Assembly (NCBI RefSeq): GCF_007845675.1
Contig: NZ_VOBR01000022.1
Span: 1 to 64,000 of the forward strand
Direction: 5' to 3'
DNA length: 64,000 nucleotides
Source of the DNA: Lentzea tibetensis
GTDB lineage: Bacteria > Actinomycetota > Actinomycetes > Mycobacteriales > Pseudonocardiaceae
Part shown: piece after piece, positions 1 to 64,000 of the stretch
Layout of the letters: the number at the start of each line of letters is the position of its first letter
Position numbering within the stretch: position 1 is the stretch's first letter
The notes under the pieces: model-generated
Told to the model about the DNA's origin: nothing
What the model saw: the letters and a program-made list of their open reading frames with translations, nothing else
Database searches by the model: none
Program-made: the position numbers and the translations under genes

Positions 1-8
1 TCCATAGT

Positions 9-126
9 GTTTCGGTGGTTATAGCGTTGGGGAAACACCCGGTCCCATTCCGAACCCGGTAGTTAAGCCCTTCTGCGCCGATGGTACTGCACTGGTGACG
101 GTGTGGGAGAGTAGGTCGCCGCCGAA
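9..126 (+). rRNA. rrf: 5S ribosomal RNA
   Basis: About 118 nt with the hallmarks of an actinobacterial 5S rRNA. The 5' strand GTTTCGGTGG pairs with CCGCCGAAC at the 3' end, and CCATTCCGAACCCGG and GGGAGAGTAGG are the conserved internal segments. The 23S and 16S genes would lie to the left, outside the window. Exact ends are uncertain by 1-3 nt. Confidence 0.95.
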
Positions 127-136
127 CAATTTTTGG

Positions 137-196
137 CCCGCGAGCGGGCGCCTGGTCGAGCCCACAAGGCTCCCGGTGCCCCTCGCGGGTTTTTTC
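137..196 (+). terminator. rRNA operon intrinsic terminator
   Basis: An 8-bp perfect stem, CCCGCGAG at 137-144 and CTCGCGGG at 182-189, closes a larger partly paired hairpin. It is followed by a run of seven T at 190-196. It lies 10 bp after the 5S gene, where an rRNA operon terminator is expected. Confidence 0.85.
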
Positions 197-322
197 TTGT
201 TGTGCCCGCTGTGTGGTACTTCGTCACAGGATCTGGCTTCCTTACCGCCGACCGAGCGAAGCACCCTGAGCGACCGGGTGACATGAGCCCAGCTCGACTT
301 GCCCGTCCCTACCGTGATCGTC

Positions 323-487
323 ATGAGCGGTCAGTGGGTTGGGGAGGCGCCGGTGCCGTGGAGGCGACGTCACAGACGGGGCAGGCACGCCCGCGAACCC
401 GTGCCCGTGTCGCAGTCGCTCATACCCGCGCTGCTGGGGCTCGTGCTGCTGGTGTGCCTGGTCCTCCTGCTCCTGACCTACCTTTAG
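323..487 (+). CDS. possible small single-pass membrane protein
   Basis: A 54-codon frame from ATG 323 to TAG 487. The N-terminal half is rich in Arg and Pro. The last about 22 residues form one strongly hydrophobic helix (LLGLVLLVCLVLLLL), and third positions are G/C in that part. The ribosome binding site is weak. The stop overlaps the stop of the convergent LURP-one-like gene by a few bases. It may be a real tail-anchored microprotein or a chance frame. No function is assigned. The rest of 197-483 shows nothing else I can support. Confidence 0.3.
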   Translation: MSGQWVGEAPVPWRRRHRRGRHAREPVPVSQSLIPALLGLVLLVCLVLLLLTYL

Positions 488-1068
488 CGGGACTGCAACG
501 CGTCCAGTGCGACCGCCTGCGCGATCACCAGCCGGCGATCGATCCCCGGATCCTGCAGCACCACCAGGTACTGGTCCCGCACCCACGTCTTCTTGTCCAC
601 GGTGAACACCGGTGCGCCGTTCGGGGCGGTGAAGTCGAAGTGGTACCGGAACGGGAACGGCAGGTCGTTCACGAACGGCAGGAAGTTCCACGCCCGCCGG
701 AAGATCGCGATCGGCACGCTCCGCTCGGTGCCCGTCGCGCCGCCCCAGCCGTGCTGCTCGACGTGCCAGGTCGACCTGCCCAGCGAGGCGCCGAAGTCCT
801 TGCGGAAGAAGCCGATGGGACGGCGCTGCTCGTCGGTCACGTCGTAGCCGCCGCCGAGGTCGATCACCTTGCGCGCGTTGAACTCCGCGAGCACACGGGA
901 CTTGGTGGAGTCCGTGTAGATCGTCACCTGCTCCTTGAACTTGAACCGCTTCTGCTCCACGAACGCGATGAGCTCGCCCGGCTCGCCCGCGTTGTCCGCG
1001 AACACCTCGTACCGGTTGATCATCATCGTGATCCGCTGATGGACGTGGAACGCCCCAAGACCCTGCAC
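484..1068 (-). CDS. LURP-one-related / tubby-like fold protein
   Basis: 194 residues that look like a bacterial LURP-one-related protein. This family folds as a beta-barrel around a central helix like the tubby C-terminal domain. Typical features are an N-terminal FKEQVTIYTD segment, IGFFRKDFGASLGRSTWHVE in the middle and a final aspartate/valine-rich strand before a hydrophobic C-terminal helix. The biochemical role in bacteria is not known; phospholipid or membrane association is suggested for relatives. The GTG start at 1068 is preceded by AGGTGAG at a few nt, better than the internal ATGs near 1026. It begins 3 bp after the MazG-like stop, so the two are probably co-transcribed. Confidence 0.65.
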   Translation of the reverse strand: MQGLGAFHVHQRITMMINRYEVFADNAGEPGELIAFVEQKRFKFKEQVTIYTDSTKSRVLAEFNARKVIDLGGGYDVTDEQRRPIGFFRKDFGASLGRSTWHVEQHGWGGATGTERSVPIAIFRRAWNFLPFVNDLPFPFRYHFDFTAPNGAPVFTVDKKTWVRDQYLVVLQDPGIDRRLVIAQAVALDALQSR

Positions 1069-1071
1069 TTC

Positions 1072-1416
1072 TCACCTACCCCCGTCGTCGACCGGACGCA
1101 GATCGCCGGTCGGGAAACGCCTCTCGTTGCGCTCGATCTTCGCGAACGCGGCCTCGACCAGGTCGACGTCGAGCTTGTCCGCGAGGCGCACGAGGTAGTG
1201 CATCACATCGGCGAGCTCGTCGCGCACGTTCCACGCCAGTTCCGGGTCCCGCATCGCGTCGGCGGCCTCCTCCGGCGTCAGCCACTGGAACAGGTCCGTC
1301 AGCTCGCCCACCTCGCCGGACAACGCCATGACGAGGTTCTTCGGCGTGTGGTAGCTGTCCCAGTCGCGGGCCGCGGCGAAGGATCGGAGTGCGTCGCGCA
1401 GGTCTTCCAAGCTCAT
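1072..1416 (-). CDS. MazG-like nucleotide pyrophosphohydrolase
   Basis: 114 residues, the length of a single-domain all-alpha NTP pyrophosphatase of the MazG/dCTPase (RS21-C6) type. The metal-binding helices are visible: EVGEL about residue 35-39 and DELADVMHYL about residue 65-74 carry the conserved acidic residues (ExxE and ExxD). Family members hydrolyse (d)NTPs or modified dCTP to the monophosphate and PPi, cleaning the nucleotide pool. It is first in a two-gene unit with the LURP-one-like gene downstream. Substrate specificity cannot be read from the sequence. Confidence 0.85.
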   Translation of the reverse strand: MSLEDLRDALRSFAAARDWDSYHTPKNLVMALSGEVGELTDLFQWLTPEEAADAMRDPELAWNVRDELADVMHYLVRLADKLDVDLVEAAFAKIERNERRFPTGDLRPVDDGGR

Positions 1417-1503
1417 GCCCCACAGCTATCACATGGACGATCGAGCATGGAACTCGGTCTTTGAGTCATGGTCCGTCCAGGCCGCGGACGGTTTCCTTGA
1501 GTC

Positions 1504-2292
1504 ATGACAATCCTGGTTCTCGCAGCCACCGGCAAGACCGGCCGCCGCGTCGCAGCGTCCCTCGGTTCACTCGCCCGCCCGGCGTCCCGTTCGTCGGAGA
1601 CGCGCTTCGACTGGTCCGACCTGGACACCTGGAAGCCGGCGCTCGAAGGCGTCACCGGCGTCTACCTCGTGCCCGGTGACGACCCGGAGGCCGTGGCGTC
1701 GTTCGTGTCGCTCGCCGTCGAGTCCGGCGTCACCCGGTTCGTGCAGCTGTCCATGCGCAGCGTGCCGGACGACGACCCGTTCGAGGCGCCCGTGCGGGCG
1801 TCCGGAGTGGACTGGACGATCCTGCGCCCGGTGTGGTTCATGCAGAACTTCAGCGAGGACATGTTCCTGCCGATGATCCTCGCCGGCGAGGCGGCGCTGC
1901 CCACCGGCGACGGGGTGCACCCGTTCATCGACGTGCAGGACATCGCCGACGTCGCCGTCGCAGCGCTGACCGGCGACGGGCACGCCGGTCAGGTCTACGA
2001 GCTGACCGGACCCGACGCACTGTCCTTTCCGGACGCATTCGCCCGGATCGCGGCCGCTTCCGGCCGTGCGGTGCGGTTCTCCGACGTCCCGGCGCCCGCG
2101 TTCACCGCGACACTCGTCGACCTCGGCTACCCGGAGGACATCGCGTCGCTCGTGACCGTGCTGCTGACGAACATCCGCGACGGCCGCGAAGCACACCTGT
2201 CCGACGGAGTGCGGCGGGTGCTGGGACGGGCGCCGCGAACGTTTGCGGACTACGTGAAGGCTGCCGAACCTACTTGGGCAGCAACAGCCTGA
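1504..2292 (+). CDS. NmrA-like NAD(P)-binding protein
   Basis: 262 residues forming an atypical short-chain dehydrogenase of the NmrA/NAD(P)H-binding group. The Rossmann motif is at the N-terminus (VLAATGKTGRRVA). There is no YxxxK catalytic pair in the usual position. ILRPVWFMQNF and the PFIDVQDIADVAVAAL segment are typical of the QOR2/NmrA subgroup that senses redox cofactors or reduces quinones and azo compounds. The 3' end overlaps the convergent HIRAN gene by 23 bp. The physiological substrate is unknown. Confidence 0.8.
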   Translation: MTILVLAATGKTGRRVAASLGSLARPASRSSETRFDWSDLDTWKPALEGVTGVYLVPGDDPEAVASFVSLAVESGVTRFVQLSMRSVPDDDPFEAPVRASGVDWTILRPVWFMQNFSEDMFLPMILAGEAALPTGDGVHPFIDVQDIADVAVAALTGDGHAGQVYELTGPDALSFPDAFARIAAASGRAVRFSDVPAPAFTATLVDLGYPEDIASLVTVLLTNIRDGREAHLSDGVRRVLGRAPRTFADYVKAAEPTWAATA

Positions 2293-3157
2293 TGCTCTTG
2301 TTGATCACAACCGCCTCGCACAGCGTGCGGCCGGTGCGGTCCCGCCAGTCGCGGACGATCCCGCTGTAGCGCTGACCGAGCGCGTAGCCGAGCAGGCCGA
2401 CGGGCTCGCCGTCGAGCAGGACCTCGAACGTCATGGCGCCCTCGTGGATGCCGTCGGTGATCATGTGGTCGCGCAGCTCGGCGATCACGTGCACCGACCG
2501 TCCCGACGAGATCTCGTGCAGCTCGTCCTGCTGCTCACCGCTGCTGGTCACCACGATCGCCTGGTCGGCGGGCAACGTCGGTGCGTCGCCGAGCCCCTCG
2601 TGGTCGAACAGCAGCACCTGGGGTCCGCCGACGTGCAGGTGAACGGCGAAGTGACGCCTGCCGCCCGTGATGCGGGCCGGGCACGTGCCCGCCTCGCCCC
2701 GCTTCGCGAGCTCGGCGAGCTTCGGCTCGTAGCGACGGGCGTCGTCCTTCATCAGGTAGCCGACGGTCGCCGCGGACCCGTCCTCGCGCAGCAGGTCGAC
2801 CCGGACCGCGTGACGGTCGTGCCGGTTCCTGGGCTCGGGAACCAGCACGGCCGTCACCGGTAGCGCGGTCTCCAGGGTGCCCGCGCTGCCCCTGCGGCAG
2901 AACTCCCTGACCGCCGGCTGATGGCACGACTCACCGACCACGGCGAGCCGTCCGGCGGTCGACAGGCGCCGCAGCCGGCTCGGCACCGGCACGTGCGGCG
3001 CGACGCACAGGCGACGCAGCCCGACGAACGCCAGAACGAAGGCGCCACCGCCGAGCGCGAAACCGAGGCGTCCGAACGAGACCGTGAGGATCAGGGCGAT
3101 CACACCCACCAGAACGAGTGCCGCTGCGGGTGACGTTTCGGTGCGTTGCGTCGCCAT
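2270..3157 (-). CDS. membrane-anchored HIRAN-domain protein
   Basis: 295 residues. Two hydrophobic segments lie at about 11-50 (ALVLVGVIALILTV and LGGGAFVLAFVGL). A soluble domain follows whose LVPEPRNRHDRHAVRVDL stretch matches the HIRAN signature (NPxDxxAV), about residues 95-160. In SNF2-type HLTF/Rad5 proteins HIRAN binds DNA ends and stalled forks. Stand-alone bacterial HIRAN proteins are often near repair and restriction genes. The C-terminal 110 residues (EGAMTFEVLLDGEPVGLLG) are of unknown fold. AGGGGGT 6 nt before the ATG supports the start. A DNA-end reader tethered to the membrane is unusual; the role is inferred only. Confidence 0.75.
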   Translation of the reverse strand: MATQRTETSPAAALVLVGVIALILTVSFGRLGFALGGGAFVLAFVGLRRLCVAPHVPVPSRLRRLSTAGRLAVVGESCHQPAVREFCRRGSAGTLETALPVTAVLVPEPRNRHDRHAVRVDLLREDGSAATVGYLMKDDARRYEPKLAELAKRGEAGTCPARITGGRRHFAVHLHVGGPQVLLFDHEGLGDAPTLPADQAIVVTSSGEQQDELHEISSGRSVHVIAELRDHMITDGIHEGAMTFEVLLDGEPVGLLGYALGQRYSGIVRDWRDRTGRTLCEAVVINKSIRLLLPK

Positions 3158-3395
3158 CGGTGACCCCCTGGTCGCGCTCAGCTGTCATGCCGTCTGTCGG
3201 ACCAGATCAGCCACCCGTTTCACCTAACCCCCGATCGGGTGAACGGTCGTGCTCCGCCCGGCGATCGGCGCCAGGCGTGGGTCGGCGTCCGGCGCCGTGG
3301 GCGGACGAACATCATCAGCTCACCCTGCCGGTAATGGACTTCCGGCCGGGCCCGATTCCCTTGTGCAGAGGTGCACAGGACGGGAGGCCTGAACC

Positions 3396-3887
3396 ATGTC
3401 GATCGATGTTCAGCAACCGAGGACGCACGACCTGGTGAGCAACCACATCCAGATCGGGGGTGTGGCCGGTGGGGCGTTCGAGGCGGCGTTCAACTACCGG
3501 ATCACCGAGGGGCACGACGAGGTGACCGGCGGCTTCATGGCCGGTGACGGTGCGGGCGGGCACGGGCAGTTCCAGCTGACGGTCGACGTGACGGGCGCCG
3601 CCTTCCAGCTGAACCGGATCTTCGTCGAGGTGTTCTGGACCTCACCGAAGGACGGCGCCGAGCTCGACAAGAAGATCGTGCCCGTGGTGCTGGGCCCGCT
3701 GGTCGTTCCCGGCTACCAGAACTACTTGGAGCACGTGGTCGTCGCGGGCGAGACGTTGTGGGGAATCTCCGTGAAGTACTACGGCTCGGGCAACCTGTAC
3801 TACCGGCTCGTCGCCGCGAATCCGGGGACGATCACCAACCCGAACGTGATCACGCCGGGCATGGTCATCCGCGTTCCGCGGGCCTGA
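3396..3887 (+). CDS. Gmad2 immunoglobulin-like and LysM domain protein
   Basis: 163 residues. The N-terminal 100 or so resemble the Gmad2 immunoglobulin-like domain of spore-germination-type proteins (HIQIGGVAGGAFEAAFNYRI). Residues about 111-161 are a LysM peptidoglycan-binding motif (HVVVAGETLWGISVKYYGSG ending PGMVIRVP). No signal peptide is visible, so the protein is either exported by another route or acts inside. GGGAGG 8 nt upstream fixes the ATG. It ends inside the last 23 bp of the convergent ImmA/IrrE gene. A role in binding cell wall or a phage-tail-like structure is possible but unproven. Confidence 0.75.
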   Translation: MSIDVQQPRTHDLVSNHIQIGGVAGGAFEAAFNYRITEGHDEVTGGFMAGDGAGGHGQFQLTVDVTGAAFQLNRIFVEVFWTSPKDGAELDKKIVPVVLGPLVVPGYQNYLEHVVVAGETLWGISVKYYGSGNLYYRLVAANPGTITNPNVITPGMVIRVPRA

Positions 3888-4932
3888 CCACCCGCAGCCG
3901 CGGCCGCTGCCTGGCGCTGGGTTCCCCTCCGCCGGGCACGGCCGTGAGCACGAGCCCGAACACGAGCCCGTTCAGCTCCTCGACGTCGAGCAGCAGCTCG
4001 CGCGCCACCTGCTGCGGCTTGACGCCCTGCTCCCGGAACACCGTCGCCAGCAGCCGCGACGTCTCGCGTCGCGCCATGCCGTCCGGCTCGCTCGTCCGGT
4101 AGCCGCGGCGGCTCAGTTCCACGCACATCGCGGTGTACTGCTCCTGGCCGAGCAGGCCGAGGTCGCGCAGCCGGTAGGTGAGGGCGAGCGCCGACACGTG
4201 CCAGTCCGCGCGGTGTGCCAGCACCTGTTCGGTGCTCGGGTTGTTCAGGTGCATGCCCGCCTTGGGCATGAGGAACGCGCCCGCGAACGCGTTCGCCTCG
4301 CATTCCCGCGCAGGCCTGGCCTGGTGCAGGACGAGGTGCCCGAGCTCGTGCGCCGCGTCGAACCGCCCGCGCTCCGGTGACGTCGCCGGGTTCAGGAACA
4401 CGTACGGCGTGCCTGCGTGCCAGAACGAGAAGGCGTCGACGTCCGCGCAGTCCGCGGGCAGCGAGAACACCCGCACGCCGCGCGACTCCAGCAGCTGCAC
4501 CATGTTCGGCGCGGCCTTGTCGTGCAGGCCCCACCGCGCGCGCACCATCTCCGCCGCCGTCTCCGGGTCGGGGTGCTCGAGCGTGGGCACGTCCGGGACC
4601 GGCAGGGTGAACGTGCTCTCCAGCCAGCCGTTGAACTCGATCGCCAGCTGGCCCGCGCTGATCGCCGCTGCCTTGTTCCGCGCGGGCAGCTTCGCGGCCG
4701 CGCGGAAGGCGACCGCGGTCTCCGGCAGGTCGGCCGGTTCGGCCTGCGTGAGGAACCCCTCCGGGAAACCCAGTGCCGAGGTCAGTGATTCGGTTGTGCC
4801 CGCGCCCGGTTGACGGCGCCCGTGCTCGTAGTCCGCGATGCTGCGCGCACTCAGCCCGGCCTTGCGGGCCAGCTCGATCGCGGTGAGGCCGCGCCGTCTC
4901 CTGGCCATGGTGAGTCGCGAGGGCGTGAGCAT
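3865..4932 (-). CDS. XRE-family regulator fused to ImmA/IrrE metallopeptidase
   Basis: 355 residues. Residues 5-60 form an XRE-type helix-turn-helix (LARKAGLSARSIADYEHG). The C-terminal part is an ImmA/IrrE-type peptidase with the zinc motif HELGH at 195-199 and a candidate third ligand E212 in ECEANAFAGAF. Family members cleave a repressor (ImmA on ImmR, IrrE/PprI on DdrO) and so switch mobile elements or DNA-damage genes. Here both activities are in one chain, the common short-form layout. It sits among HIRAN, Vsr and Rad50-like genes, which fits a stress or defence regulator. The ATG at 4932 has a weak ribosome site; an internal ATG at about 4909 is possible. Confidence 0.85.
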   Translation of the reverse strand: MLTPSRLTMARRRRGLTAIELARKAGLSARSIADYEHGRRQPGAGTTESLTSALGFPEGFLTQAEPADLPETAVAFRAAAKLPARNKAAAISAGQLAIEFNGWLESTFTLPVPDVPTLEHPDPETAAEMVRARWGLHDKAAPNMVQLLESRGVRVFSLPADCADVDAFSFWHAGTPYVFLNPATSPERGRFDAAHELGHLVLHQARPARECEANAFAGAFLMPKAGMHLNNPSTEQVLAHRADWHVSALALTYRLRDLGLLGQEQYTAMCVELSRRGYRTSEPDGMARRETSRLLATVFREQGVKPQQVARELLLDVEELNGLVFGLVLTAVPGGGEPSARQRPRLRVVRPAERG

Positions 4933-4978
4933 GATCGGGTCATTGTGGTCGCTCCCTCGCGAGCGCGCCAGCCGGTGA

Positions 4979-5617
4979 TCACCTCGCCTTCAGCTGGACG
5001 GGGACGGCGACCTCCTCAGGTCCGTCGACGTTGCGGGCGCGCAGGTGCGGGAACTCCAGCGGCGGCAGCGTGATCCGGTGCGCCCAGCGGTCGATCACCT
5101 GGCCCTGCGGGGTCGGCTCCGGTTGGGAGACCTCGCGGAGCACGACGAGCTTGTCATCCACTTGCATCGGATAGGTGACGAGGAACCACAGCTTCAGGCC
5201 CTCCGAGCGGGCCATGGTCTCGAACAGGCTGAACTGGTCGTGGTCGTTGTCCCTCATCATCGCCGCGATCGCCGGGCCCTTGGCGTAGTCGCTGCGCAGC
5301 GGGGCGTCCGGGGAGCCGGTTCCCCGGTTGCCCTGCAGCGTGCCCAGCACCACCGGCCGGGTCGGGTGCTGGACCAGGCCCGCGTTCCACTGGTCCAGGC
5401 GGCGCCAGCCCTCCGCGACGAGCAGCTCGCGGAGCTTGCCGACGCGGTGGATCCAGTCCAGCAGGCCTGGGCCGTTCGTCGGGCCCAGGGGTGGGGATGA
5501 CGAGCGTGCCTCTATGCCTGCCCAGATCGCGTGGTCCAGGTGCGTTAGGCGAAGGCCAAGGTCAGCCAGCTTGTCCTCGGTGGTCGGGGTGGGTTTGCGG
5601 AAGGCGATTCGGGTCAT
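4979..5617 (-). CDS. hypothetical protein beside vsr
   Basis: 212 residues from the ATG at 5617. I do not recognise the family. No signal peptide or membrane segment is seen. The protein has several Trp and Arg-rich segments (WIHRVGKLRELLVAEGWRRL) and a C-terminal ITLPPLEFPHLRARN. It is divergent from vsr with 48 bp between starts, so they probably share a promoter region. Position between the ImmA/IrrE gene and vsr suggests a local defence or repair link, by context only. Confidence 0.6.
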   Translation of the reverse strand: MTRIAFRKPTPTTEDKLADLGLRLTHLDHAIWAGIEARSSSPPLGPTNGPGLLDWIHRVGKLRELLVAEGWRRLDQWNAGLVQHPTRPVVLGTLQGNRGTGSPDAPLRSDYAKGPAIAAMMRDNDHDQFSLFETMARSEGLKLWFLVTYPMQVDDKLVVLREVSQPEPTPQGQVIDRWAHRITLPPLEFPHLRARNVDGPEEVAVPVQLKAR

Positions 5618-5665
5618 GGCGTCACGGTAGCGACGGGGTCTGACAATTCTGAGACGCTGACGACC

Positions 5666-6154
5666 GTGTACCGCTACCTCGATCCCGGAGCGGCGCCGCC
5701 GGCCACGTCGCCCGCGACATCCCGGGTCATGCGCCGCACGAGGCGCACGGGAACGGCGCCGGAGCTGGCTCTGCGCAGCGCTTTGCACAGAAGGGGAATG
5801 CGGTTCCTCGTCGACGTCGCGCCGGCTGGGACCAATCGGCGTCGCCGGGTCGACGTCGTGCTGCGAGGAGCGCGCGTGGCGGTGTTCGTCGACGGCTGCT
5901 TCTGGCACTCGTGCCCCGAGCACGGCCAACTGCCCAAGGCGAACCGCGACTGGTGGCGGCTCAAGTTGCGCGGCGTCGTGCGCCGCGACCGGGACACCGA
6001 TGAGCAACTCGCCGCGTCGGGCTGGCACGTGGTGCGCGTGTGGGAGCACGAAGACGCGGATGCGGCGGCGGACCGCATCCGCGACCTCGTCAGGACGCGA
6101 CCGGTTCCAGTTCGTGCAGGGCGTCGGCGGGCAGGTGCGCACGGGCCCACGTGA
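5666..6154 (+). CDS. vsr: very short patch repair (Vsr) endonuclease
   Basis: 162 residues with the complete Vsr pattern. These are an N-terminal MRRTRRTGTAPELALRSAL helix, the PD-(D/E)XK-like core VDVVLRGARVAVFVDG, the zinc/active-site stretch CFWHSCPEHG, and the C-terminal RRDRDTDEQLAASGWHVVRVWE. Vsr nicks 5' of the T in T:G mismatches made by deamination of 5-methylcytosine. It is normally encoded beside a C5-cytosine methyltransferase, but none is in this window. The GTG start lies close to a divergent gene. Its last 65 bp run antisense to the 3' end of the YhaN-like gene. The final 15 residues are low-complexity and may be an extension. Confidence 0.88.
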   Translation: MYRYLDPGAAPPATSPATSRVMRRTRRTGTAPELALRSALHRRGMRFLVDVAPAGTNRRRRVDVVLRGARVAVFVDGCFWHSCPEHGQLPKANRDWWRLKLRGVVRRDRDTDEQLAASGWHVVRVWEHEDADAAADRIRDLVRTRPVPVRAGRRRAGAHGPT

Positions 6155-8753
6155 GCACGGCGGTCTCCTGCGCGAACAGGATGATCTGCCGGTCGGCGGA
6201 CATCGACAGCAGCAGGTCGAGGATCGCACGGGTGCGCGTGTCGTCGGCCTGCACGGTGACGTCGTCCAGCAGCAGCGGGCACGACTCTCCAGGCGTGGTC
6301 AGCGCCGAAGCCAGCGCGAACCGCAGCAGCAGGTACACCTGCTCGGCCGTGCCGAGTGACAGGGACGTCGCCGGATGCCAGGTCCCGGACGCCGAACGCA
6401 CGGACACGTCCAAAGTGGACCCGTCCACCCGCGCATCGACGTAACGGTCAGAGGTCACCGAAGGCAGCCACGTGCGGAGCGACTCCTCCAGCAGCGGAGC
6501 GATGTCGCTGTGCACCTTGTCCGCCGCCGCCGACAGGAACTGCGTGGTGAGCGCAACGGTCGACGCGTGTTCCTGCAGCCGGGTCAACGCGGCGCGCGCC
6601 TCGTCGACGGCTTCCTCGGCGTCCGGGACGCTCGGTACCGTGCACGACGCCAGAGCTGCCGCGAGTGAAGGTGCTGACGCGGCAAGGGAAGCGTCGACGT
6701 CGGCGTGCGACTCGCCCAGGCGCGTGGCTTCGGCCAGCAGCACGGCGTGGCGTTCCTGGCGTGCGGCCTGGCGGGTGGCGAGAGCGGACAGGGTGGTGCC
6801 GGACAGCAGGGTGGTCAGCTCGGCCCACTCGTTGCGCTCGGACTCGGCGGTGCGGAGCATGTCCTCCCAGCCGCGTTGCCAGTCGGCGATCGCCTTCAAC
6901 AGCTCCACCGGGTCGTCCACGGAGACGCCCGAGATCGCGGTGACCGCGGAACGCAGCAACGTCAGGGCGGACGCGCGGAGCGAAACCGCTTCTGCCGCAG
7001 CGGCTTCGGCAGCCGTGCGGTCCGCGAGGGCCTGGGTGAGCACGGGGCGCTGGGCGGCCATCGCGGCCTGGCGGGCGTTGACCTTGCAATCGGTCTCGTA
7101 GTCCACCAGCAGCGCAGCCGTGGACATCGACGGATCTTCCTTGCCGCGCGCGGACAACGCGGCGACGACGGCGTCACCGCAGGCGGAAACCTTTGCCGCG
7201 TAACCGACGCGCTCGGCTTCCCAGCCCGACCGGTCGGCCAGCAGGCGCAGCAGGTCGGGGTCGGCGGGCAGGCCCGCGACCGAGCACCTGGCTGCCGCGG
7301 TGTCGTGCACGCGGGCCGACTCGACGGCGACCGCGCGCTGGCCCTCGGCCTCGGCCAGGGCGCGATCGGCGTGGAACAGGCCGGCGCGGGCCTGGGCGGC
7401 GTTCGTCAGCGCGGTCGCCGCGTACGACGCCGCGGCGTCGTGTTCGGGGGCCGACGGGCGGACGAGAACGCCTGCCAGCAAAGAGAAAGCGGCGGCCACC
7501 AGCACGCCGATGCCGGCCAGGGGCAGGCCGGCGAACAGCAGCAAAGCACCGACCACGCCGGTCGACACGGCCAGCGCGAAGAGCAGGGGACGGGCGTACC
7601 TGCTGCCCGGCTCACCGAGTTCGCGCAGGCGTTCGCCCGCCACGTCGGCCTCGACCTGGGCGCGGGCCGCCTGAGCCGCGGCCTCGTCCTGGCGCTGGCG
7701 GGCCGCGTCGACCGCGATGGTCGCCGTTGTGACGCGCGAACCGCTGGTCGGGTCGAGCAGGCCGGCCATCTCACGCAGCTCGGGAGGGGACACCGACGTG
7801 GTCACGTCGACGCCCGCCTGCTTCAGGTCGTGCGCGTCGAGAACGGCGACCGCGGCCTCGTAAGCCGTTGCCAGCGAACGGATCTCCTCGTCGACCTCGA
7901 CGTCGCCGGACGGTGGTGCCGGCAGGTTCTCCAGCTCCTGCTGGATCTCCGCGACACCGGGGCCGGTCAGCTGACGCGGGGTCGGTGCGGCGCGCCACGC
8001 GGCCAGTGCCACGTTCACCTGGCGGGCCAGCTCTTCCTGGGCGGCCAGGCCGGACGGCGGCGTGTCGCCGTAGCGCTCGTGCAGCTCGTGGGCGCGAGCC
8101 AGGCGACCGGCGTGCTCGATCAGTTCGACCGTGTGGTCTTCCAACGCGGTGCGCGCGCGGCGAGCCGCCAGCGCCTGTGCTTCACGCGCGGCCAAAGCGG
8201 CCTGTTCGGCGAGCGACAGGTACTCGGCGTGTGCGCGCTGGGCGTGGCCGAGGTCGGTCTCGGCTTCCCTCAATCGGTTCCGCGCGGCGCGCAGCGCGTC
8301 GGCGGGATCTGTCAAGCGCGCCAACGCTTCCGCGGCCGTGCTGTCGGTGCCCGCGGTGGCCGCGGCGCGGCGGAGGTGTTCCTGCATGCCGTCGGCCGCG
8401 TCCAGGACGTTCAGCAGCTGCGCCTGGTCCACGCACGCCGTGGCGGCGAACGAGTCGCGGTCGAGGCCCAGCCAGGTGGCCGCGTCGGGGCAGTCGTCGT
8501 TGTCCAGGTCGCGGCCGATCGCGATGTGCCTGCCGTCGGCCATCAGCACGGTCGCGCCCACCCGCCAGTCGTCGCCGGACCACGGCCGGTAGCGCTCGGC
8601 CGGGCCGCCGCACAGCGCGGTGTGGATCGCGGCGTGCCACGACGACTTCGCGGACTCGTTCGCGCCCGCCACCACGGTCAACCCCGGCGCCAGCGGCAGC
8701 GTCCTGCCGACGATCGGCCCGAACGCCTGTGCCGTCACGGACTCGATCCTCAT
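6090..8753 (-). CDS. YhaN-like SMC/SbcC-type membrane ATPase
   Basis: 887 residues. The nucleotide-binding N-lobe carries GANESAKSS at 30-38. A long alanine- and charge-rich coiled coil follows on both sides of a hydrophobic hairpin at about 389-431 (two membrane segments). The C-lobe has the signature-like SLGTAEQVYLLLRFAL and the Walker B CPLLLDDVTVQADD. This layout matches Bacillus YhaN, a membrane-tethered Rad50-like partner of the YhaO nuclease. The usual GK of Walker A is AK here, which is odd. Its ATG overlaps the stop of the YhaO-like gene (ATGA), so translation is coupled. It probably powers DNA-end processing. Confidence 0.85.
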   Translation of the reverse strand: MRIESVTAQAFGPIVGRTLPLAPGLTVVAGANESAKSSWHAAIHTALCGGPAERYRPWSGDDWRVGATVLMADGRHIAIGRDLDNDDCPDAATWLGLDRDSFAATACVDQAQLLNVLDAADGMQEHLRRAAATAGTDSTAAEALARLTDPADALRAARNRLREAETDLGHAQRAHAEYLSLAEQAALAAREAQALAARRARTALEDHTVELIEHAGRLARAHELHERYGDTPPSGLAAQEELARQVNVALAAWRAAPTPRQLTGPGVAEIQQELENLPAPPSGDVEVDEEIRSLATAYEAAVAVLDAHDLKQAGVDVTTSVSPPELREMAGLLDPTSGSRVTTATIAVDAARQRQDEAAAQAARAQVEADVAGERLRELGEPGSRYARPLLFALAVSTGVVGALLLFAGLPLAGIGVLVAAAFSLLAGVLVRPSAPEHDAAASYAATALTNAAQARAGLFHADRALAEAEGQRAVAVESARVHDTAAARCSVAGLPADPDLLRLLADRSGWEAERVGYAAKVSACGDAVVAALSARGKEDPSMSTAALLVDYETDCKVNARQAAMAAQRPVLTQALADRTAAEAAAAEAVSLRASALTLLRSAVTAISGVSVDDPVELLKAIADWQRGWEDMLRTAESERNEWAELTTLLSGTTLSALATRQAARQERHAVLLAEATRLGESHADVDASLAASAPSLAAALASCTVPSVPDAEEAVDEARAALTRLQEHASTVALTTQFLSAAADKVHSDIAPLLEESLRTWLPSVTSDRYVDARVDGSTLDVSVRSASGTWHPATSLSLGTAEQVYLLLRFALASALTTPGESCPLLLDDVTVQADDTRTRAILDLLLSMSADRQIILFAQETAVLTWARAHLPADALHELEPVAS

Positions 8754-9589
8754 CGTTCCTCCAGTGCGGCCAGGCCCATCGCCAGCACGCGGTCTCGCGT
8801 CGCGGGCTCCAGCGACGACGCGAGCACGTCGCGGACGAACTGCCCGCGCACCGTGCGTTCCTCGACGAACCAGCCGTGGTCGACGGCTGAGGGTGACGCG
8901 ATGACGTCCGGCACGACGAGGCCGCGCGACCGGCTGACGGACACGTCGTGCGTCTGGCGGGACACCGTGCCGTCGGGGTTGACCGTGCACAGCACGGCAC
9001 CGCGTTCGCCGGTCTCGCCGGACGTCAGCGGGTCCGGGTTGCCGGGGTAGGTGTAGCGGGCGGCGTGCGCGGGCGTGTGCTCGTGCCCGAGGAACGCGTG
9101 GTCCAGCCCGGTGATCTCCACGTCCGCGGGCGAGGGACCGTGGAACAGCGCGAGGTTGACCCCGCCCCGGTTCACCGTGAACTCCTCCAGGAACCCTTTG
9201 CCGCCAGAGGGTTCGCAGTGCGCACCGCCCCACAGCGTCACGCCGTCGGTGAGCTCGACGGGTTCTAGCGCCTCCTCGGTGAACACGTGGACGTTCGGCG
9301 ACCAGTCGACCTGCTGGTAGAGGCTCTGCGGCCCGTACCAGTCGTCGTCGCCGGGCGCGAGGTACACGGGCACGTCGATGTCGAACGCCGACCGCAGGAA
9401 CGCCGCGGTGTCCGGGGAGAACCGGTCGTGCTCGTACAGGTCGCCCGCGCACAGCAGCGCGTCGACCTGCTGGGCGCAGGCGAGCTCGACGATGAGGGCG
9501 AGCGTGTCGCGCTGGGCCTTGCGCCGGGCGGGACCAGCCCGGTCGAAGCGCGTGTCCAGGTGCAGGTCCGCGAAGTGCAGGATTTTCAC
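8750..9589 (-). CDS. YhaO/SbcD-like metallophosphoesterase
   Basis: 279 residues of the calcineurin-like phosphoesterase fold used by SbcD/Mre11. Metal ligands are visible in order: HFADLHLDTRFD (D8, H10), AGDLYEHDRF, an ALFHGPS segment and GHEHTPAH. The C-terminal third (QTHDVSVSRSRGLVVPDV) would hold the partner-binding part. It likely nicks or resects DNA together with the downstream YhaN-like ATPase, with which it overlaps by 4 bp. It starts 7 bp after the HEPN-like gene. The length is shorter than typical SbcD (about 380-400) and close to YhaO-type proteins. Confidence 0.87.
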   Translation of the reverse strand: MKILHFADLHLDTRFDRAGPARRKAQRDTLALIVELACAQQVDALLCAGDLYEHDRFSPDTAAFLRSAFDIDVPVYLAPGDDDWYGPQSLYQQVDWSPNVHVFTEEALEPVELTDGVTLWGGAHCEPSGGKGFLEEFTVNRGGVNLALFHGPSPADVEITGLDHAFLGHEHTPAHAARYTYPGNPDPLTSGETGERGAVLCTVNPDGTVSRQTHDVSVSRSRGLVVPDVIASPSAVDHGWFVEERTVRGQFVRDVLASSLEPATRDRVLAMGLAALEER

Positions 9590-9596
9590 GAGTGCC

Positions 9597-9974
9597 TCAA
9601 GAGATCTCGATGGTGCCGGAGAGCGTGAAGGCCGACAGCAGCGCGCCCGTCACGGACGTGACGTCGGCGTGCCAGCCCCTCAGCTCCTCCGGTGTGGGCA
9701 TGACCTCGTAGTCGTGCTGCCTCGTCGCGCGGGCCAGCGCGTGCCACAGCTGCACCGCGTCCACGGCGAGGTCGGCGTCGACGTGCCGCGGCAGGCTCAG
9801 CAGCAGCGCGTGGACGGGCTGGTCCGCGCCGCACGTGAGCGCGACGGCGCGTTCCACGGCCGTGCGCAACAGCTCCGCGCAGCACCGGACCCGCACGCCG
9901 TCGAGCGGCTGTCCGCTGTCCAGCAGGTTGCTGACGCACGTCAGGCGGTCGTACACGTCCTGTTCGACGGTCAT
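9597..9974 (-). CDS. small all-helical protein with HEPN-like RX4H motif
   Basis: 125 residues, predicted almost entirely helical. I do not recognise a named family. Residues 77-101 read LWHALARATRQHDYE followed by VMPTPEELRGW. The R82-x4-H87 spacing agrees with the Rx4-6H motif of HEPN ribonucleases and abortive-infection toxins, and the following Pro-Thr-Pro-Glu-Glu-Leu is common in small HEPN-like proteins. The start overlaps the stop of the Rad50-like ATPase (ATGA), so the two are made together. By analogy an ATPase may control a toxic nuclease. This is an inference from a short motif. Confidence 0.6.
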   Translation of the reverse strand: MTVEQDVYDRLTCVSNLLDSGQPLDGVRVRCCAELLRTAVERAVALTCGADQPVHALLLSLPRHVDADLAVDAVQLWHALARATRQHDYEVMPTPEELRGWHADVTSVTGALLSAFTLSGTIEIS

Positions 9975-12379
9975 CGCTGCAACCACCCCGCGAACAGCTC
10001 GGTATCCCTGATCAGCGCGTCCAGGTCGCCGCCGTCGCCACCGACGCGGCACGCGTGGAGCAGGTCGACCGCCCACGAGCCGACGGACGCCTCCAGGTGC
10101 GCCAGCAGCTGCGCGGTGTCGCCGAGGTCGTCGAGCACCGCCAGCGCGAGCTTCTGCTTGGTCGTCAGCGCGCACTCGAGCGCCTGCTCGACGTCCGCGT
10201 GCGGCACGCCCCTGCCGAGCCGTTCGCGGCGGAACCTGGCGTGGCTGGCGGCTTCCAGTGCGCCACGGCAGCACGACGCCACCAGTTCGGCGCGAAGCGT
10301 GTCCGGCAGGTCGTCGTCGATCCGCATCGCGCGGGCGTCGGACAGGCACCGGCCGACCGGGTCGTCGCACATGCGCACCCGCACCACGGACTCCTCGCCG
10401 CGGCACACCTCCCAGACGGTGGCCGTGAGCCGCAACCGCCTGATCGCCTCGACCAGCCGCTCGTCGTGCGTGAACACCACGACCTGCCGGGTGAGCGCCA
10501 CGTCCGCGAGCACCTGCGCCAGACCGTCCACCTTGGACGGATCCATGGCCTGCACCGGGTCGTCGATGATCACGAAGCGGAACGGGCTCTCGTCGACCAT
10601 CGCCCTGGGCAGGAACAGCGCCAGCCCCAGCGAGTGCAGTTCGCCCTGGCTCATCACTGCGAGCGCGGAGTTCGCGACGCCGTCGACGGACACCTCCAGC
10701 TCGACGTGCCGGGTGCCGCCGAGCCGCACCGACCCGAGGTCGACGTTGCTCTGCTGGCGCAGCCGCTGCCAGATCCGCTGCGACTCCTTGGCGAACGGCG
10801 CGATGCGTTCGGACCGCAGTGTCGCGGCGGTCTTGCGGATCCAGTTCTCGGCCTCGGTGACGTCACCGAGGACCTCCTGGTCGGCGAGCGCCTGCTGCGC
10901 CTGCGAGTGCCACTCGAACAGCGCCAGCGCCATCGGCCGCCACACCAGGTCGCGCCGGTCGAGCTGCTCCTGCGCGACCCCGCGCAGCGCGTCCACCGCG
11001 GTGGCCAGCTCCGCGTACCGGTCGAACAGCTCGTGCCGCAGCCGCACCGGGTCGTCGATCGACGCGCAGTCCTGCCAGGCCTGCCACGCGTTGTAGGCGC
11101 CGGACGTGTCCAGCACGCCACCGGCCTCGACCAGCGCGTCGGGCGGCGGCTGGCACAGCGCGCGGGCGGCCGCGACGGCGACGTCCAGCCGGTCGGCTGC
11201 CTCGTGCAGCTCGGCGGCGGCCTTGGCGAGCGAGTCCGCGCGTTCGGCTGCCTTGGCGTGCCACAGCCCGTCCAGTCTGCCGAGCGAGCACACCGGGCAC
11301 TCCTGGTTGCCGCCGGACTCGTGCAGCTGCATCGCCAGCCGCAGGATCTCGCTGCAGCGCAACGAGTCCTGCGCGTTCTCGGTCGCGACGACGGTCACCG
11401 CGCTCAGCGCGAGGTCCAGGTTCTCCCGGCAGCGCTCCAGCTCGTCGTCGGACGGCAGCTGCAGGTCGACGACCTGGTGCAGCAACGGCATCCCGCCGCC
11501 ACCGACGTCCGCGCCCAGCGCCAGGTCCGCGATCGCGTCGAGGTCCGGCACGTCCTGGCCGAGCAGCTCGGCCGCCTGCCGCGCGCGTTCGTCGGACGAC
11601 GCCGCCAGCTCCGCGCGCACCCGCTCCTTGCGGTCGTACGGCCGGGCGACGACCTCGGCGAGCCGCTTGCGGTGTCCCGCCAGCACGTTCTGCGCCTCGG
11701 TGATCGCCTCCAGCCCCAGCAGCCGGTGCAGCGCCTCGTACAGCTCGTCCGGCTGCGCGTCCAGCACCGTGCCCAGCTCGCTGTAGGGCAGGAACGGCCG
11801 GTAGGTCTCCAGCGAGTCGCGCCAGCGCGCCTCGGTGAACGGTTCGTCCTCCTCCGTCCAGGTGCCGCCACCGAGGTCGTCGGCAGCGGCCCACCGTCTT
11901 CGGACCGTCGTCGCCTCACTGCTCCCCGCCCGCACGAGTGACAGCTCGACGGCCGTCCCCTCCGTGCTGTGCAGGTTGCGCCAGCCCTGCCGCCACACCT
12001 CGTGCTGCGCCCGCGTCCAGCGCGCGTTGTTGCCGGTCAGCGCCAGCTCGGCCGCCTCGGCGAAACTCGACTTGCCGGACCCGTTGCGGCCGGTCACGAC
12101 GGTCAGCCCCGGTCCGGGCGCCAGCGGCAGCTCGGTCTGGGGCCCGATGCCGCGAAAACCGCGCACCTTGATCCCGGACACGAAGATGCCCGCGCCTGGC
12201 CCGTCCGGCCGCGCCGCAGGCGCCTCGTCCGGCATCGGGATGCCGTCCAGCGCGCGGTCCAGCGCCGCTTCGCCCCGGCACGCCGCGAGCACCAGCTCCG
12301 CCGCACGGGGGGTGAGATCGTCCTTGGCCAGTCGGCTGGCCAGTAAGTCGAGTAACCCGGCTTCACCCGCCACGGTCAC
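9971..12379 (-). CDS. Rad50/RecF-like AAA ATPase
   Basis: 802 residues from the GTG at 12379, which has GGAGG 4 nt upstream. A longer TTG/GTG start at 12427/12424 is in frame. Order: a 65-residue helical N-terminus, Walker A GRNGSGKS at 97-104, long helices, a CxxC knuckle ECPVC at 360-364 placed like a Rad50 zinc hook, the signature MSQGE at 576-580, Walker B FVIIDDP at 602-608 and the switch FTHDE at 636-640. A C-terminal helical domain spans about 690-802. Such ATPases act on DNA ends or sense invading DNA. It is the first gene of a four-gene operon ending with yhaO/yhaN-like genes. Confidence 0.8.
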   Translation of the reverse strand: MTVAGEAGLLDLLASRLAKDDLTPRAAELVLAACRGEAALDRALDGIPMPDEAPAARPDGPGAGIFVSGIKVRGFRGIGPQTELPLAPGPGLTVVTGRNGSGKSSFAEAAELALTGNNARWTRAQHEVWRQGWRNLHSTEGTAVELSLVRAGSSEATTVRRRWAAADDLGGGTWTEEDEPFTEARWRDSLETYRPFLPYSELGTVLDAQPDELYEALHRLLGLEAITEAQNVLAGHRKRLAEVVARPYDRKERVRAELAASSDERARQAAELLGQDVPDLDAIADLALGADVGGGGMPLLHQVVDLQLPSDDELERCRENLDLALSAVTVVATENAQDSLRCSEILRLAMQLHESGGNQECPVCSLGRLDGLWHAKAAERADSLAKAAAELHEAADRLDVAVAAARALCQPPPDALVEAGGVLDTSGAYNAWQAWQDCASIDDPVRLRHELFDRYAELATAVDALRGVAQEQLDRRDLVWRPMALALFEWHSQAQQALADQEVLGDVTEAENWIRKTAATLRSERIAPFAKESQRIWQRLRQQSNVDLGSVRLGGTRHVELEVSVDGVANSALAVMSQGELHSLGLALFLPRAMVDESPFRFVIIDDPVQAMDPSKVDGLAQVLADVALTRQVVVFTHDERLVEAIRRLRLTATVWEVCRGEESVVRVRMCDDPVGRCLSDARAMRIDDDLPDTLRAELVASCCRGALEAASHARFRRERLGRGVPHADVEQALECALTTKQKLALAVLDDLGDTAQLLAHLEASVGSWAVDLLHACRVGGDGGDLDALIRDTELFAGWLQR

Positions 12380-12486
12380 ATTGCCTCCAGCTGCCACCAC
12401 TCGATAGGGCGGCAACTTAGGCACCAATTGAGACTTACTGAGCAGTCATCACACGATCGGGTGGTGATACATAGGGTGAGGAACTA

Positions 12487-12849
12487 TTACCCCTCCCAGA
12501 CAGTGATCGCACGGATGACGAAATACGCATCAGGAACGTACGTGCCGTTCTTCGGGTAGGTGGTGAACTCGGCCTCCGTCGAGCAGTCCTCCCGCTGGTA
12601 CACGGCGACGTCCCTGCTCAGCCGGTTGGCGAACGACCGGCCGACCAGGCTGAGCTGGATGCATTCGTTCGGGTTCGCCGATTCCAGGTCAAGCCGCTCA
12701 GTCTTGCCCGCGTACTGGGCGCCGGCCCACACGCAGAACTCGCCCTTGTCGCAGGCCGAGTCACCCCGGGTGACCTGGGCCTGGCTGGCGGGTGCGATGA
12801 CCACGCCCGTGAAGACGACGAGTGCGGCGACGAGGGTCTTCGTGGACAT
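12487..12849 (-). CDS. secreted peptidase inhibitor family I36-like protein
   Basis: 120 residues. A clear Sec signal peptide of about 25 residues (TLVAALVVFTGVVIAPASQAQ) is followed by a small Cys-containing domain with CDKGEFCVWAGAQYAGK. That is the opening of actinomycete I36 (SMI-like, beta/gamma-crystallin-like) proteins, and four cysteines in the mature part suit two disulfides. Family members include Streptomyces metalloprotease inhibitors, but many are uncharacterised. GGGAGG 7 nt before the ATG at 12849 makes this start better than the upstream GTG. It is a single gene between a divergent-context DUF72 gene and the ATPase operon promoter. Confidence 0.75.
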   Translation of the reverse strand: MSTKTLVAALVVFTGVVIAPASQAQVTRGDSACDKGEFCVWAGAQYAGKTERLDLESANPNECIQLSLVGRSFANRLSRDVAVYQREDCSTEAEFTTYPKNGTYVPDAYFVIRAITVWEG

Positions 12850-12879
12850 GGGCGGCACCTCCCGTCCGACGAGTGTCTG

Positions 12880-13686
12880 CTAATCGAGACGCCGCCGCAG
12901 CGCGAGCGCGTCGCGCGGGGCCATGACCTTCGCGTCGTTGTCGAAGTAGACGTGCACGTCGTGCTTCTTCGACCACTTGCGAACCTTGGCGGCCCAGGTG
13001 TCCAGGCCCTCGTCGGTGTAGCCGCTGACGTACAGCTCGTCGTGGCCGTGCAGCCGGACGTAGACGAGGTCGGACGTGACCTCCTCGATGAGCGGGTACT
13101 TGCCGGCGGCGTCCGCGATGACCAGCGCGATGTCGTGGTCGCGCAGCAGCCGGGGGAACTCCTTCGTCGCGAAGCTGGGGTGCCGGATCTCGAGCGCGTG
13201 CCGGATCGGGCGGTCCGCGTCCGTGGTCGGGTGCGCCGGGTCGACCCGCTCGTCGTGCCGCTCGGCCTTGCGCGCGGCCTCGGTGGTCGTGCGGGGGAGG
13301 TGGTCGAAGAAGTTCGCGAGCGCCTTGGCGTCGTACTGGAACGTCGGCGGCAGCTGCCACAGGAACGGGCCGAGCTTCGGGCCGAGCGCGAGCACGCCGG
13401 ACGCGAGGAAGTTCGGCAGCACGTCGTCCGGATCCTTCAACCGCTTCATGTGCGTGATGAACCGGCTGCCCTTGACCGCGAACACGAAGTCGTCCGGTGT
13501 TGCGCGCGCCCACTTCTCGTAGCTGGACGGCCGTTGCAGCGAGTAGAAGCTGCCGTTGATCTCGACGCTGTTCAGCTGGGACGACAGGTAGGTGAGCTCC
13601 TGGCTCTGCGTGACGCCCTTGGGGTAGAACGTGCCGCGCCACGGCGGGTAGACCCACCCCGACGTGCCGATCCGGATCTCACCCAC
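12880..13686 (-). CDS. DUF72 family protein
   Basis: 268 residues from GTG 13686 (a second in-frame GTG lies 6 bp upstream). The N-terminus IGTSGWVYPPWRGTFYPKG and the internal SVEINGSFYSLQRPSSYEKW, FVFAVKGSRFITHMKRL and YVRLHGHDELY segments are the DUF72 (YecE-like) signature, a TIM-barrel family of unknown activity. It is divergent from the N-acetyltransferase gene with only 15 bp between the starts. The family is widespread and not known to be essential; no substrate can be stated. Confidence 0.85.
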   Translation of the reverse strand: MGEIRIGTSGWVYPPWRGTFYPKGVTQSQELTYLSSQLNSVEINGSFYSLQRPSSYEKWARATPDDFVFAVKGSRFITHMKRLKDPDDVLPNFLASGVLALGPKLGPFLWQLPPTFQYDAKALANFFDHLPRTTTEAARKAERHDERVDPAHPTTDADRPIRHALEIRHPSFATKEFPRLLRDHDIALVIADAAGKYPLIEEVTSDLVYVRLHGHDELYVSGYTDEGLDTWAAKVRKWSKKHDVHVYFDNDAKVMAPRDALALRRRLD

Positions 13687-13701
13687 GCGCACAATGGTGG
13701 C

Positions 13702-14457
13702 ATGGACGACTACCTGGCGCGGATCGGAGCCACGCGCGACTCCTCGTTGACCGAGCTGCACGAACGGCACCTGCTGACCGTCCCGTTCGAGAACCTCGAC
13801 ATCCACCTCGGCACCCGGATCGTCCTGGACGAGGAGGCGTTCCTGGACAAGATCGTGACGCGGCGGCGGGGCGGGTTCTGCTACGAGCTCAACGGCGCGT
13901 TCGCCTGGTTGCTGCGGTCGCTGGGGCACGAGGTGAAGTTGTTGTCCGCCAGGGTGTTCATGTCCGCGGGTGGGCTCACGCCGCCGTTCGACCACATGGC
14001 GCTGCTCGTCGACGACGCGTGGCTCGCCGACGTCGGGTTCGGCAAGTTCACGCTGCACCCGCTGCGCTGGGACTCGCGCGAGGACCAGACCGACCCGTAC
14101 GGGGTGTGCCGGTTGATCGACAACGACGGTGACGTCGAGGTGCACAAGGACGATGAGCCGCAGTACGTGCTCGACACCCGGCCGCGCACGCTCGACGAGT
14201 TCGGGCCCGCCTGCTGGTGGCAGCAGACCGCGCCCGAGTCGCAGTTCCTGCGGGGCCCGGTGTGCAGCATGTCCACGCCGGACGGCCGCGTCACCCTCTC
14301 GGGCACGACGCTGATCCGGACCGTCGGTGAGGAGAAGACCGAGGAGGACGTCGACGACGTGCTGGCCGTGTACTCCTCGGTCTTCGGGTTCTCACTGCCT
14401 CACGCGGACTTCCGGCAGAGCAACGCGGCGGGCTTCCTGCCGTCCCTCCCGGTGTAG
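13702..14457 (+). CDS. nat: arylamine N-acetyltransferase
   Basis: 251 residues, slightly shorter than the usual 270-280. The catalytic triad is complete: C60 in RRGGFCYELNGAFAWLL, H98 in PPFDHMALLV and D110 in WLADVGFG. The enzyme transfers acetyl or propionyl groups from CoA to arylamines, hydrazines or related amides through a cysteine intermediate. In actinomycetes homologues also close amide bonds in ansamycin-like pathways, but no polyketide genes are nearby. Its last 58 bp overlap antisense with the GH5 gene. Confidence 0.9.
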   Translation: MDDYLARIGATRDSSLTELHERHLLTVPFENLDIHLGTRIVLDEEAFLDKIVTRRRGGFCYELNGAFAWLLRSLGHEVKLLSARVFMSAGGLTPPFDHMALLVDDAWLADVGFGKFTLHPLRWDSREDQTDPYGVCRLIDNDGDVEVHKDDEPQYVLDTRPRTLDEFGPACWWQQTAPESQFLRGPVCSMSTPDGRVTLSGTTLIRTVGEEKTEEDVDDVLAVYSSVFGFSLPHADFRQSNAAGFLPSLPV

Positions 14458-16202
14458 GCGACGCCCGCGACGTGCTCGCTCTGGTCGCACTGGCCCTTGT
14501 AGTGGCCGCTCGCCCAGTCGCCGACGTCCTGCGGGCGGCTGTCGGAGCGGTCGAACCACACCGTGCGGGTCGCCGTGCCGGTCGGGGCCTTCGCGCACAG
14601 CAGGCCGTCGAACGCCGAACCCCTTGCGCTGTACCCGATCGCGGCGGTGCCGGGCGGGCACTGGACCTTCGTGAACGTCGACGCCCAGTCCTGCTGGACG
14701 TACCGCTCGTCCTTGACGACGGTCGTCTCGGTCCACTGCGGACCGCTCGTGCACAGGCCGCGGTTGCCGGTGTGGCTCAGGCCGGCCAGCACCTCGCCGT
14801 CCGGGCAGACACCCTTGCGCGCGCCCGAGTTCCAGTCCGGCTGGGCGCGCACCTTCCGTGACTGGACCTGGTCGGCGTGGTCGAGCGTCAGCATGTTCCA
14901 GCGCCGGACCTCAGGGATCTGGCCGGTGCGGCCACTCGCGACGAGCCGTCGCCACGCCGCCGCCCGCCAGTCGTCGCCGTCGAACAGGCCCATCCGGTTC
15001 CCGGCGGCGTCCCAGTGCATCAACGCCCAGCCGTTGCCGCCGCGGTTGGTGTGGAAGCCGACGAGCGGCCAGTACGCGAAGTCCGCGTCGGTCTCGATCA
15101 GGTAGTTGACGAAGTTCTCGAACCAGGCGCGTGCCTTCGGGTTCGTCTCGTCGCGTCCGCCGACGCCGAACTCGCTGATCCACACCGGCGCGGTGAAGTG
15201 CTTCTGCGTCTCCTGGAGCACGTACAACGCCTGGCGCCGCACGGTTTCGGTGAGTTGCTGCGCGGTGAGGTCCTGGTAGCGCGGGTCGCTGGTCTCGCCG
15301 CTGCCGGTGGCCCCGGTGTGGTTCGGGCCGGTGTAGCCGTAGAAGTGCGCCGCGTAGACGAGCTTGTTCGTGCTGAGCAGGGTGTGCGAGAGGTTCCGGA
15401 CGGGTTCGAGCGTCGGCCGTCCGTGCGGCAGGCCGTCGACCGGGATGCCGGTCCAGTTGATGCCCTCGACCATGACCAGCAGGTCCGGGCTGGTCTCCAT
15501 GATCCGGTCCGCCGCCTGCTGCGACGCGCGCTGCCAGTCGTGCTGGTTGCCCCAGCCCCAGTTCGGGTCGTCCCACACGGTGCGGCGCACCTCGTTGTAG
15601 AGGTCCGCGCCGACGACCCGCTTGTTGTTCTTGTAGCGGTTCGCCATGAACGCCCAGTCGTTGATCCACTGGTCGGTGCTCTGGCTGGTGTTCCAGCGTT
15701 CGTTGCCGTCCACGCCGCAGCACCAGCGCGAGGTGTTGGTGTGGTTGTTGAGGATCACGGCGATCTTGCGCTGGGTGAGCCGCTCGACGACGGCGTCGTA
15801 GACCTGCAGCGGTGTCTTGCCGCTGAAGTCCTTGAGCCCGGTGACGGGCTGAGTTTCCTTGATCATCTGGTTGGAGAACGGCAGCCGCACGCTGTTGACG
15901 CCGAGCTCCTCGAAGCTGTCGATGATCTCGTCGACGTGGGCGCGGTCCAGCGCGAGCGGGACCTGGTCGGCCTTCTCTCCGGAATGGTGGTTGGCGGGGT
16001 CGTTGATGTCGCCCGACCCGTTCCACGTGCCGCTGGCGCCGTGCCAGTTGCCTGACTTCAGCTTGAAGCGGTCACCGTTGGCGTCGACGATGTAGCGCCC
16101 TCGGGTGCTCAGCGGGCCGGTCCAGGACACCGGCTCCGCCTGCACGGGAGCTACGAGAGTCGCGGCCAGGAGCAGGGGGGCCAAGACGCGAATCGCTCTC
16201 AT
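14400..16202 (-). CDS. secreted GH5 family glycoside hydrolase (cellulase-like)
   Basis: 600 residues. Signal peptide about 1-22. The catalytic (beta/alpha)8 domain spans about 30-430, with the acid/base E204 in LYNEVRR and the nucleophile E344 in WISEFGVGG. A vicinal Cys pair (RWCCGVDG, 161-162) sits beside the active-site face. From about 440 a Cys-rich C-terminal region has two related segments (GVCPDGEVLAGLSHTGNRGLC and CDQSEHVAGVAYTGRDG), probably a carbohydrate-binding or cell-surface module. It likely cuts beta-1,4-glucans or mannans outside the cell. Downstream of mcrC by 10 bp, on the same strand. Confidence 0.87.
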   Translation of the reverse strand: MRAIRVLAPLLLAATLVAPVQAEPVSWTGPLSTRGRYIVDANGDRFKLKSGNWHGASGTWNGSGDINDPANHHSGEKADQVPLALDRAHVDEIIDSFEELGVNSVRLPFSNQMIKETQPVTGLKDFSGKTPLQVYDAVVERLTQRKIAVILNNHTNTSRWCCGVDGNERWNTSQSTDQWINDWAFMANRYKNNKRVVGADLYNEVRRTVWDDPNWGWGNQHDWQRASQQAADRIMETSPDLLVMVEGINWTGIPVDGLPHGRPTLEPVRNLSHTLLSTNKLVYAAHFYGYTGPNHTGATGSGETSDPRYQDLTAQQLTETVRRQALYVLQETQKHFTAPVWISEFGVGGRDETNPKARAWFENFVNYLIETDADFAYWPLVGFHTNRGGNGWALMHWDAAGNRMGLFDGDDWRAAAWRRLVASGRTGQIPEVRRWNMLTLDHADQVQSRKVRAQPDWNSGARKGVCPDGEVLAGLSHTGNRGLCTSGPQWTETTVVKDERYVQQDWASTFTKVQCPPGTAAIGYSARGSAFDGLLCAKAPTGTATRTVWFDRSDSRPQDVGDWASGHYKGQCDQSEHVAGVAYTGRDGRKPAALLCRKSA

Positions 16203-16212
16203 GTCCCGCAGG

Positions 16213-17381
16213 CTAGCTGCTGAGCAACGTTTTCAGGTGTAACGAATTGTCCTCCGGATGGACCCGGACATCGATCCCGATCACGTCGATCACGCCGAGC
16301 ACGCGTCCCTCGAAGTCGACGGTGATCCGTTCCGAGGTCGTCGTCGACTCCGACGGGTGCACGATCACCGCACGCGGCGTCTCGGACGCGCGGTAGGCAC
16401 TCGAGTACGTCAGCAGCTGGTGGACGTCCTCGCGGCTGACGTTGCGGTCGTCGTAGTCCTTGTACTTCGCGTCCACGGCGACCGTCCCGGTGCTCAGCCG
16501 CGCCACCGCGTCCGGCCGGAAGTACGCCGTGCCGCTGGGCCTGCGCACGTGGATGGGGGAGATCGTCGTGCTCCCGACCATGCGGTGCACGACGCTCTCC
16601 CACAGCCGGAACATGTCCAGCAGCCGCGACTCGCCGGGCAGCTCGTGCTGCACCATCAGGTCGGCCACGCCACCGGTCCTGAGCAGCAGCGCCGCCCAGT
16701 TGTGCGCGGCGAAGTAGTGGACGTTCATCCGGTGGTGCCGCTGCCGTCGCAGCGTGGTGCGCGCGGTCTCGGTGTCGCAGCTCGGGAACTGCCTGGCGAG
16801 CAGCGCAGCCTCGGCTGCTCGGCGTGCCGGGCGGCGTACCGGAGTGCGGCGCCGCACACCTCGTTCTCCCACACCTCGACGCGCCGGTCGAACGTGCGCA
16901 CGTGCAGGCGGTCGAGCATGCCGTAGCGCTGGGACGCCTGCTTGACCACGTCGAGCCTGCCGCGCAGCACGTTCTGCACGTCCTCTTCGCGGACGTAGTC
17001 CTTTCGGAGCTGGTTGCGCAGCAGGATCCGGCACTCGTCCAGGAACGCCTGCACCACCAGGTCGGTGAAGTAGGTGCCTTCGACGTCCCACCTGCGCGGC
17101 TGGTCGACGGTCGTGTTGTAGGGCTTGGTCGCGTAGTGCAGCCAGTGCAGCCAGTGCAGCAGCATCTCGCCGCTGATCGGGATCTTCGGGCTGATGCGCA
17201 GCTCCGCGCAGTCGAGCACCAGCACGCCCGCGGCCGACCTGACCTTGAGCGTCCAGCCCTTCCTGGTGCGGCGCAACGAGAAGTAGCCGCGCAGGTCGGG
17301 GTGCGTCAGCAGCTCCAGGTCGTGGTCGCTGGGCTCCAGGGGGATGTCGTCGTACTCGACGACCTCACGCACCGGGCGCAT
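16213..17381 (-). pseudogene. mcrC: McrC-like restriction subunit, broken by a frameshift
   Basis: Two overlapping reading frames together encode one McrC protein. The first, from ATG 17381, runs through LVLDCAELRISPKIPISG and VCGAALRYAARHAE. The second resumes with AEAALLARQFPSCDTETAR and carries the PD-(D/E)XK nuclease region FRPDAVARLSTGTVAVDAKYKDYDDRN to the stop at 16213. The switch falls at about 16812-16826 and needs a -1 shift, as if one base is missing. No slippery heptamer is obvious. Either the gene is inactivated or one base was lost in sequencing. McrC is the nuclease partner of McrB, whose gene overlaps the start by 17 bp. Confidence 0.8.
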
Positions 17382-19281
17382 CGGTGCTCGCCTCGGCCTG
17401 GAACTCCTTCGCCAGCAACGTGAGCAGCTCGTCCGGCGACACCTCGATGCTGATCTTCTCGCCGAGGATGGCGCGGAGGAGTCCCTCGTCGTTGATCGTG
17501 TAGTCCTCCAGGAGCGGGACCACGTCGCGGAAGAACGCCGAGTGCACGTCCTGCTCGTTGTCCAGCGGCTTGTCGTCGCGCAGGAAGAAGGCGTGCCCGA
17601 TCTCGTGGTCCCGGCCGAGGTGCGTGCGGACCCGCGTGTTCAGCGCGTCCACGAGCGCCTCCAGGTCCAGCGGGCCGATCTCGCCGGCCAGCAGCCCGTG
17701 GTCGGGGCGGATCTCCTGGAACTCGAAGCGCCTGCGGATCGCCGCGTCGAGGTGGGCGACGCTGCGGTCCGCGGTGTTCATCGTGCCGATGATGAAGACG
17801 TTCGGGGGGACGTCGAACGGGCGGCCGCTCGTGGACAGCGTGAACGCGCGGCCCCGTTTGTCCTTCTCCAGGTACGTCACGAGCTCGCCCAGCACCCGTG
17901 CCAGGTCCGCGCGGTTGATCTCGTCGATGACCAGGACGTGTCTGCCGGTGTTCCTGGCCTGTGCGCAGACCTGGAGGAACACGCCGTCGGTCAGCTTCAG
18001 AGCCAGGCCGTGACCCGTGTCGACCGGCTTGAAGCCCTCCACGAAGTCCTCGTAGCCGTAGGACGGGTGGAACGTCGCGTGCGTGACGTGGTCGCCCGCG
18101 AACGCTGCCGCCGCCGCGAAGGCCAGCCGGGTCTTGCCGGTGCCCGGCGGGCCGTAGAGGATCACCTGGTTCTTGCGCTCCAGCCCGCGGATGACGTCCT
18201 CGACGTCGCGCGGGATGGTCTCGACGTGGGTGACGCGCGTCTGGATCTTGCGCCACACCGCGGACTTCAGCGGTCCCGGGACGTACGGCCAGCGGCCCTT
18301 GATCGGCTCGTCGAGCTGCTGCGCGTAGCTGGTGTCCCAGTCGACCTTGATGCTGTGGAACTCGCCGTCGTAGGAGTAGCTGTCGTCCGCGACCGTGCCG
18401 ACCGCGAGGACCTCCCAGTAGCCGCGGTGCGCGACGACGTGCGATCCCGCGGAGAGGTCGCGGAAGTCGCGCAGCAGCCTGGTGGCCAGCCACCTGTTGA
18501 CCGGCATCTCGTCGGGCTTCGAGTACTGGGCGAGATCGTCGAGCTCCGTGGCGAGGCGCATCGTGCCGGTGGCGAGCCAGTGGGCCCAGTCGTGGTGCGG
18601 CCGGACCTTGATGGCGGTCTCGGTGCTGGTGCGCGGGTCGAGGTGGTCGTAGAGGAAGCGGGTGACCTCCAGCAGCGACCAGTCGCCGGTCTTCGGGTGC
18701 AGGCGCGCGAGGTCCATCAGCTGGCGGTTCAGCTGCCAGGACAGGCCGTTGGGCACGGGCTCCGCGCCGAACAGGCGGATGTACTCACGCAGGTGCGCCG
18801 CCGAGAAGATCGGCAGGAAGGCGTCCGGGAAGTACGTGCTGAGCGCCTTCGTCACCAGCGACTGGCCGTGCCGCAGCAGCGTGAGCCGGTCGAGCTGGTC
18901 GAACCGCTCCTGGTTGACCGCGTCGAAGGCGGCGACGAACTGCTCCCGCAGGCGTTTCCACGCCTCGTCGACCGGCAGGTCCGCCAGCGAGCCCGCGCGG
19001 TACCAGTCGCCGTCGCTGCGGCGCTTGTAGATGATGTGCTTGACCGAGCTGCCGCCCTTGATCCCGCCCAGGTAGGGGGTCTGGTACTCCATCATCCGGC
19101 AGAACGTGAGCTGGTCGCCGATGCCCAGCGCGTACCGGTCCAGCGCCAGGTCGGGCCACAGGTCGAGCGGGAAGTAGGTGAACACCTCCTCCCGCTCGCG
19201 GTCGATGAGGTGCTGGCGCTCGGCCACGTCGGGTTTGGGATGGGCGTCCAGCGCTCGTTGCAGCTCGTCCGGGCCGGCCAT
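17365..19281 (-). CDS. mcrB: McrB-like AAA+ GTPase restriction subunit
   Basis: 638 residues from ATG 19281, chosen because GGAGGGAG lies 4 nt upstream. An N-terminal region of about 210 residues has unknown fold. A middle segment at about 265-345 (AGSHVVAHRGYWEVLAVG) resembles the small beta-domain often preceding McrB motors. The AAA+ domain has Walker A GPPGTGKT at 377-384, Walker B VLVIDEINRADL and the GTP-specific MNTADRS motif, hallmark of McrB. With McrC it forms a GTP-driven translocase that cuts modified DNA. If mcrC is truly broken, this subunit may be left without its nuclease. Confidence 0.9.
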   Translation of the reverse strand: MAGPDELQRALDAHPKPDVAERQHLIDREREEVFTYFPLDLWPDLALDRYALGIGDQLTFCRMMEYQTPYLGGIKGGSSVKHIIYKRRSDGDWYRAGSLADLPVDEAWKRLREQFVAAFDAVNQERFDQLDRLTLLRHGQSLVTKALSTYFPDAFLPIFSAAHLREYIRLFGAEPVPNGLSWQLNRQLMDLARLHPKTGDWSLLEVTRFLYDHLDPRTSTETAIKVRPHHDWAHWLATGTMRLATELDDLAQYSKPDEMPVNRWLATRLLRDFRDLSAGSHVVAHRGYWEVLAVGTVADDSYSYDGEFHSIKVDWDTSYAQQLDEPIKGRWPYVPGPLKSAVWRKIQTRVTHVETIPRDVEDVIRGLERKNQVILYGPPGTGKTRLAFAAAAAFAGDHVTHATFHPSYGYEDFVEGFKPVDTGHGLALKLTDGVFLQVCAQARNTGRHVLVIDEINRADLARVLGELVTYLEKDKRGRAFTLSTSGRPFDVPPNVFIIGTMNTADRSVAHLDAAIRRRFEFQEIRPDHGLLAGEIGPLDLEALVDALNTRVRTHLGRDHEIGHAFFLRDDKPLDNEQDVHSAFFRDVVPLLEDYTINDEGLLRAILGEKISIEVSPDELLTLLAKEFQAEASTDAPGA

Positions 19282-19300
19282 GACGCTCCCTCCGCGCGTG

Positions 19301-19336
19301 TAGCTCATCTGTAGCACTTTTTGCCCGATTGAGCTA
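19301..19336 (+). promoter_or_regulatory. candidate operator of the toxin-antitoxin pair
   Basis: An inverted repeat, TAGCTCA at 19301-19307 and TGAGCTA at 19330-19336, spans 36 bp in the gap between divergent mcrB and the antitoxin gene. TGTAGC also occurs twice in direct orientation (19299, 19310). Autoregulated Phd/VapB promoters usually carry such sites. It could also affect mcrB. Confidence 0.4.
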
Positions 19337-19346
19337 CCCTCGTGCG

Positions 19347-19637
19347 ATGGAGACCAGCACGCACACCATCGGACAGCGTGAGCTCCGCAACGACAACGCG
19401 GAGATCATGAGGCGCGTCGAAGCGGGCGAGAGCTTCATCGTCACCCGCAACAGCCGCCCGGTCGCGCAGTTGTCGCCGTACGTTTCACAAGACGTGGCCC
19501 GCCCGAAACTGGGCGAGCTGCAGGCGATGTTCCGCGAGCTGCCCTCGGTCGACATCGACCGCTGGCACGCCGACCAACGCGCCGCGGACGAGGTGTTCGG
19601 TTCCGACGATCCCACCGAAGACCCGTGGCTGCGGTGA
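19347..19637 (+). CDS. Phd/YefM-type antitoxin
   Basis: 96 residues from ATG 19347. The N-terminal half has the Phd fold pattern IGQRELRNDNAEIMRRVEAGESFIVTRNSRPVAQLSP, which binds DNA. The C-terminal tail, rich in acidic residues and Trp, is the likely toxin-binding part. The toxin gene begins at GTG within its TGA (GTGA), the standard coupled order antitoxin then toxin. No strong ribosome site is seen, so translation may be leaderless or weak. Confidence 0.85.
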   Translation: METSTHTIGQRELRNDNAEIMRRVEAGESFIVTRNSRPVAQLSPYVSQDVARPKLGELQAMFRELPSVDIDRWHADQRAADEVFGSDDPTEDPWLR

Positions 19638-20032
19638 ACGTTCTCCTCGACACCTGCGTGGTCATCCGGTTGGAGAAGTTCGACCTGGGTGACCTCGCGG
19701 ACGCACAACCGTTCCTCAGCGCGGTGACGATCGCCGAGCTCGGGTTCGGGCTCGACACCGACGACCCCATCGAGCGGTTCGCCCGCGCCGAGCGGTACTA
19801 CGCGGCGCTGGACCGGTTCGAGGTGCTGCCGTTCGACGTCAAGGCGGCCAAGGTCTACGGGCAGATGGCCGCGCTGGTGCGCCGGATGGGGCGCAGCCCG
19901 CGGCCGCGGCGGATGGATCTGCAGATCGCCGCCACGGCCGCTGCGAACGGGATGCCGGTGCTCACCAGCAACGTGAAGGACTTCGTCGGGATCGAACGGC
20001 TCGTCGAGGTCGTGCCGGTCTACCCGGCGTGA
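19634..20032 (+). CDS. vapC: VapC-type PIN-domain toxin
   Basis: 132 residues from the coupled GTG at 19634. PIN-domain acidic residues are visible: VLLDTCVVIRLE (first Asp), AELGFGL (Glu), RMDLQIAATAAANGMPVLTSNVKDF (third Asp and the closing Asn/Asp). VapC toxins are Mg-dependent RNases that cleave tRNA or 23S rRNA. The gene ends exactly where the convergent secreted-protein gene ends. Paired with the Phd-type antitoxin immediately upstream. Confidence 0.87.
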   Translation: MNVLLDTCVVIRLEKFDLGDLADAQPFLSAVTIAELGFGLDTDDPIERFARAERYYAALDRFEVLPFDVKAAKVYGQMAALVRRMGRSPRPRRMDLQIAATAAANGMPVLTSNVKDFVGIERLVEVVPVYPA

Positions 20033-20407
20033 TCAGACCTCGCCGTCGGTTCTGATGCGCAACGTCACCGTGGTGTTCTTGGTGCCGTTGTTCGTGGCGC
20101 ACGCGGAGTAGTAGCCGTAGCCGGGGAAGTTGCCGTAGATCGAGCGCACCTCGTGCGCCCAGCTCGACACCAGGCCCACCGAGCCGCTGCCGGGGACCGT
20201 CGAACCGTTGTGCTGCAGCTTGAACTTGGCACCCTGGTTGGTGGCGCTGCCGTCGCCGCGGGCCGCGAAGGTCGCGTACTGGGTCTGGCACCACTGCTCG
20301 CCGGGCACGAGGACCTTGGTCACCGGGCCGGCCGCGGAGGCGGCGGAGGAGGCGGTCAGCAGGGCGAAAGCGGCGGCACCGGTGACGGCGGCGATCTTGG
20401 CGAACAT
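20033..20407 (-). CDS. small secreted hypothetical protein
   Basis: 124 residues. Signal peptide about 1-26 (IAAVTGAAAFALLTASSAASA). The mature part of about 98 residues has two Cys (WCQTQY and YSACATNN), probably one disulfide, and many Ser/Thr/Asn/Gly, consistent with a small beta-rich extracellular domain. AAGGAGAA a few nt before the ATG supports the start. No family recognised. Confidence 0.7.
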   Translation of the reverse strand: MFAKIAAVTGAAAFALLTASSAASAAGPVTKVLVPGEQWCQTQYATFAARGDGSATNQGAKFKLQHNGSTVPGSGSVGLVSSWAHEVRSIYGNFPGYGYYSACATNNGTKNTTVTLRIRTDGEV

Positions 20408-20466
20408 CGGGGTTCTCCTTCTGCGAGGCGGATTTGCGATGTGCAGAAGGTAGGAGCCGGGAATGG

Positions 20467-22302
20467 TCAGTCGGCAGACCGTTCCGCATCCACTTTCAGT
20501 CCGATTTCCTGCCACAGGATCTCGGTGATGCGCGCGACGCCCGCCGCGAGATGACGGCGGTACGTCGTCATCGGCAGGTCCAGCAGCTCCGCCGCGGCCG
20601 CCTGGGTCTCGGCGGGCTGCAGGTAGGTGTGGTGCAGCACGCGGAACGCGCGGCGGTCGCGCGGCGAGGCCTCCATGACGCGGGCGGCGCGGGCGATGGC
20701 GTCGCGGCCCAGCGGTGCGTCGCGCAGGCGGTCCGGCCTGGTGAAGTCGCGCAGCGCGTCGCGCACGGCCGCCGCGAACTCGGCCTCGGACAGCGGGCGC
20801 GGGGTGTCCGGCAGGTCGTCGGCGTTCTCCCGGTCGGCCAGCAGGGTCATCCACGTCATCGGCGGCACCGCGCGCCAGTCGTGGCCGAAGACGCCGAAGT
20901 GCTTGCCGTCGCGGGAGAAGTCCTCGCCGGGCAGGCGGTGGAAGTCCGTGTAGCGGAAGGCCTCGGTCCAGAAGTCCGGGTTCAGGCAGGTGACGTTGAC
21001 CTGGCCGAGTCCCGGCGTGGTGAGGTAGCGGCGGACCAGGTGCAGCGTGATGAACATCTGCACCGGCGACACGGCCTGGTGCGTGTCCAGCGCCATCCAG
21101 TGCGTGACCCACAGCGTGTCGCCGATCATCGGCGCGATGACCAGTCCGACGGCGTCGCCGTTCCTGATCACCGACACCGACTGCGGTTGCTCGGTGTACC
21201 AGCGCTCCGCCTGAGCGGCTGACTCACGACCCTCGTGCGTCTCGATCGCGCGTCTCAGCTTCGCCCAGTCCTGGGCGGACGTGCGGGTGACGGTGAAGTC
21301 GTCGGCCGTCGCGTTGACGTGCCGGAGGTACGGGCCGAGCATGGGGGAGTCGCGGTGCAGGAACGCGAAGTCGAGCAGAACCGACTGCTGCGCGGGGAAC
21401 TGCTGCTGGTAGTACGCGCGGGCCCGTTGGTGCAGCAGGGAGTACGTCTCGGGCTGACGCCACCTCAGTTCCGTGGCCAGGGTTTCCCGGACGAAGTCGT
21501 GCAGCACCAGCCCGCGCGGGGCGTAGTCCACTATGGACAACTCGCGCAGCCAGTCGAAGATCTCGCGCGCGTCCGGCACGTCCAGCAGTGCGGCCAGCAG
21601 CGGCTCGGTGGCGACCAGCACCTGTGAGCACGCCTCCAGTGCGGTGAGGTGCCGCGGTGTCGGCACGCTGCCGATCAGGCTGCGCAGCAACGTGTTCAGC
21701 ACCTCGGGCGTGGCGGTGATGTTCGGGATGTCGGACTGCGCGCACACGTCCGCGAGCAGCGCCAGCGCGAGCGGGTGGCCGTGCGTGAACTCCAGCGCCT
21801 GGTCGTGCTCGGAGTCCGGGACACCGCGCAGCCGCAGCAGTGCGCGGCCGGTCTCGCGGTCGAGGTTGGTGAGCCGGATCGTGCGCAGCACGCTGCGCCA
21901 GCCGGGGTCCGTGCGGAACGCGACCGACGGCGGTTCGCGGCCGGCGATCGCGACCACCACGTCGTCGCCCAGCGCGGGCAGCAGTTCCTCGCGCAGCCAC
22001 ACGTCGACGAGCTCGGCGTTGTCCACCAGCACGGCCGCGTGCTCGGCGGTGACGTCGGTGATCGGGTCGCGTCCGTCGAGCCACACGACCTGCCTGCCCG
22101 CGTCCTCGGCGAGGAAGCCGAACTGCCGCAGCAGCGTGGACTTCCCGGTGCCGCCCGGCCCGTGGACGAAGAGGACGGCCTCGCTCGCGCCGGGTGCGAG
22201 CAGACGGCCGAACACGGCCAGCTCCTCGTCACGACCGACGAAAGCCCGCCGTCGAGCGGCGGTGATCCGCTCCGACAGACGGGTCACGCCACCCAGTGTC
22301 AC
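20467..22302 (-). CDS. STAND-like ATPase with C-terminal helix-turn-helix
   Basis: 611 residues. The start RAFVGRDEELAVFGRLL followed by Walker A FVHGPGGTGKST (48-55) is the usual entry of AAA16/NB-ARC-type signalling ATPases. VVVAIAGREPPS follows the Walker B region. Residues about 350-460 (QSVSVIRNGDAVGLVIAPMIGDTLWVTHWMAL, split here) look like an acyltransferase-like alpha/beta domain. The last 60 residues (AAELLDLPMTTYRRHLAAGV) form a sigma-region-4-like helix-turn-helix. It could be a ligand-sensing transcription regulator; no target is known. GTG at 22302 is used, with an in-frame GTG at 22287. Confidence 0.65.
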   Translation of the reverse strand: MTLGGVTRLSERITAARRRAFVGRDEELAVFGRLLAPGASEAVLFVHGPGGTGKSTLLRQFGFLAEDAGRQVVWLDGRDPITDVTAEHAAVLVDNAELVDVWLREELLPALGDDVVVAIAGREPPSVAFRTDPGWRSVLRTIRLTNLDRETGRALLRLRGVPDSEHDQALEFTHGHPLALALLADVCAQSDIPNITATPEVLNTLLRSLIGSVPTPRHLTALEACSQVLVATEPLLAALLDVPDAREIFDWLRELSIVDYAPRGLVLHDFVRETLATELRWRQPETYSLLHQRARAYYQQQFPAQQSVLLDFAFLHRDSPMLGPYLRHVNATADDFTVTRTSAQDWAKLRRAIETHEGRESAAQAERWYTEQPQSVSVIRNGDAVGLVIAPMIGDTLWVTHWMALDTHQAVSPVQMFITLHLVRRYLTTPGLGQVNVTCLNPDFWTEAFRYTDFHRLPGEDFSRDGKHFGVFGHDWRAVPPMTWMTLLADRENADDLPDTPRPLSEAEFAAAVRDALRDFTRPDRLRDAPLGRDAIARAARVMEASPRDRRAFRVLHHTYLQPAETQAAAAELLDLPMTTYRRHLAAGVARITEILWQEIGLKVDAERSAD

Positions 22303-22309
22303 CGCCGTG

Positions 22310-22942
22310 TCAACGACTCAGGAAGAACTGCCCGAGCCCGAGCACGAACATCAGCAGCCCGTACAGCGAGTGCTCGACCGACACCGCGGGCAGCGATCCG
22401 GTGCGCCGGTAGCGCTCGCCGAAGATCCAGCCGCCTGCCGCGGACAGCACCACCGGCAGCCAGTGGCCGTACACGACGTGCACGAACCCGAACGCGGCCG
22501 CGCTCGCCGCGACCATCAGCCTGCCGTTGCCGAACACGGGCGCGTACCGCTCGAACAGGAACGCGCGGAACACCAGCTCCTGCGGGTACACGCTGAGCAG
22601 CGGGTAGATCACCATCAGCAGCGGCCACTGCTGCTGGTCCGGCAGCCGGAAGAGCGCGTCCGGCACGAGCACCGCGACCGTCAGCGTCGCCACGGCGGCC
22701 GTCACGCCCCACAGCAACAGCACCGGCGGCAGGTCGTTCGCGTCGAACCGCCACAGCCGCGCGCGGTCGAAACCGGGTCTGCGCAGCAGGTACGTCGTCG
22801 CCGCCGCGCCGAGCACGAGCAGGACGGGGATCGGGCTCGCCCCGGCCGCGACGAGGCCGTAGAGGACGACCGCGCCGAAGAACACGGCGCCGTACTCGGC
22901 CGCGAGGTACGCCCTGCGTGATCCGGTCGTCAGCACTGCCAT
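22310..22942 (-). CDS. CPBP family intramembrane metalloprotease
   Basis: 210 residues with about six membrane segments. CPBP motifs are visible: YPQELVFRAFLFERY (motif 1, with Gln in place of the first Glu of EExxxR), FGFVHVVYGHW (motif 2, F-x3-H) and EHSLYG (motif 3 His). CPBP proteins are Rce1-like proteases or bacteriocin-immunity factors. The Gln-Glu variant occurs in some members, so activity is uncertain. It lies 7 bp upstream of the STAND-like gene on the same strand, probably one transcript. ATG at 22942. Confidence 0.8.
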   Translation of the reverse strand: MAVLTTGSRRAYLAAEYGAVFFGAVVLYGLVAAGASPIPVLLVLGAAATTYLLRRPGFDRARLWRFDANDLPPVLLLWGVTAAVATLTVAVLVPDALFRLPDQQQWPLLMVIYPLLSVYPQELVFRAFLFERYAPVFGNGRLMVAASAAAFGFVHVVYGHWLPVVLSAAGGWIFGERYRRTGSLPAVSVEHSLYGLLMFVLGLGQFFLSR

Positions 22943-23027
22943 GCCGGTCAACGTAAGCAGTTCCACTTGAGCGCTAACGGAAGCGAGCACGCGGCGATAT
23001 CAGTGCTGCCAGCTTGGAGGTGTCGCC

Positions 23028-23630
23028 ATGGCCGACACGTGCTTCCTCTGCTTCGTCTCGTCCGCCAGCAGCACACCGGGATGTGTCGGCACCTGCGCCG
23101 TCTGCTCGGTCCACGTGTGCGCGCAGCACGGCGAACGACTGCCGAGGCACTTCCTGTGCGCCGACTGCGTCACCGCCGACGCCGCACGCCGCGCACTGGC
23201 CGACGGGCCCGAGCTCTTCTCGTTCGCCGAGGAGGCGCCCCGTGTCTGCTCGGCGGGCCGCGCCTTGTTCGACCATCGGCTCGTCGACGACATGCACCAC
23301 GCGCTGAAGCAGTTCGGCACCGAGCCGGCCGCCGTCGTGCTGCAGGTGCGCGAACGGCTGCGCGCCGAGGCCGCGGGTGCGCCGCTCGGCGTTCTGTTCG
23401 AGCGGTTGAGCCACGACGTGCGTACGATCGAGCCGCCATCCGATCCCAGCCGCGATCGCGCCGAGTACGCCGTGGCCGTGCTGGCGGCCGCTTGTGCCGC
23501 ACACGGGGCGTGGTCGTTGGAGAGGTCGATCTTCCACGTGCCGGGAGGTCCGCAGATGCCCGCTCTGGTGATCCTGCTCAGCACGATGCTGATGGTCCAG
23601 CTCGAGTCGCCGTTCCAGCTGGGTTACTGA
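23028..23630 (+). CDS. hypothetical protein with N-terminal Cys-rich zinc-binding-like region
   Basis: 200 residues. The first 50 contain ten Cys and two His in pairs (TCFLCF, GCVGTCAVC, HVCAQH, FLCADC), the spacing of a double zinc knuckle such as a B-box-like or MYND-like fold. The central part is helical (DDMHHALKQFG). A short hydrophobic stretch near the C-terminus (ALVILLSTMLMVQL) may touch the membrane. I do not recognise the family. GGAGGTG 5 nt before the ATG fixes the start. Its stop overlaps the next ATG (TGATG), so it is coupled with the membrane protein that follows. Confidence 0.6.
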   Translation: MADTCFLCFVSSASSTPGCVGTCAVCSVHVCAQHGERLPRHFLCADCVTADAARRALADGPELFSFAEEAPRVCSAGRALFDHRLVDDMHHALKQFGTEPAAVVLQVRERLRAEAAGAPLGVLFERLSHDVRTIEPPSDPSRDRAEYAVAVLAAACAAHGAWSLERSIFHVPGGPQMPALVILLSTMLMVQLESPFQLGY

Positions 23631-24079
23631 TGCTGCGCGTGGTCGAGAGCGACAAGCTGAGCGGCACGACCGCGTGGGCCAAGTGCCAGAAGCTCTCATT
23701 GGCGAGCGGCGACACCGTGCGCTTGGTGGTGCACGGGTACGAGGCTGAACGCGTCTACGTGACGTTGCGCGAGGGCGTGGTCTTCGAGAACGTGCTCGCC
23801 GTGTCGCCTGCCGTGTGGGCGCGGTTGCACGACCTGACCGGGTCCGGGCACATCGAGGCGGAACCGGTTCCGCTGTCGTTCGGCGACGTGATGCGGCGGA
23901 AGTTCACCGCCCGGCACGTCGCCGGGATCCTCGCTCTCCTCACGGCGGTGCTGGTGCTGTTCGCGGCCGCGGTGACCGCGTTTCTCGAGCGCGACGGGCT
24001 CGTGCTGGCCCTGTGCGCGGTCGGAGCGGCGTGCGGGGTGGCGGCGTTCGTCGTGGCGTGGCGCGGCACCGACCGGTGA
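23630..24079 (+). CDS. hypothetical two-helix membrane protein
   Basis: 149 residues. The N-terminal 95 residues are soluble and beta-rich (SGDTVRLVVHGYEAERVYVTL). Two adjacent membrane helices follow at about 101-145 (HVAGILALLTAVLVLFAA and LVLALCAVGAACGVAAFVV). Translation is coupled to the Cys-rich protein by a 1-bp stop/start overlap, so the two probably act together. The family was not recognised. Confidence 0.6.
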   Translation: MLRVVESDKLSGTTAWAKCQKLSLASGDTVRLVVHGYEAERVYVTLREGVVFENVLAVSPAVWARLHDLTGSGHIEAEPVPLSFGDVMRRKFTARHVAGILALLTAVLVLFAAAVTAFLERDGLVLALCAVGAACGVAAFVVAWRGTDR

Positions 24080-24148
24080 GGGGCCACCCCATCGGACGCA
24101 GATCAAAACAACCCGTTCAGGCGTCGTACCAGCGTTTACTCTGTCACC

Positions 24149-24658
24149 GTGTCCAACACACTGGGGTTCGAGTGCACGCGATGCGCCCAGCGCCACGACG
24201 GGATGCCTCTCGCGTACACGGCGGCCGCCCCCGCCTACTGGCGGCCCGAGTTCGCGCACGACCCCGGCAGCGTGCTCGGTGACGAGCAGTGCGTCATCAA
24301 CGACGAGCACTTCTTCGTGCGCGGGCGGATCGTGCTGCCGGTGCTGGACGCGGACGAGGACTTCGAGTGGGGCGTGTGGGTCTCGTTGAGCGAGGCCAAC
24401 TACGACCGCATGGGCGAGATCTGGCACGACGAGGACCGGGTGAACGAGCCGCCGTACTTCGGCTGGCTGTCGACGGAGCTGCTCGTGTACGACCTGAGCA
24501 CGCTGAACCTCAAGACCAACCTGCACACCCAGCGGGTCGGCATCCGGCCGTTGATCGAGCTGGAGCCGACGGACCACCCGCTGGCGGTCGAGCAGCGCAC
24601 CGGGATCACGCTGGACCGCGTGCAGGCCATCAGCGAACGCGTGCTGCACGGCGCCTGA
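24149..24658 (+). CDS. DUF2199 domain protein
   Basis: 169 residues. The start LGFECTRCAQRHDGMPLAY has the CxxC pair typical of DUF2199. EQCVINDEHFFVRGRIVLPV, DFEWGVWVSLSEANY and FGWLSTELLVYDLSTLNLKT (as separate segments) complete the family pattern. Function unknown; the Cys pair may bind zinc. GTG start at 24149. A hairpin after the stop ends this gene and the convergent fad operon. Confidence 0.8.
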   Translation: MSNTLGFECTRCAQRHDGMPLAYTAAAPAYWRPEFAHDPGSVLGDEQCVINDEHFFVRGRIVLPVLDADEDFEWGVWVSLSEANYDRMGEIWHDEDRVNEPPYFGWLSTELLVYDLSTLNLKTNLHTQRVGIRPLIELEPTDHPLAVEQRTGITLDRVQAISERVLHGA

Positions 24659-24667
24659 ACGTGAGAA

Positions 24668-24698
24668 CGCCCGGCCCCCGCAACGCGAGGACCGGGCG
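24668..24698. terminator. bidirectional terminator hairpin
   Basis: CGCCCGG at 24668-24674 pairs with CCGGGCG at 24692-24698 across a 17-nt loop, between the convergent DUF2199 gene and fadB. There is no long T run, as is common in high-GC actinomycetes. Confidence 0.5.
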
Positions 24699-24713
24699 CA
24701 GTCAGCGAACGGA

Positions 24714-26825
24714 TCAGGCCGGGACGGAAGCCACGCCGGGGGCGAGGAACCGCTTGCCCGTCACCTTCTCCGAGATGCCGGACCGGTCGAGGTACGGCGT
24801 GATGCCGCCCAGCCAGAACGGCCAGCCCGCGCCGAGGATCATGCACAGGTCGATGTCCTGCGCCTCCTGCACCACGCCCTCGTCGAGCATGATGCGGATC
24901 TCCTCGGCCAGCGCCTCGAGAGCACGCGTCTTGACCTCGTCACCGGTGAGCGGCGACGTGCCGAACTCCCACAGCGCCTGGACCTCGGGGTCGACGGTCT
25001 GCTTGCCGGTGGAGTCCCACTGCCAGACGGCGGCCTTGCCCGCGGCGACGAACTTCTTCATGTTCTCCGACACCGAGAAGCGGTCGGGGAACGCGCCGTG
25101 CATCGTCTCGGACACGTGCAGCGCGACGGCCGAACCCACCAGCTGCAGCAGGATCATCGGCGACATCGGCAGGCCGAGCGGCTCGGTCGCCTTGTCGGCC
25201 ACCTCGAACGACGTGCCCTCGTCGACCGACTTGATGACCTCGCCCATGAAGCGGGTCAGCAGGCGGTTCACGACGAACGCCGGGGCGTCCTTCACGAGCA
25301 CGCAGGACTTCTTGAGCTCCTTGCCGATCTTGAACGCCGTCGCCAGCGTCGCGTCGTCGGTCTGCTCGGCGCGCACGATCTCCAGCAGCGGCATGACCGC
25401 GACCGGGTTGAAGAAGTGGAAGCCCACGACCCGCTCGGGGTGCTTGAGCTTCGACGCCATGTCCGTGATGGACAGCGACGACGTGTTCGTCGCGAGGATC
25501 GCCTCGGGGGAGACGTGCTCCTCGACCTCGGCGAACACCTGCTGCTTCACCGCGAGGTCCTCGAACACGGCCTCGATGACGAAGTCGGCGTCCGCGAAGG
25601 CGGCCTTGTCCAGCGAGCCCGACACCAGCGCCTTGAGGCGGTTGGCCTCGTCCGGCGAGATGCGCTTCTTGCCGGCCAGCTTGTCGATCTCGCTGTGGAC
25701 GTAGCCGACGCCCTTGTCCACCCGCGCCTGGTCGATGTCGGTCAGCACGACCGGCACGTGCAGGCGGCGGATGAACAGCAGCGCCATCTGCGACGCCATC
25801 AGACCGGCGCCGACGACGCCGACCTTGGTGACGTTGCGCGCCAGCGACTTGTCCGGCGCACCGGCCGGGCGCTTCGCGCGCTTCTGCACCAGGTTGAACG
25901 AGTACAGGCCGGCGCGCAGCTCGTCGCTCATCACGACGTCCGCGAGACCCTCGGTCTCGGCCGCGTAGCCCTTCTTCAGGTCGTTCTCCCGCGCCAGCTC
26001 CAGCAGTTCCAGAGCCTTGAGCGCACCGGGAGCGGCGCCCTTGGTCTTGCCGTGCACGATCGCCTTGGCGCGTGCGACGGCCGCGTCCCACGCCTCGCCG
26101 CGGTCGATCTCCTTGCGGGGCGGCACGATCTCGCCGCGGACCACGGAGGACAGCCACAGCAGCGACTGCTCCAGGTAGTCGGCGGAGTCGAACAGCGCGT
26201 CCGCGATGCCCAGCGCCAAAGCCTCCTTCGGCTTCAGCATCTTGTTCTGGTTCAACGCGTTCTCGAAGATCACGGTGACCGCGTCGTTCGCGCCGATCAG
26301 GTTCGGCAGCAGCTGCGTGCCGCCCCAGCCGGGGAAGAGGCCGAGGAAGACCTCGGGCAGCGCGATCGCGGCCGCGTTCGACGCCAGCGTCCGGTAGTGG
26401 CACGACAGCGCCAGCTCCAGGCCGCCACCCATGACCGCGCCGTTGACGAAGGCGAAGGTCGGGATGTCGGAGTCGGTGAACTTCTTGAAGACCTCGTGGC
26501 CCAGCTCGCCGATCGTCCGGCCCTGCTCGCGGTCCGACGAGCCCTCGACGGCCGTCAGGTCCGCGCCCACGGCGAAGATGAACGGCTTGCCGGTGACCGC
26601 GATGGCGGCCGGCTCGGCCGCGTAGGCCTCGTCGAACGCCGCGTTCAGCGACACCAGCGACTGCGGGCCGAACGTCGACGGACGGGTGTGGTCCTTGCCG
26701 TTGTCGATCGTGATGAACGCGACCGGCTTGTCCAGGCCCGGTACGGAGATCAACCGCGTCTTGGCGACCGTGACGACCTCGTCCGGAAAGAGCGCCTTGG
26801 CGTCCTCTGCAGAAATGATGGTCAC
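24714..26825 (-). CDS. fadB: fatty acid oxidation complex alpha subunit (enoyl-CoA hydratase / 3-hydroxyacyl-CoA dehydrogenase)
   Basis: 703 residues. The N-terminal crotonase domain (about 1-200) has the oxyanion segment FIFAVGADLTAVEG and MGGGLELALSCHYR. The NAD-binding domain starts at about 335 with VGVVGAGLMASQMALLFIRR, and HFFNPVAVMPLLEIV holds the catalytic His. The C-terminal 3HCDH domain includes RLLTRFMGEV and repeats. It hydrates trans-2-enoyl-CoA and oxidises L-3-hydroxyacyl-CoA in beta-oxidation. GTG start overlaps the thiolase stop (GTGA), so fadA-fadB is one operon. Confidence 0.93.
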   Translation of the reverse strand: MTIISAEDAKALFPDEVVTVAKTRLISVPGLDKPVAFITIDNGKDHTRPSTFGPQSLVSLNAAFDEAYAAEPAAIAVTGKPFIFAVGADLTAVEGSSDREQGRTIGELGHEVFKKFTDSDIPTFAFVNGAVMGGGLELALSCHYRTLASNAAAIALPEVFLGLFPGWGGTQLLPNLIGANDAVTVIFENALNQNKMLKPKEALALGIADALFDSADYLEQSLLWLSSVVRGEIVPPRKEIDRGEAWDAAVARAKAIVHGKTKGAAPGALKALELLELARENDLKKGYAAETEGLADVVMSDELRAGLYSFNLVQKRAKRPAGAPDKSLARNVTKVGVVGAGLMASQMALLFIRRLHVPVVLTDIDQARVDKGVGYVHSEIDKLAGKKRISPDEANRLKALVSGSLDKAAFADADFVIEAVFEDLAVKQQVFAEVEEHVSPEAILATNTSSLSITDMASKLKHPERVVGFHFFNPVAVMPLLEIVRAEQTDDATLATAFKIGKELKKSCVLVKDAPAFVVNRLLTRFMGEVIKSVDEGTSFEVADKATEPLGLPMSPMILLQLVGSAVALHVSETMHGAFPDRFSVSENMKKFVAAGKAAVWQWDSTGKQTVDPEVQALWEFGTSPLTGDEVKTRALEALAEEIRIMLDEGVVQEAQDIDLCMILGAGWPFWLGGITPYLDRSGISEKVTGKRFLAPGVASVPA

Positions 26826-28036
26826 TTGCCGCTCCAGTTCGGGTTCTCCCAGATAACGGTGCCACCCATGCCGATGCCGATGCACATGGTGGTGAGGCCG
26901 TAGCGGACGTCCGGCCGCTCGGCGAACTGACGCGACAGCTGCGTCATCAGACGGACACCGCTCGACGCGAGCGGGTGGCCGGTCGCGATCGCGCCGCCCC
27001 ACTGGTTCACGCGCGGGTCGTCGTCAGCGATCTTGAAGTGGTCGAGGAACGCGAGCACCTGGATGGCGAACGCCTCGTTGACCTCGAACAGGCCGATGTC
27101 CTCGATGGACAGACCGGCGCGCTCGAGAGCCTTCTCGGTGGCCGGAACCGGGCCGATGCCCATGACCTCGGGCTCGACACCCAGGAACGAGTAGCCGACC
27201 ATCCGCATGCCGATCGGCAGACCGAGCTCGCGCGCGGTCTCCTCCTCGGCGAGGATGCAGCCGGTCGCGCCGTCGTTCAGACCGGCCGCGTTGCCCGCGG
27301 TGATCCGGCCGTGCGGGCGGAACGGCGTCTTGAGCTTGCCCAGGTCCTCGACGGTGGTGCCCGGACGCGGCGGCTCGTCGGCCGTCGCGAGGCCCCAGCC
27401 GTGCTCCGCGGAGCGGGTGGCGACGGGGACGAGCTCCGGGCCGATCTTGCCCGCGGCGAGCGCGGCGGCGTACTTGGCCTGCGAGGCCGCGGCGTAGGCG
27501 TCCGTGCGGTCCTTGGTGATCTCCGGGAACCGGTCGTGCAGGTTCTCCGCGGTCTGCCCCATGACCAGCGCGCTCGTGTCGACGATGCGGTCCGACAGGA
27601 AGCGCGGGTTCGGGTCGACGCCCTCACCCATCGGGTGACGGCCCATGTGCTCGACACCGCCCGCGATGGCGACGTCGTACGCGCCGAACGCGATACCGCT
27701 CGCCGCGGTGGTGACCGCGGTCATCGCGCCTGCGCACATGCGGTCGACCGAGTAACCGGGCACCGACTTCGGCAGGCCCGCCAGCAGAGCGGCGGTGCGG
27801 CCGAGCGTCAGACCCTGGTCGCCGATCTGGGTGGTCGCGGCGATCGCGACCTCGTCGACGCGCTCCGGCGGCAGCTCGGGGTGCCTGCGCAGCAGCTCAC
27901 GGATGACCTTGACGATCAGGTCGTCGGCGCGGGTCTCGGCGAAAATGCCCTTCGGGCCGGCCTTGCCGAACGGCGTCCGAACGCCGTCTACGAAGACAAC
28001 GTTCCGAACGCGTGCCGGCGCTGCTGGTGCGGCCAC
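26822..28036 (-). CDS. fadA: acetyl-CoA acyltransferase (3-ketoacyl-CoA thiolase)
   Basis: 404 residues from GTG 28036, preceded by GGAGGA at 6 nt. The acylated nucleophile is C101 in SVDRMCAGAMTAV. NEAFAIQVLAF, GHPLASSG (His) and CIGIGMGG (second Cys) are the other thiolase motifs. The enzyme cleaves 3-ketoacyl-CoA with CoA in the last step of beta-oxidation and forms a complex with the FadB product. Two palindromes upstream suggest repression by an acyl-CoA-responsive TetR regulator. Confidence 0.94.
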   Translation of the reverse strand: MAAPAAPARVRNVVFVDGVRTPFGKAGPKGIFAETRADDLIVKVIRELLRRHPELPPERVDEVAIAATTQIGDQGLTLGRTAALLAGLPKSVPGYSVDRMCAGAMTAVTTAASGIAFGAYDVAIAGGVEHMGRHPMGEGVDPNPRFLSDRIVDTSALVMGQTAENLHDRFPEITKDRTDAYAAASQAKYAAALAAGKIGPELVPVATRSAEHGWGLATADEPPRPGTTVEDLGKLKTPFRPHGRITAGNAAGLNDGATGCILAEEETARELGLPIGMRMVGYSFLGVEPEVMGIGPVPATEKALERAGLSIEDIGLFEVNEAFAIQVLAFLDHFKIADDDPRVNQWGGAIATGHPLASSGVRLMTQLSRQFAERPDVRYGLTTMCIGIGMGGTVIWENPNWSGK

Positions 28037-28094
28037 GGCGTCTCCTCCACTCGTGGTGAACAACTCTGTCCAGTCCGGCAGGGGGCGCGAGTCC

Positions 28095-28139
28095 TACCGG
28101 CCGGTAACGCCACTGTAGCCCTCGTTACTGACGAGTAAC
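28095..28139 (-). promoter_or_regulatory. double palindromic operator of fadA-fadB
   Basis: Two perfect palindromes lie upstream of fadA: TACCGGCCGGTA at 28095-28106 and GTTACT-GACG-AGTAAC at 28124-28139. Between them on the minus strand is a possible -10 element, TACAGT. Such sites fit a TetR-type fatty-acid regulator (inference); the regulator gene is not in the window. Confidence 0.6.
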
Positions 28140-28164
28140 TACCGTGGTGCCCCTGTCGGTTGCG

Positions 28165-29064
28165 TCACACACCTTGTGGGCTGCGGGGAAGGGCGGCAAG
28201 CCGAACGGCCACCACGGTCAACGCCGCCAGCGCGGCGAACGCGAGGAGGGTCAGCGCGTCCGGGTCGGTCACCGGCTGCCCGCGCAACGCCTGCCACGTG
28301 GTGAGCGCGAAGAGGCCGAAGTAGCTCCCCGAGAGCACCCAGGCCAGCCGGGCGTCGGCCCGGCGGCCGAACAGCGCGACCAGCACCGGTATCGCCTGCA
28401 GCGCGTGGATGCCGACGAAGTGCGGCACCCGCAGGTCGCCCACCTCGGTGCTCCAGCCGGTGACCGGCAGGTGCTCGCCGCCGTCCGGCGCTCCGACGCT
28501 GTGCGCGCCGACGGTGCCGCTCTTGCCGGTCTGGCCCGGCTGCGGCTGGGTCATCAGCGTGCCGAGCGTCAGGCCGAGCAGCGAGATCGCCAGCCCGAGC
28601 CGGATCGCCCACGCGAGTGCCCTGTTGTCGAACCTGGTCCAGAGCAGCAGGAGCGCGATGACCGCGTGCGCGACCCACAGCACGATGATCCCCTGGCCCA
28701 TGAACGAGTAGAGCGCGGAGTCGAACTGCGTCTCGATGTTGAAGTGGCTGCGCTTGCCGCGCAGCACCTGGACGAGGATGGCGACCATCTCGACGCCGAG
28801 TGCGACCGCCATCGCCGTGCCCGCCCACCAGCCGATCCGGCGCCCGCGGTTCAGGAACGTCAGGAACCACGCCAGGCTGACCGCGTAGGTCCCGAGCGAC
28901 ACCGCGAACTTGAACGGCTTCGTCCAGATCGGCGCTCCGACGAGCACGCGGTCGTCGACCAGCATGCCGATCAGGGTGACCGGGACCAGTGCGGCCATCG
29001 CGATTCCGAGGATCACCAACGGGCGGTGCCAGCGCAGAGCTGTGTTCACAGAAGTTTTCAACAT
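28165..29064 (-). CDS. multi-spanning membrane protein, paralogue A
   Basis: 299 residues with about seven hydrophobic segments. It is one of three paralogues in this window, all sharing DDRVLVG.PIW.KP.KFA.S near residue 35-53, RGKRSHFN at about 104-111, a GAHSVGA.DGG loop and DLRVPHF.GIHA. The conserved His residues of the last three motifs would cluster on one face and might bind haem or metal, which is inference. No named family recognised. Unlike its two paralogues it has no ABA4-like gene directly downstream, but the ABA4-like gene at 29225-29716 ends 160 bp upstream. Start ATG with GGGGA 8-10 nt before. Confidence 0.65.
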   Translation of the reverse strand: MLKTSVNTALRWHRPLVILGIAMAALVPVTLIGMLVDDRVLVGAPIWTKPFKFAVSLGTYAVSLAWFLTFLNRGRRIGWWAGTAMAVALGVEMVAILVQVLRGKRSHFNIETQFDSALYSFMGQGIIVLWVAHAVIALLLLWTRFDNRALAWAIRLGLAISLLGLTLGTLMTQPQPGQTGKSGTVGAHSVGAPDGGEHLPVTGWSTEVGDLRVPHFVGIHALQAIPVLVALFGRRADARLAWVLSGSYFGLFALTTWQALRGQPVTDPDALTLLAFAALAALTVVAVRLAALPRSPQGV

Positions 29065-29089
29065 GTGTTTTCCCCGACAACGAAAGAAA
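29065..29089 (-). promoter_or_regulatory. leader element shared with the PQQ-propeller gene
   Basis: 25 bp directly before the start of paralogue A match the element at 32246-32270 at 20 of 25 positions. The shared parts are GTTTCC/GTTTTCC then GACAAC then AAAGAAA. The rest of the 160-bp gap (29090-29224) is AT-richer and holds no gene I can support. Confidence 0.45.
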
Positions 29090-29224
29090 GCAGATCGTCG
29101 TATTCGAATCGACCTTTTGGGTCGAAACTAGCAGCGGCTGGAGCCGTCGTCCAGCCGCTGAAGAAGTCTCCGACCTGCTACTACACCAGTTGTGTTCGTT
29201 GCGGAAGAAATATTACTGACAGGT

Positions 29225-29716
29225 TCAGGAAGTGGAAACCGCTGATTTTTCGGATCCGTTTCGAATGGTCGGGTCGTAATCCTTCCGGGGGATGAAGCGC
29301 AGTACGAAGCGGATGACGAGGAAGGCCGGGAACACGACCGCGGGCAGCGTGCTGGCCAGGAACAGGATCGGCCCCATGATCAGCGGGTGGATGCGCATGG
29401 AGCTCTCGCGGTTCATCAGGTACATCCACCTGCCGATGGCGAGGTCCCAGGCGATGATCTGCGCCCACGCCATCGTCGCGCCCTCCGGGCTGCCGATGAT
29501 CGCGATGAACCCCTCGACCGTCGGGCTCCAGGCGAACTTCAGCAGCTCGGGGATGATCGCGAGTCCCAGGTAGAAGAAGATCCCCAGCGGCCCGACGATG
29601 ATCCACGGCGAGTCGATGATCTTCTTGGTCCACTTCCAGTTCGGCGCGAAGATCATCAACGCCCAGAACGGCGTGACGAGGTGGAAGGCCAGGAAGAAGA
29701 GGTCGTCGATGCTCAT
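29225..29716 (-). CDS. ABA4-like family membrane protein (copy 2)
   Basis: 163 residues with four membrane helices. LVTPFWALMIFAPNWKWTKKI, SPEGATMAWAQIIAWDLAIGRWMY and the GPILF helix agree with the ABA4-like family (DUF4281). Plant ABA4 members are needed for neoxanthin formation; bacterial members have no assigned reaction. The start ATG overlaps the stop of the membrane protein upstream (ATGA). A second copy is at 32572-33000; both end in the same 15-bp sequence around the stop codon. Confidence 0.75.
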   Translation of the reverse strand: MSIDDLFFLAFHLVTPFWALMIFAPNWKWTKKIIDSPWIIVGPLGIFFYLGLAIIPELLKFAWSPTVEGFIAIIGSPEGATMAWAQIIAWDLAIGRWMYLMNRESSMRIHPLIMGPILFLASTLPAVVFPAFLVIRFVLRFIPRKDYDPTIRNGSEKSAVSTS

Positions 29717-30654
29717 GCGGGGATCACCTGTTTCTGTGGTTGTCGGACGGCGAGGTACACGGCGGCGGTGGTCGCCGCGGCGAGCGCGGCGTACGCGGCG
29801 AGCGTGAGCGAGTCGGGGCGCAGCACCGCCTGCCCACGTGCCGCCTGCCAGAACGTGATCGCGAACAGGCCCGCGTAGGCGACGCCGACCACCCAGGCGA
29901 GGAACGTGCTGGCCCGCCTGCCGAGCAGAGCGATCACGACGGGCACCACCTGCACCGCGTGGATGCCGATGAAGTGCGGCACCCGCAGGTCGCCCACCTC
30001 GGTGTTCCAGCCGACGACCGGCAGGTGCGGCCCGCCGTCGACGGCGCCGACGCTGTGCCCGCCGACGGTGCCCGCCGGGCCCGGCTCACCTGGTTTCGGC
30101 GTGGCCATCAGCACGCCGACGGACAGGCCGGCCATCGAGATGAGCAGCCCGAGCCGGATGCTCCACGCCAGTGCCTTGTTCTCGAGCTTGGCGAAGAGGA
30201 GCAGGACGGCGATGACGGCGTGCATGAGCCAGACCAGCATGATCAACATGCCCAGCATCGACAGGACGTTGGCGTCGAACGGGGTCTCGGCGTTGAAGTG
30301 GCTGCGCTTGCCGCGCAGCACCTGGAAGATGATCGCCGGTACCTCGATCGTGGCGGCGGCGACGATGATCGTGCCCGCCCACCAGCCGACCCGGCGTCCC
30401 CGGCGCAGGAACGACAGGAACCAGGCCAGCGCGATCGTGTAGAGCGCGGCCGAGACGGCGAACTTGAACGGCTTGGCCCAGATGGGCTCGCCGACGAGGA
30501 CGCGGTCGTCGACCAGCATTCCGATCGCGCACAGCGGCGCGAGCGCCACCATGGCCAGGCCGAAGATCACCAACGGACGGTGCCAGCTCAGTGCGGTGCG
30601 CAGCACTGTTCCTCCCCAGGTGGACAGCGGTGCTCGGTGCGTGTCGGCGCTCAT
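29713..30654 (-). CDS. multi-spanning membrane protein, paralogue B
   Basis: 313 residues, about seven membrane segments, with all the motifs of paralogue A: MLVDDRVLVGEPIWAKPFKF, RGKRSHFNAETPFD, GGHSVGAVDGG and DLRVPHFIGIHAVQ. An N-terminal extension of about 20 residues precedes SWHRPLVIFG. It overlaps the beta-propeller gene upstream (ATGA) and the ABA4-like gene downstream (ATGA), so all three are made from one transcript. Function unknown; co-translation with ABA4-like and a PQQ-type propeller hints at a membrane redox step. Confidence 0.68.
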   Translation of the reverse strand: MSADTHRAPLSTWGGTVLRTALSWHRPLVIFGLAMVALAPLCAIGMLVDDRVLVGEPIWAKPFKFAVSAALYTIALAWFLSFLRRGRRVGWWAGTIIVAAATIEVPAIIFQVLRGKRSHFNAETPFDANVLSMLGMLIMLVWLMHAVIAVLLLFAKLENKALAWSIRLGLLISMAGLSVGVLMATPKPGEPGPAGTVGGHSVGAVDGGPHLPVVGWNTEVGDLRVPHFIGIHAVQVVPVVIALLGRRASTFLAWVVGVAYAGLFAITFWQAARGQAVLRPDSLTLAAYAALAAATTAAVYLAVRQPQKQVIPA

Positions 30655-32231
30655 GGGGCGAACGCGAGGAGGACGCGGCTGTGCGGCGAGTTGAAGTTGC
30701 CGCGGTAGCCGGACTGGACGAAGACCATGCCGCGCGACACGACCACGCCGCCGCCGGGGCCGCCGACCACGTTGCCGCGGCCCATCACCCCGTTGACGCC
30801 GCGGACGTCCTGGACGGTGTCGTAGGTCCACAGCACCTTGCCGGTGTCGGCCGCGTACGCGCGGACCTTGCCGTCGCTGCTGCCCAGGTACACGACGCCG
30901 GGCGTGCTGGAGACCGGTGCGCCGTGCGCGAGCGCGCAGTCCGGCTGTCCGGCCGCGCCGCCGGTGGTGCAGCCGTCGGCCGGGTTGGGGGTCGCCCACA
31001 GGACCTTGCCGGTCAGCGGGTCGACGGCGAACAGCGTGCCGGGCTTGGCGTTGAACGTGGCGATGTAGAGGCGTTTGCCGTCGTAGCTGGAGCCCCACTG
31101 GATGCCGGACTGGCCGCCGTTCGGCACGGCGACGCCGAGCTGCCTGCGCCACACCACCTGGCCCGTGCGCGCGTCGAACACGTGGTAGACCCCGGACTTC
31201 TGGCCTGCTCCGACGAGCTTGCGGCCGCCCGCGGTGAACAGGTTGGGCCCCGTGCCGATGTCGTAGTCCAGGTGCGTGCCGTCGGTGAGGCCGGTGCAGA
31301 AGCCCTCGGGGCTCGGCTCGGTGCAGGCCCAGCGCCAGGTGTCCGCGTCGGTCACCTGGTTGGTCCACTTCACCGCGCCGGACCGGGTGTCGAGCGCGAG
31401 CATCGAGTCGAACTCGCCGCCGCGCCCGGAGTAGTTCTGGCCGGTGCCCACGTACAGCGTGTGGTCGCGGGGGTCGATGACCGGTGAGCCCCACACCCCG
31501 GCGCCGGACGGCTCGAACCGCTTCGCGCCGTTGGGCCAGGTGCCCGCTTCCTTCGGCTCGGGCACCGTGTAGTGCCGCCACGCCAGCGCGCCGGTGTTGG
31601 CGTCGTAGGCGTCGACGTGCCCGCGGAACGTGCAGCACGCGTAGTCGCGCGGCATCGCGGTCTCGCCGCTCGAGATGCCGATGAACACCTTGCCGTCGTG
31701 GACGATCGGGGAGCCGGTGGCCGAGCCGCGGGTGTTGGTGTCCATCCGCGTCGCCCACGACAGGCGTCCCGTGCGCTGGTCGACCGCGTAGAGGTACGCG
31801 CGGTTGTCGCCGAAGTAGATCTTGCCGCCCGCGATCGACGGGCTGTCGGTGTTGAAGATGATCGTGCCGGGCGGCGCCGGGTCGACGGCGGTGAGGTCGA
31901 ACGTCCACCGGTCGGCGCCGGTGCGGGCGTCGCGGGCGTAGAACTTGCCGTCCGGGCCGCCGAAGTAGACGGTGTCGCCGACCACCGCGGGCTGGCTGCG
32001 GACGAGCTTGCCCTCGGACGGCGGGTAGGCGAAGGCCCACTTCAGCTTCAGCCCGCCGACCGTGTGCCGGTTGACGCGCCACTCGGCGGCGTTGTGCCTG
32101 GTGCCCGACAGGTCCTTCTGCCAGCCCGGCCAGTCCGCGCTTCTCAGCGGGTGCGCCGGCGTTGTGCTCGCGGGCGCGGCGCTCACCAGAACGGCGGCAA
32201 TGACCAGCAATGGGAGGGTTCGGTTCAACAT
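30651..32231 (-). CDS. secreted PQQ-binding-like beta-propeller protein
   Basis: 526 residues. Signal peptide about 1-32. The mature protein is an eight-bladed-type propeller with repeated blade motifs such as GTIIFNTDSPSIAGGKIYFG, YAVDQRTGRLSW, AVDPLTGKVLWAT and YAADTGKVLWTYD. A vicinal Cys pair (DYACCTFRG) recalls the disulfide near PQQ in quinoprotein dehydrogenases, and the overall layout resembles polyvinyl alcohol dehydrogenase. No cytochrome c motif (CxxCH) is present, so electrons would leave by another carrier. AGGGAG before the ATG at 32231 fixes the start. First gene of a three-gene operon. Confidence 0.78.
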   Translation of the reverse strand: MLNRTLPLLVIAAVLVSAAPASTTPAHPLRSADWPGWQKDLSGTRHNAAEWRVNRHTVGGLKLKWAFAYPPSEGKLVRSQPAVVGDTVYFGGPDGKFYARDARTGADRWTFDLTAVDPAPPGTIIFNTDSPSIAGGKIYFGDNRAYLYAVDQRTGRLSWATRMDTNTRGSATGSPIVHDGKVFIGISSGETAMPRDYACCTFRGHVDAYDANTGALAWRHYTVPEPKEAGTWPNGAKRFEPSGAGVWGSPVIDPRDHTLYVGTGQNYSGRGGEFDSMLALDTRSGAVKWTNQVTDADTWRWACTEPSPEGFCTGLTDGTHLDYDIGTGPNLFTAGGRKLVGAGQKSGVYHVFDARTGQVVWRRQLGVAVPNGGQSGIQWGSSYDGKRLYIATFNAKPGTLFAVDPLTGKVLWATPNPADGCTTGGAAGQPDCALAHGAPVSSTPGVVYLGSSDGKVRAYAADTGKVLWTYDTVQDVRGVNGVMGRGNVVGGPGGGVVVSRGMVFVQSGYRGNFNSPHSRVLLAFAP

Positions 32232-32245
32232 GATTCTCCCTGACT

Positions 32246-32270
32246 GTTGTTTCCGAGACAACAAAAGAAA
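32246..32270 (-). promoter_or_regulatory. palindromic leader element before the propeller operon
   Basis: GTTGT-N7-ACAAC (32246-32262) followed by AAAAGAAA. It matches the element before paralogue A. The gap 32232-32571 (340 bp) is AT-richer than its surroundings and should hold the promoter of the propeller operon; nothing else in it can be assigned. Confidence 0.45.
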
Positions 32271-32571
32271 CCGGGTCGGGCAGACCGGTTTTCTGTAAAC
32301 CTTCTCGGACTCGAATGTAGTCAGGGTGCAGATAGTCGTCCACCTAGTCTCGATTGGTGAACGTGTGAACTGTTGCCCCGTATCTCAATGGGAAGTGAAT
32401 GGCATTTCTGCTGGTCAGTAGCCTTGTTGCGAATGTGAGAGCGCTCTCGACATGCAGGTGTTCCGGAAACAATTAGAGCTTGCCGGATGATTTACTAGGG
32501 GAACGACTGGACGTGGGTGTTCAACGCCGAGCTATTCCTTTTGCAGTAAGGTGGAAATGTCGCAGACAGGT

Positions 32572-33000
32572 TCAGGAAGCGACCGGTGACCTGCGGTACC
32601 GGCGGACCGCGAGGAATACGGGTAGTCCGACAGGAGACAGCAGGATCGTGCCCACCATGATCGGCGCCATCAGCAACGGGCTGATGTCCAGCCGCCTGCT
32701 CTCCAGGTACATCCAGCGCCCGATGAACAGGTCCCACGCGAGCACCTGGGCCCAGATCAGTGCCGCGCCTTCGGGTGTGCCGACGAACGCGGTGAACTCG
32801 CCGAGCTCGGGGGTGCTGACGACCGCCCACAGCTCGGGCAGGCGGCTGGCCGCGAGCACCGCGAAGATCGCCAGTGGCGGCAGGACGATCAGGGGTGACT
32901 CGCTGACTTTGTGGGTGAACCACCACTTCGGGAAGAGGATCATCAAGGCCCAGAAGGGTGCGACGAGCAGGAACGTCAGGTCGAACAGTGTCGTGGTCAC
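32572..33000 (-). CDS. ABA4-like family membrane protein (copy 1)
   Basis: 142 residues from GTG 33000, which overlaps the stop of the upstream membrane protein (GTGA). Four membrane helices; LLVAPFWALMILFPKWWFTHKV, TPEGAALIWAQVLAWDLFIGRWMY and the following helices are the same family pattern as copy 2. It lacks the C-terminal tail of copy 2. Together with paralogue C it forms a two-gene unit controlled from the MerR intergenic region. Confidence 0.75.
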   Translation of the reverse strand: MTTTLFDLTFLLVAPFWALMILFPKWWFTHKVSESPLIVLPPLAIFAVLAASRLPELWAVVSTPELGEFTAFVGTPEGAALIWAQVLAWDLFIGRWMYLESRRLDISPLLMAPIMVGTILLSPVGLPVFLAVRRYRRSPVAS

Positions 33001-33869
33001 GCGTAGCTCACCTGCTTCACCGGCCGGACGGCCCACAGGCTAGCGGCGCCGGTCAGAGCGGCGAGTCCGGCGTACGCGGTGACCGTGAGCGCGTCCGGGC
33101 TGGTGACCGGCTGGCCGCGCAACGCCTGCCACGCTGTGATCAGGAAGAGGCCGAAGTAGCCGATGCCGAGCACCCAGGCGAGCCGCGGCGTCGCCCAGCG
33201 GCCGAGCAGTGCGATCACGATCGGCAGCACCTGCACCGCGTGGATGCCGACGAAGTGCGGCACGCGCATGTCGCCTGCCTCGGTGCTCCAGCCGGTGATC
33301 GCCATGTACGACCCGCCGTCCGGCGCGCCGACGCTGTGCGCGCCGAGCGTGCCGCCCGCCATGCTCTGGCCGGGCATGGGCCGGGTCATGAGGAACGCGA
33401 TGCCGAGCCCGAAGAACGCGACCACCAGTCCGAGCCGGATCGACCAGGCCATGGCCTGGTTCTCGAACCTGGTGCGCAGCAACAGGATCGCGATGATCGC
33501 GTGGAAGACCCAGAGCGCGACGATCGTGGTGCCCATCAGCGAGAACAGCGCGCCGTCGAGCGTCGTCTCGAAGTTGAAGTGGCTGCGCTTGCCGCGGACC
33601 ACCTGGCCGACGATCACGGCCATCTCGGCCGTGCCCGCGACGGCGACGAGCGTGCCCGCCCACCAGCCGAGCTTCTGGTGGCGGGGGCTGAGGTACCTGA
33701 GGAACCAGGCGAGCGTGAAGCCGTACAGGGCGAGCGAGATCGCGAACTTGAGCGGCTTGAACCAGATCGGCGACCCGACGAGCACGCGGTCGTCCACCAG
33801 CAGTCCGATCACGCTGATCGGGATCAGTGCGGTCATCAGTGTCCCGAAGACCATCAACGGGCGGTGCAT
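32997..33869 (-). CDS. multi-spanning membrane protein, paralogue C
   Basis: 290 residues with about seven membrane helices and the shared motifs LLVDDRVLVGSPIWFKPLKF, RGKRSHFNFETTLD, GAHSVGAPDGG and DMRVPHFVGIHAVQ. GGAGGA 4 nt before the ATG at 33869 marks the start. Closest in context to paralogue B: both are followed at once by an ABA4-like gene. Divergent from a MerR regulator, which probably controls it. Confidence 0.68.
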   Translation of the reverse strand: MHRPLMVFGTLMTALIPISVIGLLVDDRVLVGSPIWFKPLKFAISLALYGFTLAWFLRYLSPRHQKLGWWAGTLVAVAGTAEMAVIVGQVVRGKRSHFNFETTLDGALFSLMGTTIVALWVFHAIIAILLLRTRFENQAMAWSIRLGLVVAFFGLGIAFLMTRPMPGQSMAGGTLGAHSVGAPDGGSYMAITGWSTEAGDMRVPHFVGIHAVQVLPIVIALLGRWATPRLAWVLGIGYFGLFLITAWQALRGQPVTSPDALTVTAYAGLAALTGAASLWAVRPVKQVSYA

Positions 33870-33882
33870 CGCTTCCTCCAAG

Positions 33883-33908
33883 AGTAGATAGCGGCACTCT
33901 CTACTATC
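33883..33908. promoter_or_regulatory. divergent MerR operator
   Basis: AGTAGA at 33883-33888 and TCTACT at 33900-33905 form an 11-bp-spaced palindrome, extended by GATAG/CTATC. It lies between paralogue C and the MerR gene, as expected for an autoregulated MerR-type switch. Confidence 0.5.
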
Positions 33909-33927
33909 GGAAAGGTACACTATCCAA

Positions 33928-34596
33928 ATGCGGATTGGCGAGCTGTCCAAGCGAAGTGGTGTCCCGGTGCCGACGATCAAGTACTACCTGCGCGAGGGAC
34001 TGCTGCCCGCGGGCGTGCTGACCAGCCCGAACCAGGCGCACTACGACGAGTCGCACCTGCGCAGACTCCGCCTGGTGCGCGCACTGATCGACGTCGGCGA
34101 GCTGTCGATCTCGTCCGTGCGCGACGCGCTCAGCGCCATCGACGCCTCGGACGAGTCGCTGCACGTGAAGCTCGGCCAGGTGCAGGAGGCCATCAGCCGC
34201 GCCCCGTCCACACCGCTCGACGACGAGTCGGTCCGCGAGGCCGAGGCGTTCATCGCCCAGTACGGGCCTCTCGAGGGCTACGACATCGAGTGCAGCGGCG
34301 TCAGCCGCATGCTGGCCGCCGTCCTGTCCGCCGCGCGGAGCCTGGGCCACGACAAGTTCGGCGAGAACCTCGGTGCCTACGTCGAGGGGATGCGGATCAT
34401 CGCCGAGGCCGACATCGAGTACGTGATGCGCCGGGCCACGTCCGTCGACGACGTCGTCGAGTCCATGGTCGTCGGCACGATCCTGGGGGATGCGGCGATG
34501 ATCGCGGTGCGCCGGCTCGCGCACGCCCAGGAGTCCGCGAAGCGGATCGGTGACAGCGCCGCTCGTGCGAGTGCGGCTCGTGAGGGGGAGCGGTGA
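33928..34596 (+). CDS. MerR-family transcription regulator
   Basis: 222 residues. Residues 1-70 are the MerR winged helix (RIGELSKRSGVPVPTIKYYLREGLLPAG). A helical segment LSISSVRDALSAIDASDES follows, then a C-terminal effector domain of about 130 residues with a single Cys. No metal-binding Cys cluster is seen, so a small organic ligand is more likely than a metal. Divergent from the paralogue C/ABA4 unit. Confidence 0.85.
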   Translation: MRIGELSKRSGVPVPTIKYYLREGLLPAGVLTSPNQAHYDESHLRRLRLVRALIDVGELSISSVRDALSAIDASDESLHVKLGQVQEAISRAPSTPLDDESVREAEAFIAQYGPLEGYDIECSGVSRMLAAVLSAARSLGHDKFGENLGAYVEGMRIIAEADIEYVMRRATSVDDVVESMVVGTILGDAAMIAVRRLAHAQESAKRIGDSAARASAAREGER

Positions 34597-35104
34597 TGCG
34601 GCTGTTGCGGCGGCGTGGGGTGCGGGTGGGGCGGGATCGTGAATGGCTGGGCGGGCCGCAGCCGACTCCTCAGCCCTCGAATCCGACCTGATTCCGGTTT
34701 CGACGGCCGCGTGGGCCTTGGGGCGCGGTGCGGGCCCGGAGCGCGGCGGAGGCCTGCCGCGCGGTGCGGCCCGTAGCCCTGCGCCGAGCCCAGGCTGATT
34801 GCCGCAAAGCGGAACCGCGGGCAGCCCCCACCCTCCCGGGGGGCGTCCCTGCTCCAGTCTATCGGCAAAGCAGCAGGTCAGGCTGTCATTCGGCGATCTG
34901 TGGACAACTCGGCCGGTGTGGACAACTCGCGATCACTTCGGCCGAGGTTGCCGACAAACGAAATCACCTGGGCTGAGGTTGTCGACAAGCAACTCGCCCG
35001 GCCGAGGTTGCCGACAAGCAACTCACGTCGGCCGAGCCGAAGGGCAACTCCGCACCCAGGCCATGGGCGCAAGCCAGCGCACCCACGGCCGAGGTCGACA
35101 GCGT
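34597..35104. other. gene-free stretch with degenerate repeats
   Basis: 508 bp between the MerR gene and the RNase D stop. I see no convincing coding frame. From 34899 it contains TGTGGACAACTCG twice (34899, 34917), then the repeats listed separately. The left half is very G-rich with no clear signal. Confidence 0.5.
34935..35040. repeat. degenerate short tandem repeat
   Basis: The core GGCYGAGGTTGYCGACAA occurs three times, starting near 34940, 34971 and 35000 (periods 31 and 29 bp), usually followed by GCAACTC. A fourth, more decayed copy starts near 35029. Function unknown. Confidence 0.65.
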
Positions 35105-36349
35105 CTAGCCGGCGGAGACGGACAAGGCCTTCGCCACAGCGTCCGCGGTCAGCTCCACCTGCCACGGCCGAGCGCCACCCTCGCGCAACGCGGCGGCGAC
35201 AGCTCCAGGCGAGGTGTCCGCGGGAGGCTGCCAGCAGGTCCGCCGCACCAGGTCGGGAAGCAACAGGTTTTCGACGGGCAACGTGTGAGCCTCGGCGATC
35301 AGGTTGAGAGCCGTTCGGGCGGCGGCCAGACGGGCGGCCGCGTCGGGGTCCTTGTCCGACCACCGGTTCGGTGGTGGAGGGCCGTCGTGCTGCGCGGCCG
35401 GCTCAGGCAGTTCGTCCTTCGGGAGGGCCCCAGCACGCCTCAGGGCGTTCATCCAGGTGCCGACCATGCGCCGCTGCGCCCGACCCCGGAAGACGGGCAG
35501 AGCGAGCAGTTCAGCCTCATCCGAAGGGTTGCGGGAGGCCGCCTCCATGAGCGCGCTGTCGGGCAGCACGCGGCCGGGGGCGATGTCGCGTTCGCGGGCC
35601 ACCGAGTCACGGGTTTCCCACAGGGCGCGCACGGCCGCCAGCTGGCGGGGGTTGCGCACGCGGTGGATTCCGGACGTCCGGCGCCACGGGTCCGTGCGCG
35701 GGCGCGGCAAAGGCGCCGTCCGCACGGCCTCGAACTCCTCGAGTGCCCAGGCGAGTTTGCCCTGGCGTTCGAGCTCGGCTTCCAGGACATCGCGCAGCTC
35801 CACGAGGAGCTCGACGTCGAGTGCCGCGTAGTTCAGCCAGTCGGCCGGAAGAGGACGGCGCGACCAGTCGGCCGCGCCGTGCCCCTTCTCGAGCCGAAAA
35901 CCGAGCAAACGCTCGACCAATGTGCCGAGGGCAACTCGTTCGAACCCAGCCAGCCTGCCCGCCAGCTCGGTGTCGAACAGCGCGCTGGGACGGAGCCCGA
36001 GCTCGGCGAGGCACGGCAGGTCTTGCGACGCTGCGTGCAACACCCACTCGGCGCCCTCGAGTGCCTCCACCAGCGGATCTAGCCGACCGCCAAGGGCGAT
36101 CGGGTCGACCAGCACGGTGCCGGCACCGTCCCGGCGCAGTTGCACCAGATAGGCACGTTGCGAGTAGCGGTAGCCCGAGGCTCGCTCGGTGTCCACCGCG
36201 ACCGGGCCCTTCGCCCCGGCGAGCGCGGTAGCGGCTCGCCGGAGCGCAGTCGGATCAGCGACCACGGGCGGAACCCCATCAGCAGGCTCCGTCAGCGGTA
36301 CCGGATCAGGCCCGGTTGGTGCGGTTGGCTCGTCGGCGGGTACATCCAC
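35105..36349 (-). CDS. rnd: ribonuclease D-like 3'-5' exonuclease with HRDC domain
   Basis: 414 residues. The DEDD exonuclease motifs appear in order: VAVDTERASGYRY (Exo I), LHAASQDLPCL (Exo II) and LNYAALDVELLVELRD (Exo III, DEDDy type). An HRDC domain follows at about 225-310 (RQLAAVRALWETRDSVA). The N-terminal 30 residues are proline/acid-rich. RNase D trims 3' ends of tRNA precursors and other stable RNAs. In actinobacteria this gene is commonly near DUF3000 and hemE; here about 11 kb of other genes separate them, which suggests an insertion between. Confidence 0.9.
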   Translation of the reverse strand: MDVPADEPTAPTGPDPVPLTEPADGVPPVVADPTALRRAATALAGAKGPVAVDTERASGYRYSQRAYLVQLRRDGAGTVLVDPIALGGRLDPLVEALEGAEWVLHAASQDLPCLAELGLRPSALFDTELAGRLAGFERVALGTLVERLLGFRLEKGHGAADWSRRPLPADWLNYAALDVELLVELRDVLEAELERQGKLAWALEEFEAVRTAPLPRPRTDPWRRTSGIHRVRNPRQLAAVRALWETRDSVARERDIAPGRVLPDSALMEAASRNPSDEAELLALPVFRGRAQRRMVGTWMNALRRAGALPKDELPEPAAQHDGPPPPNRWSDKDPDAAARLAAARTALNLIAEAHTLPVENLLLPDLVRRTCWQPPADTSPGAVAAALREGGARPWQVELTADAVAKALSVSAG

Positions 36350-36418
36350 AGCGGATGACCCTACGACGAACGCACCACTCGCAGTTGTGTTCGGCCGGTT
36401 CAGTGCTTCAACCGGTTC

Positions 36419-37135
36419 CTAGCGGATCACGCCGGCACGCATGGCCAGCGCAACCATCTGAGCGCGATCCCCGGTGCCCAGCTTCCGCCCTATCCGGCTC
36501 AGGTGAGACTTCACCGTGAGTGCGGACAGGCTCAGAGCCTCGCCGATTTCCTTGTTGCTCTGGCCATCGGCGACCAGCTGGAGGACCTCGACCTCACGTG
36601 CGGAGAGTTCCCGCGGCGTGTTGTCGGTGCCCGGCACCCGAGTACCCGCTGCGAGTACTGGTGCCACGCTCGGATCTGCGTAAACGCCGCCATCGAGCAC
36701 CCTGCGCACGCCATCGGTGACCACCATCGGCGAGGCGGACTTCAGGAGGTACGCCTGAGCGCCCGCCTGGAAGGCCGACCGAACCGCATAGGGGTCGTCG
36801 GACGATGCGAGGACAACGATGCGGGGCCAGCCCTGAGCACGGAGTTCCGTGACCAGGTCGATGCCGGTGCCATCCGGCAGGCCCAGATCGAGGATCGCGA
36901 GGTCGCACGGACCGGTTGCGAGTGCCCGCGCCCGAGCCTCCGCCACCGAAGCGGCCTCATGCACTGTCCCGGCTCCCATCTGGGTGAGCCGAGCTGATAT
37001 CGCCTCCCTCAGCAGTGGGTGGTCGTCGACCACCAGCACTGAGAACAGCTCTTCCCGCGGGTGCGGGACCATGTTCGCCGGCAACGAGCCGGCTGGCGTG
37101 GTACGAACGGCCTGACCTAAGCCGACGGCAGCCAC
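36419..37135 (-). CDS. LuxR/NarL-type response regulator
   Basis: 238 residues from GTG 37135, with GGGAGG 7 nt upstream. The receiver domain has VLVVDDHPLLREAI (acidic pocket) and the phospho-acceptor Asp in LAILDLGLPDG. The C-terminal NarL-type helix-turn-helix is SAREVEVLQLVADGQSNKEI and SALTVKSHLSRI. No histidine kinase is adjacent, so it is an orphan regulator here. Its promoter region faces the dipeptidase gene and contains palindromes. Confidence 0.88.
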   Translation of the reverse strand: MAAVGLGQAVRTTPAGSLPANMVPHPREELFSVLVVDDHPLLREAISARLTQMGAGTVHEAASVAEARARALATGPCDLAILDLGLPDGTGIDLVTELRAQGWPRIVVLASSDDPYAVRSAFQAGAQAYLLKSASPMVVTDGVRRVLDGGVYADPSVAPVLAAGTRVPGTDNTPRELSAREVEVLQLVADGQSNKEIGEALSLSALTVKSHLSRIGRKLGTGDRAQMVALAMRAGVIR

Positions 37136-37280
37136 GTCACTACCTCCCTGGAGTCGGTCGTGCCCCCCGACCGGCACCGGGACTTTCGTCCAATCAGCCG
37201 CGCCACTGATCGACCGAAAGTGGTGTCGTCTGGGGCAGCGTAGCCGCCCAAGCGGGTCTACGGGACGATCAATCGGGTAT

Positions 37281-37343
37281 CTATCCCTATTGAGTTGTGA
37301 CAGATGGACCCTCTTGTCACACGATTGGCTGACAACTGGATAG
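37281..37343. promoter_or_regulatory. nested inverted repeats between regulator and dipeptidase
   Basis: Inner pair TGTGACA (37296-37302) and TGTCACA (37315-37321); outer pair CTATCC (37281-37286) and GGATAG (37338-37343). The 254-bp gap is locally AT-richer and should contain both divergent promoters. Confidence 0.45.
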
Positions 37344-37389
37344 GGGGTGTAACGCGAGGCCCCCTCATAACGACATCTAGGAGTTGCTG

Positions 37390-38526
37390 GTGAGTCAGGA
37401 CCGGGCCAAGGCGTTGCTGCAGCGTGTGCCACTCGTCGACGGCCACAACGACCTGCCGTGGTCGCTCCGGGACTTCTTCGGTGAAAATTCAACCGACAAC
37501 GTCTTCGACACGGCCGCGAAAGTCGATCTGACCACCGTTCAGCCGAAGCTCCACACCGACTTCGTGAAGGCCCGCGAGGGCGGTCTGGGCATGCAGTTCT
37601 GGTCCGTCTACATCCCGTGCAGGCTCGAGGGCGACAGCGCCGTCACCGCCGTGCTGGAGCAGATCGAGCTGGTCCACGAGCTCACCGAGCGCTACCCGGA
37701 CCAACTCGGCATCGCCACGAGCGCGGACGAGGCCGAAGCCGTGTTCGCCTCCGGCCGGATCGCCTCGCTCATCGGCGCCGAGGGTGGCCACAGCATCAAC
37801 TCGTCCATCGGCGTGTTGCGCGCGCTGCGGCGCCTGGGCGTCCGCTACATGACGCTCACCCACAACGACAACACCCCGTGGGCCGACTCGGCCACTGACC
37901 AGCCAGAACACGACGGGCTGACGGAGTTCGGCAAGGACGTCGTGCGCGAGATGAACCGCATCGGCATGCTCGTCGACCTGTCGCACGTGGCGCCGAGCAC
38001 CATGCACGACGCGCTGGCGGTTTCCGCCAAACCGGTGATCTTCAGCCACTCGTCCTGCCGGGCGGTCGCCGACCATCCGCGCAACATCCCGGACGACGTG
38101 CTGGGCAAGCTCGTCGACAACGGCGGTGTGGCCATGATCACATTCGTGCCCGACTTCGTGTCCCCGCGTGTCGCCGGGTGGGACGGCGCACTGCGCGCCG
38201 CGATGACGGCCGCGGGGGAGAAGCACGCCGACCTCGAGGCCCGGCAGAAGTTCGCCGACTCGTGGACCGAGGGCGGTCCACGCCCGGTCGTGACGATCGC
38301 CGACGTCGTCGCCCACCTCGACCACGCCCGCGAGGTCGCCGGCGTCGACCACATCGGGCTCGGCGGCGACTACGACGGCGTCCGCGAGCTGCCGGAAGGC
38401 CTCGAGAACGTCTCCTGCTACCCGGCCCTGTTCGGCGCGCTGCTCGACAACGGCTGGTCGGAGGACGACTGCGCCAAGCTCGCCGGCCAGAACGTCCTCC
38501 GCGTGCTGAGGGACGCCGACCGCTGA
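37390..38526 (+). CDS. membrane dipeptidase (peptidase family M19)
   Basis: 378 residues from GTG 37390, which has AGGAG 6 nt upstream. Zinc ligands of renal dipeptidase-type enzymes are visible: LVDGHNDLPW (HxD), IGAEGGHSI (bridging Glu), VDLSHVAP and FSHSSCRAV (His), and GLGGDYDG (Asp). It hydrolyses dipeptides, including D-amino-acid-containing ones. No signal peptide is seen, so it is probably cytoplasmic. Apparently a single gene. Confidence 0.9.
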   Translation: MSQDRAKALLQRVPLVDGHNDLPWSLRDFFGENSTDNVFDTAAKVDLTTVQPKLHTDFVKAREGGLGMQFWSVYIPCRLEGDSAVTAVLEQIELVHELTERYPDQLGIATSADEAEAVFASGRIASLIGAEGGHSINSSIGVLRALRRLGVRYMTLTHNDNTPWADSATDQPEHDGLTEFGKDVVREMNRIGMLVDLSHVAPSTMHDALAVSAKPVIFSHSSCRAVADHPRNIPDDVLGKLVDNGGVAMITFVPDFVSPRVAGWDGALRAAMTAAGEKHADLEARQKFADSWTEGGPRPVVTIADVVAHLDHAREVAGVDHIGLGGDYDGVRELPEGLENVSCYPALFGALLDNGWSEDDCAKLAGQNVLRVLRDADR

Positions 38527-38564
38527 CGGTGTCGACCGACGTGGCTCGGCCAGGTCGCCGGAAG

Positions 38565-38588
38565 TCCGGATATCCGGATATCCGGATG
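38565..38588. repeat. triple TCCGGATA repeat
   Basis: Three adjacent 8-bp units, TCCGGATA, TCCGGATA and TCCGGATG. Each pair also makes a palindrome. It lies after the dipeptidase stop and before the 40-bp-spaced palindromes. Confidence 0.7.
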
Positions 38589-38622
38589 ACCGGACGACCG
38601 GCGCGCGGTGCGGCAGACAGCT

Positions 38623-38724
38623 GACAGTCAACTGTCGACAGTTGCGCGGTGAGTTCGCCGCCGACAGTTAACTGTCGGCAGTTCGCCGGCGGACCACCCG
38701 CAGACAGTCGACTGTCGACAGTTG
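38623..38724 (+). promoter_or_regulatory. three 40-bp-phased palindromic operators before the triterpenoid operon
   Basis: The 22-bp element GACAGTYRACTGTCGRCAGTT starts at 38623, 38663 and 38703, an exact 40-bp period. Each copy holds the perfect palindrome GACAGT-NN-ACTGTC; copies 1 and 3 also hold the overlapping palindrome ACTGTCGACAGT. Extra GACAG half-sites flank the array. The region between, 38725-38847, should contain the promoter and ends in the ribosome site GGAGGAG. A cooperative regulator binding site is the simplest reading. Confidence 0.7.
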
Positions 38725-38847
38725 GCCGTCGACAGCTTTGAGACAGACGTGGGTCCCTGGGCCCTTTCCGGTCCGCCACCCCCGGTGGTGCTCTGGAAGG
38801 GGCCGAGGAACCGCCACCCGGCCTCACCCCCATGAGGAGGAGACCGG

Positions 38848-40056
38848 GTGCGCGTCGAGAGCCCAGCCGTTGATCTGACCAACCCCGCGTGCTTCGACGG
38901 CGGGTTCCCGCACGAGTACTTCACCCGGTTGCGCCGGGAAGACCCCGTCCACTGGCACGAGGAGGCGGACGGCCCCGGCTTCTGGGTGCTGTCCAGGCAC
39001 GCCGACGTCACCGCCGTCAGCAAGGACTGGCAGACGTACTCGAGCTCGCGCGGCGGCATCGAGATCATCGACAGCCCGCCGGACGAGCTGGCCATGCTGC
39101 GGCTGCTCATGCTCTACATGGACCCGGACGAGCACACGAGCTACCGCAAGCTCGTGGTCAGGGCGTTCACCCCGCGGGTGCTGGCCACGATGCAGGACAA
39201 GATCGACCGGCTGGCCCGCGAGACCGTCGACGAGGTCATCGGCAGGGACGGCTGCGACTTCGTCAGCGACATCGCCGCACGGCTGCCGCTGCCGGTCATC
39301 GCGGACATGCTGGGCATGCCGCCGTCCGACCGGGACGAGCTCGCCGCCTGGTCGAACAAGATCCTCGGCTGGAGTGACCCGCAGTACGTCGACCAGCGCT
39401 CGGACGCCACCCAGGCCGCGATGGAGATGCTCCAGTACGCCGCCGAGCTGGCCGCCCGCAAGCGCGTCGAGCAGGGCGACGACCTCACCTCGCAGCTCGT
39501 CACCGTCGAGGTCGACGGCGAGAAGCTGAGCGACCTCCAGTACGGACTGTTCTTCCTGATGCTCGCGATCGCGGGCAACGAGCCGATCCGCAACCTGATC
39601 TCGCAGGCGATGCTCGCGTTCTCCCGGTTCCCCGCGCAGTGGGACCTCCTGCGCGAGGTGCCGACGCTGATGGACACCGCCGTCGACGAGATGATGCGGT
39701 GGGCGTCGCCGACCATGCAGTTCCGCCGCACCGCGACGCGGGACCACGCGCTGCACGGCAAGGTCATCAAGGAGGGCGACAAGGTCACCACGTGGTTCGT
39801 CTCGGCGAACTTCGACGAGACCGTGTTCGCCGACCCGTTCCGCCTCGACATCACCCGATCGCCCAACCCGCACGTGGCGTTCGGCGGTGGCGGCCCGCAC
39901 TACTGCATCGGCGCGCACATGGCCCGCGTGCAGTCGGCGGCGATGTTCCGCGAGCTCACCACCCGCCTGCCGGACATCCGGCTGGACGGTGAGGTGCAGC
40001 GGCTGCGGTCGAACTTCGCCCACGGCATCAAGAGCATGCCGGTGCGGCTGAGGTGA
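38848..40056 (+). CDS. cytochrome P450, CYP125-like
   Basis: 402 residues from GTG with GGAGGAG upstream. The haem motif is FGGGGPHYCIGAHMAR, ExxR lies in DEMMRWASP. The run LMLAIAGNEPIRNLISQAM aligns with the I-helix of steroid-C26 hydroxylases (CYP125: AGNETTRN). The conserved acid-alcohol pair is changed: the Thr that guides oxygen activation is Pro here. It probably oxidises a triterpene or sterol-like skeleton, but may do unusual chemistry. First gene of the seven-gene operon; its stop overlaps the next start (GTGA). Confidence 0.88.
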   Translation: MRVESPAVDLTNPACFDGGFPHEYFTRLRREDPVHWHEEADGPGFWVLSRHADVTAVSKDWQTYSSSRGGIEIIDSPPDELAMLRLLMLYMDPDEHTSYRKLVVRAFTPRVLATMQDKIDRLARETVDEVIGRDGCDFVSDIAARLPLPVIADMLGMPPSDRDELAAWSNKILGWSDPQYVDQRSDATQAAMEMLQYAAELAARKRVEQGDDLTSQLVTVEVDGEKLSDLQYGLFFLMLAIAGNEPIRNLISQAMLAFSRFPAQWDLLREVPTLMDTAVDEMMRWASPTMQFRRTATRDHALHGKVIKEGDKVTTWFVSANFDETVFADPFRLDITRSPNPHVAFGGGGPHYCIGAHMARVQSAAMFRELTTRLPDIRLDGEVQRLRSNFAHGIKSMPVRLR

Positions 40057-41048
40057 CCGAGGTACTGGTCACCGGTGCGGCGGGTCATCTCGGCGCGAAC
40101 CTGGTGCGGCAGCTCGTCGCGGACGGCGAGTCGGTGCGCGTGCTGGTCCGGCCGGGCAGCGACGACTCGGGGCTCGCCGGGCTGGACGTGCGCCGGTTCG
40201 AGGCCGACCTGCGCGACGCGACGGCGCTGAGGCCCGCTGTGCGCGGGGCGACGCGGCTGTTCCACTGCGCGGCGGTCATCTCGACCGTCGCCGGTGGTGA
40301 GCGGGAGATCTACGCCAGCAACGTGCTCGGCACCCGCAACCTGCTCGACGCCGCGCTGGCCGAAGGCGTGGAGCGGGTCGTCGTCACCGGCTCGTTCGGA
40401 GCGGTGGGTCACCTGCCCGACCGGCCGAGCGACGAGCGGGTGCCGTTCGACCCCTTCACCCCGCACACCGCTTATCAGGCGACCAAGGTCCTCGTCGCGC
40501 ACGAGGCGTTGCGCGCGCACGCCGACGGGCTCGACGTCGTGCTCGCCACGTCGTGCGCGATCGTCGGACCCCACGACTACCTGCCGTCGCGCATGGGACG
40601 TCTGCTGCTGCGGTTCGCGAACGGGCAGCTGCGCGCGTACATCGACGGCGGGTTCGAGTTCGTCGCGGCGCGCGACGTCGTCGCCGGGCACCTGCTCGCG
40701 ATGGCCAAGGGCCGGTCCGGCGCCCAGTACCTGCTGGGCAGCGGCTACCGGTCGATGGACCAGCTGATGGCGACGTTCGAGGAGGTCACCGGCAGGCGGC
40801 GGCCCCGGCTGAAGCTCCCGCCCGCGCTCGTCGGCGGCGTCGGCCGGGTGCTCAGCCCGTTGCTCGCGAGGACCGGCCGCGAGCAGCTGCTCACGCCGGC
40901 CGCCGTGCGGCTGCTGACCCAGGGGCGGCGGGCGGACTGCACGCGCGCCCGCGTCGAGCTCGGCTACGCGCCGACGTCCGTCGAGGACGCCATCCGAGAG
41001 GCGCACGACGACTTCGTGCGACGCGGACTGATCCGGAGGCAGTCGTGA
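40053..41048 (+). CDS. 3beta-HSD/NSDHL-like NAD-dependent dehydrogenase
   Basis: 331 residues, an extended SDR. VLVTGAAGHLGANLVRQL is the cofactor loop. TGSFGAVGH and YQATK give the Ser and YxxxK catalytic residues. LATSCAIVGPHDYLPSRMGRLLL resembles 3beta-hydroxysteroid dehydrogenase/C-4 decarboxylase relatives. In bacterial sterol synthesis an NSDHL-like enzyme (SdmB) acts with a Rieske oxygenase (SdmA) to remove a C-4 methyl. Here a Rieske gene follows directly with GTGA overlap, which supports a similar role by inference. Confidence 0.82.
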   Translation: MTEVLVTGAAGHLGANLVRQLVADGESVRVLVRPGSDDSGLAGLDVRRFEADLRDATALRPAVRGATRLFHCAAVISTVAGGEREIYASNVLGTRNLLDAALAEGVERVVVTGSFGAVGHLPDRPSDERVPFDPFTPHTAYQATKVLVAHEALRAHADGLDVVLATSCAIVGPHDYLPSRMGRLLLRFANGQLRAYIDGGFEFVAARDVVAGHLLAMAKGRSGAQYLLGSGYRSMDQLMATFEEVTGRRRPRLKLPPALVGGVGRVLSPLLARTGREQLLTPAAVRLLTQGRRADCTRARVELGYAPTSVEDAIREAHDDFVRRGLIRRQS

Positions 41049-42094
41049 CACCACCCTCGTTCGAGGCCGCGCGCACGCGGCACCAGAAAGCGCGCGCGGC
41101 GGGCCTGCACCCCGACTACTGGTACGCGGTCGAGTGGGACCACGCCGTGAAACCGGGCCAGGTCGTCGAGATCGTGTTCTGGAAGAAGTCGATCGCGCTC
41201 TACCGCGGTGAGGACGGCGTGCTGCGCGCGGTGGACGACCGGTGCGCGCACCGTCAGCTGAAGCTGTCCGCCGGGAACGTCAAGGGCTGCAACCTCGTGT
41301 GCCTGTACCACGGGTGGGAGCACGGCGAGGACGGCAGGATCGCGCACATCCCGCACGAGCGGTTCGGCAAGCAGATCCCGAAGTCGAAGATCACCACCTA
41401 CCCGGTGCAGGTGCGGCACGGGCTGATCTGGATCTTCCCCGGTGATCCGGCGCTGGCGTCGGTGCGCGAGGTGCCCGCCATCCCCGAGCTCGCGGAGGGC
41501 TGGCCGAGCGTCCCGGTCGACGCGACGTGGAACGGCCACCACTCGATGATCATCGACAACGTCAGCGACTTCACCCACGAGTACCTGCACGAGAAGTACA
41601 AGCCGTTCTCCGACCCCGAGCTGACGAAGCTGGAGGTCGTCGACGACCGCGTGCACGTCGGCTACCGCACGAAGGTCGGCGGCGACCCGAAGACCGAGAT
41701 GGTGCTCAACCCGAGCATCGACCGCGGCAGCATCGAGCTCTGCTACTCCTACCCGTACCAGTGGTCCGACACGGACGGGAAGATCAAGCACTGGTGCTTC
41801 GTGCTGCCGATCGACGAACGCCGCACGCGCGTGTTCTTCCTCTTCTTGTTCGCGCCGGACACCTACCGGCTGCCGTTCACCCGCATCCGCATGCCGCTGG
41901 CGATGGTGCGCGGCATGTTGAAGATCGCGAAGCGCGCGTACATCGTGCCGCTGCTCGAACAGGACCGGGTCGCCATCGAGGCCGAGCAGGTCGCCCACGA
42001 GCTGCACCACGACCTGCCGATCCCCGAGCTCAACCCGGCGGTGCAGGAGTTCCAGCGGCTGACCATCAGCAAGTGGGAAGAGGCGCTGGCATGA
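41045..42094 (+). CDS. Rieske non-haem iron oxygenase (KshA/SdmA-like)
   Basis: 349 residues. The [2Fe-2S] ligands are DDRCAHRQ and CLYHGW (CxH and CxxH). The mononuclear iron site is DNVSDFTHEYLHEKY (D, H, H). The size and single-subunit form fit the steroid-oxygenating group (KshA, DAF-36/Neverland, SdmA). It needs a ferredoxin/reductase that is not encoded nearby. Likely hydroxylates the cyclised triterpene, perhaps at C-4 methyl, together with the SDR upstream. Coupled on both sides by 4-bp overlaps. Confidence 0.87.
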   Translation: MTPPSFEAARTRHQKARAAGLHPDYWYAVEWDHAVKPGQVVEIVFWKKSIALYRGEDGVLRAVDDRCAHRQLKLSAGNVKGCNLVCLYHGWEHGEDGRIAHIPHERFGKQIPKSKITTYPVQVRHGLIWIFPGDPALASVREVPAIPELAEGWPSVPVDATWNGHHSMIIDNVSDFTHEYLHEKYKPFSDPELTKLEVVDDRVHVGYRTKVGGDPKTEMVLNPSIDRGSIELCYSYPYQWSDTDGKIKHWCFVLPIDERRTRVFFLFLFAPDTYRLPFTRIRMPLAMVRGMLKIAKRAYIVPLLEQDRVAIEAEQVAHELHHDLPIPELNPAVQEFQRLTISKWEEALA

Positions 42095-43308
42095 CCGTGA
42101 ACTCCGATGCTCCGGCCACCTTCGAGTACAACCCCTTCGCGCCGTCGTTCGACGAGGACCCGCACCCCACCTATTCCTTTCTGCGCGAGCACGCGCCGGT
42201 GTTCTTCTGGGAGCTGGCAGGCGTCCACCTGATCAGCCGGTACGCCGACGTCGACCGGTTGCTGAAGGACCGGCGGCTCGCGTTGCCCGGTCAGGAACCG
42301 GACCGGCCCGAGCCGCGCACCGAGGGCGGCGCGATCCACCGCAGGCTGATGGACAACGGGTTCTTCGGGCTCGGCAAGTCCGACCACGTCCGGGTGCGCA
42401 GGCTCGTGACGCCCGCGTTCGCGCCGCGCGAGGCCGCGCGCAGGCACGCGGCGATCGAGTCGATCGTCAGCGCGATCGTCGACTCGTGGGGCGACCGGTC
42501 CGAGGTGGACGTCGTCACCGACTTCGCCCGGCACATCCCGGTGCGCGTGATGAGCCACCTGCTCGCGATCCCGGAGGAGCACGACGAGCTGTTCGTCCGG
42601 TTCTCCCAGTCGATGCTCGCGACCGTCGTGCCGTGGCTGAGCCCCGAGGAGTTCGACGCGCACGTCGAGGTGTTCCCCCCGGCGATCGAGATGATCACGT
42701 CGCTGATCGAGGAACGCCGCGTCACACCGGGCGACGACCTGTTGAGCCAGCTCGTGAGCATGTGCGACGAAGGCGACCGGTTGTCGGTCGACGAGCTGCT
42801 CGGCATCGTGGCGTCGCTGATCGCCGCCGGCGCGGAGACGAGCGTCCACCTCATCGGCTACGGCATGCGCACGCTGCTCGACCACCCGGACGACCTGGCC
42901 GCGATCCGCGCCGACTTCTCGTTGCTGCCCAACGCTCTGGCCGAGGCGTCGCGGTACGACTCGTTCGCCAAGCACGGGCTGAGCCGCACGGTGCTGGAGG
43001 ACTGCACGCTGCACGGCGTCGAGCTGAAGGCGGGCAGCAAGCTGGTGATGCTGGTGGCGAGCGCACTGCGCGACCCGGCGGTGTTCGACGAACCCGACCG
43101 GTTCGACATCCACCGCGAGCCGACGCGGCTGATGTTCGGCGCCGGGTCGCACTTCTGCCTCGGCCACGCGCTGGCGCGCGGTGAGGCGGAGACGGCGATC
43201 GGGTTGCTGCTGCGGCGTTTCCCCGCGTTGCGCTCGGCCGGTCCGCCGGTGTTCGAGCCGAACGCGGTGCGCCGGTCCATGGTGTCCCTGCCGGTGCACC
43301 TCCGCTGA
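42091..43308 (+). CDS. cytochrome P450
   Basis: 405 residues. I-helix LIAAGAETSVHLIG has the acid-alcohol pair (ET). The haem motif is FGAGSHFCLGHALARGE; EASRYDSFAKHGLSR contains ExxR. Soluble bacterial type. Start ATG overlaps the Rieske stop, and its own stop overlaps the HpnC-like start (TGATG). Substrate probably the same triterpene skeleton. Confidence 0.87.
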   Translation: MTVNSDAPATFEYNPFAPSFDEDPHPTYSFLREHAPVFFWELAGVHLISRYADVDRLLKDRRLALPGQEPDRPEPRTEGGAIHRRLMDNGFFGLGKSDHVRVRRLVTPAFAPREAARRHAAIESIVSAIVDSWGDRSEVDVVTDFARHIPVRVMSHLLAIPEEHDELFVRFSQSMLATVVPWLSPEEFDAHVEVFPPAIEMITSLIEERRVTPGDDLLSQLVSMCDEGDRLSVDELLGIVASLIAAGAETSVHLIGYGMRTLLDHPDDLAAIRADFSLLPNALAEASRYDSFAKHGLSRTVLEDCTLHGVELKAGSKLVMLVASALRDPAVFDEPDRFDIHREPTRLMFGAGSHFCLGHALARGEAETAIGLLLRRFPALRSAGPPVFEPNAVRRSMVSLPVHLR

Positions 43309-44114
43309 TGCTCGACCAGGCCGCGTCCGAGAACCTCCCGGTGGCCGCGCGGGTGCTGCCCCGCGCGGTCCGCGGGCACCTCGTGTCCATCCACGGGTAC
43401 TGCCGGCTGGTCGACGACCTCGGCGACGAGGCGTCCGGCGACCGGCTGTCGCTGCTGGACGCGGCCGAGCGCGAGCTGGGGCGCGTGTACGACGGCACGC
43501 CGCGCTCGCCCGCGTTCCTCGCGTTGCAGGAGACCGTCCGGGCGTGCGGCATCCCGCGCGAGCCGTTGCAGGACCTGATCTCGGCCAACCGGATGGACCA
43601 GCACCAGCGCGACTACGCGGACTTCGCGGCGCTGACGTCGTACTGCGCGCTCTCGGCGAACCCGGTCGGGCGGCTGGTGCTGCACGTGTTCGGCGTCGCG
43701 ACCGACGAGAACATCGCGTTGTCCGACCCGATCTGCACGGCGCTGCAGCTGCTGGAGCGCCTGCTGGACGTCTCGGAGGACTACCACCGCGGCCGGGTGT
43801 ACCTGCCGCGCCAGGACATGCGCCTGTTCGGCTGCACCACGCTCGACCTCGCGTGCTACCGCACGTCACCCGCGGCGCGCGCCGTCGTCGAGTACGAGAC
43901 CGCGCGCGCCGACCAGCTGCTGACCGCGGGCTCGCCGCTGATCGGCAGGCTGCGCGGCTTCGCCCGGATCGCGGTCGCCGGCTACGTCGCAGGCGGCCGG
44001 GCGACCGCGGCCGCGTTGCGCCGCAACGACTTCGACGTGCTCGGCCAGGAGATCAAACCGTCACGGACCGGTGCGCTCACCCAGTGGGCGCAGCTTCTCG
44101 TCAGGAGCCGATGA
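43308..44114 (+). CDS. hpnC: HpnC-like squalene/phytoene synthase family enzyme
   Basis: 268 residues. The opening SENLPVAARVLPRAVRGHLVS and first aspartate-rich motif YCRLVDDLGDE (D36-E41) are typical of HpnC. The second is LDVSEDYHRGRVYLP. In hopanoid producers HpnC converts presqualene diphosphate to hydroxysqualene, with HpnD before and HpnE after it. Neither partner gene is in the window, so they are either elsewhere or this enzyme works alone. It supplies the C30 substrate for the cyclase at the end of the operon. Confidence 0.83.
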   Translation: MLDQAASENLPVAARVLPRAVRGHLVSIHGYCRLVDDLGDEASGDRLSLLDAAERELGRVYDGTPRSPAFLALQETVRACGIPREPLQDLISANRMDQHQRDYADFAALTSYCALSANPVGRLVLHVFGVATDENIALSDPICTALQLLERLLDVSEDYHRGRVYLPRQDMRLFGCTTLDLACYRTSPAARAVVEYETARADQLLTAGSPLIGRLRGFARIAVAGYVAGGRATAAALRRNDFDVLGQEIKPSRTGALTQWAQLLVRSR

Positions 44115-45404
44115 ATGAGCGACGCCGCCGTTGCGCAGGGACCACCCGGCACACTGGTTCTGGGCAACCTCAAGGACTTCCGCGCGGACCTGCTCGCGTG
44201 GCTGCTCGACTGCGCCCGCACGTACGGCGACTTCGTGCCCGCGCGGCTCGCCGTGCGGCGCGGGTATCTCGTCAGCGGACCCGACCTGGTCGCGGACGTG
44301 CTCGTCCGCAAGCACCAGGACTTCCGCAAGGTGTTCCTGTTGCGCAACAACAGGTTGTTCCTCGGCGGCGGGCTGCTCACCAGCGAGGGGGAGCAGTGGA
44401 AGCGCAACCGCAGGCTCACCCAGCCGTCGTTCCACCACGACCGCATCGCGGACTACACGAGCGTGATCGTCGACGAGAGCACGAAGCTCGCCGACGGGTG
44501 GCGCTCGGGTGACATCATCGACGCGCAGGACGAGATGGCCGTGCTCACGCTGCCGATCATCACCCGCACCCTGTTCGGCGGCAGCGAGGTGCGCATCGAC
44601 GACGTCGCGCGGGGGCTGGACGTCATCCAGCAGCGGATGAAGGAGCGCTACCAGGCGCTGGTCCCGTTGCCGGACACCGCGTGGACGCCGCGCAACGTGC
44701 GGCTGCGCCGGGCGGTGAAGCGGCTCGACGGCGTCATCGCCGGGCTGATCGCGGGCCGGCAGGGCCTGCTCGGCGAGCTGTCCGAGGCGGGCATGACCGA
44801 CGCCGAGCTGCGCGACGAGGTCATGACGATGCTGTTCGCCGGGCACGAGACGACGGCGCTCACGCTGTCCTGGGTCTGGTACCTGCTGTCCGAGCACCCG
44901 CACGAGGAGTGGCAGCTGCACGACGAGCTGGACGCCGTGCTCGGTGGACGCCCGCCCACCGCCGAGGACGTGCCGAAGCTCGAAGGCGTCACGCGGCTCG
45001 TCAAGGAGGTCATGCGGCTCTACCCGCCGGTGTACGCGTTCGGCCGTGACGCGCGAACGGACACGACAATCGGAGAACACCGGATCAAACGCGGTCAGAC
45101 CGTGATCATCGCGCCCTGGGTGCTGCACCGGGACCCGCGGTTCTTCCCGGAACCGGACGAGTTCCGCCCCGGCCGGTGGACGCCCGAGTTCGAACGCGCG
45201 CTGCCCAGGTTCGCGTACTGCCCGTTCGGCGGCGGCGCCCGGATGTGCATGGGCAAGGGGTTCGCGATGACCGAGGCCGTGCTGGCGATCGCGACGATCG
45301 CGCAACGGTTCCGGTTGCGGCACAAGGGAGACCCGATCGAGCTGTGGCCGACGTTCACGCTGCGCAGCAGGCACGGCATGCCGATGGTCCTGGAGGAACG
45401 ATGA
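44115..45404 (+). CDS. cytochrome P450, long-form (CYP3A/CYP102-like clan)
   Basis: 429 residues. I-helix MLFAGHETTALTLSW, ExxR in KEVMRLYPP, the PERF-like FRPGRW and haem motif PFGGGARMCMGKGFAM place it in the clan of CYP102/CYP110/CYP120-type enzymes, which often act on terpenes and fatty acids. It differs from the two other P450s of the operon, so three distinct oxidations are likely. Start directly abuts the HpnC-like stop; its own stop overlaps the cyclase ATG (ATGA). Confidence 0.88.
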   Translation: MSDAAVAQGPPGTLVLGNLKDFRADLLAWLLDCARTYGDFVPARLAVRRGYLVSGPDLVADVLVRKHQDFRKVFLLRNNRLFLGGGLLTSEGEQWKRNRRLTQPSFHHDRIADYTSVIVDESTKLADGWRSGDIIDAQDEMAVLTLPIITRTLFGGSEVRIDDVARGLDVIQQRMKERYQALVPLPDTAWTPRNVRLRRAVKRLDGVIAGLIAGRQGLLGELSEAGMTDAELRDEVMTMLFAGHETTALTLSWVWYLLSEHPHEEWQLHDELDAVLGGRPPTAEDVPKLEGVTRLVKEVMRLYPPVYAFGRDARTDTTIGEHRIKRGQTVIIAPWVLHRDPRFFPEPDEFRPGRWTPEFERALPRFAYCPFGGGARMCMGKGFAMTEAVLAIATIAQRFRLRHKGDPIELWPTFTLRSRHGMPMVLEER

Positions 45405-47257
45405 CGCTGCTCGATCTCCAGCACGCCGACGGGCACTGGGAGGGCGAGGTGGTGTGGAACACCATGCTGCTGTCCCAGTACCTGATGACGCACCACATCC
45501 TCGACTCCCGTGCACTGTCCGAAGTGGACCTGAAGGACGCCAGAAAGCACTACGAGCTGACCGTGCTGGACGACGGCTCGTGGCCGTTCCACTGCGACGG
45601 CGAGGAAGGCTCGCTCTACGTCACGACGCTCGCGTACGTGGCACTGCGGCTGATCGGCACACCGGCCGACGACCCGCTCACCGCCAGGGCCCGCGCGTGG
45701 ATGCACCGCAGGCCGCACGGCGTGGCCGCGGTGCCCACGTGGGGCCGGATGTGGCTCGCGATGCTGGGCCTCTACCCCTATGAGGGCATCAACCCGATCC
45801 CGCCCGAGCTGGCGCTGCTGCCGGGCGTCGTGCAACGGATGTACACCCACACCAGGCACGTCTACCTCGGCCTCGCCTACCTGTACGGGGCGCGGTTCCA
45901 GCACACCGAGATCAACGACGAGATCCGCGCCGAGCTGCACGGTGACAAGACGAACTTCCGCAGGCACGAGATCGACGACAGCGACCTCTTCCAGCGCCCG
46001 ATCTGGCCGCTGCGCCGCGGCTACGACCTCCTCACCGCCTACGAACGCCGCCCGTCGCGAAAGCTGCGGGCCAAGGCGTTGCGGAGGTGCGCCGAGCTGG
46101 CCGAACGCGAGCTCGCCGCGTCGGACGGCCAGTGCCTGTCGCCGGTCAACGGCCTGCTCGCGTGCCTCGTCCTCGCCCACGCGGGGGAGCCGAGAGAACA
46201 GGTGCTGAAGCGGCTGACGAAGCTCGACGTGTGGCGCTGGCAGGACGAGGACGACGGCCTGCGGATCACCGGCGCCAGCTCCGCCATCTGGGAGACCTCG
46301 TTCGCGATGCGGGCACTGGTCGCCGGCGACGCGCCGGAGGAACCGCTGCGGAAGGCCCACGAGTGGCTGCTCGGCGCGCAGGTCGTCGACGAGCTCCCGC
46401 CCGAGCTGCGCGAAGGCCGTGACCGCGTCGCGGGCGGGTGGTGCTTCTTCCGCGACCGGACGATCCGCTGGCCGGTGTCGGACTCGACCGCCGAGGCGCT
46501 GTCCGCGCTCCTGCTGACCGACGACGCGATCGGCACGCGCACGCCGGCCGACCGGGCGCGGCTAGCCGCCGAGTTCATCCTGACCAGGCAGAACCCCGAC
46601 GGCGGCTTCGGCACGTACGAACGCACCCGCGCGCCGGGCTGGGCGGAGAAGCTCAACCCGTCGGAGATGTACCACGGCTGCATGACCGACCTCTCGCACG
46701 TCGAGTGCACGGCGTCCTGCGTGTCCGCGCTGGTCAGGTACCGCAGGAGGTGGCCGGACCCGCGCGTGGACGACGCCGTCGCCGCGGGTGTCGCGTTCCT
46801 GCGGACGCAGCAGCGGCCGGACGGGAGCTACCGGGGCGCGTGGGGCATCAACTTCACCTATGCCGCGTTCTTCGTGGTCGAGGCGCTCACCGAGGCGGGC
46901 GTGCCGGTCGGCGATCCGGCCGTCGCGGGCGTGGCGGACTGGTTGCTGCGGCACCAACGGCCCGACGGCGGCTGGGGCGAGCACCACCTGAGCTGCCGCA
47001 CCGGCGAGTACGTCCCGCATCCGCACGGTCAGCGAACCATGACCGGCTGGGCGGTGCTCGCACTGACCAGGGCGATCGGCCCGGAACACCCCGCGGTATT
47101 GCGCGCCGGACAATTCCTCGATTGGCCCCAAACAATCCACGAGGCGGCGTCGGGTGTATTTTTCGGCACCGCCGTGCTCGACTACTCGCTGTACAGGGTG
47201 ATCTTTCCCGTTTGGGCTACAAATGTGGTCGAAGGATTCATGAGACAGCCTTCATGA
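45401..47257 (+). CDS. oxidosqualene-cyclase-like triterpene cyclase
   Basis: 618 residues, shorter than eukaryotic oxidosqualene cyclases (about 730). QW-type repeats are visible (QNPDGGFGTYE, QRPDGSYRGAW, QRPDGGWGE). The acid motif is WPVSDSTAEALSALLL with D361. This aligns with VSDCTAE of lanosterol/cycloartenol synthases, not with the DxDDTA of squalene-hopene cyclases. The tract MTDLSHVECTASC (C436), AWGINFTYAAFF and the C-terminal YSLYRVIFPVWA also follow the OSC pattern. The Cys next to the catalytic Asp is Ser. The substrate could be oxidosqualene or squalene; no epoxidase gene is present. It is predicted to bind the membrane face. Last gene of the operon; its 3' end overlaps an antisense LuxR gene by 20 bp. 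Confidence 0.85.
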   Translation: MTLLDLQHADGHWEGEVVWNTMLLSQYLMTHHILDSRALSEVDLKDARKHYELTVLDDGSWPFHCDGEEGSLYVTTLAYVALRLIGTPADDPLTARARAWMHRRPHGVAAVPTWGRMWLAMLGLYPYEGINPIPPELALLPGVVQRMYTHTRHVYLGLAYLYGARFQHTEINDEIRAELHGDKTNFRRHEIDDSDLFQRPIWPLRRGYDLLTAYERRPSRKLRAKALRRCAELAERELAASDGQCLSPVNGLLACLVLAHAGEPREQVLKRLTKLDVWRWQDEDDGLRITGASSAIWETSFAMRALVAGDAPEEPLRKAHEWLLGAQVVDELPPELREGRDRVAGGWCFFRDRTIRWPVSDSTAEALSALLLTDDAIGTRTPADRARLAAEFILTRQNPDGGFGTYERTRAPGWAEKLNPSEMYHGCMTDLSHVECTASCVSALVRYRRRWPDPRVDDAVAAGVAFLRTQQRPDGSYRGAWGINFTYAAFFVVEALTEAGVPVGDPAVAGVADWLLRHQRPDGGWGEHHLSCRTGEYVPHPHGQRTMTGWAVLALTRAIGPEHPAVLRAGQFLDWPQTIHEAASGVFFGTAVLDYSLYRVIFPVWATNVVEGFMRQPS

Positions 47258-47459
47258 GAACGGTTTCGTGATTCCCGAGCCAGATCGCGACGGCTTCCGC
47301 GCGGTGTCGTGCGTGGAGCTTGCCGAAGATGCTGTTGATGCGGTTCTTGACGGTTTTCACGCTCACGTGCAGGCGCGCCGCGATCTCGTCGTTGCACAGG
47401 CCGCGTGCGATGAGCTCCATCGTCTCGATTTCCCGACTGGAGAGAACTGCGCGCGTCAT
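47238..47459 (-). CDS. stand-alone small LuxR-type HTH protein
   Basis: 73 residues from ATG 47459 with GAGGAG 5-6 nt upstream. It is almost only a LuxR/NarL helix-turn-helix: SSREIETMELIARGLCNDEI and SVKTVKNRINSIFGKL. No receiver or sensor domain is present, as in GerE-type regulators. Antisense overlap with the end of the cyclase suggests it may regulate the triterpenoid operon, by position only. Confidence 0.75.
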   Translation of the reverse strand: MTRAVLSSREIETMELIARGLCNDEIAARLHVSVKTVKNRINSIFGKLHARHRAEAVAIWLGNHETVLMKAVS

Positions 47460-47543
47460 CCTCACTCCTCTGGCTGGAACGCTCGTACCGAACCATAGAG
47501 CAGCGTATTGAGATGAATGACCGCACCGAATAACGGAGGGTGA

Positions 47544-48086
47544 TCAGCGTTGGCCGAAAATGGTGACGCCGACCGGCGGTAGTCCGACGGCTGTCGCCAT
47601 CAGTTCGTAAAACGCCGTGCCGTGTTCGGCGAGCTCGCCGTCCAGCGCCGTCCAGGACGCGCGCAACTCCAGGTCGTCGGTGCGCGCGGGACCCGCGATG
47701 TCGCCGAACCGGGCGGACGACGTCTGCGTGACCGTGCCGCCGAGCGCGGTGAACCGCGCACCGGACAGCTCCAGCGCCTCGGTCAGCCACGACCAGCCGA
47801 CCTCGGGCAGCAGCGGGTCGCTCGCCAGCTCGTGGTCCAGCTCGACGCGCACGTAGGCGACGACGCGGAGCACTCCGCCCCACGCCTCGTCGCCGTCCGG
47901 GTCGTGCAGCAGCACGAGGCGCCCCGTCGACAGCTCGTCGGACGGGCCGGAGACCTCCGCGGTCAACGCGAACGCCCACGGCGCGAGCCGCTGCGGCGGG
48001 CGCACCTCGGTGAGTTCGATCTCGGGCCGGGTGCGAACCGACTTGAGCGTCCCCACCGCCCGGCGGAAGAGTTCCGGCTCGGTCAC
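47544..48086 (-). CDS. DUF3000 family protein
   Basis: 180 residues from GTG 48086. The pattern FRRAVGTLKSVRTRPEIEL, LAPWAFALTAEV and LVLLHDPDGDEAWGGVLRVV is that of DUF3000, found in actinobacteria next to hemE and RNase D. Function unknown. Divergent from hemE with 62 bp between starts. Confidence 0.85.
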   Translation of the reverse strand: MTEPELFRRAVGTLKSVRTRPEIELTEVRPPQRLAPWAFALTAEVSGPSDELSTGRLVLLHDPDGDEAWGGVLRVVAYVRVELDHELASDPLLPEVGWSWLTEALELSGARFTALGGTVTQTSSARFGDIAGPARTDDLELRASWTALDGELAEHGTAFYELMATAVGLPPVGVTIFGQR

Positions 48087-48148
48087 GCAACTGACTGTAG
48101 GCCTTCGCAATCCAGCCGAGTGACAGCGGCACGCCGAGACGTGGGACC

Positions 48149-49192
48149 ATGACTGACGAGATGAGTGCAGACGCCCCCCTCCTCGTGGCCGCTCACGGCG
48201 GCACGCCTTCCCGCACCCCGGTCTGGTTCATGCGCCAGGCGGGCCGTTCGCTGCCCGAGTACCGCAAGCTCCGCGAGGGCACCGCGATGCTCGACGCCTG
48301 CATGGACCCGGAGATGGTCTGCGAGATCACCATGCAGCCGGTCCGCAGGCACGACATGGACGGCGCCATCCTCTACAGCGACATCGTCGTGCCGCTCAAG
48401 GCCGCCGGTGTCGACCTCGACATCGTCCCCGGCGTCGGCCCGGTGATCGCGAACCCGGTGCGCACGCCCGCCGACGTGGACCGCCTGCCCGAGCTGCACG
48501 CCGAGCAGGTCCAGCCCGTCGTCGACGCGATCCAGCTGCTGGTGAAGGAGCTGAACGGCGTCCCGCTGATCGGTTTCGCCGGCGCGCCGTTCACGCTCGC
48601 GTCGTACCTGATCGAAGGCGGTCCGAGCCGCAACTACGAGCGCACCAAGGCGCTCATGCACTCCGACCCCGAGACCTGGCACGAGCTGCTCGGCAAGATC
48701 GCGGCCATCGCGGGCGAGTTCCTGCGCATCCAGGTCGAGGCCGGCGTTTCCGCGGTCCAGCTGTTCGACTCGTGGGCGGGCGCGCTGTCCGAGCGCACCT
48801 ACCGCGACCTGGTCATGCCGCACTCCGCGCGGGTGCTCGGCAGCGTCACGGGCGTGCCGCGCATCCACTTCGGCGTCGGCACGGGCGAGCTGCTCCCCGC
48901 GATGCGCGAGGCCGGTGCCGACGTCGTCGGCGTCGACTGGCGCATCCCGCTGGACGAGGCCGTGCGCAGGCTCGAGGCCGCCGCGCCGGACCAGCCGAAA
49001 CCGGTCGTGCAGGGCAACCTCGACCCGACGCTGCTGTTCTCGTCGTGGGAGGCGCTGGAGCGCGAGGTCAGGCGCATCCACGCCGAGGGCAAGGCCGCGG
49101 CGGGCCACATCTTCAACCTCGGTCACGGTGTGCTGCCGGACACGGATCCGGAAGTGATCACCCGCACCGTCGAGCTGATCCACAGCTTGTGA
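48149..49192 (+). CDS. hemE: uroporphyrinogen decarboxylase
   Basis: 347 residues. The family start [21 protein letters not shown] contains the substrate-binding Arg and Gln. [17 protein letters not shown] and FNLGHGVLP complete the pattern. It decarboxylates uroporphyrinogen III to coproporphyrinogen III in haem synthesis. ATG 48149 or the in-frame ATG 48161 may be used. Its stop overlaps the next start (GTGA). Confidence 0.95.
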
Positions 49193-50610
49193 GACCGCTC
49201 CACGTCGTGGTCGTCGGTGGCGGAATCTCCGGTCTCGCCACCGCGCACCGGCTGCGCATGCTGCTCGGCCCGACGGCGGTCATCACGATCGTCGAGCAGT
49301 CCGACCGCCTCGGCGGCAAGCTGCGCACGGTCGAACTGGCGGGCCGCGCCTACGACGTGGGAGCCGAGGCGTTCCTGCACCGCCGCCCCGAGGCCGCCGA
49401 GCTGATCGCCGAGCTCGGCCTCTCGTCGGAGGTCGTGCACCCGACGCACTTCGGCGCGTCGATCCACGCCGCCGGCGAGACCCGCGCGATGCCCTCGCAC
49501 ACGATGATGGGCATCCCCGCGTCGGTCGAGGCCGTGCGGCCCATGCTCTCCTCCGAAGGCGCGCTGCGCGTCGAGATGGAACCGTCGCTGCCGCCCATCG
49601 ACCTGCGCGGCAGCGACATCGCCGTCGGCTCGCTCATGCGCGAGCGGTTCGGCCCCGAGGTCGGCGACCGGCTGGTCGGCCCGCTGCTCGGCGGCGTCTA
49701 CGCGGGCCGCGCGGACGAGCTGGGCCTGCGCGCGACGATGCCGCAGATCGCGACGCTGCTGGACAAGGGCGTCGGCTCGCTGCTGGCCGCCGCCGCGATG
49801 ACGATGCCCGCGCCGCCGCAGGCCCGCGCCGAGCGCCCGCCCGTGTTCGGCACGTTGCGCGGTGGGCTGTCGACGCTGGTGGAAGCGCTCGCACGCGCCG
49901 CGCGCCCGGAGATCCGGCTCGGGCTGCCGGTGCGCGTGCTGTCGTGGCGTTCGAACGGCTGGCGCCTGGAGATCGGGTCCGCCGCGTCGCCGCAGTACGT
50001 CGAGTGCGACGGCGTCGTGCTCGCCGTGCCCGCGCCGTCGGCCCGCAAGCTGCTCGGCGACATCGCGCCGCAGGCGTCCGCCGCGTACGGCAAGGTCGAG
50101 GTCGCCTCGATGGCCGTGGTCGCGATGGCGCTGCCGCCCGGCACCGAGCTGCCGGAACGCTCCGGCGTGCTGCTCGCCGAGAAGGAGCGCTACTCCGACG
50201 CGATCACGCCGTTCACGGCCAAGGCGTTCACGTTCTCCAGCCGCAAGTGGGCCCACCTCGGCGAGCCGGTGCTCGTGCGCGGGTCCGTCGGGCGGCACGG
50301 CGAGACCGCGCTGCTCCAGCGCAGCGACGCGGACCTGGTGAAGGCCGTGCGCGCTGATCTGAAGGAACTGACCGGCATCACCGCCGCGCCGATCGAGTAC
50401 GTGGTGCAGCGGTGGGGCGGCGGGCTGCCGCAGTACGGCGTGGGACACCTCGACCTGGTGTCGAGCATCGAGAAGTCGGTGGGGGAGCTGCCCGGCGTCG
50501 CCGTGGCGGGCGCCACCCTGCACGGCGTCGGCATCCCGGCGTGCATCGCCACCGCCGACGCCGCCGCGGCCCGTGTCGCAGCACACCTGCTGGGCCGCGT
50601 CCGCCGCTGA
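49189..50610 (+). CDS. hemY: HemY-type protoporphyrinogen/coproporphyrinogen oxidase
   Basis: 473 residues. An FAD-binding dinucleotide fold opens the protein ([19 protein letters not shown]), followed by [23 protein letters not shown] in two parts. The C-terminal [20 protein letters not shown] closes the FAD site. In actinobacteria this class oxidises coproporphyrinogen III to coproporphyrin III (CgoX) using oxygen, within the coproporphyrin-dependent haem route completed by HemQ. GTG start coupled to hemE. Confidence 0.93.
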
Positions 50611-50632
50611 CGGCGTTTGAGAGGATTGAGGC

Positions 50633-51325
50633 ATGGCGCGTCTGAACTACACCGAGCTCAACGACACGATCCGCTACACCATGTGGTCGGTGTTCCGGGT
50701 CGAACCCGGTCGTCTCCCCGAGGACCGCGGTCCCGCCGCGGCCGAGACGCAGAACTACCTCGACGCGCTCGAGTCCAAGGGCGTCGTGGTGCGCGGCGTG
50801 TACGACGTGGCCGGCCTGCGCGCGGACGCGGACTACATGATCTGGTGGCACTCCGAGGAGATCGAGCAGGTGCAGGCCGCCTACACCGGCTTCCGCCGCA
50901 CCCCGCTCGGCCGGGTCAGCACGCCGGTCTGGTCGCAGGTCGCGCTGCACCGGCCCGCCGAGTTCAACCGCAGCCACATCCCCGCGTTCCTCGCGGGTGA
51001 GGAGCCGCGCAAGTACGTCTGCGTCTACCCGTTCGTGCGGTCCTACGAGTGGTACCTGCTGCCGGAGGAGGACCGCCGCAAGATGCTGGCGGACCACGGC
51101 AAGGAGGCGCGGGACTACCCGGACGTGCGCGCGAACACGGTCGCGTCGTTCGCGCTCGGCGACTACGAGTGGATGCTCGCGTTCGAGGCGGACGAGCTGC
51201 ACCGGATCGTCGACCTGATGCGGCACCTGCGCGGCACCGAGGCGCGGCTGCACGTGCGCGAGGAGATCCCCTTCTACACGGGCACCCGCGTCCCGGCCGC
51301 GGAACTGGTCACGAACCTGCCGTGA
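50633..51325 (+). CDS. hemQ: coproheme decarboxylase HemQ (chlorite dismutase-like)
   Basis: 230 residues. [20 protein letters not shown] is the actinobacterial HemQ start. [20 protein letters not shown] holds the active-site Tyr region and [21 protein letters not shown] the proximal His of the ChdC/Cld fold. It decarboxylates coproheme III to haem b with peroxide. A long hairpin follows the stop directly. The gene completes the hemE-hemY-hemQ unit; ferrochelatase is not in the window. Confidence 0.94.
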
Positions 51326-51381
51326 ACGCCGTGAGGGGAGCTTTCCCAGCGGTCTGCGCTGGCAAAGCTCCCCTCATGGCG
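51325..51381. terminator. strong bidirectional terminator
   Basis: A long stem-loop with TGAGGGGAGCTTT pairing to AAAGCTCCCCTCA as its core and a GTCTG loop. It separates hemQ from the convergent subtilase gene. The 5' arm begins at the hemQ stop. Confidence 0.85.
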
Positions 51382-51385
51382 TTGC

Positions 51386-54300
51386 TTACCTGGCGGTCAC
51401 CTTGTAGGCGCGGATGACCGTCTGCTCGAACGAGTTGCCCTGGTCGTCGGACGCCTTGGCCCGCAGGGAGACGTAGCCGTTGGCGTCGGGGTGGTGGATC
51501 AGCGCGGTGTCGCCCACCACGCCCGCCCGGCGCCACGACTTGCCGTCGTCGAACGAGTACTCGACGTCGACCCGGCCGTAGCTGCCGCCCGCCTGCCGCT
51601 GCACCGTGAACGGCACCCGCAGCAGACCCGGCTTCGTCGACGTGGTGTCGTCGAGCTTCGGCCGGAACTTGACCACCGCGACCGGCAACGGCGCCGGCTC
51701 ACCTGGCTGCGTGCGCGCCGAGCGGAACGTCCACGCGGCCTTGACCGTGGTGCTCAGCTCGAACCCGCCGGTGCGCCTGGCCTCGGTCTCCAGCCGGTAG
51801 GAACCGGCCGCCGCGGGCAGCTTCTGGAAGTAGCCGCCGCCGACCCGGTCGGTCTCGCCGACCAGCACGCCGTCGCGGTACAGCGCCGACTTCGCCGACT
51901 CCACACTGGACGATCCGCTGCCGTTGTTCTCGTCGGCGAACAACGGGATCCCGGCGAACAGGTCGTCGCCGTCCCGGCCCGCGTACGGGTACTGCGACTC
52001 GGGCAGCGCGGGACCGGTGACACCGAAGAACAAGCGCTCCGGATAGGTCTCACCGGCCACGTAGCGCTTCGCCCCGCTGTACGCACCCGCACCGTCCGGC
52101 CTGCGGTCCAGGTAGCCCAGGTGCTCCCACCGCGTAGAGGTGGTGAAGTAGTCCACCGCGGTCTTGCCCGCGGGCACCTGGTAGATCGCCGAACCGCCGC
52201 CGCCGCGGTCGGTGACGGCCCACGCGCCCTTCGACGCGGCCGCGCCGGGGAGCACGGAGGCGAACTTCGTCTCGGTGCGCGCCAGCTCCTTCTTCTGCGG
52301 GGCCGCGGTGAAGCCGGTGTAGAACCTGCCCGGCTGCTCCCACGCGAACCGGTAGAACGTCGCGTCGTCGCTCGCGCTGTTCGACTGGAACGCCACCATC
52401 GACGACATCTGGTCGGCGGGCAGGTCACCTCCGATGTGGAGCGACCGGGTGTTGCCGAACCCGCCGAAGCTGATCAGCGTGAAGCCGTACGGCCTGCCCT
52501 GGATGGTGCGCGTGTAGCCGAGCTCACCGATCTGGAAGTCGCCGGGCTGGTCGGGGATCTTGATGTCGACCGGCTTCGCCTGGCGCGCGTCGAAGGTGAC
52601 CTTCGCGTCACCGCTGACGACCACCTCCGGCCGGACCAGCATGTCGAACCCGCCACCGGACAGCACGTAGCCGTAGGCGTTGTACTTGCCCTTGGGCAGC
52701 CGCAGCTTCGCCGAACCTGCGGGTGCCGACGGGTACACCGACTTGTCCACGTCCACACCGGTGAACGTCATGAAGTTGGTGTCCGACGGCTTGCCTTCGC
52801 GGTCGAGCACCTCCATGGTGACGTCGTAGCTCTCGACCTCGCGGTTGACGCTGAACGGCGTCCGCACCGTCAGCGCACCCGAGGTCGCGGTGACCTGCCC
52901 GGTGAACACGCCGTCCTTCGCGCCCGCCCGCGTGTCCGCGACGAGCGGGACGGACGCCTTGCCGCCCGCGGGAACGGTGACCTTGGTGCCGCCCAGCGAG
53001 AACAGCCCCGCCGGAGCGTTGCTCTCCACCTTCACGTCGAACGTGATCGCCGCGCTGGTCGGGTTGAGGTAGGTGATGTGCCGGGTGAGCAGCGGGTCGT
53101 CGGCGTGCGGCCAGCGCTGCAGACCGAAGGCCGCGTTGCTCGGCAGGCTCACCACGGGCTGGGTGATCGCCTTGGCGACGTCGATGCGTCCCGCGCCCTG
53201 GTCGAACGCGCCCAGCGCGGGGTTCGGCTTGGCCGTGCTGGTGAGCAGGGCCTTGATCTGCGCACCGGTCCAGTCCGGGTGCTGCTGCTTGATCAGCGCC
53301 GCCGCGCCCGCGACGTGCGGGGTGGCCATCGACGTGCCGGAGTACGCGATGTGGTCGGCCGTGCCCGCCTTGGCGGCGACGATGCCGACGCCCGGTGCCG
53401 TCACGTCCGGCTTGATCGCGCCGTCGCCGATGCGCGGGCCGCGGCTGGAGAACGGGGCGATGGACTCGTCCCGGTCGACCGCGCCGACGGTCAGCGCCGC
53501 CTCCGCACTACCCGGTGAGGCAACGGTTTCCTTGCCGCCGTAGCCGCTGTTGCCCGCCGCGATGACGAACAACGTGCCGTGCTGCTCGGACAGCACGTTG
53601 ACCATCTCCTCGAGCGGGTCGATCTCCTCGGAGTCCGGACCGCCGAGGCTGAGGTTCACGACGGCCGCACCTTCCTCGGCGGCCCAGCGCATGCCGTCGA
53701 GGATCCACGACTCGCGGCACCCGTAGTCGACGCAGACCTTGCCGTCCATGATCTGCGCGTCCGGTGCGACACCGCCGTAGGTGGCGCCACCGCTGGCGAT
53801 CGTGGAGCCGACGTGCGTGCCGTGGCCGACGTTGTCCGTGTTGTCCGGGTCGTCGGTGAAGTTCTTCTCCACCGCCTGCTTGCCCTTGAGGTCCGGGTGG
53901 TTCGCGTCCACACCGGTGTCGAGCACGGCGACCTTGACGCCCTTGCCGGTGATCCCGGCGCGGTGCGCGGCGGGCGCGCCGATCTGCTTGACGCTCTTGT
54001 CCAGGCTGGGCTTGCGGATGCCGTCCAGCCAGACCTTCTGACCGTTGTCCCGCAACGCCGTGAAGGCGCCGGCGGACCGCGCGGACAGCACGCCGTGCCC
54101 GCCGACGATCAGCGGCAGCTGGTTCGTCCTGGCGTCCTCGTAGCCGAACTCCAGCAGCGTGGTGACGTCGAACAGCCTGCGGTCGAGCTTGTCCTGCGCC
54201 AGCGCCGCCAGCGCGTCGTGCGGGACGACGGACGTGTGCCCGCGGTCCTGCGTCTTGGTGAACTTGACGTGCTCGCGGCCCGCGCCGGGGTGGACGGTCA

Positions 54301-54454
54301 GCACGCGACCGCCCGCGTCGACGAGGACCTTGTCACCGGTGATGAGCGTGACCGCTCGTTGCTCGCCCCTGGGTGCGGCGGCCGCCGTCGCCGTCGCGTT
54401 CCCGAGAGCGAGCGCACAGGCGATCAACGCCCATGCGATTTTCCTGCTGTGCAT
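51386..54454 (-). CDS. secreted subtilisin-like serine protease (S8), copy 1
   Basis: 1022 residues. Signal peptide about 1-27. A prodomain begins with AVTLITGDKVLVDAGG. The S8 catalytic domain has D179 (VAVLDTGVDANHPDL), H211 (VGHGTHVGST), oxyanion N302 (AAGNSG) and S375 (YSGTSMATPH). About 600 C-terminal residues form several beta-sandwich domains, ending with VIRAYKV. It is a large extracellular protease of the actinomycete type. Starts 11 bp after copy 2, so both are in one operon. GGGGGA precedes the ATG. Confidence 0.92.
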   Translation of the reverse strand: MHSRKIAWALIACALALGNATATAAAAPRGEQRAVTLITGDKVLVDAGGRVLTVHPGAGREHVKFTKTQDRGHTSVVPHDALAALAQDKLDRRLFDVTTLLEFGYEDARTNQLPLIVGGHGVLSARSAGAFTALRDNGQKVWLDGIRKPSLDKSVKQIGAPAAHRAGITGKGVKVAVLDTGVDANHPDLKGKQAVEKNFTDDPDNTDNVGHGTHVGSTIASGGATYGGVAPDAQIMDGKVCVDYGCRESWILDGMRWAAEEGAAVVNLSLGGPDSEEIDPLEEMVNVLSEQHGTLFVIAAGNSGYGGKETVASPGSAEAALTVGAVDRDESIAPFSSRGPRIGDGAIKPDVTAPGVGIVAAKAGTADHIAYSGTSMATPHVAGAAALIKQQHPDWTGAQIKALLTSTAKPNPALGAFDQGAGRIDVAKAITQPVVSLPSNAAFGLQRWPHADDPLLTRHITYLNPTSAAITFDVKVESNAPAGLFSLGGTKVTVPAGGKASVPLVADTRAGAKDGVFTGQVTATSGALTVRTPFSVNREVESYDVTMEVLDREGKPSDTNFMTFTGVDVDKSVYPSAPAGSAKLRLPKGKYNAYGYVLSGGGFDMLVRPEVVVSGDAKVTFDARQAKPVDIKIPDQPGDFQIGELGYTRTIQGRPYGFTLISFGGFGNTRSLHIGGDLPADQMSSMVAFQSNSASDDATFYRFAWEQPGRFYTGFTAAPQKKELARTETKFASVLPGAAASKGAWAVTDRGGGGSAIYQVPAGKTAVDYFTTSTRWEHLGYLDRRPDGAGAYSGAKRYVAGETYPERLFFGVTGPALPESQYPYAGRDGDDLFAGIPLFADENNGSGSSSVESAKSALYRDGVLVGETDRVGGGYFQKLPAAAGSYRLETEARRTGGFELSTTVKAAWTFRSARTQPGEPAPLPVAVVKFRPKLDDTTSTKPGLLRVPFTVQRQAGGSYGRVDVEYSFDDGKSWRRAGVVGDTALIHHPDANGYVSLRAKASDDQGNSFEQTVIRAYKVTAR

Positions 54455-54465
54455 GAAAAATCCCC

Positions 54466-57400
54466 CTACCTGGTCACCTTGTAGGCGCGGATGATGGTGA
54501 TCTCCGACGTGTTGCCCTTGGTGTCAGTGGTCCGGCCGCGCAGGGACACGTAGCCCTCGGCGTCCGGGTGGTAGATCAACGCACTGGTGCCGACGACGCC
54601 CGCGCGCCGCCACGTCTTGCCGTCGTCGAACGACGACTCGACCTCGATCGACCGGACCCGTCCCTGGTCCGCGCCCGCCTGCTGCTCGACGACCAGCGGG
54701 ATGCGCTGCAGCCTGCCCGCCCGCAACGCGTTGGCGTCGTCGAGCTTCGGCGTGAACCGCAGCACGGACATCGGCACCGGCGTGTAGTAGGTGCCGTTCG
54801 TGTACGCCGAGCGGAACGTCCACTTGGCACTGACCTCGGTGCTGAACTCGAACGGACGCGTCAGGTGAGTCTCCAGCCGGAAGTCGGCCGCCTCCGAGGG
54901 AACCTCGGTGTAGGCGTATCCCGCACGCGGCGTCTCGTACACCTTGACATCGTTGCGGTACAACGCACTGGTCGCCGAGGTCTGCTTCGACGACCCGCTG
55001 CCGCCGCCGCTGTCGGTGAGCATCGGCGCGTACGCGTAGAACGTGTTGTTGAACCGGCCCATCGAGAGTCCGGTGGGGATGGACGGACCGAACACGGCGT
55101 AGTTCAGCCGCTCGGTGACCCGCTCACTCGGCCGGTAGGTGCGCGGAAGTCCCGTCTGGCTCACGTCGAACACGAAGGTGCCGCTGCCGAGCTGGTAGAC
55201 CAACGGCTGCCAGCCGGAGTCCGTGGTGACGTACTCGACCGGCTTCGCACCACCGGGAACGGTGAACAGCGACGTCGTCCGCAGGCCACCTCGCTGGTAC
55301 ACCGGGTACATGCCCTTGTAGTACTGCTTGCCCGGCTCCTGCTGGCCGATCGAGTTCTCGATCCGCGCGAGGTCCTCCTTGCGCGGGTGCCGGACGAAGC
55401 CCGTCGGCAGCGAACCCGAGCGTTCCCACGCGAACCGGTAGTAGGCCAGCTCCTCGCCCGCGAGCCTGGCCTGCGAGCCGATCGACATGCTGAACTCGGT
55501 GTCCGGCAGGCTGTCGCCGAGGTGCGCGATGCCCACGTTGCTGAAGCCGCCGAAGAACAACATGCTGTTCACCGCGGTGAGGTTGTTGCGCGAGCGCACC
55601 CAGCTGATGTCGCCGCTCGGCCACCCGGTCGTCTCGCTCGGGAACGTCACTTCGAGCGGCTTGGTCGTCCGCGCGTCCAGCACGACGGTGGTGTTCGCCG
55701 TGATGAGCAGGTTCGGCCGCGCCACGATGTCGTAGTTCGGGCCCGTCCTGATGGAGGCGTGCGTCGAGTAGTTGCCCTTCGGCACCCGCACGGTGATCTT
55801 GCCGTTCGGGTCGTAGAGCGACGGGCGCTTGTCCGTGTCGAACCCGATGAGGTACGGCGAGTAGTTCGCCGTGGGCTTGCCGTCGCGGTCGAGGTAGGAG
55901 AACGTCACGTCGTAGCTCTCGACCTCGCTGTTGACGCTCACCGGCGTCCGCAGCACCAGGTCACCCGCGGTCGCCGTGACGACGGCGGTGAACAGGCCGC
56001 CCGCCGCGCTCACCCGCGTGTCCGCGATCACCGGGACGCTCGCCTTGCCGCCCGCGGGGACGGTCACCGTGCTGGTGCCCGCCGCGAACAGGCCGGACGG
56101 CGCGCTCGTCTTCACGCTGACCGCGAACGTGATCGGGTCCTCGGTCGGGTTCACGTACGTGACCGGCTTGTTGAGCGGCTTGTCGTCGTTGTGCGGGAAC
56201 GACTGGAACCCGAGGTGCAGGTTGCCCGGCTCGGCCGTCACCGTCTGCGTGATCGCCCTGGCGACGTCGATGCGCCCGGCGCCCTGCTCGAACGGCGTGA
56301 GGTTCGCGGTCGGTTTGGCCGAGCTGATCAGCGCGGCCTTGACCTGCGAGCCGGTCCAGTCCGGGTTCTCCTGCTTCAGCAGCGCCGCGGCGCCCGCGAC
56401 GTGCGGGGTCGCCATGGACGTTCCGGAGAACGCGATGTGGTCGGTGGTTCCGGCCTTCGCGGCCACGATGCCGACACCGGGTGCCGTGACGTCGGGCTTG
56501 ATCGCACCGTCACCGACGCGCGGGCCGCGGCTGGAGAACGGGGCGATGTTGTCGTCCCTGTCGACCGCCCCGACGGTCAGCGCGGCGTCCGCACTTCCGG
56601 GCGAGGCAACGGTTTCCTTGCCGCCGGAGTTGCCGGCCGCGATGACGAAGAGCGTGCCGTAGCGCGCGGACAGCTCGTTCACGGCTTCTTCGAGCGGGTC
56701 GATCTCCGGCGTGTCCGTGCCGCCGAGGCTCAGGTTCACGACGTCGGCGCCCTGCTCGGCCGCCCAGCGCATGCCTTCGAGGATCGCCGAGTCGGCGCAC
56801 TGGTTGGTCTCGCACACCTTGCCGTCCATCAGCTGGGCGTCCGGTGCGATGCCGCGGTACTTCGAGTCGGTACTGGCAACTGTGGACGCGACGTGCGTGC
56901 CGTGTCCCACCTTGTCGGTGTTGTCCGGATCGTTCGTGAAGTTCCTCTCGGCGACCTCCTTGCCCTTGAGGTCGGGGTGGTTGCCGTCGATGCCGGTGTC
57001 CAGTACGGCGACCTTCACGTCCCGGCCGGTGATGCCCTCGCGCCACGCGGCGGGTGCGCCGATCTGGGCCGCGCTGCGGTCCAGCACCGGCTTGCGGATG
57101 CCGTCCAGCCAGATCTTGCCCGGCCCGGTCATCTCCGGGCTGGTGCTGAGCGCTCGCCAGCTCTCAGCGGATCTCGCGGCCATGACCCCGTGGCCGCCGA
57201 TGATCAGCGGCAGCTGGTTCACGTGCGCGTCGTCGTAGCCGAACTCGAGCAGCGTGTTCACGTCGAACAGTCGCTTGTCGAGCTTTCCCGCTGCCAGCAA
57301 CGGGGTCACGTCGACCGGGACGACGTGCGTCCGGCCGTTCTCCCTGGTGGTGCTGAGCGGGATGTGCTCGCGGCCCGGAGCGGGCTGTGCGTTCACGACC

Positions 57401-57576
57401 GTGCCGCCGGCGTTCACCAGCAGCTTGTCGCCGGTGATGAGCGTGATCGACACGGGAGAACCCTCGCCCGATGGCGAGGGGAGAGGTGCTGCCTGTGCCG
57501 GCGCGGCGACCGCCGCCGTCGTCGCGCCGACCAGTAGGGCAAGTGCCGCTAGAGCACCTGTTTTCTTGCGGTGCAT
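54466..57576 (-). CDS. secreted subtilisin-like serine protease (S8), copy 2
   Basis: 1036 residues. Signal peptide about 1-30. Triad D193 (VLDTGIDGNH), H225 (VGHGTHVAST), S387 (FSGTSMATPH), with N316 in AAGNSGG. The layout equals copy 1: prodomain with ITLITGDKLLVNAGG, catalytic domain with two Cys (VCETNQCAD) after the His, and a long beta-rich tail ending IIRAYKV. GGAGA before the ATG. The upstream 83-bp gap has a perfect hairpin, so this gene probably has its own promoter or partial read-through from copy 3. Confidence 0.92.
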   Translation of the reverse strand: MHRKKTGALAALALLVGATTAAVAAPAQAAPLPSPSGEGSPVSITLITGDKLLVNAGGTVVNAQPAPGREHIPLSTTRENGRTHVVPVDVTPLLAAGKLDKRLFDVNTLLEFGYDDAHVNQLPLIIGGHGVMAARSAESWRALSTSPEMTGPGKIWLDGIRKPVLDRSAAQIGAPAAWREGITGRDVKVAVLDTGIDGNHPDLKGKEVAERNFTNDPDNTDKVGHGTHVASTVASTDSKYRGIAPDAQLMDGKVCETNQCADSAILEGMRWAAEQGADVVNLSLGGTDTPEIDPLEEAVNELSARYGTLFVIAAGNSGGKETVASPGSADAALTVGAVDRDDNIAPFSSRGPRVGDGAIKPDVTAPGVGIVAAKAGTTDHIAFSGTSMATPHVAGAAALLKQENPDWTGSQVKAALISSAKPTANLTPFEQGAGRIDVARAITQTVTAEPGNLHLGFQSFPHNDDKPLNKPVTYVNPTEDPITFAVSVKTSAPSGLFAAGTSTVTVPAGGKASVPVIADTRVSAAGGLFTAVVTATAGDLVLRTPVSVNSEVESYDVTFSYLDRDGKPTANYSPYLIGFDTDKRPSLYDPNGKITVRVPKGNYSTHASIRTGPNYDIVARPNLLITANTTVVLDARTTKPLEVTFPSETTGWPSGDISWVRSRNNLTAVNSMLFFGGFSNVGIAHLGDSLPDTEFSMSIGSQARLAGEELAYYRFAWERSGSLPTGFVRHPRKEDLARIENSIGQQEPGKQYYKGMYPVYQRGGLRTTSLFTVPGGAKPVEYVTTDSGWQPLVYQLGSGTFVFDVSQTGLPRTYRPSERVTERLNYAVFGPSIPTGLSMGRFNNTFYAYAPMLTDSGGGSGSSKQTSATSALYRNDVKVYETPRAGYAYTEVPSEAADFRLETHLTRPFEFSTEVSAKWTFRSAYTNGTYYTPVPMSVLRFTPKLDDANALRAGRLQRIPLVVEQQAGADQGRVRSIEVESSFDDGKTWRRAGVVGTSALIYHPDAEGYVSLRGRTTDTKGNTSEITIIRAYKVTR

Positions 57577-57605
57577 GACGAATCTCCGATTCGCGAGTAC
57601 ACGAC

Positions 57606-57644
57606 GATGCGCAGGCTCGCCGCCAGCCGGCGAGCCTGCGCATC
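57606..57644 (-). terminator. perfect hairpin between protease copies 3 and 2
   Basis: A 17-bp perfect stem (57606-57622 with 57628-57644, core GCGCAGGCTCGCCG) and a 5-nt loop. It is placed 15 bp after the stop of copy 3 on the minus strand. No T run follows; it could terminate or attenuate. Confidence 0.75.
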
Positions 57645-57659
57645 CTGGTCCCTGTTCAG

Positions 57660-60600
57660 TTAGGCGATCTTGTAGGCGCGGATGACCGTGACCTCGGAGC
57701 AGTTGCCCAACGTGTCACTGGCCTTCGCCCGCAGCGAGGCGAAACCCGCCTTGCCGGGGTTGTGCACCAGCGCCTTGCCACCCACGACCGGAACCCGTTG
57801 CCACGTCTTGCCGTCGTCGAACGACACCTCGACGGTGACCCGGTTGATCCGGCCGTTGTCCGCTCCCTTCGACTGCTGCACGCGCAGCGGTACGCGCAGC
57901 AGCTTTCCGGCCTGCGCCGAGTTGCTGTCCGACAGCTCCGGTTCGAACCGGACGACCGACAGCGGCACAGACTTGAACTCGTTACCAGGAACCGTGTCGG
58001 ACCGGAAGGTCCAACTGGTCGTGACCTTCGTTGAAGTTTCGGTGGTGCTGCGGGTGATCTCACCGTCCACCTTGAACGTGGCCGCACCACCGGGAACGTT
58101 CTCGAACAGACCGTTGGACGGGTACGGGCTCTGCCCGATCAGCTTCCCGTCGCGGTACAGCTTCGTGGACGCCGTGTCGAACACGTACGAGTTGCCGCGG
58201 CCGTCCGCCTGCTCGGCGTGCATCGGGACCCCGACGCCGATGTTGTCGCCCTGCCGCCCGATGTTCGCGAACTCGGAGTTGAGCGCGGGCCCGAACACGG
58301 CGAAGTTGATGCGCTCGTCGTAGGAGCGACTCGCCCGGTAGGTCTCAGCAGGGGCGCCGAGCACGACCTCCGGCGGGAACTCCTGGCCCTTCAGCTGCCA
58401 GTACGACCGTCCCCACTGGAAGCCCTTCTCGGTGTTGACCAGGTACTTCACCGAGCCTGGCGCGGGCGACTCGTACAGCGCCGTGAACCCGTTGCCGCTC
58501 GGGAACACCGGACCGACGCCGAACACGCCGTGGCGTCCGGCGATGAGCGGGCCGATCTTGGTGCGCACCTCGGCGAGCTCCGGCCTCGAGACCTTCTTCG
58601 CGTAGCCGGTCGGCGTGAGGCCGTTCTCCTCGAACGCGTACACGTGCCGCGTGGCGTCGGCCGACGTGAAGCCCGCGCTGAACCCGGCGGTGAACTCCTT
58701 GGCCGTCAGCTTCGGGCCGAAGCCCGCGACGCCGACGTCCTCGAAGGTCCCCAGCGACACACCGGAGAACAGACCGCCCCCCTTGCCCGTGCGGTTGTGC
58801 ACGATGACCGCGTCGGTCTGCGTCACGGCCGGGTCGGGCCCGGTGATCGAGATCGGCTTCGCCTTGCGCGCGTCGAAGTCCACCACCAGGTCACGGGTGA
58901 CGTCGACGTCCGAGTAGGTCTCGACGTCGATCGCCTTCGCGCCGGGCGCGCCCAGCAGCAGCGACTCGGCGTAGTAGTGGCCCTTCGGCACGCGCACGAC
59001 CGCGTTGCCGTCCGCCTCCCTCGGCACGTCGACGAACCCTGGGCCGTCCACGTTGATCAGGAGCGTGCGGTGGTTCTCGGTCGGCTTGCCGTCGCGGCCC
59101 GTGGTGTTGACCGTGACGTTGTACGACTCGACCTCGCGCTGGATGCCGACCGGCGTCCGCGCGGACACCGCGCCCGAGGACGCGACGACCGCGCCCGAGA
59201 ACGCGCCGTCGGTCGTGCCGACCCGGCTGTCACCGGTGACGGAGGCCTTCGCCGAGCCGCCCGCGGGCACCGTCAGCTTCGCGGGCGACACCGCGAGCAT
59301 CCCGGCCGGGGCGTTGGAGTCGATCCGCAGGTCGAGTGCGACGTCGCTGGTGCCCGAGTTGCGGTAGGTGACCTCCTTGGTGACCGGCTTGTCGTCGTTG
59401 TGCGGCCACGGCTGGTTGCCGAGCGCCACGGTCACCGGGTCGGCCGTGATCGTCTGCGTGATGGCCTTCGCGACGTCGATCCGGCCCGCACCCTGCTCGA
59501 ACGCGGTGTTCGCCGGGTTCGGCTTCGCGGACGCGATGAGCTGCGCCTTGATCTGCGCACCGGTCCAGTCCGGGTGCTGCTGCGCGAGCAGCGCCGCCGC
59601 GCCCGCGGTGTGCGGGGTCGCCATCGACGTGCCGGACGCCGCGAGGCGCTCGGTCGTGCCCGCCTTGGCGGCCACGATGCCGACGCCGGGTGCCGTCACC
59701 TCGGGCTTGACCGCGCCGTCGCCCTTGCGCGGGCCGCGGCTGGAGAACGGGGCGAGGCTGTCGTCGCGGTCGACCGCGCCCACGCTCAGCGCCGCGTCCG
59801 CGGTGCTCGGCGAGGACACCGGCTCGAACGTGTAGGAGTTGCCCGCCGCGATCACGAAGAGCGTCCCGTACTGGGCGGACAGCTTGTTGACCGCGTCCTC
59901 CAGCGGGTCGACGTCCGGTGTGTCCATGCCGCCGAGGCTCATGTTCACGACGTCCGCGCCCTGCTCAGCGGCCCAGCGCATGCCGTCGAGGATCCACGAC
60001 TCGGCGCAGCCCCCCTCCGTGCAGACCTTGCCGTCGAGGATCTGCGCGTCCGGTGCGACACCGCGGAACGTCGCGTCACCGCTGGCGATGGTGGCCGCGA
60101 CGTGCGTGCCGTGGCCGACCGTGTCCGTGTTGTCCGGGTCCTCGGTGAAGTTCTTCTCGGTGAGCTGCTTGCCCTTGAGATCCGGGTGGTCGGCGTCGAC
60201 CCCGGTGTCCAGCACGGCGACCTTCACGCCCTTGCCGGTGTACCCGGCCTGCCACGCGGCGGGCGCGCCGATCTGCTTGGTGCTCTTGTCGAGGCTGGTC
60301 GTGCGCATGCCGTCCAGCCAGACCTTGCCGGCGCCCGCAGCAAGCGCTTGCCAGCTGTCCGCGGTGCGGGGGGCCTGAGCGGCGGACAGCTCCGTGCCCG
60401 CCAACGCCCTGGTCACCTGCACGCCGGCCGCGGCGTCCCTCGTGACGAGCACCGGCAGCGTCTTGCGCTTGGCGTCGTCGTAGCCGAACTGGATGAGCCC
60501 GGTGACGTCGAACAGCCTGCGGTCGACCTTGCCGCTCGCGACGGGCTCCAGCGCGTCCTCGGGCAGCACGTAGGTGTGGCCGCCGTACCGCTGGTGGACG

Positions 60601-60854
60601 AACTTGACGTTCTCCCGGCCCTTCGCTCGCACGATGGCCGTCGGCTTGCCGTCCTGGACGACGACCCGGTCACCCGTGATGAGCGTGACGCTGCGGGTCT
60701 GGTCGGATTTCGCCTGTGCGGGTGCTTGACCGCCCATTGTGGACTGTTGCTGTGCGACGGCCGGATTCACCACGGCCGCGGCGAGTATCAGTCCGAGCAA
60801 TGCGACTGCGGCTGATCCCCATCGGCCGCGTCGTCGCAGTTGGTTGGAACTCAA
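57660..60854 (-). CDS. secreted subtilisin-like serine protease (S8), copy 3
   Basis: 1064 residues from TTG 60854, chosen because GGGAGG lies 6 nt upstream; ATG 60875 in the same frame lacks such a site. The signal peptide of about 35 residues has a twin basic start (LRRRGRW). Triad D216 (VLDTGVDADHPDL), H248 (VGHGTHVAAT), S410 (ASGTSMATPH); N339 in AAGNS. The insert after the prodomain (KTLPVLVTRDAAAGVQ) differs from copies 1 and 2. The long tail again ends VIRAYKIA. It is the most divergent and longest of the three. Confidence 0.9.
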   Translation of the reverse strand: MSSNQLRRRGRWGSAAVALLGLILAAAVVNPAVAQQQSTMGGQAPAQAKSDQTRSVTLITGDRVVVQDGKPTAIVRAKGRENVKFVHQRYGGHTYVLPEDALEPVASGKVDRRLFDVTGLIQFGYDDAKRKTLPVLVTRDAAAGVQVTRALAGTELSAAQAPRTADSWQALAAGAGKVWLDGMRTTSLDKSTKQIGAPAAWQAGYTGKGVKVAVLDTGVDADHPDLKGKQLTEKNFTEDPDNTDTVGHGTHVAATIASGDATFRGVAPDAQILDGKVCTEGGCAESWILDGMRWAAEQGADVVNMSLGGMDTPDVDPLEDAVNKLSAQYGTLFVIAAGNSYTFEPVSSPSTADAALSVGAVDRDDSLAPFSSRGPRKGDGAVKPEVTAPGVGIVAAKAGTTERLAASGTSMATPHTAGAAALLAQQHPDWTGAQIKAQLIASAKPNPANTAFEQGAGRIDVAKAITQTITADPVTVALGNQPWPHNDDKPVTKEVTYRNSGTSDVALDLRIDSNAPAGMLAVSPAKLTVPAGGSAKASVTGDSRVGTTDGAFSGAVVASSGAVSARTPVGIQREVESYNVTVNTTGRDGKPTENHRTLLINVDGPGFVDVPREADGNAVVRVPKGHYYAESLLLGAPGAKAIDVETYSDVDVTRDLVVDFDARKAKPISITGPDPAVTQTDAVIVHNRTGKGGGLFSGVSLGTFEDVGVAGFGPKLTAKEFTAGFSAGFTSADATRHVYAFEENGLTPTGYAKKVSRPELAEVRTKIGPLIAGRHGVFGVGPVFPSGNGFTALYESPAPGSVKYLVNTEKGFQWGRSYWQLKGQEFPPEVVLGAPAETYRASRSYDERINFAVFGPALNSEFANIGRQGDNIGVGVPMHAEQADGRGNSYVFDTASTKLYRDGKLIGQSPYPSNGLFENVPGGAATFKVDGEITRSTTETSTKVTTSWTFRSDTVPGNEFKSVPLSVVRFEPELSDSNSAQAGKLLRVPLRVQQSKGADNGRINRVTVEVSFDDGKTWQRVPVVGGKALVHNPGKAGFASLRAKASDTLGNCSEVTVIRAYKIA

Positions 60855-61088
60855 CAGACACCTCCCGGTCAACATTCTGCGCGCTGTGGATCGCGCAGGC
60901 CGGAAGACGTTGTGCACCAACAAATATCTGAACTGAGAATGAACTAACGTCCCCCGACGAGATCGAAACTATCGACGGGTGATGATCGGCAGTCAGGGCC
61001 GTTCGGGTGAATCTGGAAAATGATTCGCTAGCCCCGATGCCACTTTCAGTCGCGTTGGATCGATTCATTCGAAACGCTTGACAGTCCG

Positions 61089-61436
61089 TCAGGACGAGCG
61101 ACGCCACCAGCGCTTCCGCGGCGTCTCAACAGGTGGCAGCTCTCCGCGTTCCCGTGCCCAATCCGCGAAGTTCGCGGCGTCCTCGCGCGCCCTGCTGCCC
61201 GCCGTTCGGGGGTGTGCGGTGGCGTATGCGTCGAACAGCGGCCGGAATCGTTCACCGAGCTCGTTCGCGACCTCAGGGCCGAGCATCGCGGCGACACCGC
61301 GTCGTTTCGACAACAGCGCGCGTCGTTCTACGACGAACCTGCTCTCGTCGAATCCCGCCGGAATCGGGCCGTCGGCGAGCAGCGCCCGCAACAGCTCGGC
61401 CTGCGCGGCGGCGAGCCGCTCGCGCGCGTCGGTCAC
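61089..61436 (-). CDS. small partner protein of the MNIO oxidase
   Basis: 115 residues from GTG 61436, overlapping the DUF692 stop (GTGA). It is helical, Arg- and Ala-rich, with [24 protein letters not shown] and [13 protein letters not shown] as main features. I recognise no named domain. In MNIO pathways (for example MbnB/MbnC) a small protein encoded beside the oxidase is needed for activity or substrate delivery, and the coupling here suggests the same. Inference from position. Confidence 0.65.
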
Positions 61437-62248
61437 CGGTGCTTCTCCACGACCTCGCGGATCGCGGCGAGCTCGGTCGCGATCTCGGTGTCGGACGGGT
61501 AGTTGTCGTCGCGTTCCAACAGCACGCCGGGTGGCGCGACGCGGGAGCACAGCTCGTCGAGCAGGCCGAGCACCTCGGGCAGCACGGCGTGCGCGTGCGT
61601 GTCGTGGTAGACCTCGCCGTGCTCGACGCCTCCGGCCACGTGCACGTACGCCAGGCGCTCCAAGGGGATCTCGTCGAGGAACCGCTCGGGGTCGGTGCCC
61701 AGGTTGCGCGCGTTCGCGTACAGGTTCGCGACGTCCACGAGCAGGTAGCAGTCCGTGCGCTCGACGAGCTCGGCGAGGAACTGGCCCTCCGACAGCTCGC
61801 CGTCCGGCCACTCCAGCAGCGCGGCGACGTTCTCCAGCGCGAGCGGAACGGGCAGATCCTGTTGCGCCGCCTTGACGTTCGCGACGAGCACGTCCAGCGC
61901 GTCGCGGGTGCGGGGTACCGGCATGAGGTGGCCCGAGTCGAGCCCGCCCGCGCGGACGAAGCACACGTGGTCGCTCACCAGCGGCGCGTCCAGCGCCTCG
62001 GCGACCTCGGCCAGGTGCTTGACCCGCTGCGCGTCCACCTCGTCCGCCCCGCCGAGCGACAGCGACACGCCGTGGGGGAGCACCGGCACGCCGCGTTCCC
62101 TCAGCAGGACAACGGACTCCGGGATGTGTCCGATGTGGATGTTCTCCGCGACGACCTCGACGAAGTCCACACCGGGCAGCCGCTCGACGGTGATGTCGAT
62201 CTCCGAGCGCCAGCCGATGCCGACGCCCAGCCTGGGCAGCTCGCTCAT
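61433..62248 (-). CDS. MNIO (DUF692) multinuclear non-haem iron oxidase
   Basis: 271 residues, the usual size. DUF692 features: [11 protein letters not shown] start, [24 protein letters not shown] (His), LVSDHVCF (Asp/His), LALENVA (Glu), [14 protein letters not shown] (Asp/Asn) and [11 protein letters not shown] with DTHAHAV (His). These residues bind two or three irons. Known members modify Cys or Asp residues of peptides (methanobactin, TglH, ChrH, bufferins). Located 33 bp after a Cys/Ser-rich TIGR04222 protein, the probable substrate. Confidence 0.9.
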
Positions 62249-62281
62249 CGGAGTCCCCCTTCGCCGCTGGCCGTGATCATG

Positions 62282-63112
62282 TCAGTCGCTGGAACTGCTG
62301 CTGCTACAGCTGCTGCTGCTCGACGAGCAACTGCTGCTGCTGCAGCTGCTGGAGCTCGACGACGAGCAGCTGCTCGACGAACAGGAGCTCGAGCTCGACG
62401 AGCACGAGCTGGCCGACGAGCAGCTGCTGCACGAACTGCCGCAGCTGGTCCCGCAGCTGCCGACGCCGGTGTCCTCGCGGACCCGCTTCTTGATCCTGCG
62501 CACCGGGAGCATGCCGACCACGCTCGCGGTGAGGCCGAACATCGCGTAGACGGGCTGGTTGAAGATCTTGCCGCGCAGCCCGTACACGGCGACGGCCGTG
62601 ACCCGGTCGAGCGCCGCGGCTCGTTTGACCACGCGCTTGCCCGCCCCGGTCAGGTGTCCCTTGCGACGGAGGAACACCACGCCCAGCACGGCGACCGCGA
62701 CGGCGACGAGCAGGTAGGGGAGGAAGTTGTCCGCACCGAGGCCGATGACGAAGGTGAGGATGGCGATGATCCACGCCCACGGGTAGAGCGCGCCCTTGCG
62801 CGGCTTGCCGATCAGGCGGCGCGCCAGCAGGTGCTGGCGCAGCGACTCGGTGGCCGGGCTGTAGGCGGTCGTCTTGGTGATCACGTCGAGGTTCTGCGGG
62901 CTGATGCGCAGGGACGCGAGCATCTGCGCCTCCAGCGGCGTGGCGCCGTTGCCCGGCGTCTCGACCGCGCTGACGAGGCCCTGGCGGGAGATCCGGATCA
63001 GGCCGGCGTCGAGCAGCCGCGCCAGCGCGACCTCGCTCGCCCTGCCGGGTCCGCTGACCAGGAAGCCCAGTTCTTCCGGCGTGACCGTCGACGCCTGTGT
63101 CGAAGTCGTCAT
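62282..63112 (-). CDS. TIGR04222 membrane protein with Cys/Ser tail
   Basis: 276 residues. The N-terminal helical TIGR04222 region (VTPEELGFLVSGPGRASEVAL, RISRQGLV) is followed by two membrane helices at about 113-150 and a linker. The last 58 residues are almost only Ser and Cys: 10 Cys separated by runs of 2-7 Ser (or Gly) and a final Asp. TIGR04222 proteins are known for such uncomplexed Cys-rich tails. The tail is a good candidate for modification by the adjacent MNIO. Its ATG overlaps the stop of the other TIGR04222 gene (TGATG). The coding tail is made of AGC, TCG and TGC codons. Confidence 0.85.
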   Translation of the reverse strand: MTTSTQASTVTPEELGFLVSGPGRASEVALARLLDAGLIRISRQGLVSAVETPGNGATPLEAQMLASLRISPQNLDVITKTTAYSPATESLRQHLLARRLIGKPRKGALYPWAWIIAILTFVIGLGADNFLPYLLVAVAVAVLGVVFLRRKGHLTGAGKRVVKRAAALDRVTAVAVYGLRGKIFNQPVYAMFGLTASVVGMLPVRRIKKRVREDTGVGSCGTSCGSSCSSCSSASSCSSSSSSCSSSSCSSSSSSSCSSSSCSSSSSSCSSSSSSD

Positions 63113-63870
63113 CAGTCTCCTCCTCCGCCGCCACAACCTCCGCCACCGCAGCTGCTACCGCCGCCGCAGCTACTACCACCCGATGAGCAACTGCTGCTGC
63201 CGCAACCACTCCCGCAGCTGCTGCCGCCGTCGTCGTTCGACTTCTTCTTGGTGCTGCGCGTGGGCAGCTGCCGGACGACATCCTCCGGTAGTTCGAAGAA
63301 CGCGGCGACCGGACGCCGGTTGATCCTGCCACGCAGACCGTGCACCGCGACGGCCTCGACCCGGCCGCGCGGCACGGCCTTCCTGACGATCCGCCTGCCC
63401 GCGGCCGTCAGCGGCTTCCTGGGCCGGAAGAACTGGGCCAGCACGACCAGTCCGGCCGCCGTCGCGATGAGCGGCACCATGTCGTTCGCCCCGATCACGA
63501 AGCCCACGCCGACGGTGATGATCGCGACCGTCCACAGCAGGGTGTTCAGCTTGCCGCCGCGCGTGCGGTTCACCAGCCCGCGGCCGACGAGGTGCTCACG
63601 CAGCGCGTCGGCGGCGGGACTGAACGCGACCGCCTTGGCGACGGTGCTGAGGTGGCCGTGGTGGCCGCTCATCACCTGTGCCTGCAACGGGGTCGGGTTC
63701 CAGTGCCCGCCGATGACGGTGATGACTCCCTGGCGGGAGATCCGGATGCGGCCGGCGTCGAGCAGGCCCGCGATCGCCGTCTCGGTGGCGCGGCCGGGGC
63801 CGCCGACCAGGTAGCCGAGCTCCTCGGGCGTCACGGCGCCCTTGGTCGCTTTCGTTGGGGAAGTCGTCAT
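63112..63870 (-). CDS. TIGR04222 membrane protein with Cys/Gly tail
   Basis: 252 residues from ATG 63870 with GAGGTG close upstream. Same layout as the next gene: VTPEELGYLVGGPGRATETAI, RISRQGVITV, two membrane helices at about 121-158 and a tail of about 40 residues with 6 Cys among Gly/Ser, ending in Gly-Asp. Paralogue of the Cys/Ser-tailed protein but with a Gly-dominated tail. First gene of the four-gene MNIO operon. The 130 bp upstream to the window end hold its promoter region; nothing further is assigned there. Confidence 0.85.
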   Translation of the reverse strand: MTTSPTKATKGAVTPEELGYLVGGPGRATETAIAGLLDAGRIRISRQGVITVIGGHWNPTPLQAQVMSGHHGHLSTVAKAVAFSPAADALREHLVGRGLVNRTRGGKLNTLLWTVAIITVGVGFVIGANDMVPLIATAAGLVVLAQFFRPRKPLTAAGRRIVRKAVPRGRVEAVAVHGLRGRINRRPVAAFFELPEDVVRQLPTRSTKKKSNDDGGSSCGSGCGSSSCSSGGSSCGGGSSCGGGGCGGGGGD

Positions 63871-64000
63871 CGCCACCTCACTGAGCCACTGCTCGCCAGT
63901 CACCCCGCCGGTGAACCAACCGTTTACTCGGTGATGCGCGATGCGTCGTTACGCGGAATGGTCCCGCGTCGCGGTCAGGCGTCGAAAATGTCTCCGATGT

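Follow-up and report, generated by a model that had tools for sequence, protein, structure and literature searches.

A row of seven genes, referred to as G1 to G7, occupies positions 38848-47257 on the plus strand of the analysed window, a 64-kb stretch of Lentzea tibetensis DNA. These coordinates agree with the original prediction of an operon on a single strand with junctions of 0-4 bp; successive genes overlap by 4, 4, 4, 1, 0 and 4 bp. Profile searches likewise recovered the enzyme classes that had been named, i.e., three P450s, a short-chain dehydrogenase (SDR), a Rieske oxygenase, an HpnC protein and an oxidosqualene cyclase (OSC)-type protein. The first gene, G1 (38848-40056), encodes a P450 of the CYP125 family (steroid C26-hydroxylase type) and is followed by genes for an SdmB-like (NSDHL-like) short-chain dehydrogenase/decarboxylase (G2, 40053-41048) and an SdmA-like Rieske C-4 methyl oxygenase (G3, 41045-42094). 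G4 (42091-43308) encodes a second P450, whose closest solved relative is the P450 epoxidase EpoK, and G5 (43308-44114) an HpnC-type squalene/hydroxysqualene synthase. The third P450, G6 (44115-45404), is encoded after the squalene synthase and ahead of the cyclase and is a candidate squalene epoxidase (SQE), and G7 (45401-47257) is the OSC-type protein, which carries the motif VSDSTAE. A small gene on the minus strand (47238..47465), encoding a LuxR-type HTH protein of 75 amino acids, converges on G7 with an overlap of 20 bp and belongs to the same island.

Upstream of G1, a repeat scan found three copies of the 14-bp palindrome GACAGTYNACTGTC (38623..38738, strand not assigned), which start at 38623, 38663 and 38703, i.e., with a spacing of exactly 40 bp, and each of which is followed by an additional half-site. 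When the 64 kb were scanned with up to one mismatch allowed, these three sites accounted for six strand matches, all of them exact, while 0.21 matches were expected and six were reached in none of 100 shuffles. The repeats may thus form a putative operator array. The palindrome is absent from the corresponding locus of the nearest congener, G643, and an operator shared with the C14 locus was rejected, as the C14 stretch contains only single matches with two mismatches. Between 38400 and 47600, a sigma-70 promoter scan revealed no promoter-like site, and a terminator scan gave two terminator-like sites compared to 2.3 expected.

The original prediction had called the cyclase OSC-like, with a phylogeny of both cyclase types as a check and a firm position inside the hopene cyclases as one of two refutations. 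This refutation fails, as G7 is placed in the tree among the bacterial OSCs (100/100) as the sister of the OSC of Goodfellowiella (98/99) and outside the hopene cyclases. G7 reached 418 bits with TIGR01787 (above the cut-off of 322.7), 232 bits with the hopene cyclase model (cut-off 431) and 630 bits with TIGR03463, whose cut-off of 851 was passed by none of the 396 phylum and 391 family genomes searched. Its closest solved relative is lanosterol synthase with 316 bits, compared to 148 bits for hopene cyclase, and the DXDD motif of squalene-hopene cyclases is absent from G7. Profile scores, tree and the missing DXDD rule out a hopene cyclase, and by sequence criteria G7 is classified as an OSC-type cyclase. 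In the alignment, G7 keeps the equivalents of D455, H232, W387, Y503 and C533. The catalytic aspartate of the VSDSTAE motif is thereby kept; however, G7 reads DSTAE instead of DCTAE, and this Cys456 to Ser exchange beside the catalytic acid affects a position that is occupied by cysteine in all 46 relatives compared (of 80 loci). A second change places isoleucine at the equivalent of human C449 (His to Ile), and both changes occur in none of the 46 relatives. Since two active-site residues are altered, the product of G7 is possibly not lanosterol.

The gene pair G2 and G3, which is adjacent and located in the same gene row as the OSC gene, could be assigned more specifically than the SDR and Rieske oxygenase of the original prediction. 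G2 belongs to the epimerase/3beta-HSD class of SDRs, and its best NCBIfam model is SdmB (NF052578) with 300 bits (cut-off 600), followed by HpnA with 248 bits; a role as HpnA-type sugar epimerase was rejected based on this difference and on the adjoining SdmA-like gene. The best NCBIfam model for G3 is SdmA (NF052579) with 365.7 bits (cut-off 600). As none of the SdmA, SdmB and osq_cycl scores reaches its NCBI cut-off, the exact activities are not assured; still, G2 and G3 best fit a bacterial sterol C-4 demethylase pair. G2 shares 52-62% identity with SDRs from Myxococcota and Streptomyces whose genes have an OSC gene nearby, and G3 shares 48-60% over its full length with Rieske proteins encoded near OSC genes, in a comparison whose loci were fetched by their OSC and which is hence biased towards OSC neighbours. 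SdmA-like and SdmB-like genes are both found near the OSC in 43 of the 80 relatives' loci. Among 391 family genomes, a match to G3 at E<=1e-70 is present in only two, and at the set E-values no SdmA-like match was found outside the own genome and G643 in the 391 family and 396 phylum genomes searched.

Squalene supply and epoxidation are the steps at which the gene set appears incomplete. G5 exceeds the equivalog cut-off of TIGR03464 (HpnC) with 272.7 bits (cut-off 250.45). The usual partners of HpnC are HpnD and HpnE. In the own genome, a draft assembly of 105 contigs that is 98.7% complete, no HpnE passes the cut-off (best 57 bits of 283), nor does any HpnD, the other two SQS_PSY proteins reaching 174 and 81 bits compared to 278.6; the HpnE cut-off is not passed by any of 14 control genomes either. 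At E<=1e-8, G5 has no match in any of the other 80 OSC loci, ten of which contain squalene synthase-type matches of another kind, and a squalene-synthase domain is also present at the C14 locus. Oxidosqualene formation is regarded as the entry to sterols and is usually accomplished by SQE or a known alternative. In the own genome, no SQE was detected above the cut-off with PF08491, which recognizes five of five bacterial SQEs tested, and a profile built from these five gave at best 61 bits (76 on the ORF), compared to 130-756 bits in 71 of the 80 OSC loci, a range that includes the five profile-building SQEs. Because SQE lies within the fetched flank of these 71 loci, its absence beside G7 is unusual; in the remaining nine, the flank contains no SQE either.

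This result would also fit a conventional sterol pathway in which an SQE of unrecognised or alternative type forms the epoxide, with its gene at another place in the genome or within a gap of the assembly, but we consider this doubtful. The search comprised PF08491 and the five-member profile, and in a draft of this completeness the gene could be missing from the assembly; an alternative enzyme, AltSQMO, is named in the available part of a study on Nannocystis (PMC10152446). However, besides the regular proximity of SQE to other OSC genes, CYP51 is missing as well. The best protein of the own genome reached 302 bits on a CYP51 profile, compared to 527-725 bits in 46 of the 80 OSC loci, four of which were used to build the profile; as six of the 46 loci lack a GQHTS-type motif in the scanned frame, the absence of CYP51 rests on the score and not on the motif.

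It is still less likely that G7 is OSC-like by ancestry and accepts a non-epoxide substrate such as squalene, the hydroxysqualene made by HpnC or another prenyl chain, which would make SQE unneeded. The two active-site changes are consistent with this idea, as is the failure to detect SQE both in the own genome and, by the five-member profile alone, in Goodfellowiella, whose OSC is the sister of G7, and HpnC without an HpnE over the cut-off would yield hydroxysqualene according to the accessible text of PMC10152446. On the other hand, the remaining OSC catalytic residues are conserved and G7 has no DXDD. Moreover, the Goodfellowiella cyclase retains DCTAE although no SQE was detected in this organism (by the five-member profile alone), and a missing SQE by itself does therefore not imply a changed substrate.

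Structure-chain matches and alignment place G1 in the CYP125 family (CYP125MRCA, 488 bits; CYP125A1, 322 bits), for which steroid C26 oxidation is predicted; the nearest paralogue found in the own genome is only 43% identical. In contrast to the steroid C26-monooxygenase CYP125A1 of the same family, G1 is part of an apparent synthesis operon and has a proline in place of the helix I threonine (AGNEP instead of AGNET), so that the acid-threonine pair is missing. AGNEP is retained in the G643 copy, which is 82% identical. G4 matches EpoK (1q5d) with 255 bits and falls below the listing threshold (E<=1e-20) of the CYP51 profile search. The best match of G6 is 7wzl (224 bits), followed by plant LUT5, which is of the CYP97 type. 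G6 has the motif AGHETT rather than GQHTS and reaches 148 bits on the CYP51 profile, far from the 527-725 bits of the CYP51-like proteins, and was thus rejected as CYP51. G6 and the P450 of the C14 locus were also considered as one orthologous epoxidase, but they share only 26% identity over 364 amino acids, and this idea was dropped as weakly supported.

The operon is a rare island, as its site is empty in six of seven congeners opened, and was apparently acquired horizontally. G643 has G1-G4 as open frames in the same order and at the same place, but lacks G5-G7 and has no OSC match at E<=1e-100; the luxR-type gene is also found there as a 79% identical copy in the same position. The conserved order and position of G1-G4, together with SdmA/SdmB-like genes near OSCs in many bacteria, show that the gene set is not a chance assembly. 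G643 also contains a scar that matches the last codons of G7, with a protein-level score of 56, whereas 500 shuffles gave no more than 42. At the DNA level, 18 of 19 bases are identical (score 33, which none of 1000 shuffles reached for the part outside the luxR overlap); since these bases lie directly where the small luxR gene ends, the preceding in-frame FPVWA-like codons are the stronger evidence. The scar contradicts the view that G643 never had a cyclase, and G643 has thus lost G5-G7. The dN/dS values of G1-G4 are 0.30, 0.25, 0.19 and 0.48, with the highest value for G4, and those of neighbouring genes are 0.13 and 0.27; G1-G4 are under purifying selection on average. A decaying operon without any product is very improbable: three of the seven genes are already gone from the sister species, but in the window none of the seven frames is interrupted and the junctions are tight, dN/dS of G1-G4 is well below 1 and a symmetric operator-like array lies upstream.

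Since G643 keeps G1-G4 without G5-G7 and without an OSC match at E<=1e-100, the maintenance of these four genes does not require de novo synthesis, and their substrates may be sterols taken up from outside. In actinomycetes, CYP125 enzymes are chiefly known for their part in taking up and degrading sterols. G1-G4 could accordingly serve to modify 4-methylsterols of plant or fungal origin, with G5-G7 as a dispensable addition. We regard this as unlikely: the ancestor of G643 had a cyclase, the loss of which may be recent, G1-G4 and G5-G7 form one overlapping gene row, and SdmA-like matches at the set E-values are confined to two of the searched genomes, while relatives with 48-62% identity are found near OSCs, albeit in the OSC-fetched and hence biased set. 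Lacking the three scaffold genes, G643 represents a natural deletion for the comparison of metabolites.

By its gene content, the operon encodes a steroid/triterpenoid pathway and is classified with the sterol clusters already known from bacteria, from which it deviates in several points. The pathways of Methylococcus, Calothrix and Enhygromyxa comprise an OSC, a C-14 demethylase, SdmA and SdmB, as far as covered by the available text of PMC10202945, and share the OSC and the SdmA/SdmB-type pair with the operon, which differs by the undetected SQE and CYP51, the presence of HpnC and a CYP125-type P450 and the altered cyclase active site. SdmA-like and SdmB-like genes are likewise present in all six Streptomyces OSC loci, which come from six genomes (L056, L057, L062, L063, L069, L105). 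Unlike the operon, five of these six fetched stretches contain SQE and five contain CYP51 with GQHTS, and the Streptomyces OSCs form a clade of their own that is not sister to G7. In L056, the Rieske match is split in two. The claim that such a set is undescribed in actinomycetes is only partly right: this particular combination is different, and no description of it was found in the open PMC literature searched, but actinobacterial genes for C-14 and C-4 demethylation are mentioned in the accessible part of PMC10202945 and Streptomyces has OSC loci. A bacterial 8,14-sterol reductase is the subject of a further paper (PMC13277303). Nannosterols of Nannocystis are multiply oxidised bacterial sterols for which P450s are proposed and are in this respect comparable to the product proposed here; however, in the available sections of PMC10152446, the genes are proposed to be scattered and to include homologues of SQMO, OSC, CYP51 and SdmA-C, instead of one operon with a reduced set.

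The fungal helvolic acid scaffold is also produced by an OSC. According to the accessible text on this fusidane cluster (PMC5696383), a steroid-like scaffold that does not belong to ordinary sterol biosynthesis is modified by several P450s and demethylated at C-4 by an oxygenase together with an SDR; however, C-4 oxidation depends on the P450 HelB1 and not on a Rieske protein, and the likeness of this fungal cluster to the operon is an analogy only. In its logic, the operon would be a bacterial counterpart to the fusidane antibiotic clusters.

Taken together, the sequence data make it fairly likely that the operon is an acquired island for a specialised steroid-like triterpenoid. The families, the gene order, the lack of a detected SQE or CYP51 and the history of the island can be read from the sequence, whereas substrates, the succession of reactions and the product are predicted. 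The predicted C30 backbone that is made, cyclised and oxidised fits the enzyme classes, which suit a squalene-derived scaffold, but the pathway is incomplete as read with respect to SQE and to HpnD and HpnE over cut-off. HpnC (G5), with a partner encoded elsewhere, would provide squalene, one end of which would be oxidised, probably, though not certainly, by an operon P450, as no SQE was detected; the leading guess for this epoxide source is G6 or G4. G7 would then cyclise the epoxide to a tetracycle, from which SdmA-like G3 by oxidation and SdmB-like G2 by decarboxylation and reduction at C-4 would remove one or two methyl groups. The CYP125-type G1 might oxidise the side-chain end (C26), and the remaining P450 might add one further oxidation. 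As no CYP51 was found, the C-14 methyl group should stay, and the predicted product is a C-4-demethylated, side-chain-oxidised tetracycle retaining the 14-methyl group. The operon probably makes something unusual by a new route, and it offers a small gene set with which both a novel way of epoxidation and a novel tetracycle can be probed. More tentatively, and with clearly less than an even chance, this would be a steroid-type pathway without SQE, in which the epoxide is formed by a P450 (G6 or G4, the latter EpoK-like), unless the altered cyclase accepts another C30 compound. Such a route may be a habit of the family, because the L. tibetensis genome encodes, separately from the operon, a second protein of this kind in which squalene synthase and OSC are fused and whose gene overlaps that of a P450, and because no SQE was detected in the Goodfellowiella genome with the sister OSC.

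The seven genes on the forward strand (38848-47257) follow each other with successive overlaps of 4, 4, 4, 1, 0 and 4 bp. The first gene, G1, encodes a P450 by Pfam and NCBIfam models and belongs by sequence comparison to the CYP125 steroid C26-monooxygenase family. The best NCBIfam models for the SDR G2 and the Rieske oxygenase G3 are SdmB and SdmA, respectively, which form the bacterial sterol C-4 demethylase pair; both scores lie under the NCBI cut-off. Two further P450s are encoded by G4, whose nearest PDB relative is the P450 epoxidase EpoK, and by G6, whose nearest PDB relatives are 7wzl and the plant protein LUT5; the top NCBIfam model of G6, albaflavenone synthase, scores far under its cut-off. 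According to Pfam and NCBIfam, G5 is a squalene/phytoene synthase of the HpnC type and G7 a squalene/oxidosqualene cyclase. The original statement that no described actinomycete pathway with this set is known stands for the set itself, of which no description was found in the open PMC literature searched; it has to be narrowed, however, since actinobacterial sterol genes, SdmA/SdmB and bacterial sterol pathways are already in print (PMC10202945).

The assignment of G7 as an OSC-like cyclase was borne out. Its NCBIfam scores are 630 bits for oxidosqualene cyclase (OSC) and 232 bits for hopene cyclase, lanosterol synthase is its top solved relative, and a 57-row tree (46 hand-thinned members of 80 OSC loci of relatives, the window, a second OSC-type cyclase from contig C14 of the same genome, and a hopene-type outgroup of nine of 21 cyclases from other genomes) places it inside the OSCs with support of 100/100. 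Its sister is the OSC of Goodfellowiella coeruleoviolacea (98/99), and the C14 protein forms a long branch of unsure position. In human numbering, derived by hand from an alignment with lanosterol synthase, G7 keeps equivalents of the active-site residues D455, H232, W387, Y503, C533 and W581, the catalytic Asp among them. It carries Ser at Cys456, where all 46 relatives compared have Cys, and Ile at C449 (His in 45 and Gln in one of the 46); the alignment is gap-free from the C449 position to the catalytic Asp. Position 453 of G7 is Val, a residue that has been treated as a lanosterol mark (PMC10152446). Since bacterial OSCs reportedly also make arborane triterpenols, no product is predicted here.

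The OSC loci compared are the best 80 of 280 relatives in named genomes; since the fetched flanks are at most 10 kb and many contigs are shorter, the following counts of SdmA/SdmB, squalene epoxidase (SQE) and CYP51 are lower bounds. SdmB-like and SdmA-like genes occur together in at least 43 of the 80 loci (just one of the pair in 7 more), SQE in at least 71 and CYP51 in at least 46. At E<=1e-8, none of the 80 loci holds a match to G5, so an HpnC-type gene within an OSC operon is unusual; a squalene synthase close to an OSC is not, as the squalene-synthase domain from C14 has matches in 10 of the 80 loci, at positions apart from the OSC. In 52 of the 79 OSC loci scored, SQE and OSC share one open frame; examples from the series L058-L121 are L077:296-3634 and L109:8309-11935. 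These fusions come from metagenome bins that belong to several phyla, and "fused SMO/OSC homologs" are already in print (PMC10070321).

In the L. tibetensis genome, no PF08491 match exceeded the cut-off (top 17.8 vs 20.1); the model matched all five bacterial SQEs tested, which were picked by position and similarity and also built our SQE profile. The top score of this five-member profile against the genome was 61 bits (130-756 for SQEs of the OSC loci, the five included), and it found no SQE in Goodfellowiella; a four-member CYP51 profile reached at best 302 bits (vs 527-725 for the CYP51-like proteins of the OSC loci). No HpnE scored over the cut-off. Besides G5, the genome encodes two SQS_PSY proteins, one phytoene-synthase/HpnD-like and the other a squalene-synthase domain fused to the second OSC. 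This 1048-aa fusion (G000:C14:97314-100460, reverse strand; loci L034/L035) scores 134 bits for TIGR01559 in its synthase domain, under the cut-off, and 654 bits in its cyclase part. In this cyclase part the motif is DGTAE, and the positions of human C533 and H232 carry Pro and Tyr, respectively; an overlapping P450 gene follows (C14:95980-97317, reverse strand). The motif of the Goodfellowiella OSC (L050; G597:C17:74508-76409), the sister of G7, is DCTAE.

Families, gene order, undetected genes and history are results of the analysis; the pathway steps beyond these are a proposal, given in its most likely form. HpnC (G5) and a partner would form squalene, an oxygenase, perhaps G6, would oxidise its end, and G7 would cyclise the product; G3 and G2 would take off the C-4 methyl(s), G1 would oxidise the end of the side chain, and the remaining P450 would add one oxidation. 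The epoxidase step is the weakest part. Three observations speak for epoxidation by a P450, perhaps G6: no SQE was detected, G6 lies between the genes for squalene synthase and cyclase, and at the C14 locus, too, a P450 gene overlaps the gene that encodes squalene synthase and OSC. However, G6 and the C14 P450 are only 26% alike, the absence of SQE refers to PF08491 and the five-member profile, so that an SQE of an alternative type may be present, and the P450s of the window, like its Rieske and HpnC proteins, have no match within the 35 kb fetched around the Goodfellowiella OSC, where its SDR has a single weak match (29%).

Among the 391 family genomes searched, two gave OSC matches at E<=1e-100 and two gave SdmA-like matches at E<=1e-70; at E<=1e-60 the SdmA-like protein matched 1 of 396 phylum-sample genomes, that of L. 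tibetensis itself. The insertion site was opened in seven of the 24 congeners with hemE found; in six, a dipeptidase gene, a presumably DUF3000-like gene (no NCBIfam match) and hemE are adjacent. From the patchy distribution and these empty sites, we infer that the island was gained by transfer. The nearest congener opened, G643, has the most similar hemE (87%), and its site holds G1 (83%), G2 (81%), G3 (84%) and G4 (70%) along with the small luxR gene (79%); G5-G7 are absent. Directly past the G4 stop, the frame YRTVIPEWIGNVAEGFV matches residues 598-614 of G7 in a gap-free alignment that scores 56, while 500 shuffles averaged 25 and did not exceed 42. Because of this G7-like remnant, G643 most likely lost the scaffold genes G5-G7. 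G1-G4 are still open frames there, with pairwise dN/dS values, which carry no timing of the loss, of 0.30, 0.25, 0.19 and 0.48 (two neighbours: 0.13 and 0.27).

Upstream of G1, GACAGTYNACTGTC occurs in three perfect copies at 38623, 38663 and 38703, spaced by exactly 40 bp; the window, for which 0.21 matches are expected, has no further copy, and none was found at the G643 locus. The copies are read as a putative operator array, for which the small luxR gene of the island is one candidate regulator. Just 5' of this palindrome array lie three tandem CCGGATAT-type units with 8-bp spacing (38558-38589). At the G643 locus (L138), the place of the array, 3' of the dipeptidase gene, is occupied by a long hairpin, seen by eye (GAACCGTTATGGCCACCATGACGGAC and its reverse complement). 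Elsewhere in the window, similar membrane protein sequence recurs three times on the reverse strand within 28165-33980, as judged by eye: at 28165-29064, at 32997-33980 and in the C-terminal portion of 29713-32343. A small membrane protein (29225-29716, 32572-33036) adjoins two of these stretches.
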